DNA from: Segatella copri
GTDB lineage: Bacteria > Bacteroidota > Bacteroidia > Bacteroidales > Bacteroidaceae
Reading direction: 5' to 3'
DNA length: 64,000 nt
Assembly (NCBI RefSeq): GCF_019249795.2
Contig: NZ_CP156891.1
Coordinates: 2,392,501 to 2,456,500 of the forward strand
Shown: in pieces, positions 1 through 64,000 of the stretch
Layout: the number at the start of each line of letters is the position of its first letter
Numbering within the stretch: the first letter of the stretch is position 1
Translations under genes and position numbers: made by a program
The notes under the pieces: generated by a model
What the model was told of the DNA's origin: nothing
Databases searched by the model: none
What the model saw: only the letters and a program-made list of their open reading frames with translations

Positions 1-1
1 G

Positions 2-727
2 AAGAAATATGACCTGGTTTCCCAGCAATGTAAGGCGGCTCAGGAGTATAATCCCGAAGAAATGGTGTTCTATTACTTCGGTGGAATGGCGTATTATCAG
101 AAAGATAAGGAAGACGAGGCGCTCCGTGAGTTCCGTCTCGGATTGGCGCAGGTGAATGCACAGTCGCCGGCTAACCTGGTTTCTGACCTCTATGCCGTAA
201 CCGGCGATATCCTTCATAAGAAAGGTGAAGAGCAGGAAGCCTTTGCGGCTTACGACTCCTGCCTGCAATGGAAAGATGATAACGTGATGGCGCTGAACAA
301 CTATGCCTACTATCTGAGCGAGAAGGGCGTTGACCTGCATAAGGCTGAGTCGATGAGCTACAAGACCATCAAGGCAGAGCCGAACAACGGTACTTATCTG
401 GATACCTATGCTTGGATTCTCTTTATGGAAGAACGCTATGCTGATGCCAAGACCTATATAGATCAGGCACTCAAAAACCGCGATTCCACCGCAGATAACA
501 GTACGGTTCTGGAACATGCCGGCGATATCTATTATATGAACGGTATGGCCGATGAATCCGTAGATTTCTGGAAGAAAGCCTATACCGGCGAGAACCAGAC
601 TGAGGTGTTGGCATGGAAGATTAAGAACAGACAATATATTACCGAAGAAGAACTGAAGAAGCGTAATGCGCCAAAGCAGAAACCTGCCGCTACGAAAAAG
701 TCAGTTAGAAAAGGTAAGAAGAAATAA
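2..727 (+). CDS. TPR-repeat protein, 3' part (5' end outside window)
   Basis: The reading frame is open from the first bases, so this is the C-terminal 241 codons of a longer protein. The visible part contains several degenerate tetratricopeptide units (patterns such as ALNNYAYYLSEKG and TYAWILFMEERYADAKTYIDQAL), which normally form a helical protein-binding scaffold. The tail is strongly basic (KQKPAATKKSVRKGKKK). It stands 25 bp before a DUF4292 lipoprotein gene and an EnvC-like gene on the same strand. TPR protein, DUF4292 and an M23-like protein recur together in Bacteroidetes, so an envelope role is likely. Its partner protein is unknown. Confidence 0.85.
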   Translation, partial: KKYDLVSQQCKAAQEYNPEEMVFYYFGGMAYYQKDKEDEALREFRLGLAQVNAQSPANLVSDLYAVTGDILHKKGEEQEAFAAYDSCLQWKDDNVMALNNYAYYLSEKGVDLHKAESMSYKTIKAEPNNGTYLDTYAWILFMEERYADAKTYIDQALKNRDSTADNSTVLEHAGDIYYMNGMADESVDFWKKAYTGENQTEVLAWKIKNRQYITEEELKKRNAPKQKPAATKKSVRKGKKK

Positions 728-752
728 ACGGAAAGTAGAAAAATCAGGAAAG

Positions 753-1679
753 ATGAAATATATAATGAAGAAGAATAAGATGATGCTGCTTGCCGCAGCC
801 TGCAGCATCCTGCTCCTCGGTTCTTGCGGAACCAGCAAGAATGTACAGGGCTCTGGCTCCACATCAGCCAGTCATCAGAAAGAGAATGCCACCAAGGGTT
901 CTGACTCTCGTCAGAGTGAGACGCTCAAGAAGTTGGCTTTCGTACAGAAGGTTTCAGACAATCAGGTGTATACCAAGAATATTGTAGGCAACATGTCGTT
1001 TACTCTCCAGGCTGGTGATAAGGATATTACCGTGCCGGGCAAACTGAGCATGCGTAAGGATGAAATCATCCGCATCCAGCTCTTTATTCCTATCTTAGGT
1101 ACAGAGGTGGGCCGTCTGGAGTTTACTCCCGACCATGTACTTATCATCGACCGTCTGCACAAGGAATATATCAAGGCAGATTATACCCAGGTAGACTTCC
1201 TCAAGAAGCAGGGCATCTCCTTCTATTCTCTGCAGGCTCTCTTCTGGAACCAGCTGCTCCTGCCGGGCGAAAGGACCGTGAAGGAATCAGACCTGAAGAA
1301 GTTTGATGCCAGACTGGATGTGGCAGGAGATGCTGTGCCGGTAAGTTACAGGAACGGCAATATGACCTATGCCTGGACAGCCAACCGCACTACCGGCCGT
1401 ATCACAGCAGCAGATGTTGTCTATAAGAGTACGCAGAACGGCACCTCCAATCTCCACGTCGACTACGGCAACTTCAAGAGTGTAGGCGTCAAGATGTTCC
1501 CTGCCTCCCTGAATCTGTCGATGACCACTACTGCTACCAGGAAAAAGCAGGAGGCTAAAATCAATCTGGAATTGAATCAGGTGAAGACCGACAGCAAATG
1601 GAGCACTCAGACCGAGATTTCGGGCAAATACAAGCAGATTTCTCCAACTGATGTGCTCAGCAAGATATTGAGTATGTAA
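753..1679 (+). CDS. DUF4292-type lipoprotein
   Basis: A 308-residue protein. I chose the ATG at 753 because it follows AGGAAAG and gives a lipoprotein signal: a Lys-rich start, a hydrophobic stretch and the lipobox LLGSC with Cys near residue 25. An in-frame upstream ATG at 666 would add 29 basic residues that overlap the previous gene, so I reject it. The mature part has the look of a beta-rich outer-membrane lipoprotein of the DUF4292 family, distantly LolB/LppX-like (for example ELTPDHVLIIDRLHKEY-type strands and a late KQISPTDVLSKIL end). Its biochemical role is not known; carrying lipid or lipoprotein is a family-level guess. It lies between the TPR gene and the EnvC-like gene in one operon. 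Confidence 0.8.
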   Translation: MKYIMKKNKMMLLAAACSILLLGSCGTSKNVQGSGSTSASHQKENATKGSDSRQSETLKKLAFVQKVSDNQVYTKNIVGNMSFTLQAGDKDITVPGKLSMRKDEIIRIQLFIPILGTEVGRLEFTPDHVLIIDRLHKEYIKADYTQVDFLKKQGISFYSLQALFWNQLLLPGERTVKESDLKKFDARLDVAGDAVPVSYRNGNMTYAWTANRTTGRITAADVVYKSTQNGTSNLHVDYGNFKSVGVKMFPASLNLSMTTTATRKKQEAKINLELNQVKTDSKWSTQTEISGKYKQISPTDVLSKILSM

Positions 1680-1729
1680 ATACTCATCAAGAGTTTGAAA
1701 TTATAGAACATGGGTTTTTAATATAAGAA

Positions 1730-3511
1730 ATGAAGCGAATCTTATTATTCATCATGGCAATCACCTTCTCGCTCGCACCTTTTGCGCAGAACCATACTGC
1801 CCAGAAGAAGCCGGTGAGGAAGACTGCCGTAACTGCGAAAAAGAAGGCTGCTACTCCTGCCAGAAAGAAGAACAGCAGAAGGCATGTGTCCAAAAAAACA
1901 TCCAAATCAGCTGCGTCAACCAGAGCAGAACGCAAGGCGGCAACCTATAGTAATGCCTCTATCCGAGGTTTGCAGGGACAGCGCGCTTCTATCCGGAAGA
2001 AGATCAGAGAACAGGAGCAGGCTTTGCAGAGAAATAAGGCGGATGTGAAGAAACGTCTTGAAGACCTGATGGCGCTGAACGGAGAAATAGACCAGCGTCA
2101 GAAGAAGATTGACGGTATCCAGAAGGATATCCATCATATTGACGGCAATATCGGCATTCTGCAGGCACAGTTGAAAACGCTTCAGCAACAGTTGCAGGAT
2201 CGCAAGAACAAGTATATCCGTTCCATGCGCTATATGAGCCGTCATCATACGGTTCAGGACAAGCTGATGTTCATCTTCAGTGCCAAGAATCTGACACAGA
2301 TGTATCGCCGCCTTTCCTTCATCCGCCAGTATTCTTCCTATCAGAAGGTGCAGGGCGAGGCTGTAAAGGCTAAGCAGAAGCAGGTGAACGAGAAGCACCA
2401 GCAGTTGCAGCATGTAAAGGGACATAAGAACACCTTATTATATAAGGGTAAGCAGGAGAAGACGGCATTGGAAGGTAAGCAGACCCAGCAGCAGGAAATG
2501 GTGCAGGGACTGCAGAAACAGCAGAAGACCATTCAGGCTGTGATTGCCGACCAGCGTCAGAAAGATGCGGCAATCAATGCACAGATTGACCGTCTGATTG
2601 CTCGGGAAGTTGCCAAGGCGAGAGCCCGTGCTGCTGCCGAGGCTAAGCGAAAGGCTGCTGCCGCTGCTGCCGCCAAGAAGCGTGCCGAGGAACTGGCTCG
2701 CAAGAAAGCTGCTGCCGAGGCTGCTGCCAGGGAGAATGCCCGTCGTATAGCCGAAGCCAAGGCGCGTGAGGCTGCTGCCGAAGCTGCCCGCAGAAAGGCT
2801 GCCGAAGAAGCAAGACTGGCTGCCGAGGCTGCAAGAAAGGCTCAGGAGGAGGCTGCTGCCCAGGCTGAGGCTAAGGCGAAGGCAAAAGCGCAGGCTAGGG
2901 CGCGTGCTGCTGCCGAGGCTGCCAAGCGTGCCGCCGCCGAACAGGCTGCCCGTGAGGCTGCTGCCGAACAGGCTGCAAGAAAGGCGGAGGCTGAAAGACG
3001 GGCTGCCGAGTTGAAGGCGAAGATGGATGCGGAACGCAGTACCCGTGAGATTACCGCTGCCAGGAAGGAGGCACAGGAGGCTTCTACCTTGAGTTCGGTA
3101 GACCGCATGCTGAGCGGTGGATTCGAGGCTAACCGTGGCCGATTGCCGATGCCTATCAGCGGCAGTTACCGTGTGGTGAGTCATTTCGGTCAGTATCATG
3201 TAGAAGGTTTGAAGGGTGTAACGCTCGACAATAAGGGTATCAATATCCAGGGCAAGCCGGGTTGTGTGGCTCGCAGCATCTACGATGGTGAGGTGAGTGC
3301 CGTCTTCGGTTATGGTGGCATGTGGAACGTGCTGGTCCGTCATGGTGCCTACATCTCTGTTTACTGTAATCTGAAATCGGTCAGCGTTCATAAAGGTCAG
3401 AAGGTAAGTACCCGTCAGGCTTTGGGTAGTGTTGGCTCTGATAACATCCTCCAGTTCCAGCTTCGCAAGGAGACTGCCAAACTCAATCCGGAGGCTTGGC
3501 TGAGCAGATAA
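1730..3511 (+). CDS. EnvC-like murein hydrolase activator (M23/LytM family, degenerate)
   Basis: A 593-residue secreted protein. A signal peptide (residues 1 to about 20, ending PFAQ) precedes a Lys/Ala-rich basic stretch, a long coiled coil (about 70-285) typical of EnvC, and an unusually long Ala/Arg/Glu-rich helical segment (about 290-455). A LytM domain (about 472-593) ends the protein. EnvC proteins activate cell-wall amidases during septum splitting. The expected zinc-binding HxxxD is replaced by TLDNKGIN and the closing HxH by LQFQL, so the domain should not be a peptidase itself. That matches activator-type LytM domains such as EnvC. It is the last gene of the TPR-DUF4292 operon. The Ala-rich segment is repetitive in DNA (many gctgctgcc triplets) and may vary in length between strains. 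Confidence 0.85.
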   Translation: MKRILLFIMAITFSLAPFAQNHTAQKKPVRKTAVTAKKKAATPARKKNSRRHVSKKTSKSAASTRAERKAATYSNASIRGLQGQRASIRKKIREQEQALQRNKADVKKRLEDLMALNGEIDQRQKKIDGIQKDIHHIDGNIGILQAQLKTLQQQLQDRKNKYIRSMRYMSRHHTVQDKLMFIFSAKNLTQMYRRLSFIRQYSSYQKVQGEAVKAKQKQVNEKHQQLQHVKGHKNTLLYKGKQEKTALEGKQTQQQEMVQGLQKQQKTIQAVIADQRQKDAAINAQIDRLIAREVAKARARAAAEAKRKAAAAAAAKKRAEELARKKAAAEAAARENARRIAEAKAREAAAEAARRKAAEEARLAAEAARKAQEEAAAQAEAKAKAKAQARARAAAEAAKRAAAEQAAREAAAEQAARKAEAERRAAELKAKMDAERSTREITAARKEAQEASTLSSVDRMLSGGFEANRGRLPMPISGSYRVVSHFGQYHVEGLKGVTLDNKGINIQGKPGCVARSIYDGEVSAVFGYGGMWNVLVRHGAYISVYCNLKSVSVHKGQKVSTRQALGSVGSDNILQFQLRKETAKLNPEAWLSR

Positions 3512-3559
3512 TGTATGAATGAGCCGATAATGTATGAATGAGCCGATAATGTATGAATA
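3507..3559 (+). repeat. 19-bp tandem repeat, 2.8 copies
   Basis: The unit GATAATGTATGAATGAGCC occurs twice exactly and a third time truncated. The first copy contains the stop codon of the EnvC-like gene. No coding or regulatory role is visible. Confidence 0.9.
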
Positions 3560-3577
3560 GTTGCCCCACACGCCCTG

Positions 3578-3634
3578 AAAGGGCAGAAGCTCCTAGCCCA
3601 GGGCAGCGCCCTGGGCTAGGAGCTTTTGCCCTTT
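3578..3634. repeat. REP-like palindrome
   Basis: A nearly perfect inverted repeat. AAAGGGC, then AAGCTCCTAGCCCAGGGC, an AGC loop, the exact complement of that arm, and GCCCTTT. A 20-bp inner stem and a 7-bp outer stem are separated by a 2-nt mismatch. It is much more GC-rich than its surroundings. A half copy in opposite orientation, including the flanking CACACGCC word, lies at about 5999-6022. This is typical of dispersed REP/BIME-type intergenic elements. It could also act as a terminator for the upstream operon, though no long T tract follows. Confidence 0.75.
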
Positions 3635-3713
3635 ACCTTTCCCTTCGGCCGGTGACCGTTGGTTCAGGGCATCTTGCTGCCATTATCTGGACTTATGACA
3701 CACCCTTTTTTCT

Positions 3714-3938
3714 TTATGCCCCCGGCTCGCCCAGGTATTCGAAGATGGTGAATACCTGGCGGGGAGGGAAATACTGGCTATGCTCCTGGTAGCCTAAGCG
3801 CTGCAGCTCGTTCCAGAGGGGCTCACAACGCTTAATCCATCCCATGATATGACGGCGCGCTGTTGCCCCGTCGGTTGTGTCGGGAAAGTAGAGCAGACCC
3901 AGCTCGGTCTTGCTGTACATACGTTGGGGATAATTCAT
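3714..3938 (-). CDS. DUF4248-type small protein
   Basis: A 74-residue protein starting MNYPQRMYSKTELGLLYFP and ending FTIFEYLGEPGA. These features, together with the central WIKRCEPLW, match the Bacteroidales DUF4248 family as I know it. Family members are usually found with plasmid- or phage-like genes (primase/VirE, HU-like, amidase) and their function is unknown. Here it follows the Rep gene by 14 bp on the same strand, so the two probably form one transcript. No signal peptide is seen, so it should be cytoplasmic; an Arg/Lys-rich helical segment could bind DNA, which is inference. Confidence 0.75.
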   Translation of the reverse strand: MNYPQRMYSKTELGLLYFPDTTDGATARRHIMGWIKRCEPLWNELQRLGYQEHSQYFPPRQVFTIFEYLGEPGA

Positions 3939-3952
3939 AAGCTTTATATTTT

Positions 3953-5074
3953 TTACAATCCTTCTACACCATGATCCTTAAAGAAACCTATCATCGCTGT
4001 GGTCATATAGCCACCCATGTTCATCTTCTTGTTCGAACGCCTGCAGTTGGCTATGTAATAATCCTTTCGCATGAAGAAGTCCTCCAGGTCGCCAATCATA
4101 TCTAACCTGAGATAGCCGCTCAGCTGGTCAGCCTTCTTCTCGCTCACATCATAATTGTATTGCAGCCGGAGTTTCAGTTTGCTCCGCTGTCCTCTCAGTT
4201 CGCTGCTCACTTCTGCACCCTCCGCAGTTTCGCCAGAAGTGCGACGGTCGTGCAGGGTAAAGGTGATGTGTTCGGGCAGGTGATGCTTCTCTTTTTTACC
4301 CTCCTCCAGAAAGAAAGGCTTATAGGTAAGATACTGGTCGATGATGTGGTTCTGGTAAAGGCGCTTGAGGTCTTTGCAGGCAAAAGTCAGACATTTGTTG
4401 TCCAGTGCCGACCAGGTCTTGTAGTAATCTTCCCTGCCATGCATCAGTTGCTGGATATGCGCCGTTTTGCAGATGGTGAATCCCTTTGCACCCCAGCAAT
4501 TCATGATGATATATAACTTGATGCTCGATGCGCTGCGGCATTGGTTGATGGCATTGAGGTCGATACGGCTGACTCCCTTGTCGAAACTGTAGAAAAACCG
4601 TATCACGTTGTTGTCGAAGCGGAATTTTACCATCCAGTTCTTGTGCCGGTCTTGGTATATCTCACTCTTAAACAGGCATGCAAATTTCCGGTATAATGTC
4701 TGTTTTTCCAGCTTAAACGGCAGCAGGATGGGCTGGGATTCTATACGCTTGATGGCATCGCGCAATTGCGGATAATGATGAGCACCATAAGGAAACTCCG
4801 ACAGTTTCATGATGACATCGGTGTGGTCTGCAGCTCTCTGTTCTGCGGTGAAGCCATTAAAAGTCTGTGAAGTTACCTGATAAGGGATAACATAGCCCAA
4901 GATGGCTTTCTGGGCATGCTTGATAATCTGCAGAACGATTTTGAGTTCTAGCACAGAATAGTTCTGGTAAGACAATCCCTGTACGCCAAGGATGGCTATC
5001 AGTTGTTTCTCTTGTTGGTTTGTCTGAGGGAAGGCCTGCTGCCCGCCCGGATGCTGTTGATTAAATTGTTCCAT
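3953..5074 (-). CDS. RepB/Rep_3-like replication initiator protein (chromosomal)
   Basis: A 373-residue protein. After a Gln-rich N-terminus (about residues 1-22), the segment YSVLELKIVLQIIKHAQKAI and the following region resemble the first winged helix of Rep_3-type plasmid initiators common in Bacteroidetes. A second half with KLYIIMNCWGAKGFTI, YYKTWSALDNKCL and DLKRLYQNHIID is compatible with the second winged helix. Such proteins bind iterons and open a plasmid origin. Here it sits in the chromosome without partition or mobilisation genes, so it is probably domesticated or a remnant of an integrated element. It has a long (about 350 nt) upstream leader and shares an operon with DUF4248. 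Family assignment rests on motif feel and not on alignment, hence moderate confidence. Confidence 0.6.
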   Translation of the reverse strand: MEQFNQQHPGGQQAFPQTNQQEKQLIAILGVQGLSYQNYSVLELKIVLQIIKHAQKAILGYVIPYQVTSQTFNGFTAEQRAADHTDVIMKLSEFPYGAHHYPQLRDAIKRIESQPILLPFKLEKQTLYRKFACLFKSEIYQDRHKNWMVKFRFDNNVIRFFYSFDKGVSRIDLNAINQCRSASSIKLYIIMNCWGAKGFTICKTAHIQQLMHGREDYYKTWSALDNKCLTFACKDLKRLYQNHIIDQYLTYKPFFLEEGKKEKHHLPEHITFTLHDRRTSGETAEGAEVSSELRGQRSKLKLRLQYNYDVSEKKADQLSGYLRLDMIGDLEDFFMRKDYYIANCRRSNKKMNMGGYMTTAMIGFFKDHGVEGL

Positions 5075-5428
5075 TGTAGGTTTCTTTTAAAATTGTTAAT
5101 GGCCTACCGATTGGGGCAAGTCTTGTTGTTGTTTATTGAAAACCGGCATGGAATTGGAGTAAGGAAAACATAACAAGATAAAAATTCTCAATCCGTGATG
5201 GAAGGAGTTTCAGCCTTTTCTCTTGCTGTCAAACTTATGTCCTTACTCTGCATCCATGCCGATAAATTTTCATCAAATTTATCAGGCATAGAATGCCCTG
5301 TAAGGATTACAGTTTGATCACTCACCTTTTGGGGCTGAATCCTACTCAATGAGCTATGTTCTAATCCTTAACCGAAAGCATTTCCCGGTGTCCTTCATCG
5401 GGAGGAGAATCGCATTCTCCGCGCTTTC
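5075..5428 (-). promoter_or_regulatory. Long structured 5' leader of the rep operon (candidate RNA element)
   Basis: About 350 bases without a convincing gene between a strong minus-strand promoter (5435-5465) and the rep start. The transcript could form several stems. ATGCCGATAAATTT at 5256-5269 pairs with 5275-5289 (one bulge). CTGTAA-GGA-TTACAG lies at 5298-5312. A long-range pairing joins GGCATGGA..GAGTAAGGA at 5145-5164 with its complement at about 5240-5260, which competes with the 5256 stem. These alternatives could control rep expression, or the segment could be the origin region with iteron-like inverted repeats. I do not recognise a known riboswitch class. Confidence 0.45.
5374..5428 (-). 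ncRNA. Three-way-junction RNA fold at the 5' end of the rep leader
   Basis: On the minus strand the first predicted transcribed bases form GAAAGC (5428-5423), which closes with GCTTTC (5379-5374). Inside are two hairpins. GGAGAAT pairs with ATTCTCC around a 3-nt GCG loop (5420-5404), and TCCCG pairs with CGGGA around an 11-nt loop (5403-5383). All 18 pairs are perfect. The fold begins where transcription from the 5435-5465 promoter should start. It could be a small RNA of its own or the aptamer-like start of the leader. Confidence 0.45.
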
Positions 5429-5434
5429 ATGTTG

Positions 5435-5465
5435 CAAAAGTAATATTTATTTCAGACTTATGCAA
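5435..5465 (-). promoter_or_regulatory. Promoter of the rep/DUF4248 operon
   Basis: Reading the minus strand, TTG (5465-5463), 20 nt, then TACTTTTG (5442-5435) match the Bacteroidetes housekeeping promoter exactly. The start site expected 6-7 nt downstream is about 5428, at the base of the predicted three-way junction. Confidence 0.65.
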
Positions 5466-5640
5466 ATTTTTGAAGAGAAAAAATGCATTTTAAAAGCTGA
5501 TTTGTTGAAAAAAAAATCTTTTTCCTCCCGTATTACGTATAGTGTAAAAGATGTAAATGTATATATATAATATACTTGGTATAGTATAGGGAAGAAAAAA
5601 CTGTACCTAACTGTCTGATATTCAGTAATATATATTTAAG

Positions 5641-5753
5641 ATTCTCCCTGGTAGTCATTCGGGCATATCAGAAAACTCATGATTGTCTCTGATGGTACCT
5701 GTTATTGTCCCTGATGGTACCCTCAGAAAGGCTAATTCTCCCTGGTAGTCATT
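5641..5753. repeat. Short direct repeats in intergenic DNA
   Basis: ATTCTCCCTGGTAGTCATT occurs exactly at 5641-5659 and 5735-5753. Between them, TTGTCYCTGATGGTACC occurs twice, 22 bp apart (5682 and 5704 onward). The 22-bp step is the same as in the neighbouring array. No gene is seen here. Confidence 0.8.
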
Positions 5754-5775
5754 GAGCACTCAAATGAGGTAAACA

Positions 5776-5970
5776 AACGATGTACTTCCGTTTACCAACT
5801 GATGTGGCTGAACTGGGTTAAGGATATGGCTGCGTTGGGTTAAGGATTCGACTGAACTGGGTTACGCAGACGGCTGTACTCGCTGATTGAGCCACTTGAG
5901 TAGTCTGATTGAGCCACTTGAATAAGCTGACTGAACCACTTGAATAATCTGCAGCATACGCTTGCGTGCA
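5776..5970. repeat. 22-bp tandem array, locus 1
   Basis: A head segment (TGTACTTCCGTTTACC) is followed by about four 22-bp units with the core GGCTGNNNTGGGTTAAGG (5802-5889). Then come about four 22-bp units with the core CTGATTGAGCCACTTGA (5883-5970, decaying at the end). The same head, the same two unit types and the same order recur at 33.8 kb. The period is not a multiple of three and both strands have stops, so this is not coding. Units abut directly with no unique spacers, so it is not a CRISPR. Confidence 0.85.
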
Positions 5971-5998
5971 AAAGTATGCATTCAAGTTTCGCAAGTAA

Positions 5999-6022
5999 GC
6001 TCCTAGCCCAGGGCGTGTGGGT
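5999..6022. repeat. REP-like half element
   Basis: AAGCTCCTAGCCCAGGGC followed by GTGTGGG matches one arm of the palindrome at 3578-3634 joined to the complement of its CCCACACG flank. It is therefore an inverted, truncated copy. The rep/DUF4248 segment lies between the two copies. Confidence 0.75.
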
Positions 6023-6140
6023 AATTTCAACCGTACAGGTCGAAAAGTTTTAGAAAAAGTTATCAGATAGTATTGGGGATAGCAAAATCTTTACTTTTTT
6101 ACCTTTTTACTTTTTTACCTTTAAAAATCCTAGAAAACTC

Positions 6141-6171
6141 TTGCAGATATGAAAATAAAACCGTAACTTTG
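6141..6171 (+). promoter_or_regulatory. Promoter of the Rpn-family gene
   Basis: TTG at 6141-6143, 20 nt, then TAACTTTG at 6164-6171, an exact Bacteroidetes-type promoter 22 bp before the start codon at 6193. Confidence 0.7.
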
Positions 6172-6192
6172 CGCTATAGAATTTTAAAACAG

Positions 6193-7107
6193 ATGGTTAT
6201 GAAGTACTTAGATCCTAAGGCAGACCTTACGTTCAAGAAGATATTCGGCAATCATCCTAAAAGACTGATCAGCCTTCTGAACGCCCTCCTGCCACTCAGC
6301 GACGAGGAGCAGATACGCAAAATCAAGTATCTGCCTACAGAACTTGTGCCTCAGCTCGAAGGGGGCAAGAACACCATAGTGGATGTACTCTGCACCGATG
6401 TCAGAGGCAGGAAGTTCTGCGTGGAAATGCAGATGGAATGGTCCGACGCTTTCCAGCAGCGCGTACTGTTCAATGCATCCAAACTCTATGTGAGTCAGGC
6501 AAAAAAGGGAGGAAAATACAGCGAACTGCAACCAGTGTATTCTCTCAACCTGATAAATGATATCTTTGCGCATGATACTCCAGATTTCATCCACAACTAC
6601 CGCATCGTGCACGATAAGGACAGCAATAAGATCATCGAAGGCTTGCATTTTACCTTCATTGAACTCCCTAAGTTCACTCCACATTCCATTGCCGATAAGC
6701 GCATGATGGTCTTGTGGCTCCGTTTCCTGACAGAAATAAATTCCAATACGAAGGATATTCCTGCCGACCTGCTCAATGACCCAGAGATTGGAAAAGCCGT
6801 AGAAGATCTTGAAGTTTCCGGTTTTACTGATGCCGAACTCAGAGCCTATGATAAATTCTGGGATTCGGTAAGTGTTGAAAGAACCCTTCTGGATGACAGA
6901 TACCAGAAAGGAATGGAAGAAGGTATGGAAAAAGGCATGGAGAAAGGCATGGAGAAAGGTAGAGCTGAAGGCATAGAAGAAGGCATGAACCAGCGAAGCC
7001 TTGAAATTGCCAGGAAGATGCTGGCAAAGGGTATGGATGAAGCGTCTATCATGGATATGACGGGGCTGACGGCAGAGGAGATAAAGCTGCTGAAAGTGGA
7101 GATGTAG
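6193..7107 (+). CDS. Rpn-family recombination-promoting nuclease / PD-(D/E)XK transposase-like protein
   Basis: A 304-residue protein. The start at 6193 (a second ATG is at 6199) is fixed by the promoter just upstream; longer in-frame starts would precede it. The N-terminus YLDPKADLTFKKIFGNHPKRL is the hallmark of this family. The nuclease core IVDVLCTD..G.KFCVEMQM carries the Asp and the E-x-Q active-site residues. Known relatives (E. coli RpnA) cut DNA and promote RecA-independent recombination. Near residues 236-262 is a low-complexity KGMEKGMEKG tract encoded by 12-bp tandem repeats, a common feature of the Bacteroidetes members and a likely site of length variation. The last part forms a short helical bundle (LAKGMDEASIMDMTGLTAEEI). 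It is a single-gene unit convergent with the M20 gene. Confidence 0.85.
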   Translation: MVMKYLDPKADLTFKKIFGNHPKRLISLLNALLPLSDEEQIRKIKYLPTELVPQLEGGKNTIVDVLCTDVRGRKFCVEMQMEWSDAFQQRVLFNASKLYVSQAKKGGKYSELQPVYSLNLINDIFAHDTPDFIHNYRIVHDKDSNKIIEGLHFTFIELPKFTPHSIADKRMMVLWLRFLTEINSNTKDIPADLLNDPEIGKAVEDLEVSGFTDAELRAYDKFWDSVSVERTLLDDRYQKGMEEGMEKGMEKGMEKGRAEGIEEGMNQRSLEIARKMLAKGMDEASIMDMTGLTAEEIKLLKVEM

Positions 7108-7123
7108 ATTACGAATGTCTCTT

Positions 7124-8188
7124 TCAGATGCTGGCTCCATCCAAGAGTTTCCGGTATTTAGCTACAGCATCCGAAATCTCGCTTATTTTGATAAATTCAT
7201 CGGCTGAATGGGAGCGGGAGGATTCGCCCGGACCCAGTTTGAACGAAGGGAAGTGCATCAGAGCCTGGTCGCTGAGGGTAGGACTGCCGAATGGCTTCAT
7301 GCCCATGGCTACACATTTCCTGATAAGAGGATGCGCCGGGTCGATGCGGGATGACTTCAGACGGAAACTGTGCGCCTTCACCTCGCTCTTCAGGTGCTGG
7401 CAGATAAACTTGTAAACCTCCTCGTTGTCATAGAACTCGTTGGTGCGGATATCCACAAGCATCGTACACTTATCCGGAATCACATTGTGCTGGGTTCCGG
7501 CATTCACTACGGTAAGCGTCATCTTGGTAGGTCCCAGGAACTCGCTTACCTTCTCAAACTTATAGTCACGAATCCATCGCATATCATCCAATGCCTCGTA
7601 GATAGCGTTTACTCCCTCGTTGCGGGCAGCATGACCGCTCTTTCCGTGAGCAATCACATCCAGCACCATCAGTCCCTTTTCGGCAACAGCCGGGTTCATG
7701 CCGGTAGGTTCACCTACGATGGCAAGGTCGATATGCGGAAGCAAAGGCAGGGCACGGGTAATGCCATCCTTTCCCGAAACCTCTTCTTCGGCAGATGCCA
7801 GATAGATGAGATTATACTGCTGAGGCTTTGCGGTCAGCATTCTGAATATCTGGAGGAGCGAACAGAGTCCACCGCCGCAATCGTTGCTGCCCAAGCCGTA
7901 AAGTACACCCTCTTCTATATCCGGTGAAAACGGGTTGCGTGTCCATGAAGCCACAGGCTTCACGGTATCGATGTGAGCGTTGAGCAGCAGGGTAGGTCGG
8001 CTCTCATCGTAATGAGGGTCGATAATCCAGATGTTGTTCGCCTCACGATGAGGTTCGAAACCATATTTGCGGATGGTCTGCTCCATGATGTCGGCAGCAT
8101 CCTTCTCGTTTCTGCTTACAGATGGGGTGGCGATAAGCTTTTTCAGCAAATCCACGGCATCGCTTACATATTCTTCTTGTGTCATCAT
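7124..8188 (-). CDS. M20-family peptidase, ArgE-like N-acyl-ornithine deacetylase
   Basis: A 354-residue cytoplasmic metallopeptidase of normal length. Metal-site motifs are visible: NAHIDTV (His and Asp), GSNDCGGG (bridging Asp), ASAEEEVSG (general base and metal Glu), VGEPTG (metal-binding acid) and a late SRSHSADEFI His. The family hydrolyses acyl-amino acids. In Bacteroidetes the close homologues act on N-acetyl- or N-succinyl-citrulline/ornithine in arginine synthesis, so that is the likely pathway. No other arg genes are in the window. It diverges from the acyl-CoA ligase with a shared 130-bp promoter region. The start could also be the adjacent Met at 8185. Confidence 0.85.
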   Translation of the reverse strand: MMTQEEYVSDAVDLLKKLIATPSVSRNEKDAADIMEQTIRKYGFEPHREANNIWIIDPHYDESRPTLLLNAHIDTVKPVASWTRNPFSPDIEEGVLYGLGSNDCGGGLCSLLQIFRMLTAKPQQYNLIYLASAEEEVSGKDGITRALPLLPHIDLAIVGEPTGMNPAVAEKGLMVLDVIAHGKSGHAARNEGVNAIYEALDDMRWIRDYKFEKVSEFLGPTKMTLTVVNAGTQHNVIPDKCTMLVDIRTNEFYDNEEVYKFICQHLKSEVKAHSFRLKSSRIDPAHPLIRKCVAMGMKPFGSPTLSDQALMHFPSFKLGPGESSRSHSADEFIKISEISDAVAKYRKLLDGASI

Positions 8189-8214
8189 AATCTCCCTATT
8201 CTTTGATTTTTTTG

Positions 8215-8222
8215 CAAAGATA
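8215..8222 (-). promoter_or_regulatory. -7 element of the M20 deacetylase gene
   Basis: The minus strand reads TATCTTTG here, 27 bp before the start codon. A matching TTG box at the usual distance is not clear. Confidence 0.5.
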
Positions 8223-8264
8223 CGAAAAAAAGAGCAGATAAAGTGGAAAAAATATCTTTTTATT

Positions 8265-8294
8265 TTGTGTTCTTAACAAATTCTATTATCTTTG
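8265..8294 (+). promoter_or_regulatory. Promoter of the acyl-CoA ligase gene
   Basis: TTG at 8265-8267, 19 nt, then TATCTTTG at 8287-8294, giving a start site about 17 nt before the ATG at 8318. Confidence 0.7.
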
Positions 8295-8317
8295 CATCAG
8301 AATATAAATATAAGCTT

Positions 8318-10126
8318 ATGCAGATTAATAGTCATCTTTCGGTACTGGTACATGATCTCGCCAAGAAATGGGGAGAGAAAACTGCTTTAACTTTCAGAAA
8401 GTTTGGCAGCGACCAGTGGCAATCGGTTTCATTCAGCCTCTTTTCCTTAAGAGTGAAACAAGTGAGCAATGCCCTCCTGAATCTTGGGGCTAAACCTCTT
8501 GACAAAATCGCTGTCTTCTCGCAGAACTGTGTGCATTATCTGTACACCGACTTCGGTGCGTACGGTATCAGAGTAACCTCTGTGCCTTTCTATGCCAACA
8601 GCAGCGAGCAGCAGATTCAATATATGATTAATGATGCGCAGATTCGCTTCCTCTTTGTTGGCGAACAGGAGCAGTATGACAAGGCTCACCGTATCTTTGC
8701 CCTCTGTCCTTCTCTGGAGCGTATCATCATCTTCGATTCAAGCGTGCGCATCAGTACACATGACCCTGCTGCCCTCTATTTCAAGGACTTCCTGAAGTTG
8801 GGTGAGAATCTTCCTCGTCAGACGGAGGTAGAGGAACTCTACAAGCAGGCAAGTATGGATGACTTGGCTAATATCCTCTATACCAGTGGAACAACCGGAG
8901 ATAGCAAGGGCGTGATGCTTACCTATAGCCAGTATTATGCTGCTTTGAAGGCAAACAATGAGTGCATTCCTGTTACCGAAAAGGACCGTGTCATTGATTT
9001 CCTTCCATTCACCCATATCTTTGAGCGTGGATGGGCATATCTCTGCTTGAGCGAAGGTGCCGAACTCATCATCAATACTTATCCTCATGAAATTCAGGAG
9101 AGTATGAGAGAGATGCATCCTACCTGTATGTGTAGTGTGCCACGTTTCTGGGAGAAGGTGTATATCGCCGTAAAGGCAAAGATGGATGATGCAGGTCCTC
9201 TTCAGAAGAAACTCTTCTACCATGCCTTGGCAGTAGGAAAGAAGCGGAATATAGAATATCTGGCAAACTGCAAGCGCCCTCCTCTGACATTGGAGTTGGA
9301 ATATAAGGTTATCAACAAGACCATTTTGAGCATGGTTCGCAAGCAGTTGGGCTTGGATAAACCTAATATCTTCCCTACAGCGGGTGCTTATGTAAGTCCG
9401 GAAGTAGAGGCATTTGTACATGCCATCGGTATCAATATGGTGGTGGGTTATGGTTTGACCGAGAGTCTTGCCACCGTATCTTGCGATCATTCTGACAAGA
9501 AACGCAGTCTGGGTTCTGTGGGGCGCCCTATCTCTTGCATTCAGGTAAAGATAGGTGAGGATAATGAGGTGCTCCTCAAGGGTCCTACCATCACTCCGGG
9601 ATATTATCATCGTGATACCACCAATGCGAAGGCATTCGACAAGGATGGATTCTTCCATACCGGTGATGCCGGCTACATGAAGGATGGCGAGCTTTATCTC
9701 ACCGAGCGTATCAAGGACCTGTTCAAGACATCGAATGGTAAGTATATCGCTCCGCAGCAGGTAGAATCGTTGCTCCTGGTAGATAAGTTTATCGATCAGG
9801 TGGCTGTGATTGCCGACCAGCGCAAGTTCGTATCAGCCCTCGTCGTTCCAGAGTTCCGTCTCGTGGAGGACTGGGCACGTGAGCATCATATCGCCTTCAC
9901 TTGCCGTGAAGATTTGTGTGCTAACGAAAAGGTGCAGAAGATGCTGATGGACCGTATCCAGATTCTCCAGCAGCATCTGGCTTATTATGAGCAGATTAAG
10001 CGCATTACCCTCCTGGCTCACCACTTCTCTATGGAGTCGGGTGAGTTGACCAATACCTTGAAGATTCGCCGCCCTATCATCAACAAGAACTACAAGGCGG
10101 AGATTGACAAGATGTATGAGGAGTAA
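8318..10126 (+). CDS. Long-chain fatty acid-CoA ligase (AMP-forming)
   Basis: A 602-residue member of the adenylate-forming enzymes, activating fatty acids to acyl-CoA through acyl-AMP. The ATP-binding P-loop is ILYTSGTTGDSKGVMLTYSQ, the A5-type motif is VVGYGLTE, the A7 region FFHTGDAGYMKDGELYLTERIKD contains the ribose-binding Asp, and the hinge FKTSNGKYIAPQQVE follows. The A10 Lys is probably in TLKIRRPIINKNY. The start at 8318 is chosen because the promoter lies at 8265-8294, which excludes a longer in-frame start. There is no membrane segment or signal, so it acts in the cytoplasm. prfB follows 32 bp later, possibly with read-through. Confidence 0.9.
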   Translation: MQINSHLSVLVHDLAKKWGEKTALTFRKFGSDQWQSVSFSLFSLRVKQVSNALLNLGAKPLDKIAVFSQNCVHYLYTDFGAYGIRVTSVPFYANSSEQQIQYMINDAQIRFLFVGEQEQYDKAHRIFALCPSLERIIIFDSSVRISTHDPAALYFKDFLKLGENLPRQTEVEELYKQASMDDLANILYTSGTTGDSKGVMLTYSQYYAALKANNECIPVTEKDRVIDFLPFTHIFERGWAYLCLSEGAELIINTYPHEIQESMREMHPTCMCSVPRFWEKVYIAVKAKMDDAGPLQKKLFYHALAVGKKRNIEYLANCKRPPLTLELEYKVINKTILSMVRKQLGLDKPNIFPTAGAYVSPEVEAFVHAIGINMVVGYGLTESLATVSCDHSDKKRSLGSVGRPISCIQVKIGEDNEVLLKGPTITPGYYHRDTTNAKAFDKDGFFHTGDAGYMKDGELYLTERIKDLFKTSNGKYIAPQQVESLLLVDKFIDQVAVIADQRKFVSALVVPEFRLVEDWAREHHIAFTCREDLCANEKVQKMLMDRIQILQQHLAYYEQIKRITLLAHHFSMESGELTNTLKIRRPIINKNYKAEIDKMYEE

Positions 10127-10158
10127 TCATAAAGTTTAAAGTTAAAAGTTAAGAGTTA

Positions 10159-11286
10159 ATGATTACAGCTGACCAGTTGAAGGATGTGATGGACAGAGCT
10201 GACGCTCTGCATCACTATCTCAATATAGACCAGAAGAAAGTAGAATTCGAAGAGGAGCAGCTCCGCACCCAGGCTCCTGACTTTTGGGAAGACCCGAAGT
10301 ATGCTCAGGAGCAGATGAAGAAGGTAAAAGGCATACAGAAATGGCTCGACGGTTATAAGACTGTACGTCTTTATGCCGATGAACTGCAGCTTGCCTTCGA
10401 TTTCTATAAAGACGAAATGGTGACAGAGGAAGAGGTGGATGCCGATTATGCCAAGGCGATAAAAGCCATAGAAGACCTGGAGTTGAAGAACATGCTTCGC
10501 CAGAAGGAAGACCCGATGGACTGCGTGCTCAAGATTAATTCCGGTGCCGGTGGTACAGAAAGCCAGGACTGGGCACAGATGCTGATGCGTATGTATATGC
10601 GCTGGGCTGAGGCTCATGGCTACAAGGTAACCATCACCGATATGCAGGAAGGTGATGAGGCTGGTATCAAGAGCGTGACCATGACCATCGAGGGCGGCGA
10701 GTACGCTTATGGCTATCTGAAGAGCGAGAACGGTGTGCACCGACTGGTGCGTGTTTCTCCTTTCAATGCCCAGGGCAAGCGAATGACCAGTTTCGCCAGT
10801 GTCTTCGTAACTCCACTGGTAGATGATACCATCGAGGTATATGTTGATCCAGCCAAGCTCTCCTGGGATACCTTCCGTTCGAGTGGTGCCGGTGGTCAGA
10901 ATGTGAATAAGGTTGAATCCGGTGTCCGTCTGCGTTATTGGTATACCGACCCTGATACCGGCGAGGAAGAAGAAATCCTCATCGAGAACACCGAGACCCG
11001 TGACCAGCCAAAGAACCGTGCCAAAGCCCTGTTGCTCTTGAAGAGCCAACTCTACGACCGCGCCATGAAGAAGCGTCTGGAGGCTAAGGCTAAGATTGAG
11101 GCTGGTAAGAAGAAGATAGAGTGGGGAAGCCAGATTAGAAGTTATGTCTTCGACGACCGTCGTGTGAAAGACCACCGTACCAACTATCAGACATCGGATG
11201 TAGATGGCGTGATGGACGGCAAGATAGATGATTTCATCAAGGCATACCTGATGGAGTTCCCTACGAATGATGACGAACAACAATAA
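10159..11286 (+). CDS. prfB: Peptide chain release factor 2
   Basis: A 375-residue class I release factor recognising UAA/UGA. It carries the stop-codon motif VSPFNAQ (SPF) in domain 2 and the peptidyl-tRNA hydrolysis motif SGAGGQNVNKV (GGQ) in domain 3. The usual RF2 end DDRRVKDHRTNYQTSDVDGV-like is present. Many prfB genes have an in-frame UGA near codon 26 read by a +1 frameshift; here the same region (LHHYLNIDQKK) reads straight through with CTC AAT in place of CTT TGA. The protein is complete in one frame, so autoregulation by frameshifting is absent. It is followed by a 49-residue membrane protein and a CYTH gene on the same strand. Confidence 0.95.
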   Translation: MITADQLKDVMDRADALHHYLNIDQKKVEFEEEQLRTQAPDFWEDPKYAQEQMKKVKGIQKWLDGYKTVRLYADELQLAFDFYKDEMVTEEEVDADYAKAIKAIEDLELKNMLRQKEDPMDCVLKINSGAGGTESQDWAQMLMRMYMRWAEAHGYKVTITDMQEGDEAGIKSVTMTIEGGEYAYGYLKSENGVHRLVRVSPFNAQGKRMTSFASVFVTPLVDDTIEVYVDPAKLSWDTFRSSGAGGQNVNKVESGVRLRYWYTDPDTGEEEEILIENTETRDQPKNRAKALLLLKSQLYDRAMKKRLEAKAKIEAGKKKIEWGSQIRSYVFDDRRVKDHRTNYQTSDVDGVMDGKIDDFIKAYLMEFPTNDDEQQ

Positions 11287-11307
11287 TCATCTAAAAAACA
11301 TACGACT

Positions 11308-11457
11308 ATGAGTGGAAATAAAGACTTAAGAAGAGCCAAACATGAGGCTTATCAGAAGAAACAGGCTGCAAAAGGCGAGAAAGTAATCAAGTGGATATTC
11401 GGTGGCTTGATAGCCCTCGGTATTCTTTTTCTCATCTATGCAGCATCATTAGCATAA
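11308..11457 (+). CDS. Small single-span membrane protein (49 aa)
   Basis: The frame from ATG 11308 to TAA 11457 encodes 49 residues: a charged, Lys-rich cytoplasmic half (MSGNKDLRRAKHEAYQKKQ) and one hydrophobic helix (WIFGGLIALGILFLIYAAS) close to the C-terminus. It sits 21 bp after prfB and 4 bp before the CYTH gene, so it is probably translated within that operon. I recognise no family. Its tight spacing, lack of overlap with other genes and clear amphipathic-plus-TM design argue that it is real. Confidence 0.65.
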   Translation: MSGNKDLRRAKHEAYQKKQAAKGEKVIKWIFGGLIALGILFLIYAASLA

Positions 11458-11461
11458 GACT

Positions 11462-11962
11462 ATGAGTGGATTAGAAATAGAAAGAAAATTCCTCGTTAAG
11501 AAGGGCGACGCTTACAAAAGCGCCGCCTTTTCTTCTAGTCATATCCAGCAGGGATATATTCCTGCCGAGGGGGCTACGGTGCGGGTTCGCACACGGGATG
11601 AGAAGGCTTACCTTACTATTAAGGGTAAGTCGGTAAATGGCGGCATGACCCGCTATGAGTTTGAAAAGGAGATAACGATGGACGAGGCGCAGCATCTTCT
11701 GCAGCTTTGTCAGGGTGGCGTCATCGATAAGCGTCGCTATCTTGTGAAAAGTGGCAGTCATACCTTCGAGGTAGATGAGTTCTATGGCGATAACGAAGGT
11801 CTGGTCATGGCAGAGGTGGAGTTGGCTAGCGAGACCGAAGCCTATGAGAAACCTGATTTCATCGGCATGGAGGTAACAGGCGACAAGCGATTCTACAATT
11901 CGCATCTCTTGGGCAATCCTTTCTCGAAGTGGCGTGATACCTTGCCGGCTGAATATCGTTAG
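11462..11962 (+). CDS. CYTH-domain protein (triphosphate tunnel metalloenzyme)
   Basis: A 166-residue protein of usual length for the bacterial single-domain CYTH group. The N-terminal EIERKF is the ExExK signature. Basic and acidic strands (VRVRTRDEKAYLTIKGKS, RYEFEKEI, KRRYLV, FEVDEFYGDNEGLVMAEVEL) line the tunnel that holds a triphosphate and Mg2+. Family members hydrolyse inorganic tripolyphosphate, thiamine triphosphate or make cAMP; tripolyphosphatase is the commonest activity for this short type, but the substrate cannot be read from sequence. It starts 4 bp after the small membrane protein. Confidence 0.88.
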   Translation: MSGLEIERKFLVKKGDAYKSAAFSSSHIQQGYIPAEGATVRVRTRDEKAYLTIKGKSVNGGMTRYEFEKEITMDEAQHLLQLCQGGVIDKRRYLVKSGSHTFEVDEFYGDNEGLVMAEVELASETEAYEKPDFIGMEVTGDKRFYNSHLLGNPFSKWRDTLPAEYR

Positions 11963-12073
11963 AAAATGTATCGAAAAGGTCATTTCTGCGTCCTAAAACG
12001 GATTAAATTGCATAAATATTACTAAAATTGTGTTTTTACTTTCAAATAATTCATATATTTCAGAATTATTTTA

Positions 12074-12081
12074 TAATTTTG
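12074..12081 (+). promoter_or_regulatory. -7 element before the first Na+ symporter gene
   Basis: TAATTTTG followed by C, 48 bp upstream of the ATG at 12129, in an AT-rich 166-bp gap. The -33 box is weak (TTC at about 12050). Confidence 0.5.
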
Positions 12082-12128
12082 CACGAAGAAAAATTAAAAA
12101 ATAAGAAATTAGTAATAGAAAGATAGAA

Positions 12129-13493
12129 ATGACTGATTCAAATAGAGGAAGTTTTGGTAGCAAGATTGGATTGATTCTTGCTACAGCAGGTGGCGCCGTA
12201 GGTTTGGGTAACGTATGGCGCTTCCCTTATATGGCTGGTCAGGAAGGTGGCGCAGCCTTTATTCTGGTATACATCGGAAGTGTGCTCCTGTTGGGCATTC
12301 CATGTATGATTTCTGAGTTTATCATCGGCCGTCATGGTGCCTCTAATACCGCACGTGCCTATACCAAACTCTCTAATGGTACTGCTTGGAAGTGGGTAGG
12401 CTATCTTGAAGTGCTTACCGGTTTCCTGATTACGGGCTATTATGCGGTGGTTTCGGGCTGGTGTCTGCAGTATGTCTATGCCAGCATCATGGGCGAACTG
12501 CATGGTGACCCAACCTTTGTGGCGAATTACTTCAAGGAGTTTTCTTCTGATCCTGTGCGTCCGGTTATGTGGACGGTAGCGATATTCCTGATTTGTCATT
12601 TCGTGATTATTCATGGTGTGCGCGGCGGTATAGAGAGGGCTTCTAAGGTGATGATGCCTCTCCTGTTCATCCTGCTTTTGATCATTGTGGTAGCAGCTTG
12701 TCTGTTGCCGGATGCAGGTAAGGGCGTGGAGTTCCTGTTGAAGCCTGATTTCGGAAAGGTAGACAGAAACGTGTTCCTGAATGCCTTGGGTCAGTCGTTC
12801 TATTCTATGAGTATCGGTATGGGCTGTATCTGTACCTATGCCTCTTACTTCAGCCGTCAGACCAATCTCTTTAAGAGTGCTTTGCAGATTTCCATCATCG
12901 ATTTGCTGGTAGCAGTACTGGCTGGTCTGATGATATTCCCTGCAGCCTTCTCAGTAGGAGTATCACCGGATAGTGGTCCTTCGCTCATCTTTATCACTTT
13001 GCCGAATGTCTTTAATCAGGCGTTTGCATCGTTACCTGTACTGGGTTGGATTATCTCGCTGCTCTTCTACGTGTTGCTGTCGGTAGCAGCCTTGACCTCG
13101 CTGATGTCACTTCATGAGGTGAATACCTCTTTCTTCTACGAGGAGTTGAAGATAGACCGCAAGAAGGGTGCTACCATCGTTACGGTTTCCTGTGCCATCA
13201 TCGGAGCCTTCTGTTCGCTCTCTTTGGGTGCAACAGATAAGCTTTCGTTCTTCGGAAAGGCGCTGTTCGATTGGTTCGACTTCGTTACGGGTCAGATATT
13301 CCTACCTCTGGCAGGATTCCTTACCTGCCTGTTCCTGGGCTGGTATGTACCTAAGCAGATCGTACAGGATGAGTTTACTAACTGGGGAACCTTGAAGGGC
13401 CGTCTCTTCGGTATTTATCTTTTCCTGATTAAGTTCGTTTGTCCTGTCCTCATCTTCCTGGTATTCCTGAACCAGTTTGGGGTCTTCGGATAA
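12129..13493 (+). CDS. Neurotransmitter:sodium symporter family transporter, copy 1
   Basis: A 454-residue inner-membrane protein with about 11-12 hydrophobic segments. The first helix contains GGAVGLGNVWRFPYMAGQEGG, the unwound Na+/substrate-binding region seen in LeuT-fold bacterial members. TM6 has SFYSMSIGMGCICTYASYF. Bacterial homologues take up amino acids such as tryptophan, tyrosine or leucine with Na+; the substrate here is unknown. A paralogue of nearly the same length follows after 111 bp, so the pair arose by tandem duplication. There is its own promoter-like TAATTTTG at 12074. Confidence 0.9.
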   Translation: MTDSNRGSFGSKIGLILATAGGAVGLGNVWRFPYMAGQEGGAAFILVYIGSVLLLGIPCMISEFIIGRHGASNTARAYTKLSNGTAWKWVGYLEVLTGFLITGYYAVVSGWCLQYVYASIMGELHGDPTFVANYFKEFSSDPVRPVMWTVAIFLICHFVIIHGVRGGIERASKVMMPLLFILLLIIVVAACLLPDAGKGVEFLLKPDFGKVDRNVFLNALGQSFYSMSIGMGCICTYASYFSRQTNLFKSALQISIIDLLVAVLAGLMIFPAAFSVGVSPDSGPSLIFITLPNVFNQAFASLPVLGWIISLLFYVLLSVAALTSLMSLHEVNTSFFYEELKIDRKKGATIVTVSCAIIGAFCSLSLGATDKLSFFGKALFDWFDFVTGQIFLPLAGFLTCLFLGWYVPKQIVQDEFTNWGTLKGRLFGIYLFLIKFVCPVLIFLVFLNQFGVFG

Positions 13494-13604
13494 AGTATTT
13501 GTAATCGGATAGATAATATAATCAGATATAACTATATATAATAAGGTGTAGCATCTCCCGTTTCGTCGGAAAACAACAAACACTACACATTAAAGATTTA
13601 GATA

Positions 13605-14960
13605 ATGGAAACAAGAGGAAATTTTGGTAGTAAGTTGGGCGTTATTCTTGCCACAGCCGGCTCGGCAGTCGGTTTGGGTAATGTGTGGCGTTTCCCTTAT
13701 ATGGCAGGTCAGAATGGTGGTGCCGCCTTCATTCTCATCTATTTGGTATGTATCATCCTACTCGGATTGCCTGGCATGATGAGCGAATTCATCATCGGCC
13801 GTCATTCTGCATCCAATGCAGCCCGTGCTTATACCAATCTGGGTAAGCATAAGGCTTGGGGTGCTTTGGGCTTGATGGGTATCATCACCTCTATGATTAT
13901 CCTGGGTTTCTATGCCGTAGTGGCTGGCTGGTGCCTGCAGTATCTCTATGCCAGTATCATGGGCGGTGTTCATGGCGATGCAGAGTATGTGAAGACCTAT
14001 TTCCAGACCTTTTCAGCCGATCCTATCCGTCCTACCTTATGGGCAGTAGGTTTTATCCTGCTTACCCACATGGTGGTAGTACGCGGTGTGCGCAATGGTA
14101 TAGAGAAAGCATCCAAGATACTGATGCCTATGCTCTTCTTCCTGTTGATTGTGATTGTGATAGCTTCCTGCTCTCTGCCGGGAGCGATGAAGGGAGTGGA
14201 GTTCCTGCTGAAGCCGGATTTCTCTAAGGTAGATGAAAACGTGTTGCTCGAAGCGCTGGGACAGGCGTTCTTCTCTTTGAGCATGGGTACGGCTTGTCTG
14301 TGTACTTATGCCTCTTACTTCAACAGACAGACCAATCTCTTGAAGTCTGCTACTCAGATTGTGACCATTGATACGGTAATCGCCGTATTGGCAGGTTTGA
14401 TGATCTTCCCTGCAGCTTTCTCGGTAGGTGTGCAGCCAGACAGCGGTCCTTCGCTCATCTTCATTACCTTGCCAAATGTATTCCAGGAGGCTTTCGGTAA
14501 CATGCCGGTTGTCGGTTATGTGATTTCGGTGTTGTTCTATGCTTTGCTTGTATTGGCAGCCCTGACTTCTACCATCTCGATGCACGAGATAGGTACCGCC
14601 TTTATTTATGAGGAGGGTAAGATAAGCCGTGCCAAGGGAGCCTGGTTCGAGACCGTCGTTTGCTGCATCATAGCTGTATTCTGTTCGCTCTCTCAGGGTG
14701 CCGTACCTGATTTGGGCTTCTTCGGCAAGGATTTCTTGAGCAATTGTGACAACTTTACTGCCCAGCTGCTCATGCCGTTGGGAGCGTTCATCACCTGTCT
14801 GTTCCTGGGATGGTATGTGCCAAAGAAGATTGTGCGTGATGAGTTTACCAACTGGGGAACCTTGAAGGGAACTCTCTTCCCTGTTTTCCTGTTCACTATC
14901 CGTTTTATCTGTCCAATCTGTATTTTCCTTATCTTCCTGCACCAGTTTGGTGTCATTTAG
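13605..14960 (+). CDS. Neurotransmitter:sodium symporter family transporter, copy 2
   Basis: A 451-residue paralogue of the preceding transporter, with the same TM1 signature SAVGLGNVWRFPYMAGQNGG, TM6 FFSLSMGTACLCTYASYF, and a near-identical C-terminal block (LFLGWYVPKK, DEFTNWGTLKG). The 111-bp gap holds no clear terminator, so co-transcription is possible. Differences cluster in TM6 and the loops, so the two may prefer different amino acids; that is inference. It is convergent with the helix-hairpin-helix gene, 36 bp away. Confidence 0.9.
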   Translation: METRGNFGSKLGVILATAGSAVGLGNVWRFPYMAGQNGGAAFILIYLVCIILLGLPGMMSEFIIGRHSASNAARAYTNLGKHKAWGALGLMGIITSMIILGFYAVVAGWCLQYLYASIMGGVHGDAEYVKTYFQTFSADPIRPTLWAVGFILLTHMVVVRGVRNGIEKASKILMPMLFFLLIVIVIASCSLPGAMKGVEFLLKPDFSKVDENVLLEALGQAFFSLSMGTACLCTYASYFNRQTNLLKSATQIVTIDTVIAVLAGLMIFPAAFSVGVQPDSGPSLIFITLPNVFQEAFGNMPVVGYVISVLFYALLVLAALTSTISMHEIGTAFIYEEGKISRAKGAWFETVVCCIIAVFCSLSQGAVPDLGFFGKDFLSNCDNFTAQLLMPLGAFITCLFLGWYVPKKIVRDEFTNWGTLKGTLFPVFLFTIRFICPICIFLIFLHQFGVI

Positions 14961-14996
14961 CAAAACCGGCAAACTTGCAGACAGGCTATCTTGCTC

Positions 14997-15929
14997 CTAG
15001 TAGGCAAGATACGGCTTGATTCTTTCTATTTCGGCAGGTGGAAAGTCTTTGAGTAGACGCAGCTCTTCAGCACTTTTCAGCGGACCATGGGTTCTGCGGT
15101 AGTTTACGATTTCCTTTGCCTGGTAAAAGTTCAGGTAAGGATGTTTGCGCAATTCGGTTAAACTGAGCTGGTTGACATTCATTTTTCTGATATGTTTTGC
15201 ATCAATATTCATATAGTGGAGGGCTGTCTCGGGCACGCCTTCCACTTCTTGTATCTGGCTCATGGAAACAAAACCGCCTAACCGCTCTCTGTAACGGATG
15301 ATGCTTCTGGCATAGTAAGAGCCTATGCCGGGAATTTTCTGCAGTTCGGTCGTATCAGCAGAATTGATGTTGATATACTGACCTTCTTTCAGTTTTCGTG
15401 GATAACTGTATTGGATAGTGTCTTTCTTCCTTTCTTCTCTAGTTCTTATAGCCGTCTCTTGATAGCCGTAGTTGTATCTTTCTCTTGGGTAAAAGTTGGC
15501 AGCCGGCTGGTAGTCTTTACCAATTCTGATAAAGGGCAGCAGTTTTTCGAATTGCTTCTTGGTTAGTCCGTAAACCCGTGCAAAGTCTCTAGGTGTCCTG
15601 AAGATACCTCCTTTATTTCGATATTTGATGATGCTTCTGGCTTGCCATGATTCCAGTCCCAGCCGTTGGAAATCAGATTGGCTTGCCGTATTGGGGTCAA
15701 AGGCGAATACTTCGCTCGACTGAAGTCCGTCTTCATAATAGCCTGGCTGTTGCCGCGTGGCATGCCTGATGATACTATCGTTATGGGCTTGTTGTTTTTC
15801 TGATGGCATGGTTTCTTTAGAACCTACAATGAAAATCATTGTGGTACTGACAACGAGCAGGGTCAGGATTACGAGTACTGCTCGCCGTTCATGGTAATTG
15901 ATATAAAAAAAATCCTTTATAAACTTCAT
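14997..15929 (-). CDS. ComEA-like helix-hairpin-helix protein, membrane-anchored
   Basis: A 310-residue protein. The start at 15929 (MKFIKDFFYINYHERR) is preferred; a longer in-frame start would run backward through tRNA-Pro. One N-terminal membrane helix (AVLVILTLLVVSTTMIFIVG) precedes a polar linker and three helix-hairpin-helix units: FDPNTASQSDFQRLGL..SIIKYRNKGG, ININSADTTELQKIPGIGSYYARSII, and MNVNQLSLTELRKHPYLNFYQAKEIVNYR. Such domains bind the DNA backbone without sequence preference. The topology places them in the periplasm, so DNA uptake or periplasmic DNA binding is possible, but no other competence genes are nearby. Confidence 0.85.
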   Translation of the reverse strand: MKFIKDFFYINYHERRAVLVILTLLVVSTTMIFIVGSKETMPSEKQQAHNDSIIRHATRQQPGYYEDGLQSSEVFAFDPNTASQSDFQRLGLESWQARSIIKYRNKGGIFRTPRDFARVYGLTKKQFEKLLPFIRIGKDYQPAANFYPRERYNYGYQETAIRTREERKKDTIQYSYPRKLKEGQYININSADTTELQKIPGIGSYYARSIIRYRERLGGFVSMSQIQEVEGVPETALHYMNIDAKHIRKMNVNQLSLTELRKHPYLNFYQAKEIVNYRRTHGPLKSAEELRLLKDFPPAEIERIKPYLAY

Positions 15930-16030
15930 AGGCTTACGGATTTTTAAGTTCTTGTGATACCGAAATTTCGCCGACCATTTTGGCCACGACCAAGGCAAAT
16001 CCCCTGTGTATAGGCACATTAGACGGCTTT

Positions 16031-16106
16031 TGGTCGGGATTACTGGACTCGAACCAGCGACCTCATCGTCCCGAACGACGTGCGCTACCAACTGCGCTAA
16101 ATCCCG
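16031..16106 (-). tRNA. tRNA-Pro (anticodon CGG)
   Basis: Read on the minus strand: acceptor CGGGATT, D-arm GCGCAGTTGGTAGCGC, anticodon stem CGTCG with loop TTCGGGA (anticodon CGG, decoding CCG), T-arm GCTGG-TTCGAGT-CCAGT and closing AATCCCG with discriminator A. The CCA end is encoded. The C1-G72 pair is typical of bacterial tRNA-Pro. All stems pair, with one G-U in the anticodon stem. Confidence 0.93.
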
Positions 16107-16116
16107 ATTTCTGCTG

Positions 16117-16147
16117 CAAAGGTACATTAAATAATGGATAATACCAA
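16117..16147 (-). promoter_or_regulatory. Promoter of tRNA-Pro
   Basis: The minus strand has TTG (16147-16145), 20 nt, then TACCTTTG (16124-16117), 10 bp before the tRNA. Confidence 0.7.
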
Positions 16148-16195
16148 CAAAAATAGACTTTTTTATCTTTTTTTGAAAGAAATTTCCCGAAAAAT

Positions 16196-16226
16196 TTGCA
16201 GGAACCAGAAAAAAGTATTACCTTTG
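16196..16226 (+). promoter_or_regulatory. Promoter of tRNA-Phe
   Basis: TTG at 16196-16198, 20 nt, then TACCTTTG at 16219-16226. It is the mirror image of the tRNA-Pro promoter; both tRNA genes diverge from this 155-bp region. Confidence 0.7.
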
Positions 16227-16261
16227 CACCCGCAAATGATAAATCGCGATTTGTGAAAGTT

Positions 16262-16334
16262 GGTGCCATAGCTCAGTTGGTAGAGCAAAGGACTGAAAAT
16301 CCTTGTGTCCCCGGTTCGATTCCTGGTGGTACCA
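16262..16334 (+). tRNA. tRNA-Phe (anticodon GAA)
   Basis: Acceptor GGTGCCA pairs with TGGTACC (one G-U), D-arm GCTCAGTTGGTAGAGC, anticodon stem AAGGA/TCCTT with loop CTGAAAA giving anticodon GAA, T-arm CCCGG-TTCGATT-CCTGG. The discriminator is A and CCA is not encoded, unlike the neighbouring tRNA-Pro. Confidence 0.95.
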
Positions 16335-16344
16335 CTTCTTTATG

Positions 16345-16380
16345 AGACTGAATCTTCGTAACAGGATTCAGTCTTTTTTT
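16345..16380 (+). terminator. Terminator after tRNA-Phe
   Basis: AGACTGAATC (16345-16354) pairs with GATTCAGTCT (16365-16374) and is followed by a T tract. Confidence 0.85.
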
Positions 16381-16472
16381 ATGCCCTTTTTTATAATACT
16401 CCATTTTACACTTATGAAAACGTTTGCGTAAGAAAAATGCGCCAGGATGTTTTATAATAGCTATTTTTTCAC

Positions 16473-16480
16473 TACTTTTG
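16473..16480 (+). promoter_or_regulatory. -7 element of the pectate lyase operon
   Basis: TACTTTTG followed by CA, 55 bp before the ATG at 16535. The -33 box is weak. Confidence 0.5.
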
Positions 16481-16534
16481 CATTGTAAAAATCAACAACA
16501 AACCAAAAAATTAATCTAACAAACATTCATTAAA

Positions 16535-16891
16535 ATGAAAAAAGCTTATTTATTATTGTTGGCTGGAATGTTGTCTACGGCAGTATTTGCCGGCAGCAAA
16601 CAGACGGTTAAGATTGATGGTCAGGTCATAGAAAAGACTGTCTCAGAGATTACCTTCGATGGCGACAATGTCGTTCTTCAGTATTCAGATAATACATCTG
16701 ATCAGGCAGATATGTTGCTCGTAACCCTTTCTTTCACTTATCAAACTACCGGCATCAGCCAGGTAGAAGGCATTAAGCAGGCATTGCAAGGTAAGGTTTA
16801 TAACCTTCAGGGCCAGTGTGTAGGTTCTTCCCTCCAGGGTTTATCTAAGGGTGTTTATATTATTAATGGTAAGAAAGTAATCATCAAATAA
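16535..16891 (+). CDS. Small secreted protein (118 aa)
   Basis: A clear signal peptide (MKKAYLLLLAGMLSTAVFA) and a short mature domain. No lipobox is present, so it is probably periplasmic or secreted. The C-terminal third (GKVYNLQGQCVG.. LSKGVYIINGKKVIIK) is the kind of end found on many secreted Prevotella/Bacteroidetes proteins and resembles a sorting-domain remnant. It is 18 bp ahead of a pectate lyase gene and shares its promoter. The lyase N-terminus has a similar short strand pattern (V.FEGDKAII against ITFDGDNVVL). I do not recognise a specific family. Confidence 0.75.
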   Translation: MKKAYLLLLAGMLSTAVFAGSKQTVKIDGQVIEKTVSEITFDGDNVVLQYSDNTSDQADMLLVTLSFTYQTTGISQVEGIKQALQGKVYNLQGQCVGSSLQGLSKGVYIINGKKVIIK

Positions 16892-16909
16892 AATAAGGAG
16901 GATTGAACA

Positions 16910-19252
16910 ATGAAGAAAATGGTATTTACTTTGGCTCTCCTCCTGATGAGCTTGAGTGCAGCTTTGGCACAGACAGGGACATTTAAGATTACCCATGCCG
17001 TGGCTCGTAACAGCAAGGTGAACCAGATGTATGTTACCACCAAGTCGGGTGATGTGAAGTATTATAATACTGCAGATTTGACAAGTGTGAAGTTCGAAGG
17101 TGATAAGGCAATCATCGCACCTAAATCAGGTTCAGAGAATGATGAGTATGATGCTTCTGTTCAGAAAATCAGTTTCGCAAAGAAAGTAGAGCAGGGCGAA
17201 AGTGGTGATATTGAAAATCCTGCAGGTGTGATTCAGATTACTGAGGCAAAGGGCTGGCAGGAGTCTGCTTACCTGAAGTGGGCTCCATTCGAGGGCGCTT
17301 CTTCTTATAATGTATATGTAGATGACAAGAAGATTGATGCTCAGCTGGTTCGTCAGTATGCTTCTTACTATCGTGCTGATGTTCTCGGTTTGAAGGCTGG
17401 TACTTATTCTGTAAAGGTTGTTCCTGTAAATGCTGAAGGTACAGAGATTACTGGTGCCAATACAGCTTCTAACTTGGTAGTAAAGAGTTTCAACCGTGAG
17501 GGCTTTGCTCATTTCAAGTATGATGGTGTAGGTGCTTATAATAATGATGGTACTTTGAAGGCTGGTGCTAAGGTTCTGTATATTACAGCCAAGACCGCTA
17601 AGACAGTTTCTACAACCGTCAATACAGGTAAGTCAGAGACTATTACTGGTCTTCAGTCTATTATTGATGCTTATTCTAAAGGTAAGGATAAAACTCCTAT
17701 CGCATTCCGTATCATTGGTAAGGTTAGTCTTTCTGATTTGGATCACATTTCAAGTTCTGCAGAGGGATTGCAGGTTAAGGGAGCTACTATGAATATGACA
17801 TTCGAAGGTGTAGGTGATGATGCTACCGTATATGGCTTCGGCTTCTTGCTTAGAGAGGCAGTGAGTGTAGAGTTCCGTAACTTTGCTATCATGCGTTGCC
17901 TGGATGATGCTATGTCTCTTGATACCAAAAACTCTAATGTGTGGATTCACAACATGGATCTCTTCTATGGTAAAAAGGGTAGTGCTGCCGACCAGGCTAA
18001 GGGTGACGGTACGGTAGATATCAAGGGCGATTCTAAGTATGTTACTGTAGCTTACAACCGCTTCTGGGATAATGGTAAGGCTTCTATGTGTGGTATGAAG
18101 AGTGAAACTGGTGAAAACTGGATTACTTATCATCACAACTGGTTCGACCATTCAGACTCTCGTATGGCTCGCGTTCGTACCATGAGTGTTCACATGTACA
18201 ACAACTACTATCAGCATAATGATGTTTATGGTATTGGTGCAACAAAGGGTTCAAGTGTATTCATGGAGTCTAATTACTTTGATGCTGTTAAGCGTCCTAT
18301 CATGAGCTCTAAGCAAGGAACTGATGCTATGGGTGATGGTACTTTCTCTGGTGAGGATGGTGGTCTGATTAAAGCGTACGGCAATGTATTTGCCAACAAG
18401 CCTGATAACTTCAGCTATATCACATACGCAAACAATAATACAAGTTTTGATGCTTACGAGGTTTCTGCCCCAAGTGAGCAGGTTCCTTCAAGCGTAAAGA
18501 CTTTGGTAGGTGGTACTTCTTACAACAATTTCGATACCAACTCAAGCCTCATGTATGCATACGCTGCAGATAAGGCAGAAGATGTTCCTGCTATTGTAGA
18601 AGGCTTCTATGGCGCAGGTCGTTTGAATCATGGTGATATTGATTTCGTTATTCCTGATGAGACAGTCGTAACAAACGGTCACCAGCAGCCATTGCCTGCT
18701 TTGGCAAGCATTCTTGATGCTTATACTTCTGGTGTTGTTAAAGTGTTCGGTGAGAGCAATGCAACTGGCGAAGGTGGTTCTACAGAAGGTGGCGAAACAG
18801 GTGGTTCTGGCGAAGGTTCTGGTTCTGGTGAAGGTGGTAGCACAGGCGGCTCTACTGGTGGTACAGAAGGTGGTAGCACAGTAACTCCTATTGAGGGTAC
18901 TGTAACATGCAGCTTTACTGTGAACGGAAAAGAGGCTGTTCCTTCTAATAGTGCATTTCTTTTGACAGGTTCAGCTAAGAGTGTAAAAGCAGAAGAAACT
19001 GTTATCGAAGGTACTACTTATTCTGCAAGTCTTAAGATGGAGTCTAATACTGAAGTTTCTTTCACCACATCTCAGAAGATGACTCTGTATGTATATTATG
19101 GTACTTCTGGTACAAAAACTAATGTAAAGGTAGATGGCGTAAAGCAGACAGGAGCTCCTACAACAGTTGTGCTTGAGGCAGGTGCTCATAAGATTACAAA
19201 GGGTGATACAACTACAATCGCTCTCATCAAACTTGTACCTGTAACAGAATAA
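16910..19252 (+). CDS. Pectate lyase (PL1-like) with FnIII-like and C-terminal modules
   Basis: A 780-residue secreted enzyme. Order: signal peptide (1-21), a small N-terminal domain, an FnIII-like module (about 100-195), a parallel beta-helix of the PL1/Pec_lyase_C type (about 205-600), a Gly/Ser/Thr/Glu linker built of GGSTEGGETGGSGEG-like repeats (about 620-665) and a beta-sandwich that may bind carbohydrate. WITYHHNWFDHSDSRMARVR near residue 405-420 carries the PL1 catalytic Arg pattern, and the DAMSLDTKNSNVWIHNMDLF and DIKGDSKYVTVAYNRF strands supply Ca2+-binding acids. It would cut de-esterified homogalacturonan by beta-elimination. It shares an operon with the preceding 118-residue protein and lies before a second lyase. 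Confidence 0.88.
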   Translation: MKKMVFTLALLLMSLSAALAQTGTFKITHAVARNSKVNQMYVTTKSGDVKYYNTADLTSVKFEGDKAIIAPKSGSENDEYDASVQKISFAKKVEQGESGDIENPAGVIQITEAKGWQESAYLKWAPFEGASSYNVYVDDKKIDAQLVRQYASYYRADVLGLKAGTYSVKVVPVNAEGTEITGANTASNLVVKSFNREGFAHFKYDGVGAYNNDGTLKAGAKVLYITAKTAKTVSTTVNTGKSETITGLQSIIDAYSKGKDKTPIAFRIIGKVSLSDLDHISSSAEGLQVKGATMNMTFEGVGDDATVYGFGFLLREAVSVEFRNFAIMRCLDDAMSLDTKNSNVWIHNMDLFYGKKGSAADQAKGDGTVDIKGDSKYVTVAYNRFWDNGKASMCGMKSETGENWITYHHNWFDHSDSRMARVRTMSVHMYNNYYQHNDVYGIGATKGSSVFMESNYFDAVKRPIMSSKQGTDAMGDGTFSGEDGGLIKAYGNVFANKPDNFSYITYANNNTSFDAYEVSAPSEQVPSSVKTLVGGTSYNNFDTNSSLMYAYAADKAEDVPAIVEGFYGAGRLNHGDIDFVIPDETVVTNGHQQPLPALASILDAYTSGVVKVFGESNATGEGGSTEGGETGGSGEGSGSGEGGSTGGSTGGTEGGSTVTPIEGTVTCSFTVNGKEAVPSNSAFLLTGSAKSVKAEETVIEGTTYSASLKMESNTEVSFTTSQKMTLYVYYGTSGTKTNVKVDGVKQTGAPTTVVLEAGAHKITKGDTTTIALIKLVPVTE

Positions 19253-19302
19253 TAAACATGTTTTTCCCAATGAGGGAAGGAAATATAACGTGAAACAAAC
19301 TA

Positions 19303-19338
19303 AGGGCTGTCTTTTCATGATGAGGACAGCCCTTTTTT
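19303..19338 (+). terminator. Terminator after the first pectate lyase
   Basis: GGGCTGTC (19304-19311) pairs with GACAGCCC (19325-19332), followed by TTTTTT. Confidence 0.85.
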
Positions 19339-19374
19339 CTCAAAGAAATAAATTAAATAACAACTAATCCTATA

Positions 19375-20943
19375 ATGAAACAAATAAACTCTACTTTTTC
19401 AGCACAGCTTAAGGCTGTTTGTCGTAAAACTCTCTTGGCTTCTGCTTTCTTCTGTGGATTCTCTATGATGGCAAATGCACAGACCCAGGATGGTCGTGAC
19501 TTCTCTATAGATGGCTTTGCTGCCTATGAAGGCGTTCCTGGTACTAACTGGTTTCGTGCCGGAGGAACTACCGGCGGTGCCGGTGGCAAGGTGGTGAAGG
19601 CTGATAACTTCTCTCAGTTGCAGGCTTATCTCCAGGCAACAGATCCATATATCGTTATCGTTGACCATGATATTACTACAGGTATCAAGTGTTATGTGGA
19701 TGATTTGAGTACCGGTCGTTTGCTTGACGACCAGAGTGGTAAGTCTGGCGTGGAGTCTGTCTATGGCGAGCGCATTATGGTTGCTCCTAATAAGACTTTG
19801 ATTGGCGTGGTGAACCCAACAACAGGTGAGGCACCTCTCTTTTCTCATATCACCTTCGTGATGCAGTCGGTTGATAACATCATTATCCGTAACTGCCGTT
19901 TCACCATGAAGGGCGTTCCTGTGCTCAGAACAGGTGAGAATAAGATTGTGGCTTGGCGTAATGGAGCACAGGTAGAAGTAGGCGACCCTGACTGCATCGG
20001 AATCCAGGCAGATAAGGTAAGTGCCAAGACCAATTGGGGTGGACATATCTGGATAGACCATTGTGAATTCTTCAATGGTGGTGCAGCCAATAAAGACCGC
20101 TATGATGGTTTGCTCGACTGCAAGAATAATGTGCAGTGGATGACATTCAGCTATAATTATTTCCACGATCATGACAAGAGCTGTTTGTGGGGTAAGGGTG
20201 ATTCAGATGTTTATGATAACTGCCGTACCATCTCTTTCCATCATAATTTCTTTGATCAGATCGAAGGCTCCCGTCTTCCTCTCCAGCGTGGTGGTCATGT
20301 ACATTATTATAATAACTATATGCGTGGTTGCGAGGATGGCTGGGATATCCGTACAGGAGCTGTGGCATATGAAGAAGGTTGCTATTTCGAAGATACGAAG
20401 TCGCCTATCCGCTCAGATAGAGGTGGTAGCTTGAATATCTCTAAGGCTGAAGGCTATGATTGTATCTACAAGGGCTGTAACAACTTGATGGAAGGTTATA
20501 CCAATATTGATGGCGCTAAGATTAGCAAGTCTCTTCCTGTAACCAAGACAGATTGGGTTCCTACTCAAACCACATCCTCTTACACCCAGCATTATCTCGA
20601 CAAGACAGTGGATGTTCCTACCATCTGTGAAAAGTATTCTGGTGCAGGTAAGGTAGAAATCTGGAAGGCTTATACTTCTTCACTTCCTACGGTAGATATG
20701 TCTGAACTCGATCATGCCATCAAGAACTACAGCACAGCTAAGACCTACGATGCAGAAGGAAAAGTATTGACAAGTGCTACAACCGGTATTTCCCATACCG
20801 ACATGTTAGCAGAAACCGGCTCCTCTCGCATAGAGTATTATGATTTGGCAGGTTCCCGTCTTTCTGCTCCTCAGAAAGGTATCAATATCGTCAAGAAGGT
20901 GAACCATGATGGACATGTAAGCGTGAAGAAGGTAATTTTCTAA
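19375..20943 (+). CDS. Pectate lyase (PL1)
   Basis: A 522-residue secreted protein with a signal peptide ending SMMANAQ. The beta-helix contains WGGHIWIDHCEFFNGG, DGLLDCKNNVQWMTFSYNYF (Ca2+-site acids) and HHNFFDQIEGSRLPLQRGGHVHYYNNY, where the R-x-P-x-x-R pattern near residue 293-297 is the PL1 active site. It is a single-domain enzyme plus a C-terminal strand set (IEYYDLAGSRLSAPQKGINIVKKV) like the sorting-type end of the 118-residue protein at 16535. A strong terminator on each side makes it its own transcription unit. Together with the galactan locus next door it points to pectin degradation. Confidence 0.92.
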   Translation: MKQINSTFSAQLKAVCRKTLLASAFFCGFSMMANAQTQDGRDFSIDGFAAYEGVPGTNWFRAGGTTGGAGGKVVKADNFSQLQAYLQATDPYIVIVDHDITTGIKCYVDDLSTGRLLDDQSGKSGVESVYGERIMVAPNKTLIGVVNPTTGEAPLFSHITFVMQSVDNIIIRNCRFTMKGVPVLRTGENKIVAWRNGAQVEVGDPDCIGIQADKVSAKTNWGGHIWIDHCEFFNGGAANKDRYDGLLDCKNNVQWMTFSYNYFHDHDKSCLWGKGDSDVYDNCRTISFHHNFFDQIEGSRLPLQRGGHVHYYNNYMRGCEDGWDIRTGAVAYEEGCYFEDTKSPIRSDRGGSLNISKAEGYDCIYKGCNNLMEGYTNIDGAKISKSLPVTKTDWVPTQTTSSYTQHYLDKTVDVPTICEKYSGAGKVEIWKAYTSSLPTVDMSELDHAIKNYSTAKTYDAEGKVLTSATTGISHTDMLAETGSSRIEYYDLAGSRLSAPQKGINIVKKVNHDGHVSVKKVIF

Positions 20944-21009
20944 CGGGAAAGTTTTTACCGGCGAGATATCAGGTAAGAATCTGATAAAGATTCCTGCTTT
21001 TTAAATGAC

Positions 21010-21056
21010 AAAACGGACAAAAGCTAGATAAAGATTTGCTTTTGTCCGTTTTTTCT
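21010..21056 (+). terminator. Terminator after the second pectate lyase
   Basis: A 15-bp perfect stem (21010-21024 with 21038-21052, core ACGGACAAAAGC) with a 13-nt loop and a T-rich tail. Confidence 0.9.
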
Positions 21057-21100
21057 TTATTTTTGTCTGAAATCTGTCTGCTGTTTTTTTCTCTTTTCCC

Positions 21101-21108
21101 TACTTTTG
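21101..21108 (+). promoter_or_regulatory. -7 element of the galactan susC operon
   Basis: TACTTTTG followed by CA, 40 bp before the susC ATG. No clear TTG box is present, which fits a promoter that needs an activator such as the AraC-type regulator at the end of this locus. Confidence 0.55.
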
Positions 21109-21148
21109 CAACCGAAAACAATTTTAAACGCAACCTAAAAGTAAAACA

Positions 21149-24115
21149 ATGAACGCAATCCAGAATTTAGCAAAGAGAAGTTTGCTTCTCGTGGCATTGT
21201 TCGTCATCGGATGTCTGCAACTCATGGCGCAGACAAGAACCATCAAAGGTGAGGTGACTGATGCGCAGAATGGTGAGGCTCTGATTGGCGCCACTGTCAT
21301 AGTGGAAGGCGAAAAGGGCGGTACAGTTACTGATTTTGACGGTAACTTCAGTCTTCAGGTATCTTCTTCAGCCAAGAAGATCAAGGTATCTTATATCGGT
21401 TATATTGATAAGGTACTTTCTATCTCAGACAATATGAAGGTGAAACTCGAATCTGACAGCAAGGCGCTGGCTGATGTCGTGGTCATCGGATATGGTACGG
21501 CAAGAAAGAGTGACCTGACAGGTTCCGTAGCTACCGTGAAATCGAAGGACTTTAATAAAGGTCTCGTTTCTTCTCCAGAACAGTTGATCAACGGTAAGGT
21601 TTCGGGTGTACAGATTATGTCCAACAGTGGTTCTGCCTCTGCCGGCAGTACCATCCGTGTGCGTGGTGGTGCATCTCTTAATGCCAGTAACGACCCTCTT
21701 ATCGTGCTCGATGGTGTGCCATTGGAGCAGGGTGGTATTTCGGGTAACAGCAGCAACTTCCTCAGCATGATCAACCCTTCTGATATCGAGAGCATGACTG
21801 TATTGAAGGATGCTTCTTCTACAGCCATCTATGGTTCCCGTGCATCTAACGGTGTCATTATCATTACCACCAAGAAGGGACAGCAGGGTGCTGTAAAGGT
21901 GAACTTCAATACCACCAACAGTTTGCAGACCCGTGCGCAGATGGTAGATATGCTGAGTCGTGATGAATTTGTGAATGTCATCAACCAGTACGGTACAGAT
22001 AACCAAAAGTCATTGCTCGGTACAGCCAATACCGATTGGAACGATGAGGTTTACCGCACAGCCTTCGGTACAGATAATAACCTCAGCGTGAGCGGCAGCA
22101 TCGACAAGTGGTTGCCATTCCGAGTGTCTGTAGGCTATTACAACCAGAGCGGTCTGGTTCGCAAGGACAATGTAGAGCGCTGGACAGGTAACGTTGTATT
22201 GACTCCTAGCTTCTTCCAGGATCACCTGAAGTTGACCATCAACGCCAAGGGAACGCTTAATAACAACTCATTCAATAATGGTGGCGCTGTATGGGCAGCT
22301 GCCACATTCAACCCAACCATCCCGGTTTATTCCGGCAACGACAAATATGGTGGCTATAATGAGGCACTCGATGCTGATGGCTATCCAGTGAATGCCGGTG
22401 TAAGAAACCCTCGCGGTCTGGTTGATCTGTATGATTCAAAGAGTAAGGTAAGCCGCTTCATCGGTTCTATGGATGTAGATTACAAGGTTCACTTCCTGCC
22501 AGACCTCAAGCTCCATGCTACCGTGGGTGCTGACTATGCCAAGGGCGACGGAACCGTTTATGTTCCTGCCTACGCAGCACAGAGCTACAACAAGGATGAG
22601 TCTTTGGGCGGTAGCGATTACAAGTATGGTCCTCAGAAGAACGAGAACCGCTTGCTTACCCTCTATGCCAACTATGCAAAGTATTTCGAAGATATCAAGA
22701 GTAATGTAGATCTGACAGCCGGTTACGACTACCAGTATTGGAAGAGTACTACACCTCTTTATTATACCAAAAGTGCGGCAGGCACAAACCTGTCAACCGT
22801 AAAGGCTTCAGATTACCGTCATGTAATGTTGTCATATTACGGACGTATCAACTATTCATTCGATGGAAAGTATCTCCTGACGGCTACCGTTCGTCGAGAC
22901 GCATCTTCCCGTTTCTCTAAGGATACCCGTTGGGGTACTTTCCCATCTGTTGCTTTGGGCTGGACTTTGACAGAAGAGCCTTGGTTGAAGAACCAGAAGG
23001 TACTTTCTAACTTGAAACTCCGTGCCAGCTATGGTGTTACCGGTCAGCAGGAAGGTATCGGCAACTACAACTATCTGCCGGTTTATACCTACAGCGTGAC
23101 AGGTGCCGAAGCATTCATCAACGGACAGTATATCAATACTTACCGTCCTGAGGCATACGTATCAGACTTGAAGTGGGAGACTACAACCTCCTGGAACTTC
23201 GGTCTCGATTTCGGATTCCTGGATGGCCGTATCGGTGGTGCCATCGATTTCTATACCCGTAAGACCAAGGACCTGTTGGCATCAGTACCAACAGCAGCAG
23301 GTACCAACTTCTCAAAGACTATCCTTACCAACGTAGGTAATGTGGACAGCAAGGGTATTGAGGTTTCTCTGAATGCAACCCCTATCCAGACCAAGGACTG
23401 GGAGTGGAACCTGAGCTATAACTTTACCTGGCAGAACATGAAGGTGAAGAACCTTTCATTGATAAAGGGTGGAAGCCAGACCAACGTGAAGGTAGGTCCA
23501 TCTATCGATGCTTACCAGTTCCAGGTACTCTCTGAGGGATATGAGCCATACATGTTCTATGTGTATCATCAGCTCTACGACTCAAAGACAGGCAAGCCTA
23601 TCGAGGGTGCTTATGCCGATTTGAACAATGATGGCGAAATCAATGAGTCAGATCTCTACCGCTATCATTCTCCAGCCCCTAAGTACATCATGGGCTTGAG
23701 TACATCTTTGAGATACAAGCAGCTGACACTCGGTATGAGTTTCCGTGCCAACATCGACAACTATGTATACAACGGCATGGGTATGAGTACAGGTGCTTTT
23801 GAGACAGTAAGCTACAACAACTCACAACTCAACAACCTCAATACCAGCTTCCTGAAGACAGGTTTCAAGACCCGTCAGTATCTCTCTGATTACTACGTAG
23901 AGAATGCTTCGTTCCTGAAACTCGACAACCTGAGTTTGAGTTACAATGTAGGCAAGATCAACAAGTGGGCTTCGCTCACCGTATCTGCGATGGTACAGAA
24001 TGTATTCACCATCACCGGTTACTCAGGTACAGATCCTGAGGTGCCAAACGGAATGGACAACTCATTCTATCCACGTCCTCGCACTTACTCAGTAAGCCTC
24101 GGACTTCAGTTCTAA
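21149..24115 (+). CDS. SusC/RagA-family TonB-linked outer membrane transporter (galactan locus)
   Basis: A 988-residue outer-membrane transporter. After a signal peptide (to about residue 27, LMAQ) comes a CarboxypepD-reg-like domain (TIKGEVTDAQNGEALIGATV.., about 30-105), the SusC signature VVIGYGTARKSDLTGSVA (TonB-box-proximal), the plug (about 125-240, with SIRGG-like TIRVRGGASL and VLKDASSTAIYGSRASNGV) and a 22-strand barrel ending in SLGLQF. It imports oligosaccharides with a SusD lid, powered by TonB. The following genes (SusD, surface binding protein, GH53, GH2) predict beta-1,4-galacto-oligosaccharides from pectic galactan as cargo. Confidence 0.95.
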   Translation: MNAIQNLAKRSLLLVALFVIGCLQLMAQTRTIKGEVTDAQNGEALIGATVIVEGEKGGTVTDFDGNFSLQVSSSAKKIKVSYIGYIDKVLSISDNMKVKLESDSKALADVVVIGYGTARKSDLTGSVATVKSKDFNKGLVSSPEQLINGKVSGVQIMSNSGSASAGSTIRVRGGASLNASNDPLIVLDGVPLEQGGISGNSSNFLSMINPSDIESMTVLKDASSTAIYGSRASNGVIIITTKKGQQGAVKVNFNTTNSLQTRAQMVDMLSRDEFVNVINQYGTDNQKSLLGTANTDWNDEVYRTAFGTDNNLSVSGSIDKWLPFRVSVGYYNQSGLVRKDNVERWTGNVVLTPSFFQDHLKLTINAKGTLNNNSFNNGGAVWAAATFNPTIPVYSGNDKYGGYNEALDADGYPVNAGVRNPRGLVDLYDSKSKVSRFIGSMDVDYKVHFLPDLKLHATVGADYAKGDGTVYVPAYAAQSYNKDESLGGSDYKYGPQKNENRLLTLYANYAKYFEDIKSNVDLTAGYDYQYWKSTTPLYYTKSAAGTNLSTVKASDYRHVMLSYYGRINYSFDGKYLLTATVRRDASSRFSKDTRWGTFPSVALGWTLTEEPWLKNQKVLSNLKLRASYGVTGQQEGIGNYNYLPVYTYSVTGAEAFINGQYINTYRPEAYVSDLKWETTTSWNFGLDFGFLDGRIGGAIDFYTRKTKDLLASVPTAAGTNFSKTILTNVGNVDSKGIEVSLNATPIQTKDWEWNLSYNFTWQNMKVKNLSLIKGGSQTNVKVGPSIDAYQFQVLSEGYEPYMFYVYHQLYDSKTGKPIEGAYADLNNDGEINESDLYRYHSPAPKYIMGLSTSLRYKQLTLGMSFRANIDNYVYNGMGMSTGAFETVSYNNSQLNNLNTSFLKTGFKTRQYLSDYYVENASFLKLDNLSLSYNVGKINKWASLTVSAMVQNVFTITGYSGTDPEVPNGMDNSFYPRPRTYSVSLGLQF

Positions 24116-24133
24116 CAATCAAAACAGATAACA

Positions 24134-25795
24134 ATGAAACTTAAGAATATATTATATAGTATGATGATGGGAACAGCGGTGCTGACAGGCACTACCAGCT
24201 GTGTTTCCGATCTTGACCAATATCCTCATACAGAGACAACCTCTAAGGATGTTTATACCTCGCTTGCCAATTATGAGGCTGTGCTGGGTAAGATTTACGC
24301 TGCCATGGTGACTAGCGGTCAGGGCAAGGGCGGCGATAATAAGGATATGGAATCCGTATTGAACGGCGGCAGTGGCTTCGACTACATGCGTATGTTTATC
24401 AATATGCAGGAGTGTGGTACCGATGAATTTGCCTCTACCTGGCTGACAGGTGAGCAGACTACGGGTCTTACTTATCTCTCCTGGGATGCTAACGATGCCT
24501 GGGTATCAGATATGTATTATCGTATCTACTACAACATCGCCCTCTGCAACGAGTTCCTCCGCAATGCCAATAATGCCAATTTCTCAGGTGCTGATGCTGA
24601 GAAGATGAAGGAGTATAAGGCTGAAGTCCGTTTTATGCGCGCTCTGTTCTATTACCATGCCCTCGATTTCTATCGCAACATTCCGATGGTGACAGAGAAC
24701 GACCCTGTGGGCAGCTACATTCCTCCTCGTTATACTCCTCAGCAGACATTTGATTATATTGAGAGCGAGTTGAAGGATTGTGTAGGTGATATGCTTCCAG
24801 CATCCACCTGTCCTTACGGTCAGGCTTCTCAGGGTGCTGCCTATACCTTGCTTGCCAAGCTTTATCTGAACAGCGAGGTTTATACCGGCGTTGCCAAGTA
24901 TGCCGAGTGCAAGGAGGCTTGTGAGAAGGTGATGGATATGGGCTACTCTTTGGAGTCTGATTACAGCAAGCTCTTCAATGCTGATAATGATAAGCGTACC
25001 AACGAAATTATCTTCGCCTTGCCGGTAAGTGCTGAGCATACTGTAAGCTGGGGTTCTTCTACCTATCTGGTTTGTGGACAGGTAAGTATGTCGAATGCCA
25101 ACCAGAATGTAGCCGATTATGGTGTAACTGCCGGCTGGAGTGAATTCCGTCTTCGTCCTGAGTTCGTGGATAAGTTTACCCAGACCGATATTGATGGCAA
25201 TGGTGACAAGCGTTGCAAGTTCTTTACCAATGGTCAGAGCAAGGATGTAACCAGCATGACCGATGAAACCGCTGGCTATCTTTCTGAGAAATGGAGTAAC
25301 CTGAAGGATGATGGAACCACTGCATCCAATACAGGAGATGCAGGTGTGGATACCGATTTCCCTCTCTTCCGTTTGGCTGATGTCTATCTGATGTATGCCG
25401 AGTGCGTGGTTCGTCTGCATAATGACTGGGATAACTGGGCTGGTGGTAGTGATGCTGCAGATCCTGACGTGATTGCTTCCCGCAAGCAGGGTGCTATCTA
25501 TTGGATCAACCAGCTTCGTGAGCGCTCTCATGCTTCTGATGTATGGGCAAGCAACTTTGCCAACGATGATGAGTTCCTCCAGTTCATCCTCGATGAGCGT
25601 GCCCGTGAACTCTATCATGAAGGTTATCGCCGTACTGACCTGATTCGCTATGGTCAGTTTACTACTAATAAGTACATCTGGCAGTGGAAGGGTGGTGTCC
25701 ACGATGGACAGGCAGTGGATAGCAAGTACAACATCTATCCAATTCCTAACACCGAGCTTACCGCAAATCCAAATCTTCATAACGACAACTATTAA
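24134..25795 (+). CDS. SusD/RagB-family surface lipoprotein (galactan locus)
   Basis: A 553-residue lipoprotein with lipobox TTSC at about residue 23. The helical TPR-like scaffold typical of SusD is visible (EYKAEVRFMRALFYYHALDFYRNIPMV, and the conserved late block DDEFLQFILDERARELYHEGYRRTDLIRYGQF). The C-terminal YPIPNTELTANPNLHNDNY is the family ending. It forms the hinged lid of the SusC channel and binds glycan at the cell surface. It starts 19 bp after susC, a standard operon arrangement. Confidence 0.95.
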   Translation: MKLKNILYSMMMGTAVLTGTTSCVSDLDQYPHTETTSKDVYTSLANYEAVLGKIYAAMVTSGQGKGGDNKDMESVLNGGSGFDYMRMFINMQECGTDEFASTWLTGEQTTGLTYLSWDANDAWVSDMYYRIYYNIALCNEFLRNANNANFSGADAEKMKEYKAEVRFMRALFYYHALDFYRNIPMVTENDPVGSYIPPRYTPQQTFDYIESELKDCVGDMLPASTCPYGQASQGAAYTLLAKLYLNSEVYTGVAKYAECKEACEKVMDMGYSLESDYSKLFNADNDKRTNEIIFALPVSAEHTVSWGSSTYLVCGQVSMSNANQNVADYGVTAGWSEFRLRPEFVDKFTQTDIDGNGDKRCKFFTNGQSKDVTSMTDETAGYLSEKWSNLKDDGTTASNTGDAGVDTDFPLFRLADVYLMYAECVVRLHNDWDNWAGGSDAADPDVIASRKQGAIYWINQLRERSHASDVWASNFANDDEFLQFILDERARELYHEGYRRTDLIRYGQFTTNKYIWQWKGGVHDGQAVDSKYNIYPIPNTELTANPNLHNDNY

Positions 25796-25807
25796 TAGGA
25801 TAAAAGA

Positions 25808-27199
25808 ATGAAAAAGATATTTAGAAACTTGATGATGCTTCTCTGCGCACTCACCGCCCTGGTGAGTTGCGACGAGAGTGGCGACAAGATATATCTGGAT
25901 GGCTTCAAGGCATCCGATCTGATGGCATCGGCATCCGATGTGAAGCTGTCTGTAGATAACAGTAAGGACGTTGTCCTCTCGTTGGCTTGGCAGAATCCTA
26001 CCTTGTTTTCGAGCGATGAAACCAAGCCTGCGGGCAGCGGAGTGTTGAAGACTTATCTGCAGGCATCCGCCTCAGAAGATTTCGCATCAGTAAAGGAATA
26101 CACCGTAACCGACCTTTCCAAGGCTTTCACCGGTGCTGATCTCAATGCTGCAGCCAAGGATCTCGGCTTGTCTCCTGATGTGAGTTCACCTCTTTATTTC
26201 CGTATCAAGAGTCAGATGGGTGCCAATCTTGATGCCGCTTACAGCAATGTCTGCCAGGTAAAGGTTACTCCATACCTCATTGATATGAGCTACATCAATA
26301 TCCTGAATGAGAAAAAGGATCAAGTTCTGACCAAACTCTATTCTCCTAATTCTGATGGAGTTTATTCTGGCTATATGAATGCCTCTTCTTGGTTCCATAT
26401 CTGGGGTAAGGAAAATGATGGTACCATTTGGGGTAATGTAGGACAGGATAACCATGTGTACGAAATGGATAATACTGAGTCTGCATGGAACATCTGGTTC
26501 CCAGGTCAGACAGGTATTTATTATACAGTTCTTGATACAAAAGCTAAGGAACTTAAGCCAACTTACATCAAGTCGATGCAGTTGAATGGTGAAGATATGA
26601 CCTATGATGCTCCTAACTATGCTTGGACCAAGGTGATTACAACCGCAGCCGATAATACTCCAATTAGCATCGTAGCAACAGGTGCAGAGTACAGCAAGGA
26701 TACAGGTACAGAAGATGCTGCAGCTGTGGTGAAGACCATGAACTATACTTTGGCTGATGGCAAAATGACAGATGCTGCAACAGCTGGAAGTGTAAATATT
26801 GCCAAGGCTGGTACTTATACCGTAACCGTGAAAGTTGGTGAGCACAGCCAGCTGGAATACACCATCGTTGAGGGCGACCAGACAACTCCAGAGCCAGAGG
26901 TTAGCAATACCCTCTGTATGTTCTCTAAGGATGGTAACACCCTTCTTGCCGTGATGAACAAGGTGAGTGATGGCGTTTATACCTGCAAGTACAAGCCAAC
27001 AGCTTGGGAGAATTTCCGGTTTATCTTCGTAGGTGAAAACAAGGACGACAAGCAGACTTGGTATGGTTCTGATCCAAGCGATCTTTTTAAATTGTCAACA
27101 GCTAGTGACTGTTGGGACATTTGGTTCAAGGATGATGTAACTGGTGGTGAAGTTACCGTTACCGCTGACCTCAACACCATGACATGGAAATATGAATAA
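25808..27199 (+). CDS. SusE/SusF-like surface glycan-binding lipoprotein
   Basis: A 463-residue lipoprotein (LVSC followed by DESGDK, an acidic surface-export-type start). An N-terminal SusE-like immunoglobulin domain (about 20-155, with LAWQNPTLFSSDETKPAGSG) is followed by two repeated beta-sandwich modules. Each contains a similar W-rich stretch (WFHIWGKENDGTIWG ... SAWNIWFPGQ and WENFRFIFVGENKDDKQTWYG ... DCWDIWFKDD), good candidates for sugar-stacking sites. Position between susD and GH53 is where surface glycan-binding proteins normally lie. Confidence 0.85.
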   Translation: MKKIFRNLMMLLCALTALVSCDESGDKIYLDGFKASDLMASASDVKLSVDNSKDVVLSLAWQNPTLFSSDETKPAGSGVLKTYLQASASEDFASVKEYTVTDLSKAFTGADLNAAAKDLGLSPDVSSPLYFRIKSQMGANLDAAYSNVCQVKVTPYLIDMSYINILNEKKDQVLTKLYSPNSDGVYSGYMNASSWFHIWGKENDGTIWGNVGQDNHVYEMDNTESAWNIWFPGQTGIYYTVLDTKAKELKPTYIKSMQLNGEDMTYDAPNYAWTKVITTAADNTPISIVATGAEYSKDTGTEDAAAVVKTMNYTLADGKMTDAATAGSVNIAKAGTYTVTVKVGEHSQLEYTIVEGDQTTPEPEVSNTLCMFSKDGNTLLAVMNKVSDGVYTCKYKPTAWENFRFIFVGENKDDKQTWYGSDPSDLFKLSTASDCWDIWFKDDVTGGEVTVTADLNTMTWKYE

Positions 27200-27217
27200 T
27201 TAATAAGAAAAATAGCA

Positions 27218-28303
27218 ATGAAGAATATTTTAGGAAAAGCCATATTGCTGGCTTCAGCACTCTTGTTTTCTATCACGGGCACGAGTTGCAGCAATGATGA
27301 TAATACCACTCCTGAAAAGGAGAAGACATACGATATGAGTGGCTTCGCCAAGGGCGCCGATGTAAGTTGGCTCACAGAGATGGAGAAGGATGGGGTGAAA
27401 TTCTATAATCAGAATGGCAAGGCTACAGAATGCATGAAGCTCCTCCGCGAAGAGGGAACCAATTCCATCCGTCTGCGTGTCTGGGTAAATCCGGAAGGTG
27501 GCTGGTGTGGCAAGGATGATGTCATCGCCAAGGCTTGGCGTGCTCAGCAGCTCGGCTTCCGTCTGATGATTGACTTCCACTATTCTGATACCTGGGCTGA
27601 CCCGGGCAACCAGAAAGTTCCTGCTGCATGGCAGGGCTATACTGCTGAACAGATGAAACAGGCTGTGGCTGATCATACAAAGGATGTGTTGAAAGCCCTG
27701 AAGGATAGAGGCGTAACCAACGTAGAGTGGGTGCAGGTGGGTAATGAAACCCGCGACGGAATGCTCTGGAATAGCGATGAGGCTGTAACCGGTCAGGTAT
27801 CTAAGAATGCAGCCAATTTTGCTGCTTATATCAACGCCGGTTATGATGCTGTAAAGGAAGTTTATCCTAAGGCAAAAGTCATCGTGCATGTAGATAAGGG
27901 TCAGGACCTCGGTGGACTTACCTGGCTCTACGATAAGCTGAAGGACAATGGCGGAAAGTGGGATGTCATCGGACTGTCTCTTTATCCGGAAGATGATAAC
28001 TGGCAGAGTTATGCAGAGAGTTGTCTCTCTAACATCCAGACTCTTTCTTCCATGTATGGCAAGGACGTCATCATCTCTGAAATCGGTATGTGGTGGGGCT
28101 CTGACCAGGCTGCGCCATTGATGAAGAAGATGGTGGATGGCTGTAAGGCAATCTCTACCTGCGAGGGTATCTTCTATTGGGAACCAGAAGTTTACAACAA
28201 CTGGAAGCCAGCCAACTATACCACTCTGGGTTGGCCTGCATATACCAAGGGAGCCTTCGACAACAGCGGCAAACCAACTGCCGTATTCGATGCATATAAA
28301 TAA
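27218..28303 (+). CDS. GH53 endo-beta-1,4-galactanase lipoprotein
   Basis: A 361-residue lipoprotein (lipobox GTSC, then SNDDN, suggesting surface exposure). The TIM-barrel features of GH53 are present: GADVSWLTEMEKDG near the start, IRLRVWVNPEGGWC, DFHYSDTWADPGNQKVPAAW, the acid/base Glu in WVQVGNET and the nucleophile Glu in IISEIGMWW. It cuts the beta-1,4-galactan side chains of rhamnogalacturonan I at the cell surface, giving oligosaccharides for the SusCD pair upstream. The gene is 18 bp after the binding-protein gene and 17 bp before the GH2 gene. Confidence 0.95.
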   Translation: MKNILGKAILLASALLFSITGTSCSNDDNTTPEKEKTYDMSGFAKGADVSWLTEMEKDGVKFYNQNGKATECMKLLREEGTNSIRLRVWVNPEGGWCGKDDVIAKAWRAQQLGFRLMIDFHYSDTWADPGNQKVPAAWQGYTAEQMKQAVADHTKDVLKALKDRGVTNVEWVQVGNETRDGMLWNSDEAVTGQVSKNAANFAAYINAGYDAVKEVYPKAKVIVHVDKGQDLGGLTWLYDKLKDNGGKWDVIGLSLYPEDDNWQSYAESCLSNIQTLSSMYGKDVIISEIGMWWGSDQAAPLMKKMVDGCKAISTCEGIFYWEPEVYNNWKPANYTTLGWPAYTKGAFDNSGKPTAVFDAYK

Positions 28304-28320
28304 GAATATTAAATAGCAAT

Positions 28321-30771
28321 ATGATCAAGAGAAGCATTACTTTCATGACTCTTGCCCTGGCCCTCACTACGCTGTGTCAGGCGCAGAGCAGAAAGGTTAT
28401 CAACCTGCCATCATGGGACTTCTCCCGTGATGGCAAGGCGTGGCAGCAGGTAGCCGTTCCGCACGATTGGGCTATCTCGGGACCTTTCGATAAGAAATGG
28501 GACCTGCAGATGGTGGCCATCGAGCAGAATGGCGAAACCGAAAAGACCGAGAAGTCGGGACGTTCTGGTGCGCTGCCTTGGATAGGTGAGGGTATGTATA
28601 AGATGAACTGGACGGCTCCTAAGGGCTATAAGCGTGCCGTACTCGTCTTCGACGGTGCCATGAGCCAGCCTGTTGTCAGCGTCAATGGCAAGGAGGCAGG
28701 CAAGTGGGCTTACGGCTACAATGCTTTCCGCATCGACATCACACCTTTCATCCAGTTTGGTAAGAGTAATCTCATCGAGGTACATCTTAATAATGTAGAG
28801 GAGAGCAGCCGATGGTATCCGGGAGGCGGCCTTTACCGTCCGGTTTCCGTAGAACTCTATGGCAACGAAAACTTCTCTACCTGGGATACCTTCGTCCGTA
28901 CCCTGAAGGCTGATAAGCAGGAAGCTGAAGTAGAAGTAAATGCGCTGCTGGAAGGAAAGACTGGTAAGTCGGGCAAGACCGTCATAGCCCTGTTGGATGA
29001 GGCTGGCAAGAAGGTTGCCGAGCAGACTGTCACAGGTGCCAATCCTGAAATCAAGACTACTCTGAAGGTGGCGAATCCTCAGCTCTGGTCTCCGGAATCT
29101 CCTTACCTCTATCAGGTAAAACTTACCCGATATGAAGGAAAAAAGGTGGCTGATGTCCAGACCCTGAAGACCGGTATCCGTACCATTGCCGTATCCAAGG
29201 ATTATGGTTTCCAGCTCAATGGCGTTACCCGCAAACTGAAGGGTGTCTGTCTGCACCACGACCTCGGTCCGTTGGGTGCAGCAGAAAACAAGGCAGCTCT
29301 CATCCGTCAGATCAAGATGATGAAGCAGATGGGTTGCGATGCTATCCGTACTGCCCACAACATGCCTTCTACCATGCAGATGGAACTCTGCGATTCCCTC
29401 GGTATGATGGTCATGGCAGAGAGTTTCGATATGTGGATTTATCCTAAATGCAAGAACGGCTATGCCAAGTTCTTCAAGGAGTGGAGCGATAAGGATATCA
29501 CCAATCTGGTAAAGCACCACCGCAATCATCCTAGCATCATCATGTGGAGTATCGGCAACGAGATTCCAGAACAGTGGAGCAAGGAGGGTGTGCAGATTGC
29601 CAAGCGTCTGCAGGATATCTGTCATCAGTACGACCCATCTCGCCCTGTAACCCAGGGTATGGATAAGGCTGAGGATGCCCTGAAGAGTGGATTTGCCCAG
29701 GTGATGGACGTTCCGGGCTTCAACTATCGCGTACATAAATATTATAAGAATATTGAGCAGTTGCCCCAGGGCTTCCTCCTCGGTTCAGAAACCGCCTCTA
29801 CGGTCAGCTCCCGTGGCGTATACAAGTTCCCGGTAGTGGTAAGTGATAAGGCTACCTATCCTGATGGTCAGTGCTCAAGCTATGATACCGAATACTGTTC
29901 CTGGAGCAATCTTCCGGATGATGACTGGAAGATGCAGGATGACTACAGTTGGGTAATCGGTGAGTTTGTATGGACCGGTTACGACTATCTGGGCGAGCCG
30001 ACTCCTTACGATACCTACTGGCCAAGCCGCAGCAGCTACTTCGGTATCTGCGACCTTGCCGGACTTCCTAAGGACCGCTACTATATGTATCGTGCCCGCT
30101 GGAACGAGCAGCAGCATACTACCCATCTTCTTCCTCACTGGAACTGGAAGGGCAGGGAAGGACAGGTTACCCCTGTATATTGCTACACCGATGGTGTGGA
30201 AGGCGAACTCTTCGTCAACGGCAAGAGTCAGGGCAGGGTTCGCAAGGACAAGTTAAGCCGCCTCGACCGCTACCGTCTGCGCTGGAACAATGTGAAGTAT
30301 GAACCGGGTGAGATTCGCGTGGTTACTTACAACCAGTATGGCGAAAAGGTTGGTGAGGACGTGAAGCGTACTGCCGGCGAGCCTGCACAGATGAAGTTCT
30401 GCGTAGAAACACCTGATCATGAGCCTGTTGCCTGCATGGTAGAAGGCTGTACCGATGAGCACAATGTGCTTCTGAATGCCGATGGCAACGATCTTGCCTT
30501 CATCACCGTGAGTCTGCAGGATAAGGACGGCAATGAATGTCCGCTTGCCGATGACGAACTGACCTTCGAGGTGAGTGGTGCCGGCACTTTCAAGGCAGCC
30601 TGCAACGGCGATGCCACATCGCTCGAACCGTTCACCCAGCCACAGATGAAACTCTTCTCTGGCAAACTCGTAGTCATCGTACAGAGCAGCAAGCAGAAGG
30701 GCGACATCATCCTGAAGGTAAAAGACAGCAAGCGAAATATCGAAAAGTCGATTACGCTCCAGGCAATATAA
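28321..30771 (+). CDS. GH2 beta-galactosidase
   Basis: An 816-residue periplasmic enzyme with a signal peptide (ending CQAQ) and no lipobox. GH2 order: jelly-roll sugar-binding domain (about 25-175, VPHDWAISGPFD), Ig-like domain (about 180-275), TIM barrel with the acid/base Glu in SIIMWSIGNE (near residue 413) and the nucleophile Glu in SWVIGEFVWTGYDYLGE (about 548), then a DUF4982-like and a C-terminal Ig-like domain. It would release galactose from galacto-oligosaccharides imported by the SusCD system. Last gene of the operon, closed by a terminator at 30820. Confidence 0.93.
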   Translation: MIKRSITFMTLALALTTLCQAQSRKVINLPSWDFSRDGKAWQQVAVPHDWAISGPFDKKWDLQMVAIEQNGETEKTEKSGRSGALPWIGEGMYKMNWTAPKGYKRAVLVFDGAMSQPVVSVNGKEAGKWAYGYNAFRIDITPFIQFGKSNLIEVHLNNVEESSRWYPGGGLYRPVSVELYGNENFSTWDTFVRTLKADKQEAEVEVNALLEGKTGKSGKTVIALLDEAGKKVAEQTVTGANPEIKTTLKVANPQLWSPESPYLYQVKLTRYEGKKVADVQTLKTGIRTIAVSKDYGFQLNGVTRKLKGVCLHHDLGPLGAAENKAALIRQIKMMKQMGCDAIRTAHNMPSTMQMELCDSLGMMVMAESFDMWIYPKCKNGYAKFFKEWSDKDITNLVKHHRNHPSIIMWSIGNEIPEQWSKEGVQIAKRLQDICHQYDPSRPVTQGMDKAEDALKSGFAQVMDVPGFNYRVHKYYKNIEQLPQGFLLGSETASTVSSRGVYKFPVVVSDKATYPDGQCSSYDTEYCSWSNLPDDDWKMQDDYSWVIGEFVWTGYDYLGEPTPYDTYWPSRSSYFGICDLAGLPKDRYYMYRARWNEQQHTTHLLPHWNWKGREGQVTPVYCYTDGVEGELFVNGKSQGRVRKDKLSRLDRYRLRWNNVKYEPGEIRVVTYNQYGEKVGEDVKRTAGEPAQMKFCVETPDHEPVACMVEGCTDEHNVLLNADGNDLAFITVSLQDKDGNECPLADDELTFEVSGAGTFKAACNGDATSLEPFTQPQMKLFSGKLVVIVQSSKQKGDIILKVKDSKRNIEKSITLQAI

Positions 30772-30819
30772 GAAGACTGAGACAGATTTCAGTTGGTTAT
30801 AAAGTATATAGTTTATATC

Positions 30820-30870
30820 GGATCCTCTGGGAATAGCAGCGGCTATTTTCTCAGGGGATTCTTTTTTTTT
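30820..30870 (+). terminator. Terminator of the galactan operon
   Basis: GGATCCTCTGGGAATAGC pairs imperfectly with GCTATTTTCTCAGGGGATTC around an AGCG loop, followed by nine or more T. Confidence 0.85.
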
Positions 30871-30889
30871 GAATTTTCTCCGATATTTT

Positions 30890-30920
30890 TTGGCGTTATC
30901 ATGAATATTGTGTAAATTTG
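30890..30920 (+). promoter_or_regulatory. Promoter of the propeller-AraC regulator
   Basis: TTG at 30890-30892, exactly 20 nt, then TAAATTTG at 30913-30920. The predicted start site (about 30926) falls on the first ATG, so the message may be leaderless or translation may use the ATG at 30962. Confidence 0.7.
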
Positions 30921-30925
30921 CACAC

Positions 30926-33805
30926 ATGAAAAAGTCAAAAGAACCTATAAACCGCATCAGCATGGCAATTGCTATGCTCTTTATTTCGCTCGCCATCTAT
31001 GCGCAGCGTTTCGTTAACACCTCCCTTGAAGGTGCTCAGTCCGTTTGTGCCATTACCCAGGACAGTGATGGAATGATATGGCTCGGAACCGACAACGGTC
31101 TTTACAGCTATGATGGTTATCATAGCTACCGCCATTTTCAGGAACATACATTCAGCAATACGCGTGTCAATGCGCTCGGCTTCGAGGGCAGGATGCTCTA
31201 TCTGGCTACTGGCAACGGCATCCTGAAATTCGATACGCAATCTTATCAATATGCCGAAACACCAGCCATGAAGGCTTTTGCCGATGAGGCGAAGCGCAAG
31301 CAGCTGAAGGAACTCCGTGTGCTCGATATCAAGGGTGGTAAGACTGACTTCGGTGGCGATGTCTATGCCTTGCTCTCTACTCCGCGAGGCTTGCTCGTAG
31401 GTTCGCTTGCTGGTCTGCGTCTCGGCAGCAGACTGATTCCGCTCCGTGCCGGAGAACAGCCGCTGGTCAATGCGCTCGCCTATGATGCCAAGCGCCGATG
31501 CTACTGGATTGGTACCGAGGGCGCTCTCTATTGTGCCGATCTGCAGCTCAGGAACTTCTCACAGATTCCAGCTCTGAACGGCAATTCCATCAAATGTCTT
31601 TCTACAGATGCTGCCGGCAATCTCTATATCGGAACCGATAACGGACTCTATCAGATGGCACTCTCCAATGCCATTACCCATTATATCCACGATTCCCGCG
31701 ATGATGCTTCTATTCCTAACAACATTGTCTGGGCTTGCTTTGTAGATAAATGGCAGAATGTATGGGTGGGTACTGACAATGGACTCTCCCGTCTCACTAC
31801 CCATACCTATTACCGCTATGTATCGCTCGATAAGATTACGATGTCGGGTGAGGGCAACTGTCTCCATGCCATGCTCCAGACTCGTAACGGCGAATGGTGG
31901 ATGGGCGGTACCAACGGACTGATTCATTTCACCCGGAATGCTGAAGGTTATCAGAATGTGGCATGGTACAAGCAGAACAGCTCTGCCTTCCCGCTGAGTC
32001 ATAACCGTGTACGCAAGATTTATGAAGACCATGACGGCGATGTATGGATCTGTACTGACCATGGCATCAACTTCTATGACCGCAGTTCCCGTCAGATGCG
32101 CAATTTCATCGTCTACGATAAGAGTGGCAAGTATTCTACTGCCTGGGCTTACGATATTCTCCAGGACAAGAAGGGCAGGATATGGATGGGTTCTTATCAG
32201 GGCGGTGTTTTCGTGATGGATAAGGCGGCTCTTCTGAGCGGCAAGACCATAGCCGACTGGCATTACTCGGACAAGGGAAAGAATGCGCTCTCTGGTCTGC
32301 ATGTAGGTCAGATGGTGATGGATGGAAAGGGTAGGATTTGGGTTTCTACCTATACCCGTCTCGACTGCATCAATCCGAACGATATGAAGGTGGTGCAGGT
32401 AGCTAACTCAGATGTTGTCAACTATTTGATGGCAGACAGCAAGGGCAATATCTGGATGGGTGATAACAATTCGGTAACCTGTTATTATGCAGCCGGTTCT
32501 GTGCTGGGTAACAGCTTTTCTTCCAAGACATGGCAGATTGGTGGTAAGGTAAGTACCATGTGCGATGTGGAAGGCAAGATATGGGTGGTATCGGGCAATG
32601 AATGCTGCGTAATCAATCCACAGGGCGAGAGCCAGCGTTTCATGATTCCTTCTGTTGCGCCGCTCAACATCTGTTACAGCAGACAGACTCATGAGGTAAT
32701 GATGGGCGGCAATGACGGCTATGTGGCAATCAGTTCCGATGTAGCACAGAAGCCTAAGCAGTTTACCCGCCTGATGCTGGCTGGAATCATCGTAAACGGA
32801 CAGGCTCGTGAGGAGCGTGGAGAAATCCTGAAACTGAAGAGTGATGAGAACAACTTCACCTTGCAGCTCACCGACCTTCCTTTTGCTGATCATCCTTCAG
32901 CCGTTTATGCTTACAAACTCGAAGGCAGCGACCACGACTGGCATTATCTGAACTCGAGCAACATCGATATCACCTACAATGGTTTGTCGTATGGCGATTA
33001 TCATCTTACGGTTCATGCCGTGGATGGTGAAGGCAAGATAGCTGCCGAGGTTTATTCGCTCGACATCTCCGTCCTGCCGCCTTGGTATCTCTCATGGTGG
33101 TGCAAGCTCTTCTATATCACGGCACTCATCGTGTTTGTGGCATGGCTGGTAAGCTGGTATTTTCTGCGCAAGGAACTGGCTGATGCCCAGAAGCAGAAGG
33201 CTGAGGTGTTGGAGCAGGTACAGATGCGTATTGACTTCTTCAACCGTCTGACGGAAGATTTGAAGGCTGCCGTAGCTCATCATTCATTTGATGAGGTGAC
33301 AGCTCTGATGGTCCGCTACCTGAATGTGAAGAAACCTGAGGAGCCATCAGCTGTTGCCACTGGGTTATCCGCTTCGCCTGTATCTGAGCCTGAGTCATCA
33401 TCCTCAGAACCAGTTCCTGCACGCTCTGAGTCTTCTGAAGAGGAAAAGAAGGAAGTAAATGTCTGCGAGTTGGATGGGGCAGACAAGCGTCTGCTCGAAG
33501 AGATCAATGAGGCGATAGAGAAGCACATGATTGATTCCGACTTCAATGTTTCGATGTTGCAGGATGTGATAGGCATAGGTGGCAAACAGCTGTATCGCAA
33601 GACGAAGGCGATAACGGGTCGTACGCCTGTAGAGTATATCCGTGAGATGCGTATGAAGCGTGCAGCCGAGCTCCTGAGCCAGGGCAAGTTCAGTGTTTCC
33701 GAGGTGATGTATACCGTTGGTTTTTCCAACAGCAGTTATTTCTCCAAATGCTTCTCCAAGGAGTATGGCATGACTCCTACGGAATATATGAAGGTGAAGA
33801 GGTAA
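30926..33805 (+). CDS. Membrane-bound sensor-regulator: two-component-type propeller, Y_Y_Y, TM and AraC DNA-binding domain, no kinase core
   Basis: About 959 residues. An N-terminal hydrophobic signal/anchor leads to Reg_prop beta-propeller repeats (WIGTDNGLY, MWVGTDNGLSRL, MWMGSYQGGVFV types, about 25-620). A triple-tyrosine domain follows (about 640-715), then one membrane helix (WWCKLFYITALIVFVAWLVSWYFL, about 720-748), a short coiled coil, a Ser/Glu/Pro-rich linker (about 805-845) and an AraC-type HTH (about 851-959, ending FSNSSYFSKCFSKEYGMTPTEYMK). The HisKA, HATPase and receiver domains of hybrid two-component systems are absent, without a frame break. It should sense galactan fragments in the periplasm and activate the upstream operon directly. 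The start could be 30926 or 30962. Confidence 0.9.
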   Translation: MKKSKEPINRISMAIAMLFISLAIYAQRFVNTSLEGAQSVCAITQDSDGMIWLGTDNGLYSYDGYHSYRHFQEHTFSNTRVNALGFEGRMLYLATGNGILKFDTQSYQYAETPAMKAFADEAKRKQLKELRVLDIKGGKTDFGGDVYALLSTPRGLLVGSLAGLRLGSRLIPLRAGEQPLVNALAYDAKRRCYWIGTEGALYCADLQLRNFSQIPALNGNSIKCLSTDAAGNLYIGTDNGLYQMALSNAITHYIHDSRDDASIPNNIVWACFVDKWQNVWVGTDNGLSRLTTHTYYRYVSLDKITMSGEGNCLHAMLQTRNGEWWMGGTNGLIHFTRNAEGYQNVAWYKQNSSAFPLSHNRVRKIYEDHDGDVWICTDHGINFYDRSSRQMRNFIVYDKSGKYSTAWAYDILQDKKGRIWMGSYQGGVFVMDKAALLSGKTIADWHYSDKGKNALSGLHVGQMVMDGKGRIWVSTYTRLDCINPNDMKVVQVANSDVVNYLMADSKGNIWMGDNNSVTCYYAAGSVLGNSFSSKTWQIGGKVSTMCDVEGKIWVVSGNECCVINPQGESQRFMIPSVAPLNICYSRQTHEVMMGGNDGYVAISSDVAQKPKQFTRLMLAGIIVNGQAREERGEILKLKSDENNFTLQLTDLPFADHPSAVYAYKLEGSDHDWHYLNSSNIDITYNGLSYGDYHLTVHAVDGEGKIAAEVYSLDISVLPPWYLSWWCKLFYITALIVFVAWLVSWYFLRKELADAQKQKAEVLEQVQMRIDFFNRLTEDLKAAVAHHSFDEVTALMVRYLNVKKPEEPSAVATGLSASPVSEPESSSSEPVPARSESSEEEKKEVNVCELDGADKRLLEEINEAIEKHMIDSDFNVSMLQDVIGIGGKQLYRKTKAITGRTPVEYIREMRMKRAAELLSQGKFSVSEVMYTVGFSNSSYFSKCFSKEYGMTPTEYMKVKR

Positions 33806-33810
33806 ATAAA

Positions 33811-34158
33811 TGATGTGCTTCCGTTTGCCTATAGATATGGCTGCGTGGGGTTAAGAATATGGCTGCGTGGGGTTACGGATACGACTCCGTTGGGTTACGG
33901 ATACGACTCCGTAGGCTAATGGAGACGTATCCTTCGGCTTGTCGAGATATCTGCGTCAGCTGATTGAGCCACTTGAGTCAGCTGATTGAGCTACTTGCGT
34001 TAGCTGATTGAGCTACTTGCGTTAGCTGATTGAACCACTTGCGTCAGCTGATAAAATACGTTCCGATGCAGTAAAAAATGCGTCCCGATGTAGCATTTGC
34101 TACGTCCCGACGCAGCAAAAGATACGTCCCGACGTAGTACAAGCTACGTCGGGACGTA
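33811..34158. repeat. 22-bp tandem array, locus 2
   Basis: Head TGATGTGCTTCCGTTTGCC, then four 22-bp units of the type GGCTGCGTGGGGTTA or CGACTCCGTTGGGTTA (33837-33924) and a 35-bp bridge. Nine 22-bp units then run in unbroken phase from 33960 to 34157: four with core CTGATTGAGCYACTTG, one transitional, and four with core ACGTCCCGACG. The head, the first two unit types and their order are the same as at 5776-5970. No spacers and no coding frame are present. The 690-bp gap 33806-34513 holds only this array and the next gene's promoter. Confidence 0.88.
34123..34158. other. Perfect 15-bp hairpin at the end of the 22-bp array
   Basis: TACGTCCCGACGTAG pairs with CTACGTCGGGACGTA around a TACAAG loop. 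It arises because the last repeat unit is an inverted version of the earlier ones. No T tract follows, so it is not a standard terminator, but it could end the transcript of the upstream regulator gene. Confidence 0.7.
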
Positions 34159-34330
34159 ATTTCAGCTTTATGAAAACGGCTGCATAGAAACAAAAAAAGT
34201 ATGTATTGAACTTGTTTTTGCAAACTGTAATCGGATGTGACAAAAAATCGACAATTAACTAAATTTATGAGCAAATATGCTAAAAAACATAGATATTTCA
34301 TATCAAACATTTAAATTTTAAGCGATAATC

Positions 34331-34361
34331 TTGGGCAAATAAGAAAATATTCGTAATTTTG
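34331..34361 (+). promoter_or_regulatory. Promoter of the second susC operon
   Basis: TTG at 34331-34333, 20 nt, TAATTTTG at 34354-34361. It implies a leader of about 145 nt before the start codon. Confidence 0.65.
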
Positions 34362-34513
34362 CACCGATTTAAGTTAAATAGGTATTTCCATGCGTGCATA
34401 TTAGTGAAAGAATGTATAAATGGAGGGGCGAAGTGTCGCCCTGAGTGCTTTCGGCTTTTACCAAACGAGAAAAAAATTATAATTATTAATTAATAAACTT
34501 GAAACAAACAAGG

Positions 34514-37450
34514 ATGAGAAGATTAACTCTTTTACTTGTCTCACTTGTATTGTTGTCTATCCAATCGGTCTTGGCGCAGAGTTTCAGCGTCAAGGGTACA
34601 GTCGTGTCTGCTGAAGACAACGAACCGATGATTGGTGTGACCATTATGCAAGAGGGAACATCAAATGGCGTAGTGACCGATATTGACGGTAACTATACCA
34701 TCGAAATTAAGGGTGCTTCGAAGGCTACGCTTGCCTACTCTTATGTGGGTTGCGTTACGCAGAAGCACGTTGTGAAAGCGCAGACAAATACGCTCAACAT
34801 CACCCTTGCTTCGGATTCCAAGATGATGGATGAAGTGGTTGTGGTGGCGTATGGCGTGAGAAAGAAGGGAACCATTGCGGGTTCCGTGTCTGCCGTAAAG
34901 TCTGAAAAAATAGAAAATGTGCCGGCGGCAAGCTTCGACCAAGCTTTGCAGGGACAGAGTACTGGTTTGCAGGTCATCTCTTCTTCGGGTGAACCTAGCA
35001 AGGCGGCTACCTTCCAAATCCGTGGTACCAACTCTATCAACTCCGGAAAGTCGCCACTCTTTATCCTCGACGGCGTGCCAATCTCAAGTTCTGATTTCAA
35101 TACTTTGAGTCCTAACGACATCGAAAGTATCTCTGTATTGAAAGATGCCTCTTCTACCTCTATCTATGGTGCACGTGCTGCCAATGGTGTGGTTGTCATC
35201 ACTTCCAAGCGAGGCTTGTCAATGGACAAGGCGAAGATTACGCTCCGTGCACAGTATGGTTTCTCTGAGTTGGCACAGACCAACTGGAAAATGATGAATA
35301 CCGACGAGCGTATCCAGTTTGAGAAAGAAGTAGGTCTGGATACAGGTAAGGATTACAATCTCCTTTCAAGAGTAAACGTAAACTGGCTGGACGAGGTGTT
35401 TAACGACCGCGCTCCGCTGCAGAGCTACGAACTCTCTATCAACCGTGCTACCGACCGCTTGAACTACTATGTTTCTGGTGGTTTCTACGATCAGGACGGT
35501 ATCGCACAGAATTCAACCTTCCGCCGTTACAACATCCGCACCAATGCAGATGTAAAGGCTAGCAAGTGGTTGAAGGTAGGTACCAACACCATGGCTGCCT
35601 ATGAGGAGGCTCAGCAGGCTGACGACGGTAGCTATACTACCGTTACTCCTATCTCAGCATGCCGATTCATGCTGCCTTACTGGAATCCATACGCAAAGGA
35701 TGGCAGTCTGGCTTCACTTTCAGCAGGCAACTGGGCTGGAACCAGCGAGAACCCTATCGTTTACATGGGCTTGAATCCTATCAAGAACAAGAAATATAAG
35801 GTGCTCTCTACCATGTATGCTGAAATCTATCCGATAGAGAATCTGACTATCCGTACTCAGTTTGGTGTCGATTTCACCCATTCTACAGCATTCCTCCAGT
35901 CGTTCCCAAGTCTCTCTTCAAATCACGGACAGGGTACTGCGGCACGCCAGAGCAGCGATGCCATCAACCTGACAGAGACTACTACGGCTAACTACCGTTT
36001 CACTCTGAACGATATCCATTCGTTCAACGTGATGCTGGGTCAGGAGGCTGTCAATTTCCACTCAGATGGTTTCCAGGTATATTCCAAGGGTCAGACCAGC
36101 GATCTCCTGACCAACGTATCATCAGGTACACGTGCCAGCCGCTGGGCAGATTCATCTTCTGATTATTCTTACCTGTCATTCTTCATGCGTGGCGAGTATA
36201 ACTATAAGGAGCTCTACTATGCCGATTTCTCTCTGCGTACTGATGCTTCTTCACGTTTCGGTAAGGATCATCGCTGGGGTACATTCTGGTCGCTCGGTTT
36301 CATGTACAACGTGAAGTCGACCGACTGGCTGAAGGATATGAAGTGGCTCAGCACAGCCCAGATTGCCGTAAGTACCGGTACATCGGGTAACTCTGAGATT
36401 CCTAACTATTATCACCTGGCTCTGGTATCGGGTGGTGCCAACTACGATAATACTGCCGGTTTCTATCCATCACAGAGTGGTAACGAGGAATTGGGTTGGG
36501 AGTCAACATGGGCAAACAACTTCGCCCTCCGTTTGGGCTTCCTCGACAGAATCAACTTCAGCTTCGAGGCTTACTACAAGCGTACCTCTAATATGCTGAT
36601 GCGCGTTCCTGAGTCTTATACCGTAACCGGCGAGGGCTATCGCTGGAAGAACGTAGGTGTGATGGCTAACAAGGGTATCGAGCTGAGTGCTGACGGTGAT
36701 GTAATCCGCACACGCGACTTCACCTGGAATGTAAGTGCCAACGTATCTTACAACCAGAACCGATTGAAGGAACTCTATAACAGTGTAACCGAGTATGTAA
36801 ACTCAACCACCGGTTTGAAGTATGTGGTAGGTCACTCAGTAAGCGAGTTCTTCCTGAACCGTTATGCCGGTGTGAACCCAGCGAATGGTGAGCAGCTCTG
36901 GTATGACAAGAACGGCAACGTGACCAACGAGTTCCGTGAGAGCGACAAGGTGATGACAGGCAAGACCTATGATGCACCTTGGATGGGCGGTTTCGGTACA
37001 AGCTTCCGTTGGAAGGGCTTGCAGCTTTCTGCCCAGTTCAGCTGGATTGGTACACGCTACGTGATTAACAACGACCGTTACTTCGAGGAGAGCGGTATAA
37101 CCTTCGGTACTGCTTACAACCAGTCAAACCGTCTGTTGTACGACCGCTGGAAGCAGCCAGGCGACATTACCGATATCCCACGTTGGGGCGAGGTAACCCA
37201 GCTCGACGATCGCTTCTTGGAGAATGCATCGTTCCTCCGTCTGAAGAATCTCAGTCTGTCCTATTCATTGCCACAGAGTCTGTTGCGCAAGACCAACTTC
37301 TTCTCTATGGTCAGAATCTATGGTCAGGCACAGAACCTCTTCACCGTAACCGGTTTCAACGGTCTGGATCCTGAGGTTTCATCCAATATTTACCAGGCAC
37401 AGTATCCGGCATCACGCCAGTTTACTCTGGGTGTTGAATTGCAATTCTAA
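34514..37450 (+). CDS. SusC/RagA-family TonB-linked outer membrane transporter (second locus)
   Basis: About 978 residues. I prefer ATG 34514 (MRRLTLLLVSLVLL, good signal peptide ending VLAQ), though TTG at 34499 would add five residues. CarboxypepD-reg-like domain (FSVKGTVVSAEDNEPMIGVT), SusC signature VVVAYGVRKKGTIAGSVSAV, plug with FQIRGTNSI and VLKDASSTSIYGARAANGVVV, barrel ending LGVELQF. Cargo is not known. The downstream genes include a secreted subtilase and LRR lipoproteins and no glycoside hydrolase, so peptides or glycopeptides are a reasonable guess, as in RagAB of Porphyromonas gingivalis. Confidence 0.93.
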   Translation: MRRLTLLLVSLVLLSIQSVLAQSFSVKGTVVSAEDNEPMIGVTIMQEGTSNGVVTDIDGNYTIEIKGASKATLAYSYVGCVTQKHVVKAQTNTLNITLASDSKMMDEVVVVAYGVRKKGTIAGSVSAVKSEKIENVPAASFDQALQGQSTGLQVISSSGEPSKAATFQIRGTNSINSGKSPLFILDGVPISSSDFNTLSPNDIESISVLKDASSTSIYGARAANGVVVITSKRGLSMDKAKITLRAQYGFSELAQTNWKMMNTDERIQFEKEVGLDTGKDYNLLSRVNVNWLDEVFNDRAPLQSYELSINRATDRLNYYVSGGFYDQDGIAQNSTFRRYNIRTNADVKASKWLKVGTNTMAAYEEAQQADDGSYTTVTPISACRFMLPYWNPYAKDGSLASLSAGNWAGTSENPIVYMGLNPIKNKKYKVLSTMYAEIYPIENLTIRTQFGVDFTHSTAFLQSFPSLSSNHGQGTAARQSSDAINLTETTTANYRFTLNDIHSFNVMLGQEAVNFHSDGFQVYSKGQTSDLLTNVSSGTRASRWADSSSDYSYLSFFMRGEYNYKELYYADFSLRTDASSRFGKDHRWGTFWSLGFMYNVKSTDWLKDMKWLSTAQIAVSTGTSGNSEIPNYYHLALVSGGANYDNTAGFYPSQSGNEELGWESTWANNFALRLGFLDRINFSFEAYYKRTSNMLMRVPESYTVTGEGYRWKNVGVMANKGIELSADGDVIRTRDFTWNVSANVSYNQNRLKELYNSVTEYVNSTTGLKYVVGHSVSEFFLNRYAGVNPANGEQLWYDKNGNVTNEFRESDKVMTGKTYDAPWMGGFGTSFRWKGLQLSAQFSWIGTRYVINNDRYFEESGITFGTAYNQSNRLLYDRWKQPGDITDIPRWGEVTQLDDRFLENASFLRLKNLSLSYSLPQSLLRKTNFFSMVRIYGQAQNLFTVTGFNGLDPEVSSNIYQAQYPASRQFTLGVELQF

Positions 37451-37467
37451 CCAAGAAAGGAAAAAAA

Positions 37468-38994
37468 ATGAATATCAAAAATATAAAGACATACATCCTG
37501 TCGGGAATCCTAGCCCTCTCTATGTCTTCCTGTCTTGATAAGTATCCTGAGGATTCTATCCTCATGGACCAGGCTATCAACACGGTGGACGACATGGACA
37601 AGCTGGTGTACGGTATCTACGACAGTTTCAAGAGCAGCGCCCTCTATTCGGGCAATCTGACAATCCTGCCAGATCTGCAGGCAGACTTCGTGTACTGCGT
37701 GAAGGGCTACTCTAATGCCTATGGCGATATCTACCGTTGGAAAGATATCAAGGCTACCAACACCGACATCAAGGCGGTATATGCCGACCTTTATGATGTG
37801 ATCAACCGATGCAATTTCCTGCTCGATAATGTTGAAAAGGTAAAGGCTGCAACCAATGATGATAAGCAGCTTGATAAGTTGGAGCAGTATGAGGGCGAGG
37901 CTTACTTCGCCCGTGCCCTGGCTTACTCAGAACTGATCAAGTGTTTCTGCAAGGCTTACGATAGCGATGAGCAGGCTGCGAAGGAACTCGGCGTTGTACT
38001 CACAGAGCACTATTACGGCAATGAGCCACAGAAGAGAGCCACTCTGAAGGAATCATACGATTTCGTATTGAGAGATCTTGACAAGGCTGCTGAATATCTG
38101 AAAGTAGACGAAGACTTCACAGGAAGTCTCTACAACGAGATTTACTTCAACGAGTATACCTGTCATGCCTTGCGTGCGCGCGTATCCTTATATATGCACA
38201 AGTATGATGATGCCATCAAGTATGCATCTAAGGTAATCGGCAGTAAGTATTATACATTAGAGAAGGCTTCTTCCAACACCTATTCAAACCAGGTGAATGA
38301 TTATAAGTATATCTGGACCTATGGTGATTCGCGTGAGGCTATCTGGAAGGTAGGTTTTACCGTGAACAGCTATGGCGGTGCTCTGGGTACCATCTTCGAT
38401 AACTACAACTTCGTAACTTATCGTCCAGACTATGTGCCTGAGACATGGGTCATCAACTCATTCGACAGCAAGGACCTCCGTGCTGCAGCCATCTTCACAA
38501 CCCGTGTAACAGGTTATGAGCATGGTTTGCAGTGGCCTTTGCTGAGCAAGTATTTCGGCGATGCAGAATTCCTGAACAGCAATATCCTGCATGTTCACCA
38601 GCCAATGGTATTCCGTCTCTCAGAGCAGTATCTGATTCGTGCTGAGGCTTACGCCATGAAGGAGGACTATGGTAAGGCAGGTAAGGACATCTCTACCTTG
38701 CGTACAGCCCGCTACTCTTCATATGGTGGTAACACCTCGATGAGCGAGAACAACGCCATGAAGATAATCGAGGCAGAGCGCGTGAAGGAACTCTATATGG
38801 AAGGCTTCCGTCTGAACGACCTCAAGCGCTGGCACAAGGGATTTGAGCGTAAGGCTGCCGACCAGCCTGCTGCCAACTTCGTGCAGAGCAGTCTGAAGGT
38901 TGAAAAGGATGACCCTCTCTTTGTCTGGCCAATTCCTCAGCATGAGCTTGAGGCACCAGGTTCTGAGATTCAGCCTAATGAAAGTAACAAATAA
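37468..38994 (+). CDS. SusD/RagB-family surface lipoprotein (second locus)
   Basis: A 508-residue lipoprotein with lipobox MSSC and the common SusD start CLDKYPEDS. Helical scaffold (EGEAYFARALAYSELIKCFCKAYD) and the conserved late block MKIIEAERVKELYMEGFRLNDLKRWHKGFER, ending FVWPIPQHELEAPGSEIQPN. It is the lid partner of the SusC 17 bp upstream. Confidence 0.94.
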   Translation: MNIKNIKTYILSGILALSMSSCLDKYPEDSILMDQAINTVDDMDKLVYGIYDSFKSSALYSGNLTILPDLQADFVYCVKGYSNAYGDIYRWKDIKATNTDIKAVYADLYDVINRCNFLLDNVEKVKAATNDDKQLDKLEQYEGEAYFARALAYSELIKCFCKAYDSDEQAAKELGVVLTEHYYGNEPQKRATLKESYDFVLRDLDKAAEYLKVDEDFTGSLYNEIYFNEYTCHALRARVSLYMHKYDDAIKYASKVIGSKYYTLEKASSNTYSNQVNDYKYIWTYGDSREAIWKVGFTVNSYGGALGTIFDNYNFVTYRPDYVPETWVINSFDSKDLRAAAIFTTRVTGYEHGLQWPLLSKYFGDAEFLNSNILHVHQPMVFRLSEQYLIRAEAYAMKEDYGKAGKDISTLRTARYSSYGGNTSMSENNAMKIIEAERVKELYMEGFRLNDLKRWHKGFERKAADQPAANFVQSSLKVEKDDPLFVWPIPQHELEAPGSEIQPNESNK

Positions 38995-39009
38995 AATAAA
39001 GAGAAGATC

Positions 39010-39912
39010 ATGAAGAAAATAATGATGGGATGTTTGGCAGCCGTAGCTGCACTCATCGCTCTTGTGAGTTGTTCACAGGATTATACCACTTATGCTGGTT
39101 CAAGTCATATCATGTTCTCTGATACGCTCTATCAGTATGCTGTACAGGAAAGCAATGAGGTTTTCAATGTGCCTGTATCTGCAACCGAAAAAGCTGACTA
39201 CGACCGCACCTTCGGCGTAGAGGTAGTAGACAAGCAGAGCAATGCCATCGAGGGTAAGCATTACCGCATCCTCAACAACACCGTTACAATCAAGGCGGGC
39301 GAGATGGTAGGAAATGTGAAGGTTCAGGGTATCTATGATAACATCGGCAAGACCGATTCACTCGGCTTCACCCTGAAACTGGTGATTCCGGAGAAGTATA
39401 ACTGGACAGATCTCTATAAGGACTATGCCCACGTGGTAATGCAGAAGTCTTGTCCTTTCGATATCCACAACTTCTCTGGCTGGTGCAAGGTAACATCTAC
39501 ATTCTACAGCCAGTATCTGAACAACGTAACCAACCGTCTGATCAAGACAGAGGTAGTGGAAGGCGAGGAGAATACCGTTCTGCTGAAGGATGTTTACTAT
39601 AAGGGCTACAACCTGAAGTTGAAGTTCAGCACCAAGAACATTCTTGAGCCAAAGGTAGAGATGGACGACCAGATAGCCGGTGAAACCGGCGAGGCGTTCG
39701 GTACCATCTATGGAGACGGCAAGTTGCGCATCAGCCAGCCTTCTCTGTATACCTCTTATTATAACACCTGCCAGAACTATGTATTGCAGTATGTTGTTAT
39801 GAGTGTAAACAACAAAGATGGTTCATTATTCGGCAACGTAGGAACCTTCATCACCATGTATGAATGGATCAGCGATGAAGAGGCAGAGAAATTGAAAGAA
39901 CAAGGATATTAA
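39010..39912 (+). CDS. DUF4984-type lipoprotein
   Basis: A 300-residue lipoprotein (LVSC, then SQDYT). The N-terminal half resembles a Calx-beta/DUF4843 fold (EVFNVPVSATEKADYDRTFGVEVVDKQSNAIEGKHYRI.., about 45-145). The C-terminal half (CPFDIHNFSGWCKVTSTFY.. to ITMYEWISDEEAEKLKEQG) fits the DUF4984 group found beside SusCD pairs. It is probably a surface accessory lipoprotein binding the substrate or capping the SusCD complex; no enzymatic residues are apparent. Confidence 0.7.
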   Translation: MKKIMMGCLAAVAALIALVSCSQDYTTYAGSSHIMFSDTLYQYAVQESNEVFNVPVSATEKADYDRTFGVEVVDKQSNAIEGKHYRILNNTVTIKAGEMVGNVKVQGIYDNIGKTDSLGFTLKLVIPEKYNWTDLYKDYAHVVMQKSCPFDIHNFSGWCKVTSTFYSQYLNNVTNRLIKTEVVEGEENTVLLKDVYYKGYNLKLKFSTKNILEPKVEMDDQIAGETGEAFGTIYGDGKLRISQPSLYTSYYNTCQNYVLQYVVMSVNNKDGSLFGNVGTFITMYEWISDEEAEKLKEQGY

Positions 39913-39930
39913 TCGTAGAATAAAAAGAAA

Positions 39931-41538
39931 ATGAAAACATTGATTTCAAAATATTGGCTCGTATTGATGGCGCTGGTATCAGTGACTCTGTTCACAGCTT
40001 GTTCCAGCGATGACGATGCCGTAACTCCTGTGTTCCCACAGGTACAGACTATCGCCGGTGAAGCTGGTGCTGAGTTGGACTTCACCTTCGATGCCAACGA
40101 GAGCTGGAGCCTTTCTTCAGACAAAATCTGGTGTAAACTGGTGCAGGGCGAGAAAACAGACGCCTTCGTACTCAATGGTACTGCAGGCAAGCAGACCATC
40201 AAGGTTAAGATTACTGATGATGATGCCAGCAAGGATATGAGCGTGGCTCAGCTCTTCCTGAACATGGGTGGTCAGAAGGTTGCCATCGCTGAGGTTAAGC
40301 GTTCGGCTGCCGGCTATAAGTTGCAGGTATTCGATGCGGCTGGCAACGATATCACCGAGACAGGTATCACTGTAGGTTACAAGGACCTCGCAGAACAGCC
40401 TATATACAACAAGTTTACCGTAAAGTCAAACTATCGTTTTGCGGTTACTAATACTCCAGCTTGGGTAGACTTAGAAGGTGGTTTCATGGTAGGTACACCT
40501 AACAAGGATGCTGTAGGCGGAGTTTCCTTCAAGGAGAATCAGGGCGTAAGTGCTAAGTATGCCATCAAGGACGGTAACTACACCATCACCTTCACTTCTG
40601 AGGATGGCAAGGCTGCTAAAACCGTACCTGTTATCTTTGAGGGTATGCCTGAAAATATGATGGAAATTACTCATCCTAATGATGATAAACTTGTTTCGAA
40701 GTGGAATGTTTGGAATGTATCACTCGATGGTAAGGTGTTCACTCAGAATGGTTCTAAACTGAATGGCGGTGAGACCAACGATTTCACATTCCACAACTTC
40801 GTTCCTTTCACCCTCAAGACCTTGGATGATGCTTATCAGCTTGTAGTCTTCGAGAAAACAAAGAATGGTTTGTTCGAGGATCAAATTGGCGCTGTGAAGT
40901 TGCAGGGTGAGAAGGGTAATGTTAAACTCACAATTGAGCCTTTGAACAGCGGAAGCCGTACATTCGTGGTTTATGCTTTGCCACAGAGCGTATTCGAGAG
41001 TCTGGAGAACGGCCTAGATGATATGCTGGAGAACAACTGCACAGACGTGAAAATTGATTACAACAACTGCTTCCTGATGGAAGTTGTACAGAAGGAGGCC
41101 AACTCTTCTGCTGATGATCAGTCTGCAGCGCCTACAATCTTGGAGATGAACTACTTGCCAGTAGAGTGCAAGAAGGATAAATCAACGTATGGTTCTATCA
41201 TATCAGAAAAATTTGGCTACAATGGTGACGAAATATATGTCGCTCAGTCAGGAGTAGGAAGCTCTCTTACAGTTAATCCTAATATCAAGGATTGGGACCC
41301 TAACACTATGATGGAGACAGGCTATCTTACAGTTAAGGATAACAACGGAAATGATGTTTATGCAGAGCTTAGTATGGATATGAATAATAACAGTATATTC
41401 TTCGTAGATGTTCCTGCTGCTACTCCAATGTTTATGGTATTCAAGGACAACGGAACTCCTGTAAAGGTTCTTGTTGTTGAATCTCCTGGTGAGGGAATGA
41501 GTAAGAAACATACTTCTATCAGAAAAATTAGAAAGTAA
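39931..41538 (+). CDS. DUF5003-like surface lipoprotein
   Basis: A 535-residue lipoprotein (LFTAC then SSDDDAV, acidic surface-type start). The N-terminal 130 residues look like a BACON-type Ig fold (FTFDANESWSLSSDKIWCKLVQGEKTDAFVLNGTAGKQTIKVKITDDD). The remainder is beta-rich with a WNVWNVSLDGKVFTQNGSKLNGGETNDFTFHNF stretch, assigned to DUF5003 from memory. No catalytic motif is seen, so substrate binding at the surface is inferred. Its stop overlaps the start of the next gene by one base (TAATG), so translation is coupled. Confidence 0.65.
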   Translation: MKTLISKYWLVLMALVSVTLFTACSSDDDAVTPVFPQVQTIAGEAGAELDFTFDANESWSLSSDKIWCKLVQGEKTDAFVLNGTAGKQTIKVKITDDDASKDMSVAQLFLNMGGQKVAIAEVKRSAAGYKLQVFDAAGNDITETGITVGYKDLAEQPIYNKFTVKSNYRFAVTNTPAWVDLEGGFMVGTPNKDAVGGVSFKENQGVSAKYAIKDGNYTITFTSEDGKAAKTVPVIFEGMPENMMEITHPNDDKLVSKWNVWNVSLDGKVFTQNGSKLNGGETNDFTFHNFVPFTLKTLDDAYQLVVFEKTKNGLFEDQIGAVKLQGEKGNVKLTIEPLNSGSRTFVVYALPQSVFESLENGLDDMLENNCTDVKIDYNNCFLMEVVQKEANSSADDQSAAPTILEMNYLPVECKKDKSTYGSIISEKFGYNGDEIYVAQSGVGSSLTVNPNIKDWDPNTMMETGYLTVKDNNGNDVYAELSMDMNNNSIFFVDVPAATPMFMVFKDNGTPVKVLVVESPGEGMSKKHTSIRKIRK

Positions 41539-44222
41539 TGAACAGAATGAAAATATTTTCAAAGGCACTCTTGTTGCTCTTGGTCTCTCTCCTGACCTTT
41601 GCAGCAACAAGTTGCTCGGATGATGAAACCGGAGGCTGGGACGGCACATACGGATATGTGCAGTTCAAACTCAGCAAGAAGGTTTCTTCTAGAGCTACCC
41701 GTGCTGCTGCCCTTGACAAACTTGAGAAACTGGATGATGCCAAGAAAATCAAGGTGGTCATGGAGCACAACGGTACAACTGTCTCTCAGACACTGGTGCT
41801 CAATTCTTATAATTCAGAGAATGCAGAGTATGGTCTGAGAAGTGAAAAACTGCAACTCGCTTCGGGTACTTACACCGTTATCGGTTTCTATCTCTATGAT
41901 GCGGTAGACGAGGAGTTGCTGGCTTCTTCTGCCGGCGAAACATTCACTGTAGTAGGTGGCGGTCTGGAAGTACAGAACCTTATGGTGGAGACTGTGGAGC
42001 GTGGTAAGGTGAAGTTCAATCTCGTGAAGGAGTGGGAGAAGACCCGTGCCGGTGGTACTGAGTATCTCTTCTCTAACATCCGTCTCGTTGACGTCAGCGT
42101 AACCAACCTCTTTACCCGTGAGACCTATACCTTTCCTGAACTGAAGGTGAAATATAAGGAGTCTAGCGAAGAGCATCAGAATCCTGACAATGAGAACGAT
42201 AAGTATATGGATACAGGTACAGCTTACTGTGATTCTACCGTATGGTTGCCTGCCGGTACTTATCAGGTTACCTCTTATACCACCTACGGGAAGACAGGTG
42301 CGGTGAAGACCAAGTACGAAACCCAGCCTGTAAAGGGTGAGGCGTTTATCGTAGAGGATAATCAACTGAATGATACGGCTCAGGTGCCTATCCTCCTTTC
42401 CAAGACAAAGGAGTATATCAAGGACTATGAGGCTTTGAAGGCTATCTGGGAATCTCTCCATGGTAAGGAGTGGAGCTTCTATGGCGATGCTACCTTCAAG
42501 GGAGCTAACTGGAACTTCAACAAGGAACTCGATATGTGGGGCGAACAGCCGGGCGTAACGCTCAACAGCAACGGCCGTGTCATCGGTCTCGTTATCGCCG
42601 GTTTCGGTGCAAAGGGAATCGTACCTGATGCCATCGGACAGCTGACAGAACTCCAGGTGCTCAACCTCGGTTCTCACGATGAGAAGATTGGTGCCAACAT
42701 CTTCAATAATTATGATGCCAACAGTCTGACTGCAGCAAAGAAGAGCAGCATGCGTCACGACTATGAGAACAAGTTTCTGAAGTATGACCCACGTGCCAAC
42801 ATGTCGGATATGATTGTAGAAAGCTACAACTCTGATCCTAAGGTGGCACCGAAGAACAGAATTAAGAAGGACAGCCGCATCAACCTGAAGGATGCGCAGA
42901 TCGGTACATTGACCAACAAGATTACAGGTGTATCTAAGGCCATCTATCGCCTGACAAAGTTGCAGCAGTTCTATATCGGTAACTCTTCTATCACATCCGA
43001 CTCGGTTTGTGCGAATTTCTACAAGCCTGACGATCCTGTTTATGGTAAGTTTGCACAGGAGTTTAAGGAAGAGGATTGGGACAAGATGGAAAACCTGACC
43101 GATATCGAACTTTACAACTGTCCGAAGATCAGTCGCATTCCAGACTTCTACTATAAGCTCCCTAAATTGCAGGCGATGAACCTGGCACGATGCAAGGGAA
43201 TCTCTGCTAATCAGTTGAGAAAAGATTGGACTCGCTTAGCTGAGGAGAAGACAGGTAAGACACTCCAGATTCTCTATATGAGTTACAATAACCTGGAGGA
43301 GTTTCCTGAGTCTTCTGCATTGAGAAAGATGGTAAATCTCCGTTTGCTCGACCTGGCTTACAATAATATCAAGAAGGTACATCCGTTTGGTTCTGAGGTA
43401 GCTCTCTCTTCTCTCTATCTGAACAACAACCAGATTGAAGAGATTCCTGCTAATCTCTGTGCCTTTACAGATGATGTGGAAAGTCTGACTTTCGCTCATA
43501 ACAAGTTGAAGAAGATTCCGAATATCTTCGATGCAAGTTCTGTTCGCGAGATGGGTTCTGTAGACTTCTCTTACAACGAGATTACAGGTGTAGATAATAG
43601 TCATGGTACCTACAAGGGTATTAATGCAGCTTCTGTCAGTCTGTCAAACAATAAGATAGAGAAGTTCCCTTCAGAGCTGTTTACTGCCGGTTCGCCAATC
43701 ACAACCATCGATTTGAGCGGCAACCAGATGCGCACCATCCCTAAGGGTTCCATCAAGGGCAAGAAGGCTTATCTGCTGCAGGTTATCGACTTCCGATTCA
43801 ACAAGTTGACATCCCTCTCTGATGACTTCCGCTCAACCACATTGCCATACATTACCAATATGGACTTGAGCTACAACTGCTTCACCGAGGTGCCAACCCA
43901 GCCATTGAACAGTGCCGTGCTCCGTGCCTTTGCCATCAACCACCAGCGTGATGAGAAGACCGACCAGCGTTGCCTGCGTACATGGCCTACAGGAATCACA
44001 ACCTGTCCGAGCCTGATCCAGTTCCAGATTGGTTCCAACGATATCCGTAAGGTAGAAGAGACACTGACCTCTCACCTTTATATCCTGAATATCGCAGACA
44101 ACCCTAACATCTCTATCGATGTAACGAGCGTCTGCGCATACATCAAGGCAGGTATGTATATGCTGTTCTACAACAAGAATCAGGACATCCGCGGTTGCGA
44201 TGCTTTGGATCTCGAAAATTAA
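41538..44222 (+). CDS. DUF4458/leucine-rich-repeat surface lipoprotein
   Basis: An 894-residue lipoprotein (ATSC, then SDDETGG). The N-terminal DUF4458-like beta domain (about 30-160, YGYVQFKLSKKV.. TYTVIGFYLYD) is followed by a second beta segment. A large leucine-rich-repeat solenoid follows (about 370-880), with units such as LRLLDLAYNNIKKVHPFG, LSSLYLNNNQIEEIPANL and ITTIDLSGNQMRTIPKG. LRR solenoids bind proteins, so this is a good candidate for holding a proteinaceous substrate or host surface. It is translationally coupled to the upstream lipoprotein and 21 bp before another LRR lipoprotein. Confidence 0.82.
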   Translation: MNRMKIFSKALLLLLVSLLTFAATSCSDDETGGWDGTYGYVQFKLSKKVSSRATRAAALDKLEKLDDAKKIKVVMEHNGTTVSQTLVLNSYNSENAEYGLRSEKLQLASGTYTVIGFYLYDAVDEELLASSAGETFTVVGGGLEVQNLMVETVERGKVKFNLVKEWEKTRAGGTEYLFSNIRLVDVSVTNLFTRETYTFPELKVKYKESSEEHQNPDNENDKYMDTGTAYCDSTVWLPAGTYQVTSYTTYGKTGAVKTKYETQPVKGEAFIVEDNQLNDTAQVPILLSKTKEYIKDYEALKAIWESLHGKEWSFYGDATFKGANWNFNKELDMWGEQPGVTLNSNGRVIGLVIAGFGAKGIVPDAIGQLTELQVLNLGSHDEKIGANIFNNYDANSLTAAKKSSMRHDYENKFLKYDPRANMSDMIVESYNSDPKVAPKNRIKKDSRINLKDAQIGTLTNKITGVSKAIYRLTKLQQFYIGNSSITSDSVCANFYKPDDPVYGKFAQEFKEEDWDKMENLTDIELYNCPKISRIPDFYYKLPKLQAMNLARCKGISANQLRKDWTRLAEEKTGKTLQILYMSYNNLEEFPESSALRKMVNLRLLDLAYNNIKKVHPFGSEVALSSLYLNNNQIEEIPANLCAFTDDVESLTFAHNKLKKIPNIFDASSVREMGSVDFSYNEITGVDNSHGTYKGINAASVSLSNNKIEKFPSELFTAGSPITTIDLSGNQMRTIPKGSIKGKKAYLLQVIDFRFNKLTSLSDDFRSTTLPYITNMDLSYNCFTEVPTQPLNSAVLRAFAINHQRDEKTDQRCLRTWPTGITTCPSLIQFQIGSNDIRKVEETLTSHLYILNIADNPNISIDVTSVCAYIKAGMYMLFYNKNQDIRGCDALDLEN

Positions 44223-44243
44223 ACCCTATAAGAAAGTAGTAAT

Positions 44244-46292
44244 ATGAAATATATGAATAAACTGACATTAGGTATCGTTCTCGCTGCCGGGCTTTTCACA
44301 GCCTGCAGCGATAAGGATGATGTCGATATCCCAGGAGGACTGGCGCTCGATAAAAAGGAGATAGCCATAGGCCCTCAGGGTGGAACAGAGCAGATTGCCA
44401 TCGCTGCCTCACAGGACTGGGTAGCTAATACCTCTGAGCCTTGGCTGACGCTTTCGCCTGCCAACGGCGTGGGTTCTGTTGAGGGTACCATCAAGGTGGA
44501 TTCTACTCTTTCCAACACGCTCCGCAGCACAGAACTCAGTTTCCAGGGTGCCAACGGACAGAGTCGCAAGCTTACCATCACCCAGTTCGGTTATGGCAAG
44601 CAGATCTTCCTGAAGGATTCTGTTGTAGAAATCGAAAACTCCGATTCTTACGATAACCGTGCTTTCGAGAGTCTGATTTCTGCCAACGTGGAATGCAAGA
44701 TTGGTAAGATAGAGTATTCTTTTGAGGGTGATCTGACCGATGCCGAGAAGGCAGAGAACGAGAGCGAGCGTGAGGGCTGGCTCCTGAACAGTAAGGATGA
44801 AGATAAGCTGACAGGTACTAACCTGGGTATCGTGCTGGACAGAAAGTACCGTCCTCGCACCGTGAACTTCAAGTTCCGCTGGGCGATGAACGTGGTTCCT
44901 GCCGTTCGTGTGGCTAAGGTTCATCTCGTGCCAATCAAGGCTGAAGACCAGCTGGTAGATGCAGATGGCAATCCTACAGATGATGTTATCCTGACCGTTC
45001 GTCAGAAGGCAGCACCAAAGATTGAGGACAACCGTGCCGGTGACTCTCTCTCTGTCATCATGATCAACCAGAAACTGGGTAGCATTGCTACCTTCGATTC
45101 CAGCGATAACATGCGCAACTGGAGCGGCGTAACGCTCTGGGAAGCTACTGATGATTTAGTGAAAAAACATCCTGAGGCTTTAGGACGTGTACGTTCTGTC
45201 AAGTTCAGCATGTTCAACCTCAAGAGTGGCGAAACTCTTCCTAAGGAAGTGGGCAACCTCAAGTTCCTGGAGTCATTCTCTGTTACTTCCAACGAGAACA
45301 ACCAGATTCGTGAGGTGAACCTCGGTGATGAAATCTGCTCGCTGAAGTATCTGAAGAATCTTACCGTTCAGGCTTACGGTCTGACTCAGTTGCCTGCTAA
45401 CTTTATTAATCTGGGCAAGAGTCTTGAATCGCTCAACCTGGTAAGTAACAACTTCAACAAGTTGTCAGATATCACCGATATCGTCAACGAGAAGAACTTC
45501 CCTAAGTTGCGTAATCTCATTCTCTACGCACAGCGCCGTACGGATGTTCTCTTCGACATCGCTTCGCTGGGCGAAAAGAATGCATCAGGCGTCTATGTTT
45601 ATAATAACTATCCTATCGGACTGTATGGTAAGGTAAATGCCGGAACCCCAGACCGCCAGGCGCTTCTCAAGCTCCTGACATGGGATAAGTTGAATACACT
45701 GGAGTTGTCTTACTGCTTCCTGGAGGGTGAACTTCCTACCGATGAAGAGATGACTGAGGCACTGGAGGCTGCCGGCAAGGCTACCCGATACACCAAGTCT
45801 GACTTCTCTACCAACAAGGAAGATTATCTCGACAAGCTGGTAGGCGATACCTGCAAGTGGTTGCTCTCAGGCTGGGATAATCCTGTAACCTGCAAACACA
45901 AGGATGGTTCTGTAGTTAGTGCGGATGTTTATCCTCTTCAGGTGCCACGTGTATTGCCAAACTGCCGTCAGTTGTCACTCAACCTGAACTTCTTTACAGG
46001 AAAGGTGCCAAACTGGATTCTCTTCCATCCACACCTGGTAGAATGGAATGCACCAACGATGGTGTTCAACCAGCAGCCTAAGGGTAAGAATAGCGATGGC
46101 GCTGCCGTTGGTTTCTCTAATATGACAGACGACAGCTACAGCTACGACTACTATTACGGAACCAGCGACCCAGGCAGCAACTGGGAGGTTCCGGGTGTAG
46201 CTTATCCGCTCTACTACCGCACATACGTGGCAGCAGGCGATATTAATGAAGCTGCGCTGATGGCTAAGTACAGGAGAACTAAGAAAAAGTAA
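44244..46292 (+). CDS. BACON-domain/LRR-like surface lipoprotein
   Basis: A 682-residue lipoprotein (LFTAC then SDKDDVD). Residues about 30-120 form a BACON domain (IAIGPQGGTEQIAIAASQDWVANTSEPWLTLSPANGVG.. LTITQFG), a carbohydrate- or mucin-associated Ig fold. A second beta domain and an LRR-like region (about 310-480, FLESFSVTSNENNQIREV, LESLNLVSNNFNKL) follow. The C-terminus has a Tyr-rich DSYSYDYYYGTSDPGSNW stretch. It appears to be a diverged partner of the preceding LRR protein. No enzyme motif is present. Confidence 0.75.
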   Translation: MKYMNKLTLGIVLAAGLFTACSDKDDVDIPGGLALDKKEIAIGPQGGTEQIAIAASQDWVANTSEPWLTLSPANGVGSVEGTIKVDSTLSNTLRSTELSFQGANGQSRKLTITQFGYGKQIFLKDSVVEIENSDSYDNRAFESLISANVECKIGKIEYSFEGDLTDAEKAENESEREGWLLNSKDEDKLTGTNLGIVLDRKYRPRTVNFKFRWAMNVVPAVRVAKVHLVPIKAEDQLVDADGNPTDDVILTVRQKAAPKIEDNRAGDSLSVIMINQKLGSIATFDSSDNMRNWSGVTLWEATDDLVKKHPEALGRVRSVKFSMFNLKSGETLPKEVGNLKFLESFSVTSNENNQIREVNLGDEICSLKYLKNLTVQAYGLTQLPANFINLGKSLESLNLVSNNFNKLSDITDIVNEKNFPKLRNLILYAQRRTDVLFDIASLGEKNASGVYVYNNYPIGLYGKVNAGTPDRQALLKLLTWDKLNTLELSYCFLEGELPTDEEMTEALEAAGKATRYTKSDFSTNKEDYLDKLVGDTCKWLLSGWDNPVTCKHKDGSVVSADVYPLQVPRVLPNCRQLSLNLNFFTGKVPNWILFHPHLVEWNAPTMVFNQQPKGKNSDGAAVGFSNMTDDSYSYDYYYGTSDPGSNWEVPGVAYPLYYRTYVAAGDINEAALMAKYRRTKKK

Positions 46293-46323
46293 GATAAACA
46301 TAAAAACAATATAGAAGCAAACA

Positions 46324-48411
46324 ATGAAGAAAAAGTTTTTCTATATAGCAATGGTCGCATTGGCATTGACGGGCTGTTCTGACAGCCTGTCAACCATCGG
46401 CTCTTCTGACGGCAATTCAGAAATCACCATCCCTGCAGATGCTGAGGCGGGTGAACTGCTGATTAAGTTCAGTCCGGAAATGAGCGATATCCTCGACCAG
46501 GCACAACTGAGCAAGACCCGCGCCGGAAAGGCTACCCGTTCGGGTATTCCTTCTACCGACGAGGTGCTCGACATCCTGGGAAGCTACAGCTTCGAGCGTG
46601 TGTTCCCGGTTGATGCAAATACTGAGGCAAGAACCCGCGAGGCGGGACTCCACCTCTGGTATACGGTGAAGTTTAATAAGGGAACCGACCTGAAGGCGGC
46701 TGCCGAGCGCCTGAAGCAGTTGGGCGAAATCTCAAAGGTTCAGACCAACGGTCGCATCAAGCGTGCTTACAAGACAGACAGCAAGCGCATCTATCTCAGC
46801 GATAAGGCACTTCAGCAGAAGTCTACCCGCTCAGCAGCCAATGGTGAGCCTAATGACCCAGGCTTTGCCAGCCAGTGGCACTACCGTAACCTGGGTGAGG
46901 GCCACTATGACTTTGAGAACCTCAACAATAATCACGTGGGTGCTAAGGCAGGATGTGACGTGAATGCACTTGAGGCATGGAAGACCTGTAAAGGTGATCC
47001 TTCTATCATCGTGGCTATTCTCGATGAGGGCGTGATGTATACGCACCCTGATCTGGCAGCCAACATGTGGTGCAACCCGGGCGAAAGTGTTCAGGGTGCC
47101 CAGACTGACGGCGACGGAAACGGTTATGAGGGCGACCTTCATGGCTACAACTTCGTAACAGAGAGCGGCGATATTACCTGGACTGATGCGAATGACACCG
47201 GTCATGGTACTCACGTAGCTGGTACTATTGCAGCCGTAAATAATAATGATAGAGGTGTTTGTGGTATAGCTGGTGGTGACGGTACTCCTAATTCTGGTGT
47301 GAAGATTATGTCCTGTCAGGTATTCTCCGGCCAGAACAGTGTAACCTTGGCAGGCGAGGCGAGAGCCATCAAGTATGCTGCCGATAATGGTGCTGTCATC
47401 CTGCAGTGCAGTTGGGGTTACAACTCTTCAGAGTCTAGCATCATCAACGGTTATACTCCGGGTCCTGCTACCGAGAAGGAATGGGCTGAGACCTATCCGC
47501 TGGAGAAGGAAGCTCTGGATTACTTCATCAACAATGCCGGTTCGCCTAATGGTGTCATCGACGGCGGTATTCCAGTCTTCGCAGCCGGTAACGAGTATGC
47601 TGGCAATCCTGCTTTCCCAGGTGCTTACTCTAAGTGCGTCAGCGTATCTTCATTAGCTGCCGACTATACTCCAGCCTGCTACACTGATTACGGTTCGCTC
47701 GTAACCCTGAGCGCTCCTGGTGGCGACTTGGAATATTACAGCAAGATTGGCGAGCAGGAAGATGAATACTGGGCAGAGACAACCGAGCAGAAAGGTGCTG
47801 TGCTCTCTACGATGATCAAGAACGGTCAGCCTGCTTACGGCTACATGGAGGGAACCTCTATGGCTTGTCCTCACGTTTCGGGTGTGGCTGCCTTGGGTCT
47901 CGCTTATGCTGCCAAGACGAACCGTCACTATCGTGCTGCCGATTTCGTAGCCCTGATGAAGAAGTCTGTAAAGGAATTGGATAGTCATTATCAGAATGGT
48001 GCAACCAAAACCTACTACATGAACCATACTACCGTAGGTGCTTCGCCAGAGATTGTACAGCTCTCTAAGTACATCGGCAAGATGGGTGCTGGTCTGATTG
48101 ATGCAGTTCAGCTCTTGAATAACATCAAGAACAAGAAACTCAGTTCTGATATGAAGTTGCCTAACGTGTATGTGGGCATCGAGAAGACTGTTTCTCTCAA
48201 CCTCGCTGCATATTTCGCAGGTCAGACAGAGGGATTCTCTTGCTCTGTAGCGAATGGCAGTGTAGCTTCTGCTTCAGTAGATGGCAAGACGCTCACCGTG
48301 AAGGGACTCGCTGTCGGAAGCACATCGCTCACCGTAACACCTGCCGAAGGCCCTAGCCAGACCGTAGTTGTGACCGTAAGAAAGAGTGCCGGCAACAATG
48401 GTTGGATGTAA
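46324..48411 (+). CDS. S8 (subtilisin-like) serine peptidase lipoprotein
   Basis: A 695-residue lipoprotein (LTGC then SDSLST). A prodomain-like region (about 35-150, AGELLIKFSPEM .. LHLWYTVKFNKGTDLKAAAERLKQLGEISKVQTNGRI) resembles the fervidolysin/I9 type and may be an intramolecular inhibitor. The catalytic triad is complete: Asp in VAILDEGVMYTHPDL (about 234), His in GHGTHVAGTIAA (about 297) and Ser in GTSMACPHVSGVAA (about 512), with oxyanion Asn probably in FAAGNEY. A C-terminal Ig-like (Big2-type) domain ends it. A membrane-anchored protease within a SusCD operon suggests that the locus degrades and imports protein. Confidence 0.93.
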   Translation: MKKKFFYIAMVALALTGCSDSLSTIGSSDGNSEITIPADAEAGELLIKFSPEMSDILDQAQLSKTRAGKATRSGIPSTDEVLDILGSYSFERVFPVDANTEARTREAGLHLWYTVKFNKGTDLKAAAERLKQLGEISKVQTNGRIKRAYKTDSKRIYLSDKALQQKSTRSAANGEPNDPGFASQWHYRNLGEGHYDFENLNNNHVGAKAGCDVNALEAWKTCKGDPSIIVAILDEGVMYTHPDLAANMWCNPGESVQGAQTDGDGNGYEGDLHGYNFVTESGDITWTDANDTGHGTHVAGTIAAVNNNDRGVCGIAGGDGTPNSGVKIMSCQVFSGQNSVTLAGEARAIKYAADNGAVILQCSWGYNSSESSIINGYTPGPATEKEWAETYPLEKEALDYFINNAGSPNGVIDGGIPVFAAGNEYAGNPAFPGAYSKCVSVSSLAADYTPACYTDYGSLVTLSAPGGDLEYYSKIGEQEDEYWAETTEQKGAVLSTMIKNGQPAYGYMEGTSMACPHVSGVAALGLAYAAKTNRHYRAADFVALMKKSVKELDSHYQNGATKTYYMNHTTVGASPEIVQLSKYIGKMGAGLIDAVQLLNNIKNKKLSSDMKLPNVYVGIEKTVSLNLAAYFAGQTEGFSCSVANGSVASASVDGKTLTVKGLAVGSTSLTVTPAEGPSQTVVVTVRKSAGNNGWM

Positions 48412-48422
48412 TTGGATGTAAT

Positions 48423-49160
48423 ATGAAGATATTTGCTTTCCTATCGTTTTTCTTCCTGGCTTTGCCTGTTACGGTGAATGCGCAGGAGGAACTGCTGAAG
48501 TTTGAGCATCCGCTTATCGATGCAGGTACGATGACCGAGGACGATGCGCCTCGCACCTTCAACTTCACAGGTAAGAATGTGAGCAAGAAGATACTGCACA
48601 TCACACAGGTGAGAACCACCTGTGGATGTACCAGTTCTTATGTCAAGGGCGATGTGATGAAGCCTGGCGATACCTGTCAGGTGCAGATCACCTTCACGCC
48701 TAACCGCTATCCGGGCACCATCAATACGGGTGCTTATCTCTATCTGAAAGAGGTAGAGGGACAGCCTGCCGTTAAGCTTGCCTTAACGGGAAAGGTGCTG
48801 CCGGGTGCTGACCAGTGGGCGCGCTATCCGCACAAGATGGGCGCACTCAGACTGAAACAGGCGAAGGCAAGTATCACAGAGGTAAAGCCGGGCACAGAGC
48901 CTGCGGCACGTATCCTCTGCGGAAACAGCGGTGACAAGCCGCTCCGTATATCCAGCCTCCTTCTTCCTCCTTATGCCCGTCTTACGACAGAACCTGAGGT
49001 GATAGAACCGGGTGATGAGGCTGACCTCGTCATCACCATCATAGCCGATAAGATTCCGGCTACGATGCCCGAATCCTTCACCTTCCCTGTTATTCTGGAG
49101 GGCTTGGATGCCCGTCCGTCTGACAGAACGATACAGGTCGTTGTAAAGGTAAAAAGGTAA
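48423..49160 (+). CDS. DUF1573 secreted protein
   Basis: A 245-residue secreted protein. The ATG at 48423 gives the signal peptide MKIFAFLSFFFLALPVTVNAQ; a longer in-frame start at 48402 would overlap the end of the peptidase gene. The first Ig/ASH-like domain has the DUF1573 marks DAPRTFNFTGKNVSKKILHITQVRTTCGCTSSYVKGDVMKPGDT. A second, related domain follows (RILCGNSGDKPLRISSLLLPPYARL). No known enzymatic role; such domains often help assembly at the envelope. The upstream junction contains the word TTGGATGTAA twice in a row, a small duplication. Confidence 0.8.
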   Translation: MKIFAFLSFFFLALPVTVNAQEELLKFEHPLIDAGTMTEDDAPRTFNFTGKNVSKKILHITQVRTTCGCTSSYVKGDVMKPGDTCQVQITFTPNRYPGTINTGAYLYLKEVEGQPAVKLALTGKVLPGADQWARYPHKMGALRLKQAKASITEVKPGTEPAARILCGNSGDKPLRISSLLLPPYARLTTEPEVIEPGDEADLVITIIADKIPATMPESFTFPVILEGLDARPSDRTIQVVVKVKR

Positions 49161-49198
49161 AAAAGGAAAAAAGTAAAAAAGAAAAAAATACCAAGACA

Positions 49199-49690
49199 AT
49201 GAAATATTTGAAAAAACTCTTCACCCTCCTGGTGATTGCTTTGTTTGCCTGCGGCTTTGCAGCCTGCAGCAGCGATGATGAGGAACCGGAGGAGCGTTCT
49301 CTGGAAGTTACACCTGCCAATCTTCATGGCACATGGGAGTTGGCTGAGTGGAATGGTGAACCTCTTGCTGAGGGCACATACTGCTACATCGTTTTCAACC
49401 GCAAGGACCAGACTTTCGAGATGTATCAGAAGTTTGACAGTATGTATGGTCGCCATATCACCGGTTCGTTCGCTATCGAGAACGATCCATACCAGGGTTA
49501 CATCATCAGCGGAAGCTATGATAACGGTAAGGGCGACTGGAACCAGAGTTATCTCGTAACCCGTCTCCTGGCATCGGGTTCCATGATATGGACCGCCAAG
49601 GACGATGTTACCGACATCAGCCGCTACAAGCGTTGCGATGAGGTACCTGCCGAGATACTCAAGGAATGTAAAGATCTCACTGAAGAATAA
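49199..49690 (+). CDS. Lipocalin-like lipoprotein
   Basis: A 163-residue lipoprotein with signal ending GFAAC, then SSDDEEPEE (acidic surface-export-type start). LHGTWELAEWNGEPLAEGTYCYIVFNRKDQTFEMYQKFDS has the G-x-W start and strand pattern of the Bacteroidetes lipocalin-like/DUF5004 group. It could bind a small hydrophobic ligand or only serve as a structural accessory. Last gene of the second SusCD operon, followed by a strong terminator. Confidence 0.75.
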   Translation: MKYLKKLFTLLVIALFACGFAACSSDDEEPEERSLEVTPANLHGTWELAEWNGEPLAEGTYCYIVFNRKDQTFEMYQKFDSMYGRHITGSFAIENDPYQGYIISGSYDNGKGDWNQSYLVTRLLASGSMIWTAKDDVTDISRYKRCDEVPAEILKECKDLTEE

Positions 49691-49740
49691 AAAAAAGAGC
49701 GAATTATCTGCAAATTCTGCGGATTATTCGCTCTTTTTTT
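49690..49740 (+). terminator. Terminator of the second SusCD operon
   Basis: AAAAAAAGAGCGAATTATC pairs, with one mismatch, with GATTATTCGCTCTTTTTTT around a 13-nt loop. The symmetric A and T runs allow it to work in either direction. Confidence 0.9.
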
Positions 49741-49741
49741 G

Positions 49742-49749
49742 TATCTTTG
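49742..49749 (+). promoter_or_regulatory. -7 element of the ThiD-AraC gene
   Basis: TATCTTTG followed by C, 36 bp before the ATG at 49786 and immediately after the upstream terminator. The -33 region falls inside the terminator stem and has no clear TTG. Confidence 0.5.
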
Positions 49750-49785
49750 CCCTCAAACTTATCATCGGGTTCAAAGTTTAAGGAT

Positions 49786-50739
49786 ATGATATTAACGATT
49801 ACAGGTTCAGACAGCACCGGAGGCTCTGGTGTGCAGGCGGACATCAGGACGATTGCCGAGTTGGGCGGTTATGCTGTTTCGGCAATAACCAGCATCACTG
49901 TGCAGAATACGCTCGGTATTCAGGAGTTCTTCGATATTCCTGCCGAGATTGTTTCGGGGCAGATTGAGGCTATCATGAACGATATGCAGCCTGATATTGT
50001 GAAGATTGGTATGATACGCAGGGTGGAAACGCTGAATGTGGTCATCGATGCGCTGACCAAATACCGTCCTGCCCATATCATCTATGCCCCTGCCATCTGG
50101 TCGAGCCAGGGCGATGCGCTGATGACGGAAGATGTGGTGAGCCAGATCAAATACCGTCTGCTGCCGCTCTGTTCTGTCGTCGTGGCACGCAAGAAGGAGA
50201 GCGACATCATTCTTCAGAACTCCAAACTGCTGAGCCTTGCCGAGAAGCAGGGACTCCGGATCTATCGCCTCGACAATGCCAATTCGCATGGTCTCATCAA
50301 CCGTTTTTCTTCAGCTCTTGCCGTTTATCTGAATCAGGGCAAGAAGATGGGGGAGGCACTGGCGAAGGCGCAGGATTTCATCAATGTAGAACTCGTGCGC
50401 CAGAGCAATCTGCAGGGCAGGAGTTCCGAGCTTTACAACCAGTTTATCTCGCAGGTCAATAACTTCTGCCGCACCTATAGCGATGTTCATTTTTATGCCG
50501 ACCAGTTGAATGTGAGTGGCCGTTATCTGGCTCAGGTTACCCGCCGCATCTCCGGCAAGACGCCGAAGGCGATTATCGATGAATACATCGTGAAGGAGAT
50601 AGAGCGCGAACTCTCTACCACCACGCATACGGTGCAGGAGATAGCCAACACTTTCGGCTTCTCATCCCAGGCTCATCTCACCAAGTTCTTCAAGAAGATG
50701 AGAGGGGTAACGCCTTCTGCTTTCAGACAGAAAGGTTGA
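49786..50739 (+). CDS. ThiD-like (HMP/pyridoxal kinase fold) domain fused to AraC DNA-binding domain
   Basis: A 317-residue cytoplasmic protein, started at ATG 49786 (a TTG 39 bp upstream lies inside the promoter). Residues 1 to about 210 have the ribokinase-like ThiD fold: GSDSTGGSGVQADIRTIAELGGYAVSAITSITVQN and VKIGMIRRVETL. The conserved HGTGC segment of ThiD, which includes the anion hole and catalytic residue, reads SHGLINRFSSALAVYL. Kinase activity is therefore probably lost while the pyrimidine or pyridoxine pocket could remain. Residues about 225-317 are an AraC HTH (VQEIANTFGFSSQAHLTKFFKKMRGVTPSAFR). The design suggests a transcription factor that senses a thiamin precursor or B6 vitamer. 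Single-gene unit. Confidence 0.88.
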   Translation: MILTITGSDSTGGSGVQADIRTIAELGGYAVSAITSITVQNTLGIQEFFDIPAEIVSGQIEAIMNDMQPDIVKIGMIRRVETLNVVIDALTKYRPAHIIYAPAIWSSQGDALMTEDVVSQIKYRLLPLCSVVVARKKESDIILQNSKLLSLAEKQGLRIYRLDNANSHGLINRFSSALAVYLNQGKKMGEALAKAQDFINVELVRQSNLQGRSSELYNQFISQVNNFCRTYSDVHFYADQLNVSGRYLAQVTRRISGKTPKAIIDEYIVKEIERELSTTTHTVQEIANTFGFSSQAHLTKFFKKMRGVTPSAFRQKG

Positions 50740-50788
50740 AAACAGGTGGCTTTTGACCAAAAGATTAAAATAATTAAGTTAAATTAGA

Positions 50789-50826
50789 AACACGGACAAA
50801 TTGAATTTGTCCGTGTTGTTTTTTTC
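50789..50826 (+). terminator. Terminator after the ThiD-AraC gene
   Basis: AACACGGACAAATT (50789-50802) and AATTTGTCCGTGTT (50804-50817) form a long stem with a TTGAA loop, followed by T tract. It may also end the convergent response-regulator transcript. Confidence 0.88.
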
Positions 50827-50884
50827 TTTGCTTTTTAACTCTATGTTTTCCACCACGGAACTCATAGACTTAGGAACCATAAAA

Positions 50885-51565
50885 CTAGTCATCCATCCAC
50901 ATCTTGAATCCTTCGCCGCGCAATGTTTCCAGGTGGATGGAGGCATCCTTGGCGAAATATCGTCGCAAGTTGTACATCACATTATTCAGACTTTCTTCGC
51001 TACAGTGTACACCTCTCCAAACTGTATCCTTGAGGTCTTGGCGTGGCACGACTTCGCCCTTATTGATCCATAATAGCTTGAGTGTAGCAAACTCGGTATT
51101 GCCCAGCGTCTTCTCGCTGCAGCCACGGAAGCTGAGCACATGGCTCTCTGTATCTACGGTGTAGGCACCCATGTTTATCATACGGGAATTGCTGAAGTCT
51201 TTAGGCTTGGCATAGCGGTTTACCCATCCCAGGAACTCACGGCTGTCGAAAGGCTTCTCGATGTAAATCATAGCACCATTATTGGCAGCCTCGGTTTTGA
51301 GTTCTGGATCATGTAACGAAGATACACACATGATAGGGATATCTTCTGCGGCAAGACGGATGTCGTTGATTCTTTCCAGACTGTTCTCTTCTCCTATCAT
51401 CACATCGAGGATGATGAGGTTGGGAGACAGCTTCATGATAAGGCTTTCTACTCCAAACAGCGTGTTTTGAAAATAGACCTCATAGCCTGCTTTTTTAAGT
51501 AGCAAGACTGCTGTGTTGCCGAAATCCAGGTCATCATCGACCAATAGTACTTTTATCTTTTCCAT
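50885..51565 (-). CDS. OmpR-family response regulator
   Basis: A 226-residue protein. Receiver domain (1-120): acidic pocket VLLVDDDLD, phospho-acceptor Asp in LIILDVMIGEEN (about residue 54), Ser in CVSS and Lys in YIEKPF. C-terminal winged-helix DNA-binding domain (about 130-226), SEKTLGNTEFATLKLLWINKGEVVPRQDLKDTVW.. NVMYNLRRYF. It resembles RprY-type regulators of Bacteroidetes. It is 46 bp downstream of its sensor kinase and the pair diverges from the double-glycine peptide operon, which is the likely target (inference). Confidence 0.9.
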   Translation of the reverse strand: MEKIKVLLVDDDLDFGNTAVLLLKKAGYEVYFQNTLFGVESLIMKLSPNLIILDVMIGEENSLERINDIRLAAEDIPIMCVSSLHDPELKTEAANNGAMIYIEKPFDSREFLGWVNRYAKPKDFSNSRMINMGAYTVDTESHVLSFRGCSEKTLGNTEFATLKLLWINKGEVVPRQDLKDTVWRGVHCSEESLNNVMYNLRRYFAKDASIHLETLRGEGFKMWMDD

Positions 51566-51611
51566 ATTTCTTATTTTATAATGTTTTATCTTGTTCCTTG
51601 CCCATTACGAT

Positions 51612-52991
51612 TTATTGCTTTTCGTTGAGCGGCAATGTAAATGTAAAGGTGCTGCCCTTGCCGAGTTCGCTCACCACCTTGATGGTTCCGCCATGTGCCT
51701 TGACGGCATATTTTACCATAGCAAGGCCTATGCCATATCCGCTCTTATGGTGTGTGGCTGGTATGCGATAGAACTGCTCGAATATCTTCTTCTGATATTT
51801 TTTGTCGATGCCTACGCCGTGGTCAGACACGCTGATGATGGTGAAATGTTCATCCTGTTTGATGTTGACTTCAACATTTGCCTCCTTGTCTGAATATTTA
51901 ACGGCATTCTCCATCAGATTGTGCATCACATTTTCTATCAGATACTTATCTGCATACACCAGTGCATTCTCTTCACGATGGTCGTGGATGCCGATGGCAT
52001 GTGGTTTGCTGGCATAGTTGATATCTATTTGTTCTTGTGCTTGTTTCGTCAGCTCGATGATGTCAATTTGTTCTTTGTTGATAACCAACTTGCTTTCACT
52101 AGCCTTAGAGGTAATCAGTATCGTCTTGATGGTATTGGCAAGATTCTTGATTTGTCTTTCAGAAGAATCAATCATCTCTTGCAAGTCAGCATCCTTGATA
52201 CTGTCTTTGATGAATCCCAACTTTAGCAAGATGCTTGCCAATGGTGCTTTCAAGTCGTGTACAGTTCCATGAAGGCTTACCTCACGATTCCTCAGAAGGT
52301 CTTCCTTGTATCTGATGGCAGTCATCTGGTATCCTACGCAGAAGACGATGATAAGAGCTAGCAGTATGGTAGAGATTAGAGTCTCTATAGAATTTCTGAT
52401 GAAAGAAGATGGAGTTATATCCACCTTTGCCTGTACGAAACGGATAGGTTTGAGTCCGATGGCGATAGGCTTGCTAGCCTGCCAAGTCTCAATGTCCTTT
52501 GTTTGCCCATAACTCTTAATGACCTTTTTGTTCTCATCTAATATCAATAAGGTATAAGAGAAATCCTCATTTAGATTCTTCTTGAATATTTGAGAGAGTT
52601 TCTTGAGATTAATGGGATTGCCTTTGGCGGTGAGCCTGTCTTTTGTCAATAATCCCATAGCTTCTGCTTCTGTTTCTACAATACCTTTGTCTCTTAATTC
52701 TTGAATGTTTATCTCGTTAATATTGATGATATCTTCCTTTTTAGGTTTAGCTTTCAGAAAGTCTTCTTCGGACATATCTTTATAGTAAAGTCGTTGTTTT
52801 CCATCTTTATACTGGGTGTAATTTTGATATGCTCGGATAGCATATTCTTCATCAACGGTAACTTTTAGTTCAGAATTTATCTTATCTGTTTCGTTGAAGA
52901 TATAATTTTTGTGTTGCAGGGAAATGTTATATCCTTGCAACAATGTGATAATCATAATTGCTAAAATTGTTATATAATAATACTTTTTCAT
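51612..52991 (-). CDS. Sensor histidine kinase
   Basis: A 459-residue membrane kinase. TM1 (about 5-22), a periplasmic sensor of roughly 180 residues, TM2 (about 205-227), HisKA with phospho-acceptor His in SLHGTVHDLKAPLASIL (about 244), and HATPase with N box HNLMENAVKYS, G1 DHGVGID and G2 GYGIGLAMVKYAV. This is RprX-like architecture. The gene starts 205 bp from the first peptide gene on the other strand, so the pair probably forms a dedicated sensor for that system. The periplasmic domain has no recognised fold. Confidence 0.9.
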   Translation of the reverse strand: MKKYYYITILAIMIITLLQGYNISLQHKNYIFNETDKINSELKVTVDEEYAIRAYQNYTQYKDGKQRLYYKDMSEEDFLKAKPKKEDIININEINIQELRDKGIVETEAEAMGLLTKDRLTAKGNPINLKKLSQIFKKNLNEDFSYTLLILDENKKVIKSYGQTKDIETWQASKPIAIGLKPIRFVQAKVDITPSSFIRNSIETLISTILLALIIVFCVGYQMTAIRYKEDLLRNREVSLHGTVHDLKAPLASILLKLGFIKDSIKDADLQEMIDSSERQIKNLANTIKTILITSKASESKLVINKEQIDIIELTKQAQEQIDINYASKPHAIGIHDHREENALVYADKYLIENVMHNLMENAVKYSDKEANVEVNIKQDEHFTIISVSDHGVGIDKKYQKKIFEQFYRIPATHHKSGYGIGLAMVKYAVKAHGGTIKVVSELGKGSTFTFTLPLNEKQ

Positions 52992-53024
52992 GCGTTATAC
53001 TTTTGTAGTTACACTTTTAATATG

Positions 53025-53032
53025 CAAAGGTA
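53025..53032 (-). promoter_or_regulatory. -7 element of the sensor kinase operon
   Basis: The minus strand reads TACCTTTG here, 33 bp before the kinase start. No clear TTG at the usual distance, which fits regulated or auto-activated transcription. A 12-G tract lies about 54 bp further upstream. Confidence 0.5.
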
Positions 53033-53085
53033 CGTTTTTTTTTCTAAAAGAGCGTACATTCTTACATCATTTTTATATCATAATC

Positions 53086-53097
53086 GGGGGGGGGGGG
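53086..53097 (+). repeat. Poly-G tract (12 G)
   Basis: Twelve consecutive G in otherwise AT-rich DNA between the divergent kinase and peptide promoters. Such tracts slip during replication and can switch nearby promoters on or off. The exact length could be affected by sequencing error. Confidence 0.85.
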
Positions 53098-53128
53098 TAA
53101 AAATGATGTGAAATTTGATGTAAAAAGT

Positions 53129-53159
53129 TTGGTGGTTTGAGCAATTTGAGATAATTTTG
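53129..53159 (+). promoter_or_regulatory. Promoter of the double-glycine peptide operon
   Basis: TTG at 53129-53131, 20 nt, TAATTTTG at 53152-53159, an exact Bacteroidetes promoter. It lies 31 bp downstream of the G tract and 37 bp before the first peptide start. Confidence 0.7.
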
Positions 53160-53196
53160 CAGCCAGAAAGTTTAATCAATTTAATTGGTATATAGT

Positions 53197-53328
53197 ATGG
53201 ATATATTGAAAAATTTAGATTTAAGCCAAGTTCTCGGCGGTGGATACTGGTGGCAAGATTCGGCAGGTTATTGGCATTATAATCCAAGTGACGAAGAACC
53301 TGATGGTGATGACATCATTTGGGAATAG
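53197..53328 (+). CDS. Double-glycine leader peptide A (Trp/Tyr-rich, acidic core)
   Basis: A 43-residue peptide, missed by length cut-offs. The N-terminus MDILKNLDLSQVLGG is a classic double-glycine leader (hydrophobics at -4, -7 and -12 relative to GG). Cleavage after Gly15 would leave a 28-residue core starting GYWWQDSAGYWHY and ending with an acidic DEEPDGDDIIWE stretch. The core has four Trp, no Cys, and a strong negative charge. It is the first gene after a perfect promoter and belongs to the operon carrying the matching C39 exporter. Function could be bacteriocin, signal, or structural peptide. Its leader differs from the other three peptides. Confidence 0.75.
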   Translation: MDILKNLDLSQVLGGGYWWQDSAGYWHYNPSDEEPDGDDIIWE

Positions 53329-53460
53329 TCATTAAAATAAGAAAAATAATAAAGTCGACGATATTATTTGCAGACCTCACTGTTCAAAGGCGTACCTTCT
53401 AAGAAGCACGATAGTCTTTCAAGATAGTTAACATGGTATAAACTCTTAATTTTAAAAATT

Positions 53461-53619
53461 ATGGAGAAAATGAATTTGTTTGAGATGCAAGCCATTGCTG
53501 GTGGTATCTCACGTGAGGAGTATTGCGCAGAGCTTGATGCAATTATGTCAGATAATTGGGGTAAGTTCACTAAAAGTGAAAAGAGAGCTGCTGCAAAATC
53601 ATTTGCGCAGAATTGCTAA
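53461..53619 (+). CDS. Double-glycine leader peptide B
   Basis: A 52-residue peptide with leader MEKMNLFEMQAIAGG, then a 37-residue core ISREEYCAELDAIMSDNWG.. ending FAQNC. The core has two Cys, one near its start and one as the last residue, spaced to allow one disulfide. Peptides C and D share the identical 15-residue leader. Leader type corresponds to Bacteroidetes natural-product-precursor/GG-leader peptides cut by C39 peptidases, and such an exporter is encoded 6.4 kb downstream. The intergenic gap from peptide A is 132 bp with nothing recognised in it. Confidence 0.78.
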   Translation: MEKMNLFEMQAIAGGISREEYCAELDAIMSDNWGKFTKSEKRAAAKSFAQNC

Positions 53620-53636
53620 GTAAAAATCTATGTAAT

Positions 53637-53668
53637 AGTCTCAATATCTTTTAGGGGGTATTGAGGCT
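53637..53668 (+). other. Intercistronic hairpin after peptide B
   Basis: AGTCTCAATA pairs with TATTGAGGCT (one G-U) around a 12-nt loop, without a T tract. It probably stabilises the peptide message or reduces read-through into the GLPGLI gene. Confidence 0.55.
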
Positions 53669-53692
53669 GTTCATTGTAAAAATACGGTTATT

Positions 53693-54517
53693 ATGAGGAT
53701 TTTAATAAGTATATCGGTATTATTCTTTTATGCACTTTTGTTGCATGCTAAGAATGAGGTTATAGATCATGGGCAATTTTTGTGCTCATATTATTATTGT
53801 TATTCGAAAGATACGATAAAGAATGATGAGAAAGAAGAAGATTTGCTTTTTTTGGCTATCGGGAAAAATATCTCAAAATGCTACAGCTATTATACGTATC
53901 AGTCGGATTCTTTAAAATCTACAGTGGATGGCAAAGCAAAGTTTCGTGCATTGTTTAAAGAAGCGATTAAGCGAGAAGGGTATATGACCAATTCTTTTCC
54001 ACATAGCCGAATGACCACATGTATTTATAAAAAATATCCTCATGATAATATGATAACTGTGACCGATTGTCTCATGTCTCAATATTATGTATATGATGAT
54101 AGCTTAGGTATACAGAATTGGGGTATAGACGGAGATAGCATTAAAAATATTTTAGGCTACAACTGTCAGAAGGCAACTTGTAAATTCCGTGGTCGTTCTT
54201 GGACGGCATGGTTTGCATTGGATGTTCCAATTAGTGATGGTCCTTGGAAGTTTTGTGGTCTCCCTGGGTTGATAATGGAAGTATATGATGAAGGAAGACA
54301 GCAATATTTTTGTATAAAAGGATTACAGAAAGTAGCTGACACCCCTATTGTTTTTGATGTTTTCAATAGAAAGCGGATAAAAATAGATAGAAAATCTTTC
54401 CTAAAGTTAGAATATAATTACTTTCGTAATTCAAATAGCATAAATGAGGCGATGACAGGAATATTGCTGGACTCGTCAGACTCTCAACGTAATTATGACT
54501 TAATAGAAAGAGAATAG
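53693..54517 (+). CDS. GLPGLI-family protein 1
   Basis: A 274-residue secreted protein: signal peptide MRILISISVLFFYALLLHA, then a beta-rich domain with the family signature FCGLPGLIMEVYDEG near residue 190. Other family marks are KCYSYYTYQSDSL, CQKATCKFRGRSWTAWFALDVPISDGPWKF and a late NSINEAMTGILLD. Several Cys pairs (for example QKATC and FCGLPG) suggest disulfides. GLPGLI proteins have no established biochemical role; in Bacteroidetes they often sit beside TonB-dependent receptors and peptide-export genes. It lies between peptide genes B and C and shares about half its residues with GLPGLI protein 2. Confidence 0.88.
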   Translation: MRILISISVLFFYALLLHAKNEVIDHGQFLCSYYYCYSKDTIKNDEKEEDLLFLAIGKNISKCYSYYTYQSDSLKSTVDGKAKFRALFKEAIKREGYMTNSFPHSRMTTCIYKKYPHDNMITVTDCLMSQYYVYDDSLGIQNWGIDGDSIKNILGYNCQKATCKFRGRSWTAWFALDVPISDGPWKFCGLPGLIMEVYDEGRQQYFCIKGLQKVADTPIVFDVFNRKRIKIDRKSFLKLEYNYFRNSNSINEAMTGILLDSSDSQRNYDLIERE

Positions 54518-54543
54518 AATTTTATTTTTAAAAAGAAAAAGTT

Positions 54544-54705
54544 ATGGAGAAAATGAATTTGTTTGAGATGCAGGCTATTGCTGGTGGTATTAGCAAGAAT
54601 GATGAGGAATTATGTACAAAACTAAAAAAGTTGATATTGAATAGTGATATAGAGCAAGGGACTCTTGAAGCAGTTATTAATATATATAGAAAGAACTGTA
54701 TGTAA
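54544..54705 (+). CDS. Double-glycine leader peptide C
   Basis: A 53-residue peptide with leader MEKMNLFEMQAIAGG identical to B and D. The 38-residue core starts ISKNDEELCTKLKKLILNSD and ends YRKNCM. It has two Cys (positions 24 and 52 of the precursor) in the same relative places as in B and D and a central amphipathic helix-like stretch. It is 26 bp after the first GLPGLI gene. Confidence 0.78.
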   Translation: MEKMNLFEMQAIAGGISKNDEELCTKLKKLILNSDIEQGTLEAVINIYRKNCM

Positions 54706-54733
54706 TTAAAATATTTGAATTAATATAAAGGTT

Positions 54734-54889
54734 ATGGAGAAAATGAATTTGTTTGAGATGCAGGCTATTGCTGGTGGCATCTCACGTGAGGAGTATTGCG
54801 CTCAGCTCAAGAAGATGATGCGCGAGTGTGAAATGGATGACAAGAACTTTGATAATGCAGTTGAGGCTTATCATAGAAATTGTATGTAA
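54734..54889 (+). CDS. Double-glycine leader peptide D
   Basis: A 51-residue peptide, leader MEKMNLFEMQAIAGG, core starting ISREEYCAQLKKMMRECEMD and ending YHRNCM. The core has three Cys (precursor positions 22, 32, 50), the outer two matching those of B and C. Its first six core residues equal those of peptide B, so B and D are close paralogues. It is 28 bp after peptide C and 61 bp before the second GLPGLI gene. Confidence 0.78.
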   Translation: MEKMNLFEMQAIAGGISREEYCAQLKKMMRECEMDDKNFDNAVEAYHRNCM

Positions 54890-54898
54890 TGTCAAATG

Positions 54899-54934
54899 TT
54901 GCAGCCTATGCTTTATAGGGAGCATAGACTGCAA
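54899..54934 (+). other. Intercistronic hairpin after peptide D
   Basis: TTGCAG/CTGCAA and CTATGCT/AGCATAG form a stem of about 13 bp with a small internal mismatch and an 8-nt loop. No T tract follows. Its position, like the hairpin after peptide B, suggests differential expression of small peptides over downstream genes. Confidence 0.6.
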
Positions 54935-54950
54935 CCTATATTAAGGAATT

Positions 54951-55793
54951 ATGAAGAGAAAGAGTTTCATATTTCTATTTTTAACTTTTTATCTTATTGG
55001 CTTTGCCCAAAATAAGAAGATAGATACGGCTAATATGCTGTGTAGCTATGTTTATGAATATCTTACGGATACGCTGCCTGGAGAACAACTGCGTAAGGAA
55101 GACTTGCTCTATCTGCAAATCGGAGCTGAGTGCTCTAAATGCTATAGCTATTATACATATCAGTGTGATTCTTTAATGGCAGCTCCTAATGGTGATAAAC
55201 AATGGGATAGCTTCTTGACAGAAGCTGTTGGGAAAGGATTGAAAGGAAAGCAATTACACAATGCCATACCACACCGCCGAATGTCAGCAACCATCTACAA
55301 GAATTATCCGCAAGGAAAGATAACTGTTACCGACTTCTTGCTGGGACAATATTACCTTTATGAAGACGCTTTAAACTCACAGGAGTGGAATATAGAAAGT
55401 GACAGCATGAAAGTTGTTCTTGGACATGAATGTCAAAAGGCTACTTGTAGTTTCAGAGGAAGAAAATGGACAGCTTGGTTTGCCTTGGATGTTCCTGTAA
55501 GTGATGGACCTTTGAAATTCTGTGGTCTCCCTGGGTTAATCATGGAAGTATATGATAGAGGAAAGCAATACTACTTTTGTATTAATGGAATGCAACAGGT
55601 TAGTGCAACACCAATCACTTTTGGTATATTAGATAAAGATTTTAAACATTTTCAGAAAACAGATAGAAAAGACTTCTTGTTATCAAAGTATAGATATTTG
55701 AGGAATCAAAATAGTATAAATGAGGCTTCTACAGGTATCTCTCTAGGTAGCGTGGATGAAGCTCTAAAATATGATTTAATAGAAAGAGAATAA
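54951..55793 (+). CDS. GLPGLI-family protein 2
   Basis: A 280-residue secreted paralogue of GLPGLI protein 1. Signal peptide MKRKSFIFLFLTFYLIGFAQ. Shared blocks: CSKCYSYYTYQCDSL, TVTDFLLGQYYLYED, CQKATCSFRGRKWTAWFALDVPVSDGPLKFCGLPGLIMEVYDRG, and the end YDLIERE. The first copy has Ser where this one has Cys in YQCDSL. Duplication next to a set of peptides suggests each may pair with particular peptides as a binding, immunity or assembly factor (inference). It stops 10 bp before the VKOR-thioredoxin gene. Confidence 0.88.
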   Translation: MKRKSFIFLFLTFYLIGFAQNKKIDTANMLCSYVYEYLTDTLPGEQLRKEDLLYLQIGAECSKCYSYYTYQCDSLMAAPNGDKQWDSFLTEAVGKGLKGKQLHNAIPHRRMSATIYKNYPQGKITVTDFLLGQYYLYEDALNSQEWNIESDSMKVVLGHECQKATCSFRGRKWTAWFALDVPVSDGPLKFCGLPGLIMEVYDRGKQYYFCINGMQQVSATPITFGILDKDFKHFQKTDRKDFLLSKYRYLRNQNSINEASTGISLGSVDEALKYDLIERE

Positions 55794-55803
55794 GAGTTGC
55801 ATT

Positions 55804-57393
55804 ATGAGAAAAACGGATTTAACCTATTTGGTGGAAATTCTTTCTAAACATCTTAAGACTGCTTCTGTACATTTTCGTATGGAGGAGTTGCAATTATGTT
55901 TGTTGTCTTCTCCAATGGATATTACTGCACTATCCATCGTTCAGACTTATACTTGTTTGGGGGCTAAGGCTAGTGTTTTTCGGGCAGACTATGCCTCTAC
56001 TATAAAATGGGGGAAACCTTTCTTGGGACAATTGAGCCATGATGGTAAAGATTCGTTTGTCTTTGTGAAAGAAATAACAGAAACTGATGCTATTTATTAT
56101 GAGGGAAGGCTTAAGAGAGTAGTCTCTGCAAGTGATTTTAAGAAAGAATGGACGGGAATAGTTGTCGCTATTGAAAATATCAAAGAAAGAAATCAAGAAA
56201 AGGAACGACTTAAAACATTTATACACTCTTCTTTATTACTTTGTATAGTGGTATTGTTTTTAATCAGTCCACATTTGTCAACGTTGGCAAGTGTCAATTG
56301 TTTATTGGATGTGATGGGAGGCATACTCTGCTTTGGGGTAATAATGCAGTCTTCATCTCCTTACTATAATATTTTTGAACATTTTTGCATAGCCAATACT
56401 AGGCTTGACTGTCAGAAATTGGACTTGGGACGCTGGGGTGTGCTGTTTCGTAAGGTCAATTTGGGACGAATGGGGTTTATTTATTTCTTTTCTTGTACTT
56501 TGGCTACTGTGCTGGCAGTTAGTAGTCCTAATCCATCAGCAATATATGATTGGTTGGCAATAACCTCGATGGGACTATTGCTGTTAGCTGTCGTGTCAAT
56601 ATCATATCAACTATTTGCTAAACGTTTCTGTCTCTTATGTTTGGGGATAATGGGGATTCTTGTTGTTAATAGTATATTGGCTTTTCCTGTCAAAGGTATT
56701 CCGACTTCTTTCTCTCTAGATGTAGGATTGTATTTCCTTATGGTTGTCTTGGCTAGTAGTGGTCTTCTTTATATGTGTGAATATTATGCAGGTGCAAAGC
56801 AACGAGCTTTCTCAACGAGAATAAATGAACTGCGAATAAAACGAATGCAGAGTGTTTTGGGATATTCCTTTATGGCAAAAACAACGCTTCTGGCAAATGA
56901 AGATTCAATAATGCTTGGCGACTCAGAAGCACCATTGACTATTACGACTTATATGAGTCCTTGGTGTAAGACCTGTAAAAAGGTTGCCTTTGAAATGATA
57001 GAGTTGCTTCGTAAATATCCAGATTACATTAATTGGCAAATCTACTTTGATGGGGTGAAAGCCACTTTTGTTAATGAAGTAAATTTACCTCAACTCTATC
57101 TATATCAGTATTTGGCTAGTGGGGAGAACACGAATAGAAAACTTGCGGTTCTAAAATATTGGTATAAGAAGAAATCAATAAAAGATTTGCAGACAAAGAT
57201 TGAAATGACATCAAAAGACATAGAGGCAATCTTGGAAAGATTTAACAATCAGCTAGATGCCATGGCAGATGAAAGGCAGGTGCCTATAGTATGGATAAAC
57301 AACCGAATTTTTCCTTCTTGCTATTCTCTAGCCGATTTGCCTTATGTGTTACTCGACTTATGTATGATTTATTCTCAAGAAAAAAAAGTATGA
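55804..57393 (+). CDS. VKOR-thioredoxin fusion with N-terminal C39-like domain
   Basis: A 529-residue inner-membrane protein. Residues 1 to about 130 resemble a C39 peptidase-like fold (LSHDGKDSFVFVKEITETDAIYYEGRLKRVVSASDFKKEWTGIVV) but lack an active Cys at the expected N-terminal place. About 140-340 form a four-to-six helix VKOR domain with a loop Cys pair C195-x7-C203 (FCIANTRLDC) and the CxxC of RFCLLCLG (C276, C279). Residues about 375-525 are a thioredoxin-like domain with SPWCKTCKKV (C388, C391). Such proteins introduce disulfide bonds in the periplasm by passing electrons to quinone. The double-glycine peptides with paired Cys in the same operon are the obvious substrates. It ends with an ATGA overlap with the next gene. 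Confidence 0.9.
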   Translation: MRKTDLTYLVEILSKHLKTASVHFRMEELQLCLLSSPMDITALSIVQTYTCLGAKASVFRADYASTIKWGKPFLGQLSHDGKDSFVFVKEITETDAIYYEGRLKRVVSASDFKKEWTGIVVAIENIKERNQEKERLKTFIHSSLLLCIVVLFLISPHLSTLASVNCLLDVMGGILCFGVIMQSSSPYYNIFEHFCIANTRLDCQKLDLGRWGVLFRKVNLGRMGFIYFFSCTLATVLAVSSPNPSAIYDWLAITSMGLLLLAVVSISYQLFAKRFCLLCLGIMGILVVNSILAFPVKGIPTSFSLDVGLYFLMVVLASSGLLYMCEYYAGAKQRAFSTRINELRIKRMQSVLGYSFMAKTTLLANEDSIMLGDSEAPLTITTYMSPWCKTCKKVAFEMIELLRKYPDYINWQIYFDGVKATFVNEVNLPQLYLYQYLASGENTNRKLAVLKYWYKKKSIKDLQTKIEMTSKDIEAILERFNNQLDAMADERQVPIVWINNRIFPSCYSLADLPYVLLDLCMIYSQEKKV

Positions 57394-60026
57394 GACAGTT
57401 GATAGTATTAATATGTTTGATTTGTGCAAACACCTTAACTTATGCCCAGCAAGTTACTTTGTCGGGTAAAGTTGAGGATGCCTATACTGGTAAGGGATTG
57501 CAGGGAGTGATGGTTACTATCCGACCAAAGGGAGGTAATCGGATTTTGAAATTTTCCAAGACACAAGAGGATGGAAGTTATAAGATAAATCTTAATGCTA
57601 TGCCTGAAGGAAACAACGTGCTGCATTTCTCGATGATGGGATATGCTACGAAAGTTATCCCCTTATCAAAGGATACTATCCAGTATGATGTACTCCTGAC
57701 GGAGCAGGCAACAAAGCTGAAGGATGTTGTGGTGAAGGCTCCAAGTATCCGACAGCGGGGCGATACCATCTCCTACAATGTGGCAAGCTTTGCCGATGCC
57801 AACGACAAGAGTCTGGCTGATGTCTTGAAGAAGATGCCGGGAATGGAGGTGTCGGACAAGGGAGAAATCAAATATAACGGAAAGGCTATCAATAAGTTTT
57901 ATATCGAAGGACATGATATGCTCGGCGGCCGCTATTCCATCGCCACCAACAATATCCATCAGAAGGATGTCGGTTCGGTAGAGGTGATGACCAATCATCA
58001 ACCTATCAAGGCTTTGGAAGATATGTCGTTTTCGCAAGACCCTGCCATCAACATCAAACTGAAGGAATCTGCCAAGAGCCGTCTGGTAGGAACGTTGAAG
58101 GCAGGTGGCGGTATGGAGCAGAAGAAAGGGGAGAAGTTTGGTAAGCTGAATGTCTGGGAAGGCGAGATGTCGTTGATGCGCTTTGCCAAGAAAGCCCAGT
58201 CGCTCAATACCTTCAAGAGTAATAATATAGGTACGGATGTAACCGGTGAGGGCAATCTCCTTTTTTCTGATGATGGCACTGGAGTGATGGGAAATTCTTA
58301 TACTTTGAAGGATTACGTAAATGTTTCTCCCGACCAGCTGACGGATATTTCAGACAGCCGTGTGCGTAAGAACCAGACTCATGTTTTCACAATCAATAAT
58401 CTCTGGGTATTAGGCAAAAATACAGATTTGTCTTCTCAGATTGTCTATACCCACGACCGTCTTCTTTCTTCTTCATTCAGTAATACCCAGTATTTCCTGA
58501 ATGATTCAACCATTTATGATGTAGAGGATGAACAGGCTAAGCAGAAGCAGAACAGATTGGTTGCCGACTTTACGCTGACTTCGAATGGCGAAAAGGCGTA
58601 TGTTGCCAATCAGCTTTCCGCCGACCTGGCCTGGAATGATGTCATGATGGATATTGCCGGCTCTTATCCTAATCATCAGCAGGTCAATATGCCGAAATAT
58701 AAAGTATCAGACAAGCTGGAACTGTTGCATCGGAGTAGTAAGCGAACCTATACCTTCAACACGTATAATGCTTATATGGTGAATCCGCACTCTCTGTCTG
58801 TTGATAATTCGCAGCAAACGGCTTATCAAAGTGTTCGTTCGGCAGCATTCTTCAGTCATACCAATACTTCGCTCGGCTTTTTCCTCAAGCCTTTTACTGT
58901 GATGATGAAGGTTGGCTTGCAGGTATTGAGCAGAACGATGAAGAGTCATCTGGAGGGAGTACCCGATTCCCTGGGAAATATGCGCAATCAGATAGGCATG
59001 ACCTTCTTCCGTGCCTATGCATCGCCGGAGGCAGAGTATAATCAGGGTGGCTGGCATATCCGTTTCCAGATGCCCATCACCTTTACACCTTATTATTATA
59101 ATGATAAGTTGATGGGAGCGAAAGAGAATGCCAGCAAGACACTGGTTGCTCCTCAACTCAGCGTGAGCTATTTCCTTACAGCCCGTTTGCAGGCTACGCT
59201 TTCCGGTGGAATCGCTCAGCGGGAAGTGGATGAACAGAATTTCTATCAGGGTCTGCTGATGCGTGATTACCGTAATCTTTATACGGGTTTCGTGGATTAT
59301 ACCGCCGACAAGAGCAAGCATATTTCCTTCAACATCAGCTATAAGCGTCCTCTTGCCACCGTCTTTGCCAATGCCTACATCCGCAAGAGCTGGTCTGACA
59401 GTCATCTTACGGTGGCTCGTAATTTTGTGGGTGATTATATCATCAACTCCTATTTCTCCAACAGCAGCAGTTCTGAAAACCTGATGGCTGGTGGAAAGGT
59501 AAGTAAGGGATTGGGATTCATGCATGGACTCGTTAGCGTAGGTTTTGATTATCTGAGGTTTGATGGTTTCCTGCGTCAGAACGATTCTCCTTCAGCCTAT
59601 TCATCTGATAACTATATGTTGTCGGCAAAATGGAGTGGTCGTCCTGTGGATTGGTTCAATTTCACCTATGAGCTGAACTGGGATAAGGATAAGATGGTAT
59701 TGAAGAATTTGGGTTTCGATTCTTCCTCTACCAATCTTGCCCAGAATCTCACTTTCAACTTCCAGCCATTGAAGTCATGGTTCATCAAGTTGCATGGAGA
59801 GCATTATCGCAATCAGATAGCAGATCATCAGCACAAGAATCTTACTCTTGCCGATGCGTCCACCAGTTATGGCTTTAAGAATGGTATGGAGTTGAGCCTG
59901 ACAGCGCTTAATCTTTTCAATCAGCGCACCTACGGTTATACTATTTATTCTGGGTTGACACGTACGGGCAAGGAGTATCAGTTGCGAGGTAGAACAATAT
60001 TAATGTCTATATTCTTTCATTTTTAG
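57390..60026 (+). CDS. TonB-dependent outer-membrane receptor-like beta-barrel protein
   Basis: An 878-residue outer-membrane protein. Signal peptide MRQLIVLICLICANTLTYAQ; CarboxypepD-reg-like domain (VTLSGKVEDAYTGKGLQGVMVTI, about 22-100); a plug-like segment (VVVKAPSIRQRGDTISYNVASF.. GMEVSDKGEIKYNGKAINKFYIEGHDMLGGRY); a long barrel ending ILMSIFFHF with terminal Phe. The plug is shorter than in SusC proteins and no SusD gene is present, so it is not a polysaccharide transporter. Its start (ATG 57390) overlaps the preceding stop by 4 bp, so it is translated with the VKOR protein, and it is 2 bp before the exporter gene. It may be the outer-membrane passage or receptor for the peptides. Confidence 0.88.
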   Translation: MRQLIVLICLICANTLTYAQQVTLSGKVEDAYTGKGLQGVMVTIRPKGGNRILKFSKTQEDGSYKINLNAMPEGNNVLHFSMMGYATKVIPLSKDTIQYDVLLTEQATKLKDVVVKAPSIRQRGDTISYNVASFADANDKSLADVLKKMPGMEVSDKGEIKYNGKAINKFYIEGHDMLGGRYSIATNNIHQKDVGSVEVMTNHQPIKALEDMSFSQDPAINIKLKESAKSRLVGTLKAGGGMEQKKGEKFGKLNVWEGEMSLMRFAKKAQSLNTFKSNNIGTDVTGEGNLLFSDDGTGVMGNSYTLKDYVNVSPDQLTDISDSRVRKNQTHVFTINNLWVLGKNTDLSSQIVYTHDRLLSSSFSNTQYFLNDSTIYDVEDEQAKQKQNRLVADFTLTSNGEKAYVANQLSADLAWNDVMMDIAGSYPNHQQVNMPKYKVSDKLELLHRSSKRTYTFNTYNAYMVNPHSLSVDNSQQTAYQSVRSAAFFSHTNTSLGFFLKPFTVMMKVGLQVLSRTMKSHLEGVPDSLGNMRNQIGMTFFRAYASPEAEYNQGGWHIRFQMPITFTPYYYNDKLMGAKENASKTLVAPQLSVSYFLTARLQATLSGGIAQREVDEQNFYQGLLMRDYRNLYTGFVDYTADKSKHISFNISYKRPLATVFANAYIRKSWSDSHLTVARNFVGDYIINSYFSNSSSSENLMAGGKVSKGLGFMHGLVSVGFDYLRFDGFLRQNDSPSAYSSDNYMLSAKWSGRPVDWFNFTYELNWDKDKMVLKNLGFDSSSTNLAQNLTFNFQPLKSWFIKLHGEHYRNQIADHQHKNLTLADASTSYGFKNGMELSLTALNLFNQRTYGYTIYSGLTRTGKEYQLRGRTILMSIFFHF

Positions 60027-60028
60027 TA

Positions 60029-62230
60029 ATGGCACATATAAAGATAGAACATCAGTATGACAGCATGCAATGCGGTATCACCTGCTTGCAGATGATTTGT
60101 AGATATTTCGGCAGGGAGTACTCGTTGAACTCTCTGTCGAAGATTTGTTTTGCAACAACGGAAGGTGTTTCCATGCTGGGCATCAACGAGGCTGCAAGAA
60201 TATTGGGATTCCAAACGGTTTCGGCTAGGGCTACAATAGAGGAACTGAGCGAGACTCCACTACCTTGCATCCTTCATTGGAACCAAAACCATTTTGTGGT
60301 ATTATATAAGGTGAAAAAGGGCAAGAAGTTCTATATCGCAGACCCTGGCAAGGGTAAGACAACTTATAATCTTGAAGAATTCAGACGGCATTGGATAAGC
60401 ACTCGCTCTAATGACGAGGACAAGGGTATCGCCATGTTCTTCGAGACCACTCCTGCCTTCTTCACCTATCAGATAGAAGGAGAAGATAGACAGAAGGAGA
60501 AGCGTTCCTTCAAGTTCCTTTTCAGATATTTCAAGAAATACCGCAAGGCATTCTCCTGGATTGTCTCGGGACTGCTTGCGGGCAGCGCCCTGCAGCTGGT
60601 GTTGCCGTTCCTTACCCAATCCATCGTGGATGTCGGTATCAAGAACCAAGACATTGGATTCATCTGGCTCATACTCTTAGGTCAGTTGATGCTCACCGTC
60701 AGCCGAACTGCGATAGACTTCGCTCGCCGATGGTTCCTGCTCCGCATCTCCATGCGGATCAACATCTCCCTGGTGAGCGATTTCTTCATCAAACTGCTGA
60801 AACTGCCGATGTCGTTCTTCGACACCAAACTGATGGGCGACTTGATGCAGAGGATGAACGATCATAGCCGTGTGAACAACTTCCTCACCCAGCAGACGCT
60901 CAACATCACCTTTGCCATGCTTACCTTCGTGGTATTTTCGGTGGTGCTCTTTATATATAATAAGGTGGTGTTTGCCATCTTCTTGCTTGGCAGCATACTG
61001 TATGGCGGATGGATGGCTCTCTTCCTGCGTCGAAGAAAGGTGCTCGATTATGAACTCTTCGAGCAGCAGGCCATCAATAACAACAGGACATACGAGTTCA
61101 TCACTTCGATGCAGGAAATCAAGTTGCAGGATTGTGAGCAGCGCAAGCGAAAGGAGTGGGAGGAAACTCAGGTGAATCTTTTCAGAGTGCAGCAGAAATC
61201 TCTAAAACTACAGCAGACCCAGGAGGCAGGAAGTATTTTTATCAATGAGGTGAAGAATATCGTTGTGACGGTGGTTGCTGCAACGGCGGTAATCCAAGGG
61301 CACATGACCTTGGGTATGATGCTCGCCGTGCAATATATCATCGGACAGCTCAACTCGCCGGTGGAGCAACTCATGAACTTCTTCTATTCCGTTCAGGATG
61401 TGAAAATCAGTCTGGAACGAATCAATGAGATTCACCAGATGGATGATGAGAACGGGAAGGATGGCTTGCTGACTGATCTTGATCATCCTGAGGATGGTAT
61501 CCATATCAGCAACATCATGTTCAAGTATGATCCTCATGCCCTCAGAAAGACGATAGACGGGGTGGATATTCATATTCCTCAAGGTAAGGTGACGGCGATA
61601 GTGGGAGCATCGGGCAGTGGAAAGACCACGCTCATCAGATTGATGCTGGGGTACTACCCGGTGTTGGAAGGAAAAATCACCATCGGCGATACCGATATCA
61701 ATCAGCTCAACAGGAAATGGTGGCGCCGACAGTGTGGAGTTGTGATGCAGGAGGGCGTCATCTTCTCGGAAAGCATCGGGCGCAACATAGCAGTGGATGA
61801 TGCAGAGATAGATCAGGAACGTTTGATGAGAGCTGCAGAGATAGCTTGCATCAAGGATTATGTGATGGTCTTGCCGCTGAAGTTCAACACCAAGATTGGG
61901 CGTGATGGCGTGGGACTGAGCCAGGGCCAGAAACAGCGCATCCTGATAGCGAGAGCTGTTTATAAGAACCCAGACTATATCTTCCTGGACGAGGCAACCA
62001 ACTCGCTTGATGCCAACAATGAGCGTAATATTGTGGAAAACCTGGATAAGTTCTATCAAGGTAAGACAGTTGTGATAGTTGCTCATCGCCTAAGCACGGT
62101 GAAGAATGCCGACCAAATCGTGGTCCTTGACCAGGGAAAGGTGGTTGAGGTTGGCAACCATGAATCTTTAACCGCCAAGCGAGGGGCATATTATAATCTT
62201 GTGAAGAATCAGTTGGAATTGGGAAACTAA
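60029..62230 (+). CDS. Peptidase-containing ABC exporter (C39, double-glycine peptides)
   Basis: A 733-residue PCAT. N-terminal C39 peptidase (about 1-140) with catalytic Cys15 in QCGITCLQM, His88 in NHFVVL and Asp105 in ADPGKG. Six membrane helices (about 165-450). ATPase domain with Walker A VGASGSGKTTL (about 525), signature LSQGQKQRI (about 630), Walker B YIFLDEATNSLD (about 650) and the H-loop VAHRLS. Such proteins cut leader peptides after Gly-Gly and export the core using ATP. The four GG-leader peptides at the start of the operon are its probable cargo. No HlyD-type adaptor or TolC gene is present in this operon, so the outer-membrane route is open. Confidence 0.95.
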   Translation: MAHIKIEHQYDSMQCGITCLQMICRYFGREYSLNSLSKICFATTEGVSMLGINEAARILGFQTVSARATIEELSETPLPCILHWNQNHFVVLYKVKKGKKFYIADPGKGKTTYNLEEFRRHWISTRSNDEDKGIAMFFETTPAFFTYQIEGEDRQKEKRSFKFLFRYFKKYRKAFSWIVSGLLAGSALQLVLPFLTQSIVDVGIKNQDIGFIWLILLGQLMLTVSRTAIDFARRWFLLRISMRINISLVSDFFIKLLKLPMSFFDTKLMGDLMQRMNDHSRVNNFLTQQTLNITFAMLTFVVFSVVLFIYNKVVFAIFLLGSILYGGWMALFLRRRKVLDYELFEQQAINNNRTYEFITSMQEIKLQDCEQRKRKEWEETQVNLFRVQQKSLKLQQTQEAGSIFINEVKNIVVTVVAATAVIQGHMTLGMMLAVQYIIGQLNSPVEQLMNFFYSVQDVKISLERINEIHQMDDENGKDGLLTDLDHPEDGIHISNIMFKYDPHALRKTIDGVDIHIPQGKVTAIVGASGSGKTTLIRLMLGYYPVLEGKITIGDTDINQLNRKWWRRQCGVVMQEGVIFSESIGRNIAVDDAEIDQERLMRAAEIACIKDYVMVLPLKFNTKIGRDGVGLSQGQKQRILIARAVYKNPDYIFLDEATNSLDANNERNIVENLDKFYQGKTVVIVAHRLSTVKNADQIVVLDQGKVVEVGNHESLTAKRGAYYNLVKNQLELGN

Positions 62231-62716
62231 AATGCGTTTGAGATGGAATAAAAAGAATCAAATAATATAGAGTTGAAACTTCTTGATATTCTATCAATGT
62301 CCAATTTGGAGCGAGTTTTTTTGTTGACACATAGATAAATCTCTCTTGCAGAATCGCCAGCGATGCTGTAGAAAGGCTTCGCTGGCGATTTCTCTGTATA
62401 TAATCTTACTCAATCATGTTCTTGAGTATCCATTTCCTGAAGAATGGGTCTTCTATATTCCATAATCGAAATTTTTCGTTACGAAATTTTTCGCTAAGAT
62501 ACAAAAAATGTAGAAGTTCAGAAGGTGAACTCCTCTCGGTTTCTCTTAGCAGTACAATCTGTGTACTGCTTTATATATTCAGGAATATCTCTTATATATT
62601 TGCGAATCTCTCTTTATACAAAATGACTCAATGTTTGCAGAAAATGGAACATTTTTTTCTGTTTTCAGTGAAAAATGTTTCCTTTGCAGCCGTAATTGAA
62701 TAAAAATATAAGAATT
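62231..62716. other. Intergenic region between exporter and pdxS
   Basis: About 485 bases without a credible gene. It contains the hairpin at 62352-62390 and, at 62467-62492, the word CGAAATTTTTCG twice, 3 bases apart. AT-rich sequence with TTTCCTTTGCAG at about 62679 may hold the pdxS promoter. Confidence 0.6.
62352..62390 (+). terminator. Hairpin after the peptide-export operon
   Basis: AATCGCCAGCGA (62352-62363) pairs exactly with TCGCTGGCGATT (62379-62390). The tail is only partly T-rich (TCTCTGTATAT), so termination may be weak. Confidence 0.65.
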
Positions 62717-63592
62717 ATGGCAGAAAATAGACAAGAATTGAATCGCAACTTGGCTCAGATGCTCAAGGGTGGTGTGATTATGGACGTAACAACTCCAGAA
62801 CAGGCAAAAATCGCAGAGGCAGCAGGTGCATGCGCAGTAATGGCGCTGGAACGTATTCCAGCTGATATCCGTGCAGCAGGTGGTGTTTCTCGTATGAGCG
62901 ACCCTAAGATGATTAAGGGTATTCAGGAGGCTGTTTCTATCCCTGTAATGGCTAAGTGCCGCATCGGTCACTTCGCTGAGGCTCAGATTCTTCAGGCTAT
63001 CGAAATCGACTATATTGACGAGAGCGAGGTGCTCTCTCCAGCAGATAATGTTTATCACATCGACAAGACTCAGTTCGACGTGCCATTCGTTTGTGGTGCC
63101 AAGAATCTGGGCGAGGCGCTCCGCCGTATTGCTGAGGGTGCTACCATGATCCGTACCAAGGGTGAGCCAGGAACAGGTGATGTGGTTCAGGCTGTTACCC
63201 ACATGCGTATGATGCAGAGCGAAATCCGCCGCCTCGTTTCTATGAGCGAGGATGAACTTTACGAGGCAGCCAAGCAGTTGCAGGCTCCTTACGAGCTGGT
63301 GAAGTATGTTCACGAGAACGGCAAGTTGCCAGTGGTTAATTTCGCTGCCGGGGGTGTGGCTACTCCAGCTGATGCTGCCCTGATGATGCAGCTCGGTGCC
63401 GAGGGTGTATTCGTAGGTTCTGGAATCTTCAAGAGCGGTAACCCTGCTAAGCGTGCACAGGCTATCGTGAAGGCTGTTACCAACTACAACGATCCTAAGA
63501 TGCTGGCTGAGTTGAGCGAGGATCTCGGCGAGGCAATGGTAGGTATCAATGAGCAGGAGATTGCTTTGCTCATGGCTGAAAGAGGTAAGTAA
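62717..63592 (+). CDS. pdxS: Pyridoxal 5'-phosphate synthase, synthase subunit
   Basis: A 291-residue protein. The start at 62717 ([16 protein letters not shown]) fits the family; an in-frame start 21 bp upstream is less likely. PdxS makes PLP from ribose 5-phosphate, glyceraldehyde 3-phosphate and ammonia. The conserved [46 protein letters not shown], the active Lys in [14 protein letters not shown], and [11 protein letters not shown] are all present. It forms a dodecamer that receives ammonia from PdxT, which is encoded next. Confidence 0.97.
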
Positions 63593-63609
63593 TAAATGAG
63601 ATAACGGAT

Positions 63610-63640
63610 AAGAGCCCCTCCTGCACAAGAAGGGGCTTTT
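63610..63640 (+). terminator. Hairpin between pdxS and pdxT
   Basis: AGCCCCT (63613-63619) pairs with AGGGGCT (63631-63637) and is followed by TTT. With its short T run it may terminate part of the transcripts, giving more pdxS than pdxT. Confidence 0.6.
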
Positions 63641-63658
63641 ATATTAGATAAGTATGTT

Positions 63659-64000
63659 ATGAGAATAGCAGTATTAGCTTTACAAGGCGCTTTTGCTGAG
63701 CACAGACAGAAGTTGGCTCAGTTGGGCGTGGATAGTTTCGAGGTTCGCCAGTTGAAGGATTGGGACCAGCCAAAGGATGGCTTGATTATTCCGGGCGGTG
63801 AGAGTACCACCCAGGCGAAACTCTTGAATGAACTGGGATTGATGGAGCCTGTGAAGGAGGCGATTGCTGCCGGCTTGCCTGTTTATGGTACTTGTGCCGG
63901 CTTGATTCTTCTTGCCAAGAAGATTGAGGGCGAGCCTAGCCAGCGCATTGCTTCGATGGACATCACGGCTTTGAGAAATGCCTACGGTCGCCAGTTGGGC
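63659..64000 (+). CDS. pdxT: Pyridoxal 5'-phosphate synthase, glutaminase subunit (5' part)
   Basis: The first 114 codons, running off the window end. MRIAVLALQGAFAEHRQKLAQLG is the family start, IIPGGEST and YGTCAGLILLA (nucleophile Cys) are the class I amidotransferase landmarks, and SMDITALRNAYGRQL follows. The His and Glu of the triad are expected beyond the window. It releases ammonia from glutamine for PdxS and is 66 bp after it. Confidence 0.95.
   Translation, partial: MRIAVLALQGAFAEHRQKLAQLGVDSFEVRQLKDWDQPKDGLIIPGGESTTQAKLLNELGLMEPVKEAIAAGLPVYGTCAGLILLAKKIEGEPSQRIASMDITALRNAYGRQLG

Follow-up and report, generated by a model that had tools for sequence, protein, structure and literature searches.

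The window, a 64,000-nucleotide stretch of Segatella copri DNA, carries an 11.8-kb accessory island (50730..62568, not assigned to a strand) that is absent from the nearest compared genome, G001. The DNA of G001 (locus L205) matches the window at 97.2% over 48127-50729 and at 97.6% from 62569 onward, and between these flanking matches it has one 423-amino-acid ORF that is dissimilar to the island genes. GC content is 35% over 52-56 kb, compared with 45-51% across most of the window. The island combines a divergent two-component system (TCS) with four Gly-Gly (GG) leader peptides, two GLPGLI proteins, a VKOR-thioredoxin oxidase, a TonB-type barrel, and a C39 exporter; all of these genes, as named in a preliminary description of the locus, were found. 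That description also gave gaps of 2-60 bp and an ATGA overlap. The oxidase and barrel genes do overlap in this way, and the barrel-to-exporter gap is 2 bp, but gaps in the first half of the operon are 26-132 bp; thus, the range is valid for only part of the operon. An Rfam scan of 50500-62700 returned zero matches, and a sigma-70 scan was uninformative (26 sites vs 27.3 expected).

The gene set is found in other genomes. A neighbourhood check across relatives, as had been proposed, recovered it at L192, at L009 (where the peptide gene is cut by the contig end), and at L069-L071. The order peptide-GLPGLI-oxidase-barrel-exporter-HlyD is seen at L192 and, with the cut peptide, at L009; at L069-L071 the oxidase comes first, followed by peptide-GLPGLI-barrel-exporter. 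The preliminary description had taken loss of the peptides from relatives that keep the exporter as evidence against a single system. This is partly the case at L140 (genome G461), where the exporter is 95% identical but a radical-SAM gene accompanies it and the GG peptide is another one. We read L140 as cassette exchange around a common exporter. A search of plasmid DNA gave two short matches, both inside the exporter gene. The scan of genome contigs gave one locus; the other loci come from the compared genomes and from three plasmid-collection records (L065-L067).

Three of the four peptides form a payload family. Peptide B (53461..53619, + strand; core ISREEYC...NC) and peptide C (54544..54705, +) have two cysteines, and peptide A (54734..54889, +) has three, with the outer pair 28 apart. 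All three share an identical 15-residue leader, MEKMNLFEMQAIAGG, ahead of cores of 36-38 amino acids with two or three cysteines. The family's outer cysteines are 26-32 residues apart in all ten peptides compared, which were chosen by eye as two-Cys. Peptide A has 41 relatives at E <= 0.001, including P0032, which is marked as window-encoded. A GLPGLI gene lies directly 3' of the payload peptide gene in eight of nine complete genes. We propose that the three leader-bearing payload peptides would fold as short helical hairpins, each closed by one disulfide.

The proposed peptide oxidase (55804..57393, +) fuses a C39-like domain that lacks the catalytic Cys to VKOR and thioredoxin. The N-terminal C39-like domain scores just above the Pfam cut-off (PF03412, 22.6 bits vs 22). 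Its profile matches exporter C39 domains (97.1%), the match beginning past the exporters' catalytic Cys, and no Cys occurs within the first 15 residues in any of the eight proteins of alignment A7. The VKOR and thioredoxin cysteines are invariant in all 14 aligned oxidases. This invariance, together with the recurrence of the gene set, bears out the earlier claim that these genes act as one system, with an oxidase of its own, for maturing and exporting GG-leader peptides. C39-like-VKOR-thioredoxin fusions have a GG peptide with at least two cysteines nearby in 22 of 29 loci, which suggests that the dead C39-like domain could serve in leader docking. It would grip the Gly-Gly leader, and the VKOR-thioredoxin part would form the disulfide. 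Among the matches listed, we found no report in the open-licence literature of a C39-like domain fused to VKOR.

The exporter is of the C39 type, and a short HlyD-like gene has decayed beside it. C39 exporters cleave after Gly-Gly and move the core across the inner membrane, as established for the family. The island's C39 peptidase-containing ABC exporter (60029..62230, +; PF03412 at 118.6 bits, PF00664, PF00005) belongs to an alignment (A6) in which C15, H88, and D105 are invariant, and would likewise cleave after Gly-Gly and carry the payload core over the inner membrane. It is followed by a 36-bp remnant, broken by an early stop, of what was a short HlyD-like gene (62243..62278, +; ME*KESNNIELK), matched by eye to KESDNIELRSEK at L140 from 8004 onward; the window-L140 DNA match extends to 62276. 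The HlyD gene given as missing in the earlier description is a case of gene decay, since this remnant is present and a short HlyD-like gene directly follows the exporter in L009, L070, and L192. Short HlyD genes are also present elsewhere in G461 and G449.

The GLPGLI proteins and the barrel are kept in relatives that lack the peptides. GLPGLI protein 1 (53693..54517, +) and protein 2 (54951..55793, +) score 177.7 and 188.6 bits, respectively, against TIGR01200 (cut-off 50). Protein 1 has 83% identity in L140 and 85% in L143. The predicted structure of protein 2 is a bowl resembling the PNGase F-II N-terminal domain; the GLPGLI model is a periplasmic bowl of LolA type, at modest confidence (pLDDT 68). 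The outer-membrane protein (57390..60026, +) comprises CarboxypepD_reg, plug-like, and beta-barrel regions, and its model resembles a TonB-dependent transporter, with the plug and large barrel fold of that class. The barrel protein is 95% identical in L140. L140 and L143 (genome G449) keep GLPGLI and barrel genes at 83-98% protein identity, in GLPGLI-GLPGLI-GLPGLI-barrel arrays; the L143 barrel gene is broken into two frames, and its identity (94%) is that of the DNA. Neither locus has such a peptide between the GLPGLI and barrel genes, nor an oxidase along the stretch. The gaps in the L140 array (37, 31, and 47 bp) leave no space for a peptide gene, and no exporter was found within the 19.9-kb stretch of L143.

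These relatives bear on whether the peptides leave by an unusual outer-membrane route, as the preliminary description had raised. GLPGLI and barrel would then form a dedicated export path for the peptides, instead of HlyD and TolC. The adjacency of the barrel and exporter genes, 2 bp apart, is consistent with such a path, as is a modelled LolA-type bowl that could carry a peptide; barrel and exporter also recur without GLPGLI at L066, L118, L119, and L121, whose kinases are of the same family. However, L140 and L143 keep GLPGLI and barrel with neither peptides nor oxidase, short HlyD genes stand with the exporter at other loci and occur elsewhere in G461 and G449, and the barrel model is like those of plugged TonB-dependent transporters. 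Among 47 GLPGLI loci examined, moreover, a barrel lies downstream in 33 and a convincing GG peptide upstream in only three. Thus, the peptides probably do not leave by way of GLPGLI and barrel, and we regard a dedicated path of this kind as unlikely. In the relatives, the pair looks like orphan immunity or uptake. Because GLPGLI genes often have a barrel partner but no peptide, the general job of the GLPGLI family may be something other than peptide protection.

The uptake possibility can be extended to the peptides themselves. They might be public goods that carry metals or nutrients, taken back up through the barrel and bound by GLPGLI in the periplasm, with orphan-array strains acting as cheaters. 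A transporter-like barrel model and a predicted binding-bowl fold would suit this account, as would GLPGLI-barrel arrays without peptide genes and the breadth of GLPGLI, which is matched in 139 of 298 family genomes (131 above the cut-off). By eye, however, the cores have no metal-binding pattern beyond their two or three cysteines, which the oxidase would bond, and several different cores per operon would fit diversified weapons better than a single carrier. We consider public goods improbable. In the reading we prefer, in which the peptides are bacteriocin-like, the periplasmic GLPGLI proteins that pair with the peptides and the TonB-type barrel would shield the producer, by peptide binding or as a resistant version of the outer-membrane target, and related strains would retain them as orphan arrays. 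Among the matches listed, we found no report in the open-licence literature of GLPGLI proteins with such peptides.

A fourth peptide of a different type adjoins the TCS. The OmpR-type response regulator (50885..51565, - strand; PF00072, PF00486) is 98% identical in L114 and 73% in L071 and L115. The sensor histidine kinase (51612..52991, -; PF02518, with PF00512 just under the cut-off) has an N-terminal sensor region that forms a separate family. A 259-aa kinase-core query matched 398 of 398 genomes, and the N-terminal part was used instead; these 240 residues were found in eight of 399 family genomes at E <= 1e-6 (alignment A4). Regulator and kinase are divergent from the operon, and 205 bp separate the kinase from the first peptide gene (53197..53328, +). 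This gene encodes a Cys-free aromatic GG-leader peptide of 43 amino acids, the YWW peptide (MDILKNLDLSQVLGG, then GYWWQ...), with GYWWQDSAGYWHYNPSDEEPDGDDIIWE as the candidate pheromone core. It has nine relatives (P0056-P0064) and is also found at L071.

Aromatic GG peptides occur beside some kinases of this family. By criteria fixed after the peptides had been seen, one adjoins the kinase in seven of 15 loci, compared with 5 of 3000 shuffles and one of 28 control kinases. The control match (L094), next to a kinase of another kind, looks like a true GG peptide, and was counted as a control match. An intact aromatic peptide is missing at the other eight of the 15 kinase loci, among them L114 and L115, whose kinases are 90% and 76% identical, and the close kinases in G449 have no YWW-type peptide. 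We propose the YWW peptide as a candidate pheromone that would leave through the same transporter and then be sensed by the adjoining kinase. Among the matches listed, no report of a GG-leader pheromone in Bacteroidota was found in the open-licence literature. At L103, L115, and L118, the barrel gene comes first after the divergent promoter. Given these loci, the barrel alone might be the receptor of the kinase signal.

Kinase and operon share a divergent control region (53064..53159, no strand assigned) that is conserved in eight aligned upstream regions (A3). It contains direct repeats on the kinase side (53064-53080, 11-bp period) and on the operon side (53104-53121, 12-bp period), followed by a promoter-like element, TTTG (53128-53131), 20 nt, and TAATTTTG (53152-53159). 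TTTG-N20-TAATTTTG occurs once in the window, compared with 0.01 expected. The element precedes the YWW peptide in the window and at L071, the barrel at L115, and a 690-aa ORF at L114. That ORF was tried as a barrel and rejected, having no Pfam match and no match to the window barrel or six others at E <= 10. The element also precedes the L140 GLPGLI array, a lipoprotein-like gene (L143, L154), and, at L143, a gene run leading to the array, about 3.8 kb ahead of it and separated from it by a barrel gene and a further GLPGLI-like gene. Promoter regions number at least three in G461 and at least four in G449 (one weak), with none counted in G001, G025, or G017; these counts are lower bounds, since the L114 copy, alignable in A3, was missed. 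The relatives' regulator box has no match in the window at <=3 mismatches, the window repeat differing at 4 of 22 positions, and the window control region is clearly homologous in the alignment despite this divergence. We infer that the regulator binds the control-region repeats; through the common promoter element, it would activate the peptide operon together with GLPGLI/barrel genes at scattered sites.

A control region common to kinase and peptides also invites an all-signalling account, with all four peptides as pheromones and the barrel and GLPGLI as receptors feeding the kinase. The same element ahead of barrel and GLPGLI genes elsewhere is in keeping with it. Two-Cys peptide loci, however, occur without a related kinase on the stretch covered (L068, L069, L070, L189, and L192), so the payload can do without this kinase, and we think signalling by the whole set very unlikely. 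A signalling role for the YWW peptide has a counterpart in three-component regulation of Gram-positive class II bacteriocins, where a GG-leader peptide gene stands beside kinase and regulator genes and repeat boxes lie ahead of several operons. The island is alike in both respects. It differs in its OmpR-type regulator, in the long kinase sensor region between two hydrophobic stretches, and in its Gram-negative host, and sensing here is putative.

The island resembles class IIf bacteroidetocins in part. In the accessible part of their description, these have a 15-residue GG leader, a C39 ABC exporter, a thiol oxidoreductase, and a location on accessory DNA (PMC6671954). The island has each of these in a Bacteroidales host, the VKOR-thioredoxin protein being likened to the thiol oxidoreductase by description only. 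Its cores are 36-38 amino acids with two or three cysteines, whereas bacteroidetocins A and B have 42-aa cores with four, and the wider set accepts at least two (PMC6671954). For the five-TM protein of bacteroidetocins, the ORF list offers no spare operon-strand ORF over 53197-62230. GLPGLI, barrel, TCS, and YWW peptide go beyond the bacteroidetocin features given there.

Two further Bacteroidales systems share parts of this arrangement. Peptide clusters with a radical SAM enzyme, an OMP, and a PCAT are described in part in PMC10352776 and are represented here by L066, L120, L121, and L122. Like the island, they have a divergent TCS whose kinase belongs to the same family; L066 and L121 also carry barrel and C39 exporter, and L066, L120, and L121 a short aromatic GG peptide. 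Unlike the island, they have a radical SAM gene in place of the oxidase and no GLPGLI annotated on the stretches covered. BSAP toxin genes adjoin genes for resistant replacements of the toxin targets (PMC4999547), a precedent for the protection proposed here. As in the arrangement proposed for the island, and as far as the accessible text describes, a toxin gene adjoins a resistant outer-membrane barrel and cargo varies at one site; BSAPs differ in being MACPF-domain proteins, and GLPGLI is not mentioned in that part of the source.

Judged from sequence, the locus looks more like a regulated peptide weapon that brings its own protection than like a new secretion channel. We give about an even chance to the reading that the island is exchanged horizontally and serves a regulated peptide of bacteriocin-like kind, with GLPGLI/barrel protection and YWW sensing. 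More tentatively, and as less likely than not, we propose a Bacteroidales pheromone circuit in which a Cys-free aromatic GG peptide would act through kinase and regulator on a disulfide-hairpin toxin cassette and on scattered GLPGLI/TonB-barrel immunity genes, with GLPGLI proteins as peptide-binding bowls and the dead C39 domain as a leader-docking module. If true, GLPGLI proteins would be periplasmic immunity bowls that bind peptide, and the oxidase-fused dead C39 domain a module that docks the leader. The system makes the role of GLPGLI proteins, a widespread family, testable with small constructs. It likewise makes testable how an oxidase recognises its proper peptide, and whether secreted peptides serve as density or competition signals in Bacteroidota.

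The island lying between window positions 50730 and 62568 contains every gene that the preliminary description had assigned to a double-glycine (GG) peptide export system, each with an open frame. A kinase-regulator pair on the minus strand (50885-52991) is divergent from a plus-strand operon. The operon begins with the YWW peptide, a Cys-free GG-leader peptide of 43 amino acids (MDILKNLDLSQVLGG followed by GYWWQ...; 53197-53328), and continues with peptide B (53461-53619), GLPGLI1 (53693-54517), peptide C (54544-54705), peptide A (54734-54889), GLPGLI2 (54951-55793), an oxidase that fuses C39-like, VKOR and thioredoxin parts (55804-57393), a TonB-dependent-transporter-like barrel (57390-60026), and a C39 exporter (60029-62230). 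GC content falls to 35% across 52-56 kb.

The island occupies a site with variable content. The window and the nearest genome compared (G001) match at 97% on both sides of the island, as far as 50729 and again from 62569. Because it carries between these matches a single 423-aa ORF unlike the island genes (L205 2833-4104; ATP-binding motif by eye), the same site may be an exchange hotspot. The flanking genes, named by eye, are a ThiD-like/AraC fusion (49786-50739) and pdxS-pdxT (62717-64000); the fusion may act on pdxST as a vitamin B6 regulator, with the island now parting it from this target. In genome G449, one contig (L114) carries the regulator-kinase pair at 90.5% DNA identity, next a 690-aa ORF, and then pdxS: the site is identical to that in the window, but the cargo is different. 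This exported-looking ORF (L114 7655-9727) replaces the island there and is preceded by the same promoter element. In genome G461 (L140), what lies ahead of the pdxS side is a set of GLPGLI genes, the barrel, a second barrel-sized ORF, and an exporter 95% identical to that of the window, together with a radical-SAM gene and a GG peptide different from the window's. The ThiD-like gene is at or near a contig end in G449 and G461, where site continuity is seen from the pdxS side only.

Eight upstream regions align over one conserved element, a pair of half sites (TTATGT/TGATGT) set 12 bp apart and followed by TTTG-N20-TAATTTTG, which has the form of a Bacteroidota promoter. Most of the eight also have a mirrored repeat toward the kinase side. 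The element lies upstream of the YWW peptide (window, L071), the 690-aa ORF (L114), a barrel (L115), and a GLPGLI array (L140). In L143, also from G449, it stands ahead of a GLPGLI1-like fragment, after which come, in order, a barrel, a GLPGLI-like gene, and the array; it also precedes a lipoprotein-like gene (L143, L154). Among five genomes searched, it is present in both with the kinase and was not found in the three without a close kinase.

The N-terminal part of the kinase is rare (8 of 399 genomes; G461 is not among the matches listed). In 7 of 15 kinase loci, the gene directly divergent from the kinase encodes a short aromatic GG peptide in intact form. By comparison, 5 of 3000 shuffled regions pass the same criteria, which were fixed after the peptides had been seen, as does 1 of 28 other kinases; in an eighth locus (L065), the peptide is frame-shifted. 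The same position is taken by a barrel gene in L103, L115, and L118 and by the 690-aa ORF in L114; neither a peptide nor an intact barrel occupies it in L116, L117, or L122. The peptide-kinase link is therefore above chance, yet not universal. Small GG-leader-like ORFs are also divergent from a different kinase/regulator pair (L094 3-787), and thus GG peptides beside kinases may extend past the window's kinase family. A search with the YWW peptide returned 9 proteins.

Peptides A, B, and C have the identical leader MEKMNLFEMQAIAGG and differ in their cores. Peptide A as query retrieved 41 proteins (E <= 0.001), including relatives of B and C, with many truncated or frame-shifted versions. Many relatives of peptide B (P0031, P0033, P0036, P0047, P0049-P0053) shift frame within the core's second half, with sequencing error and real variation as the two possible causes. 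A distance of 26-32 residues separates the outer cysteines in all ten two-Cys peptides of our own selection, the cores otherwise differing. Among nine complete peptide genes with known context (three from the window; one each from L068, L069, L070, L071, L189, and L192), eight are directly followed by a GLPGLI gene after 14-92 bp; the ninth, peptide C, is separated from GLPGLI2 by peptide A. One 326-aa frame (L191 12685-13665) starts with a GG-leader-like Cys-rich stretch, which runs ahead of a GLPGLI protein that has its own signal peptide. This frame sits among seven tandem GLPGLI-like genes (10827-17446, genome G151).

All 14 aligned oxidase proteins keep the VKOR cysteines (195, 203, 276, 279) and the thioredoxin pair (388, 391) unchanged. 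The N-terminal 130 residues resemble exporter C39 domains (profile comparison 97.1%, E 6e-11), and the first 15 residues lack Cys in all of 8 proteins. The catalytic His position is also replaced in the window's oxidase; His is present there in L068-L071. We infer that this dead C39 domain docks the peptide leader. We compared 29 loci that contain all or part of such a fusion: 22 encode on the same strand, no more than 4.5 kb away, a GG peptide containing two or more Cys, and 19 have the C39 exporter on the examined stretch; several of the remaining stretches stop at contig edges.

A short HlyD-like gene follows the exporter in L009, L070, L192, L065, and L067, and L140 has an HlyD fragment containing a stop. 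Elsewhere, G461 has two longer HlyD-like copies (open frames of 162 and 171 aa). The window retains a 36-bp piece (62243-62278; ME*KESNNIELK) that was paired with the L140 fragment by eye. These genes and the remnant suggest that HlyD function is probably supplied in trans.

The oxidase profile matches 35 of 399 genomes in the family sample, some solely via the C39 part of an exporter; the window's oxidase is matched in 5 of 398 genomes of the genus sample and in none of 60 drawn relatives. L192 has the same gene set (peptide, two GLPGLI, oxidase, barrel, exporter, short HlyD). L009 (Bacteroides sp. UBA1317) has GLPGLI, oxidase, barrel, exporter, and HlyD, and immediately ahead of them a sequence matches the second half of peptide B. 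G449 also has a GG-peptide cluster of radical-SAM-like type (L142 5576-15109), in which GLPGLI comes straight after the peptide and a barrel after the exporter. L066 (5694-14196), L120, and L121, from Parabacteroides distasonis and relatives, have a radical-SAM form of the layout, and in these a kinase of the same family has beside it a short aromatic GG peptide with the ending WYWIxD. The order in L069, L070, and L071 is oxidase, peptide, GLPGLI (two in L069), barrel, exporter. Identity between L071 and the window is 97% for the exporter, 23% for the oxidase, 30% for the barrel, and 32% for GLPGLI. Thus, payload cassettes seem to have been swapped around a conserved exporter and two-component system.

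The kind of system is already known: the combination of GG-leader peptide, oxidase, and C39 exporter occurs in bacteroidetocins (PMC6671954). As far as our searches show, the literature searched holds no description of this peptide family, of the dead-C39 oxidase, of GLPGLI/barrel partners with orphan arrays, or of the peptide link to the two-component system. The functions proposed here are drawn from sequence and genomic context; the island itself is a real, accessory, and modular system.
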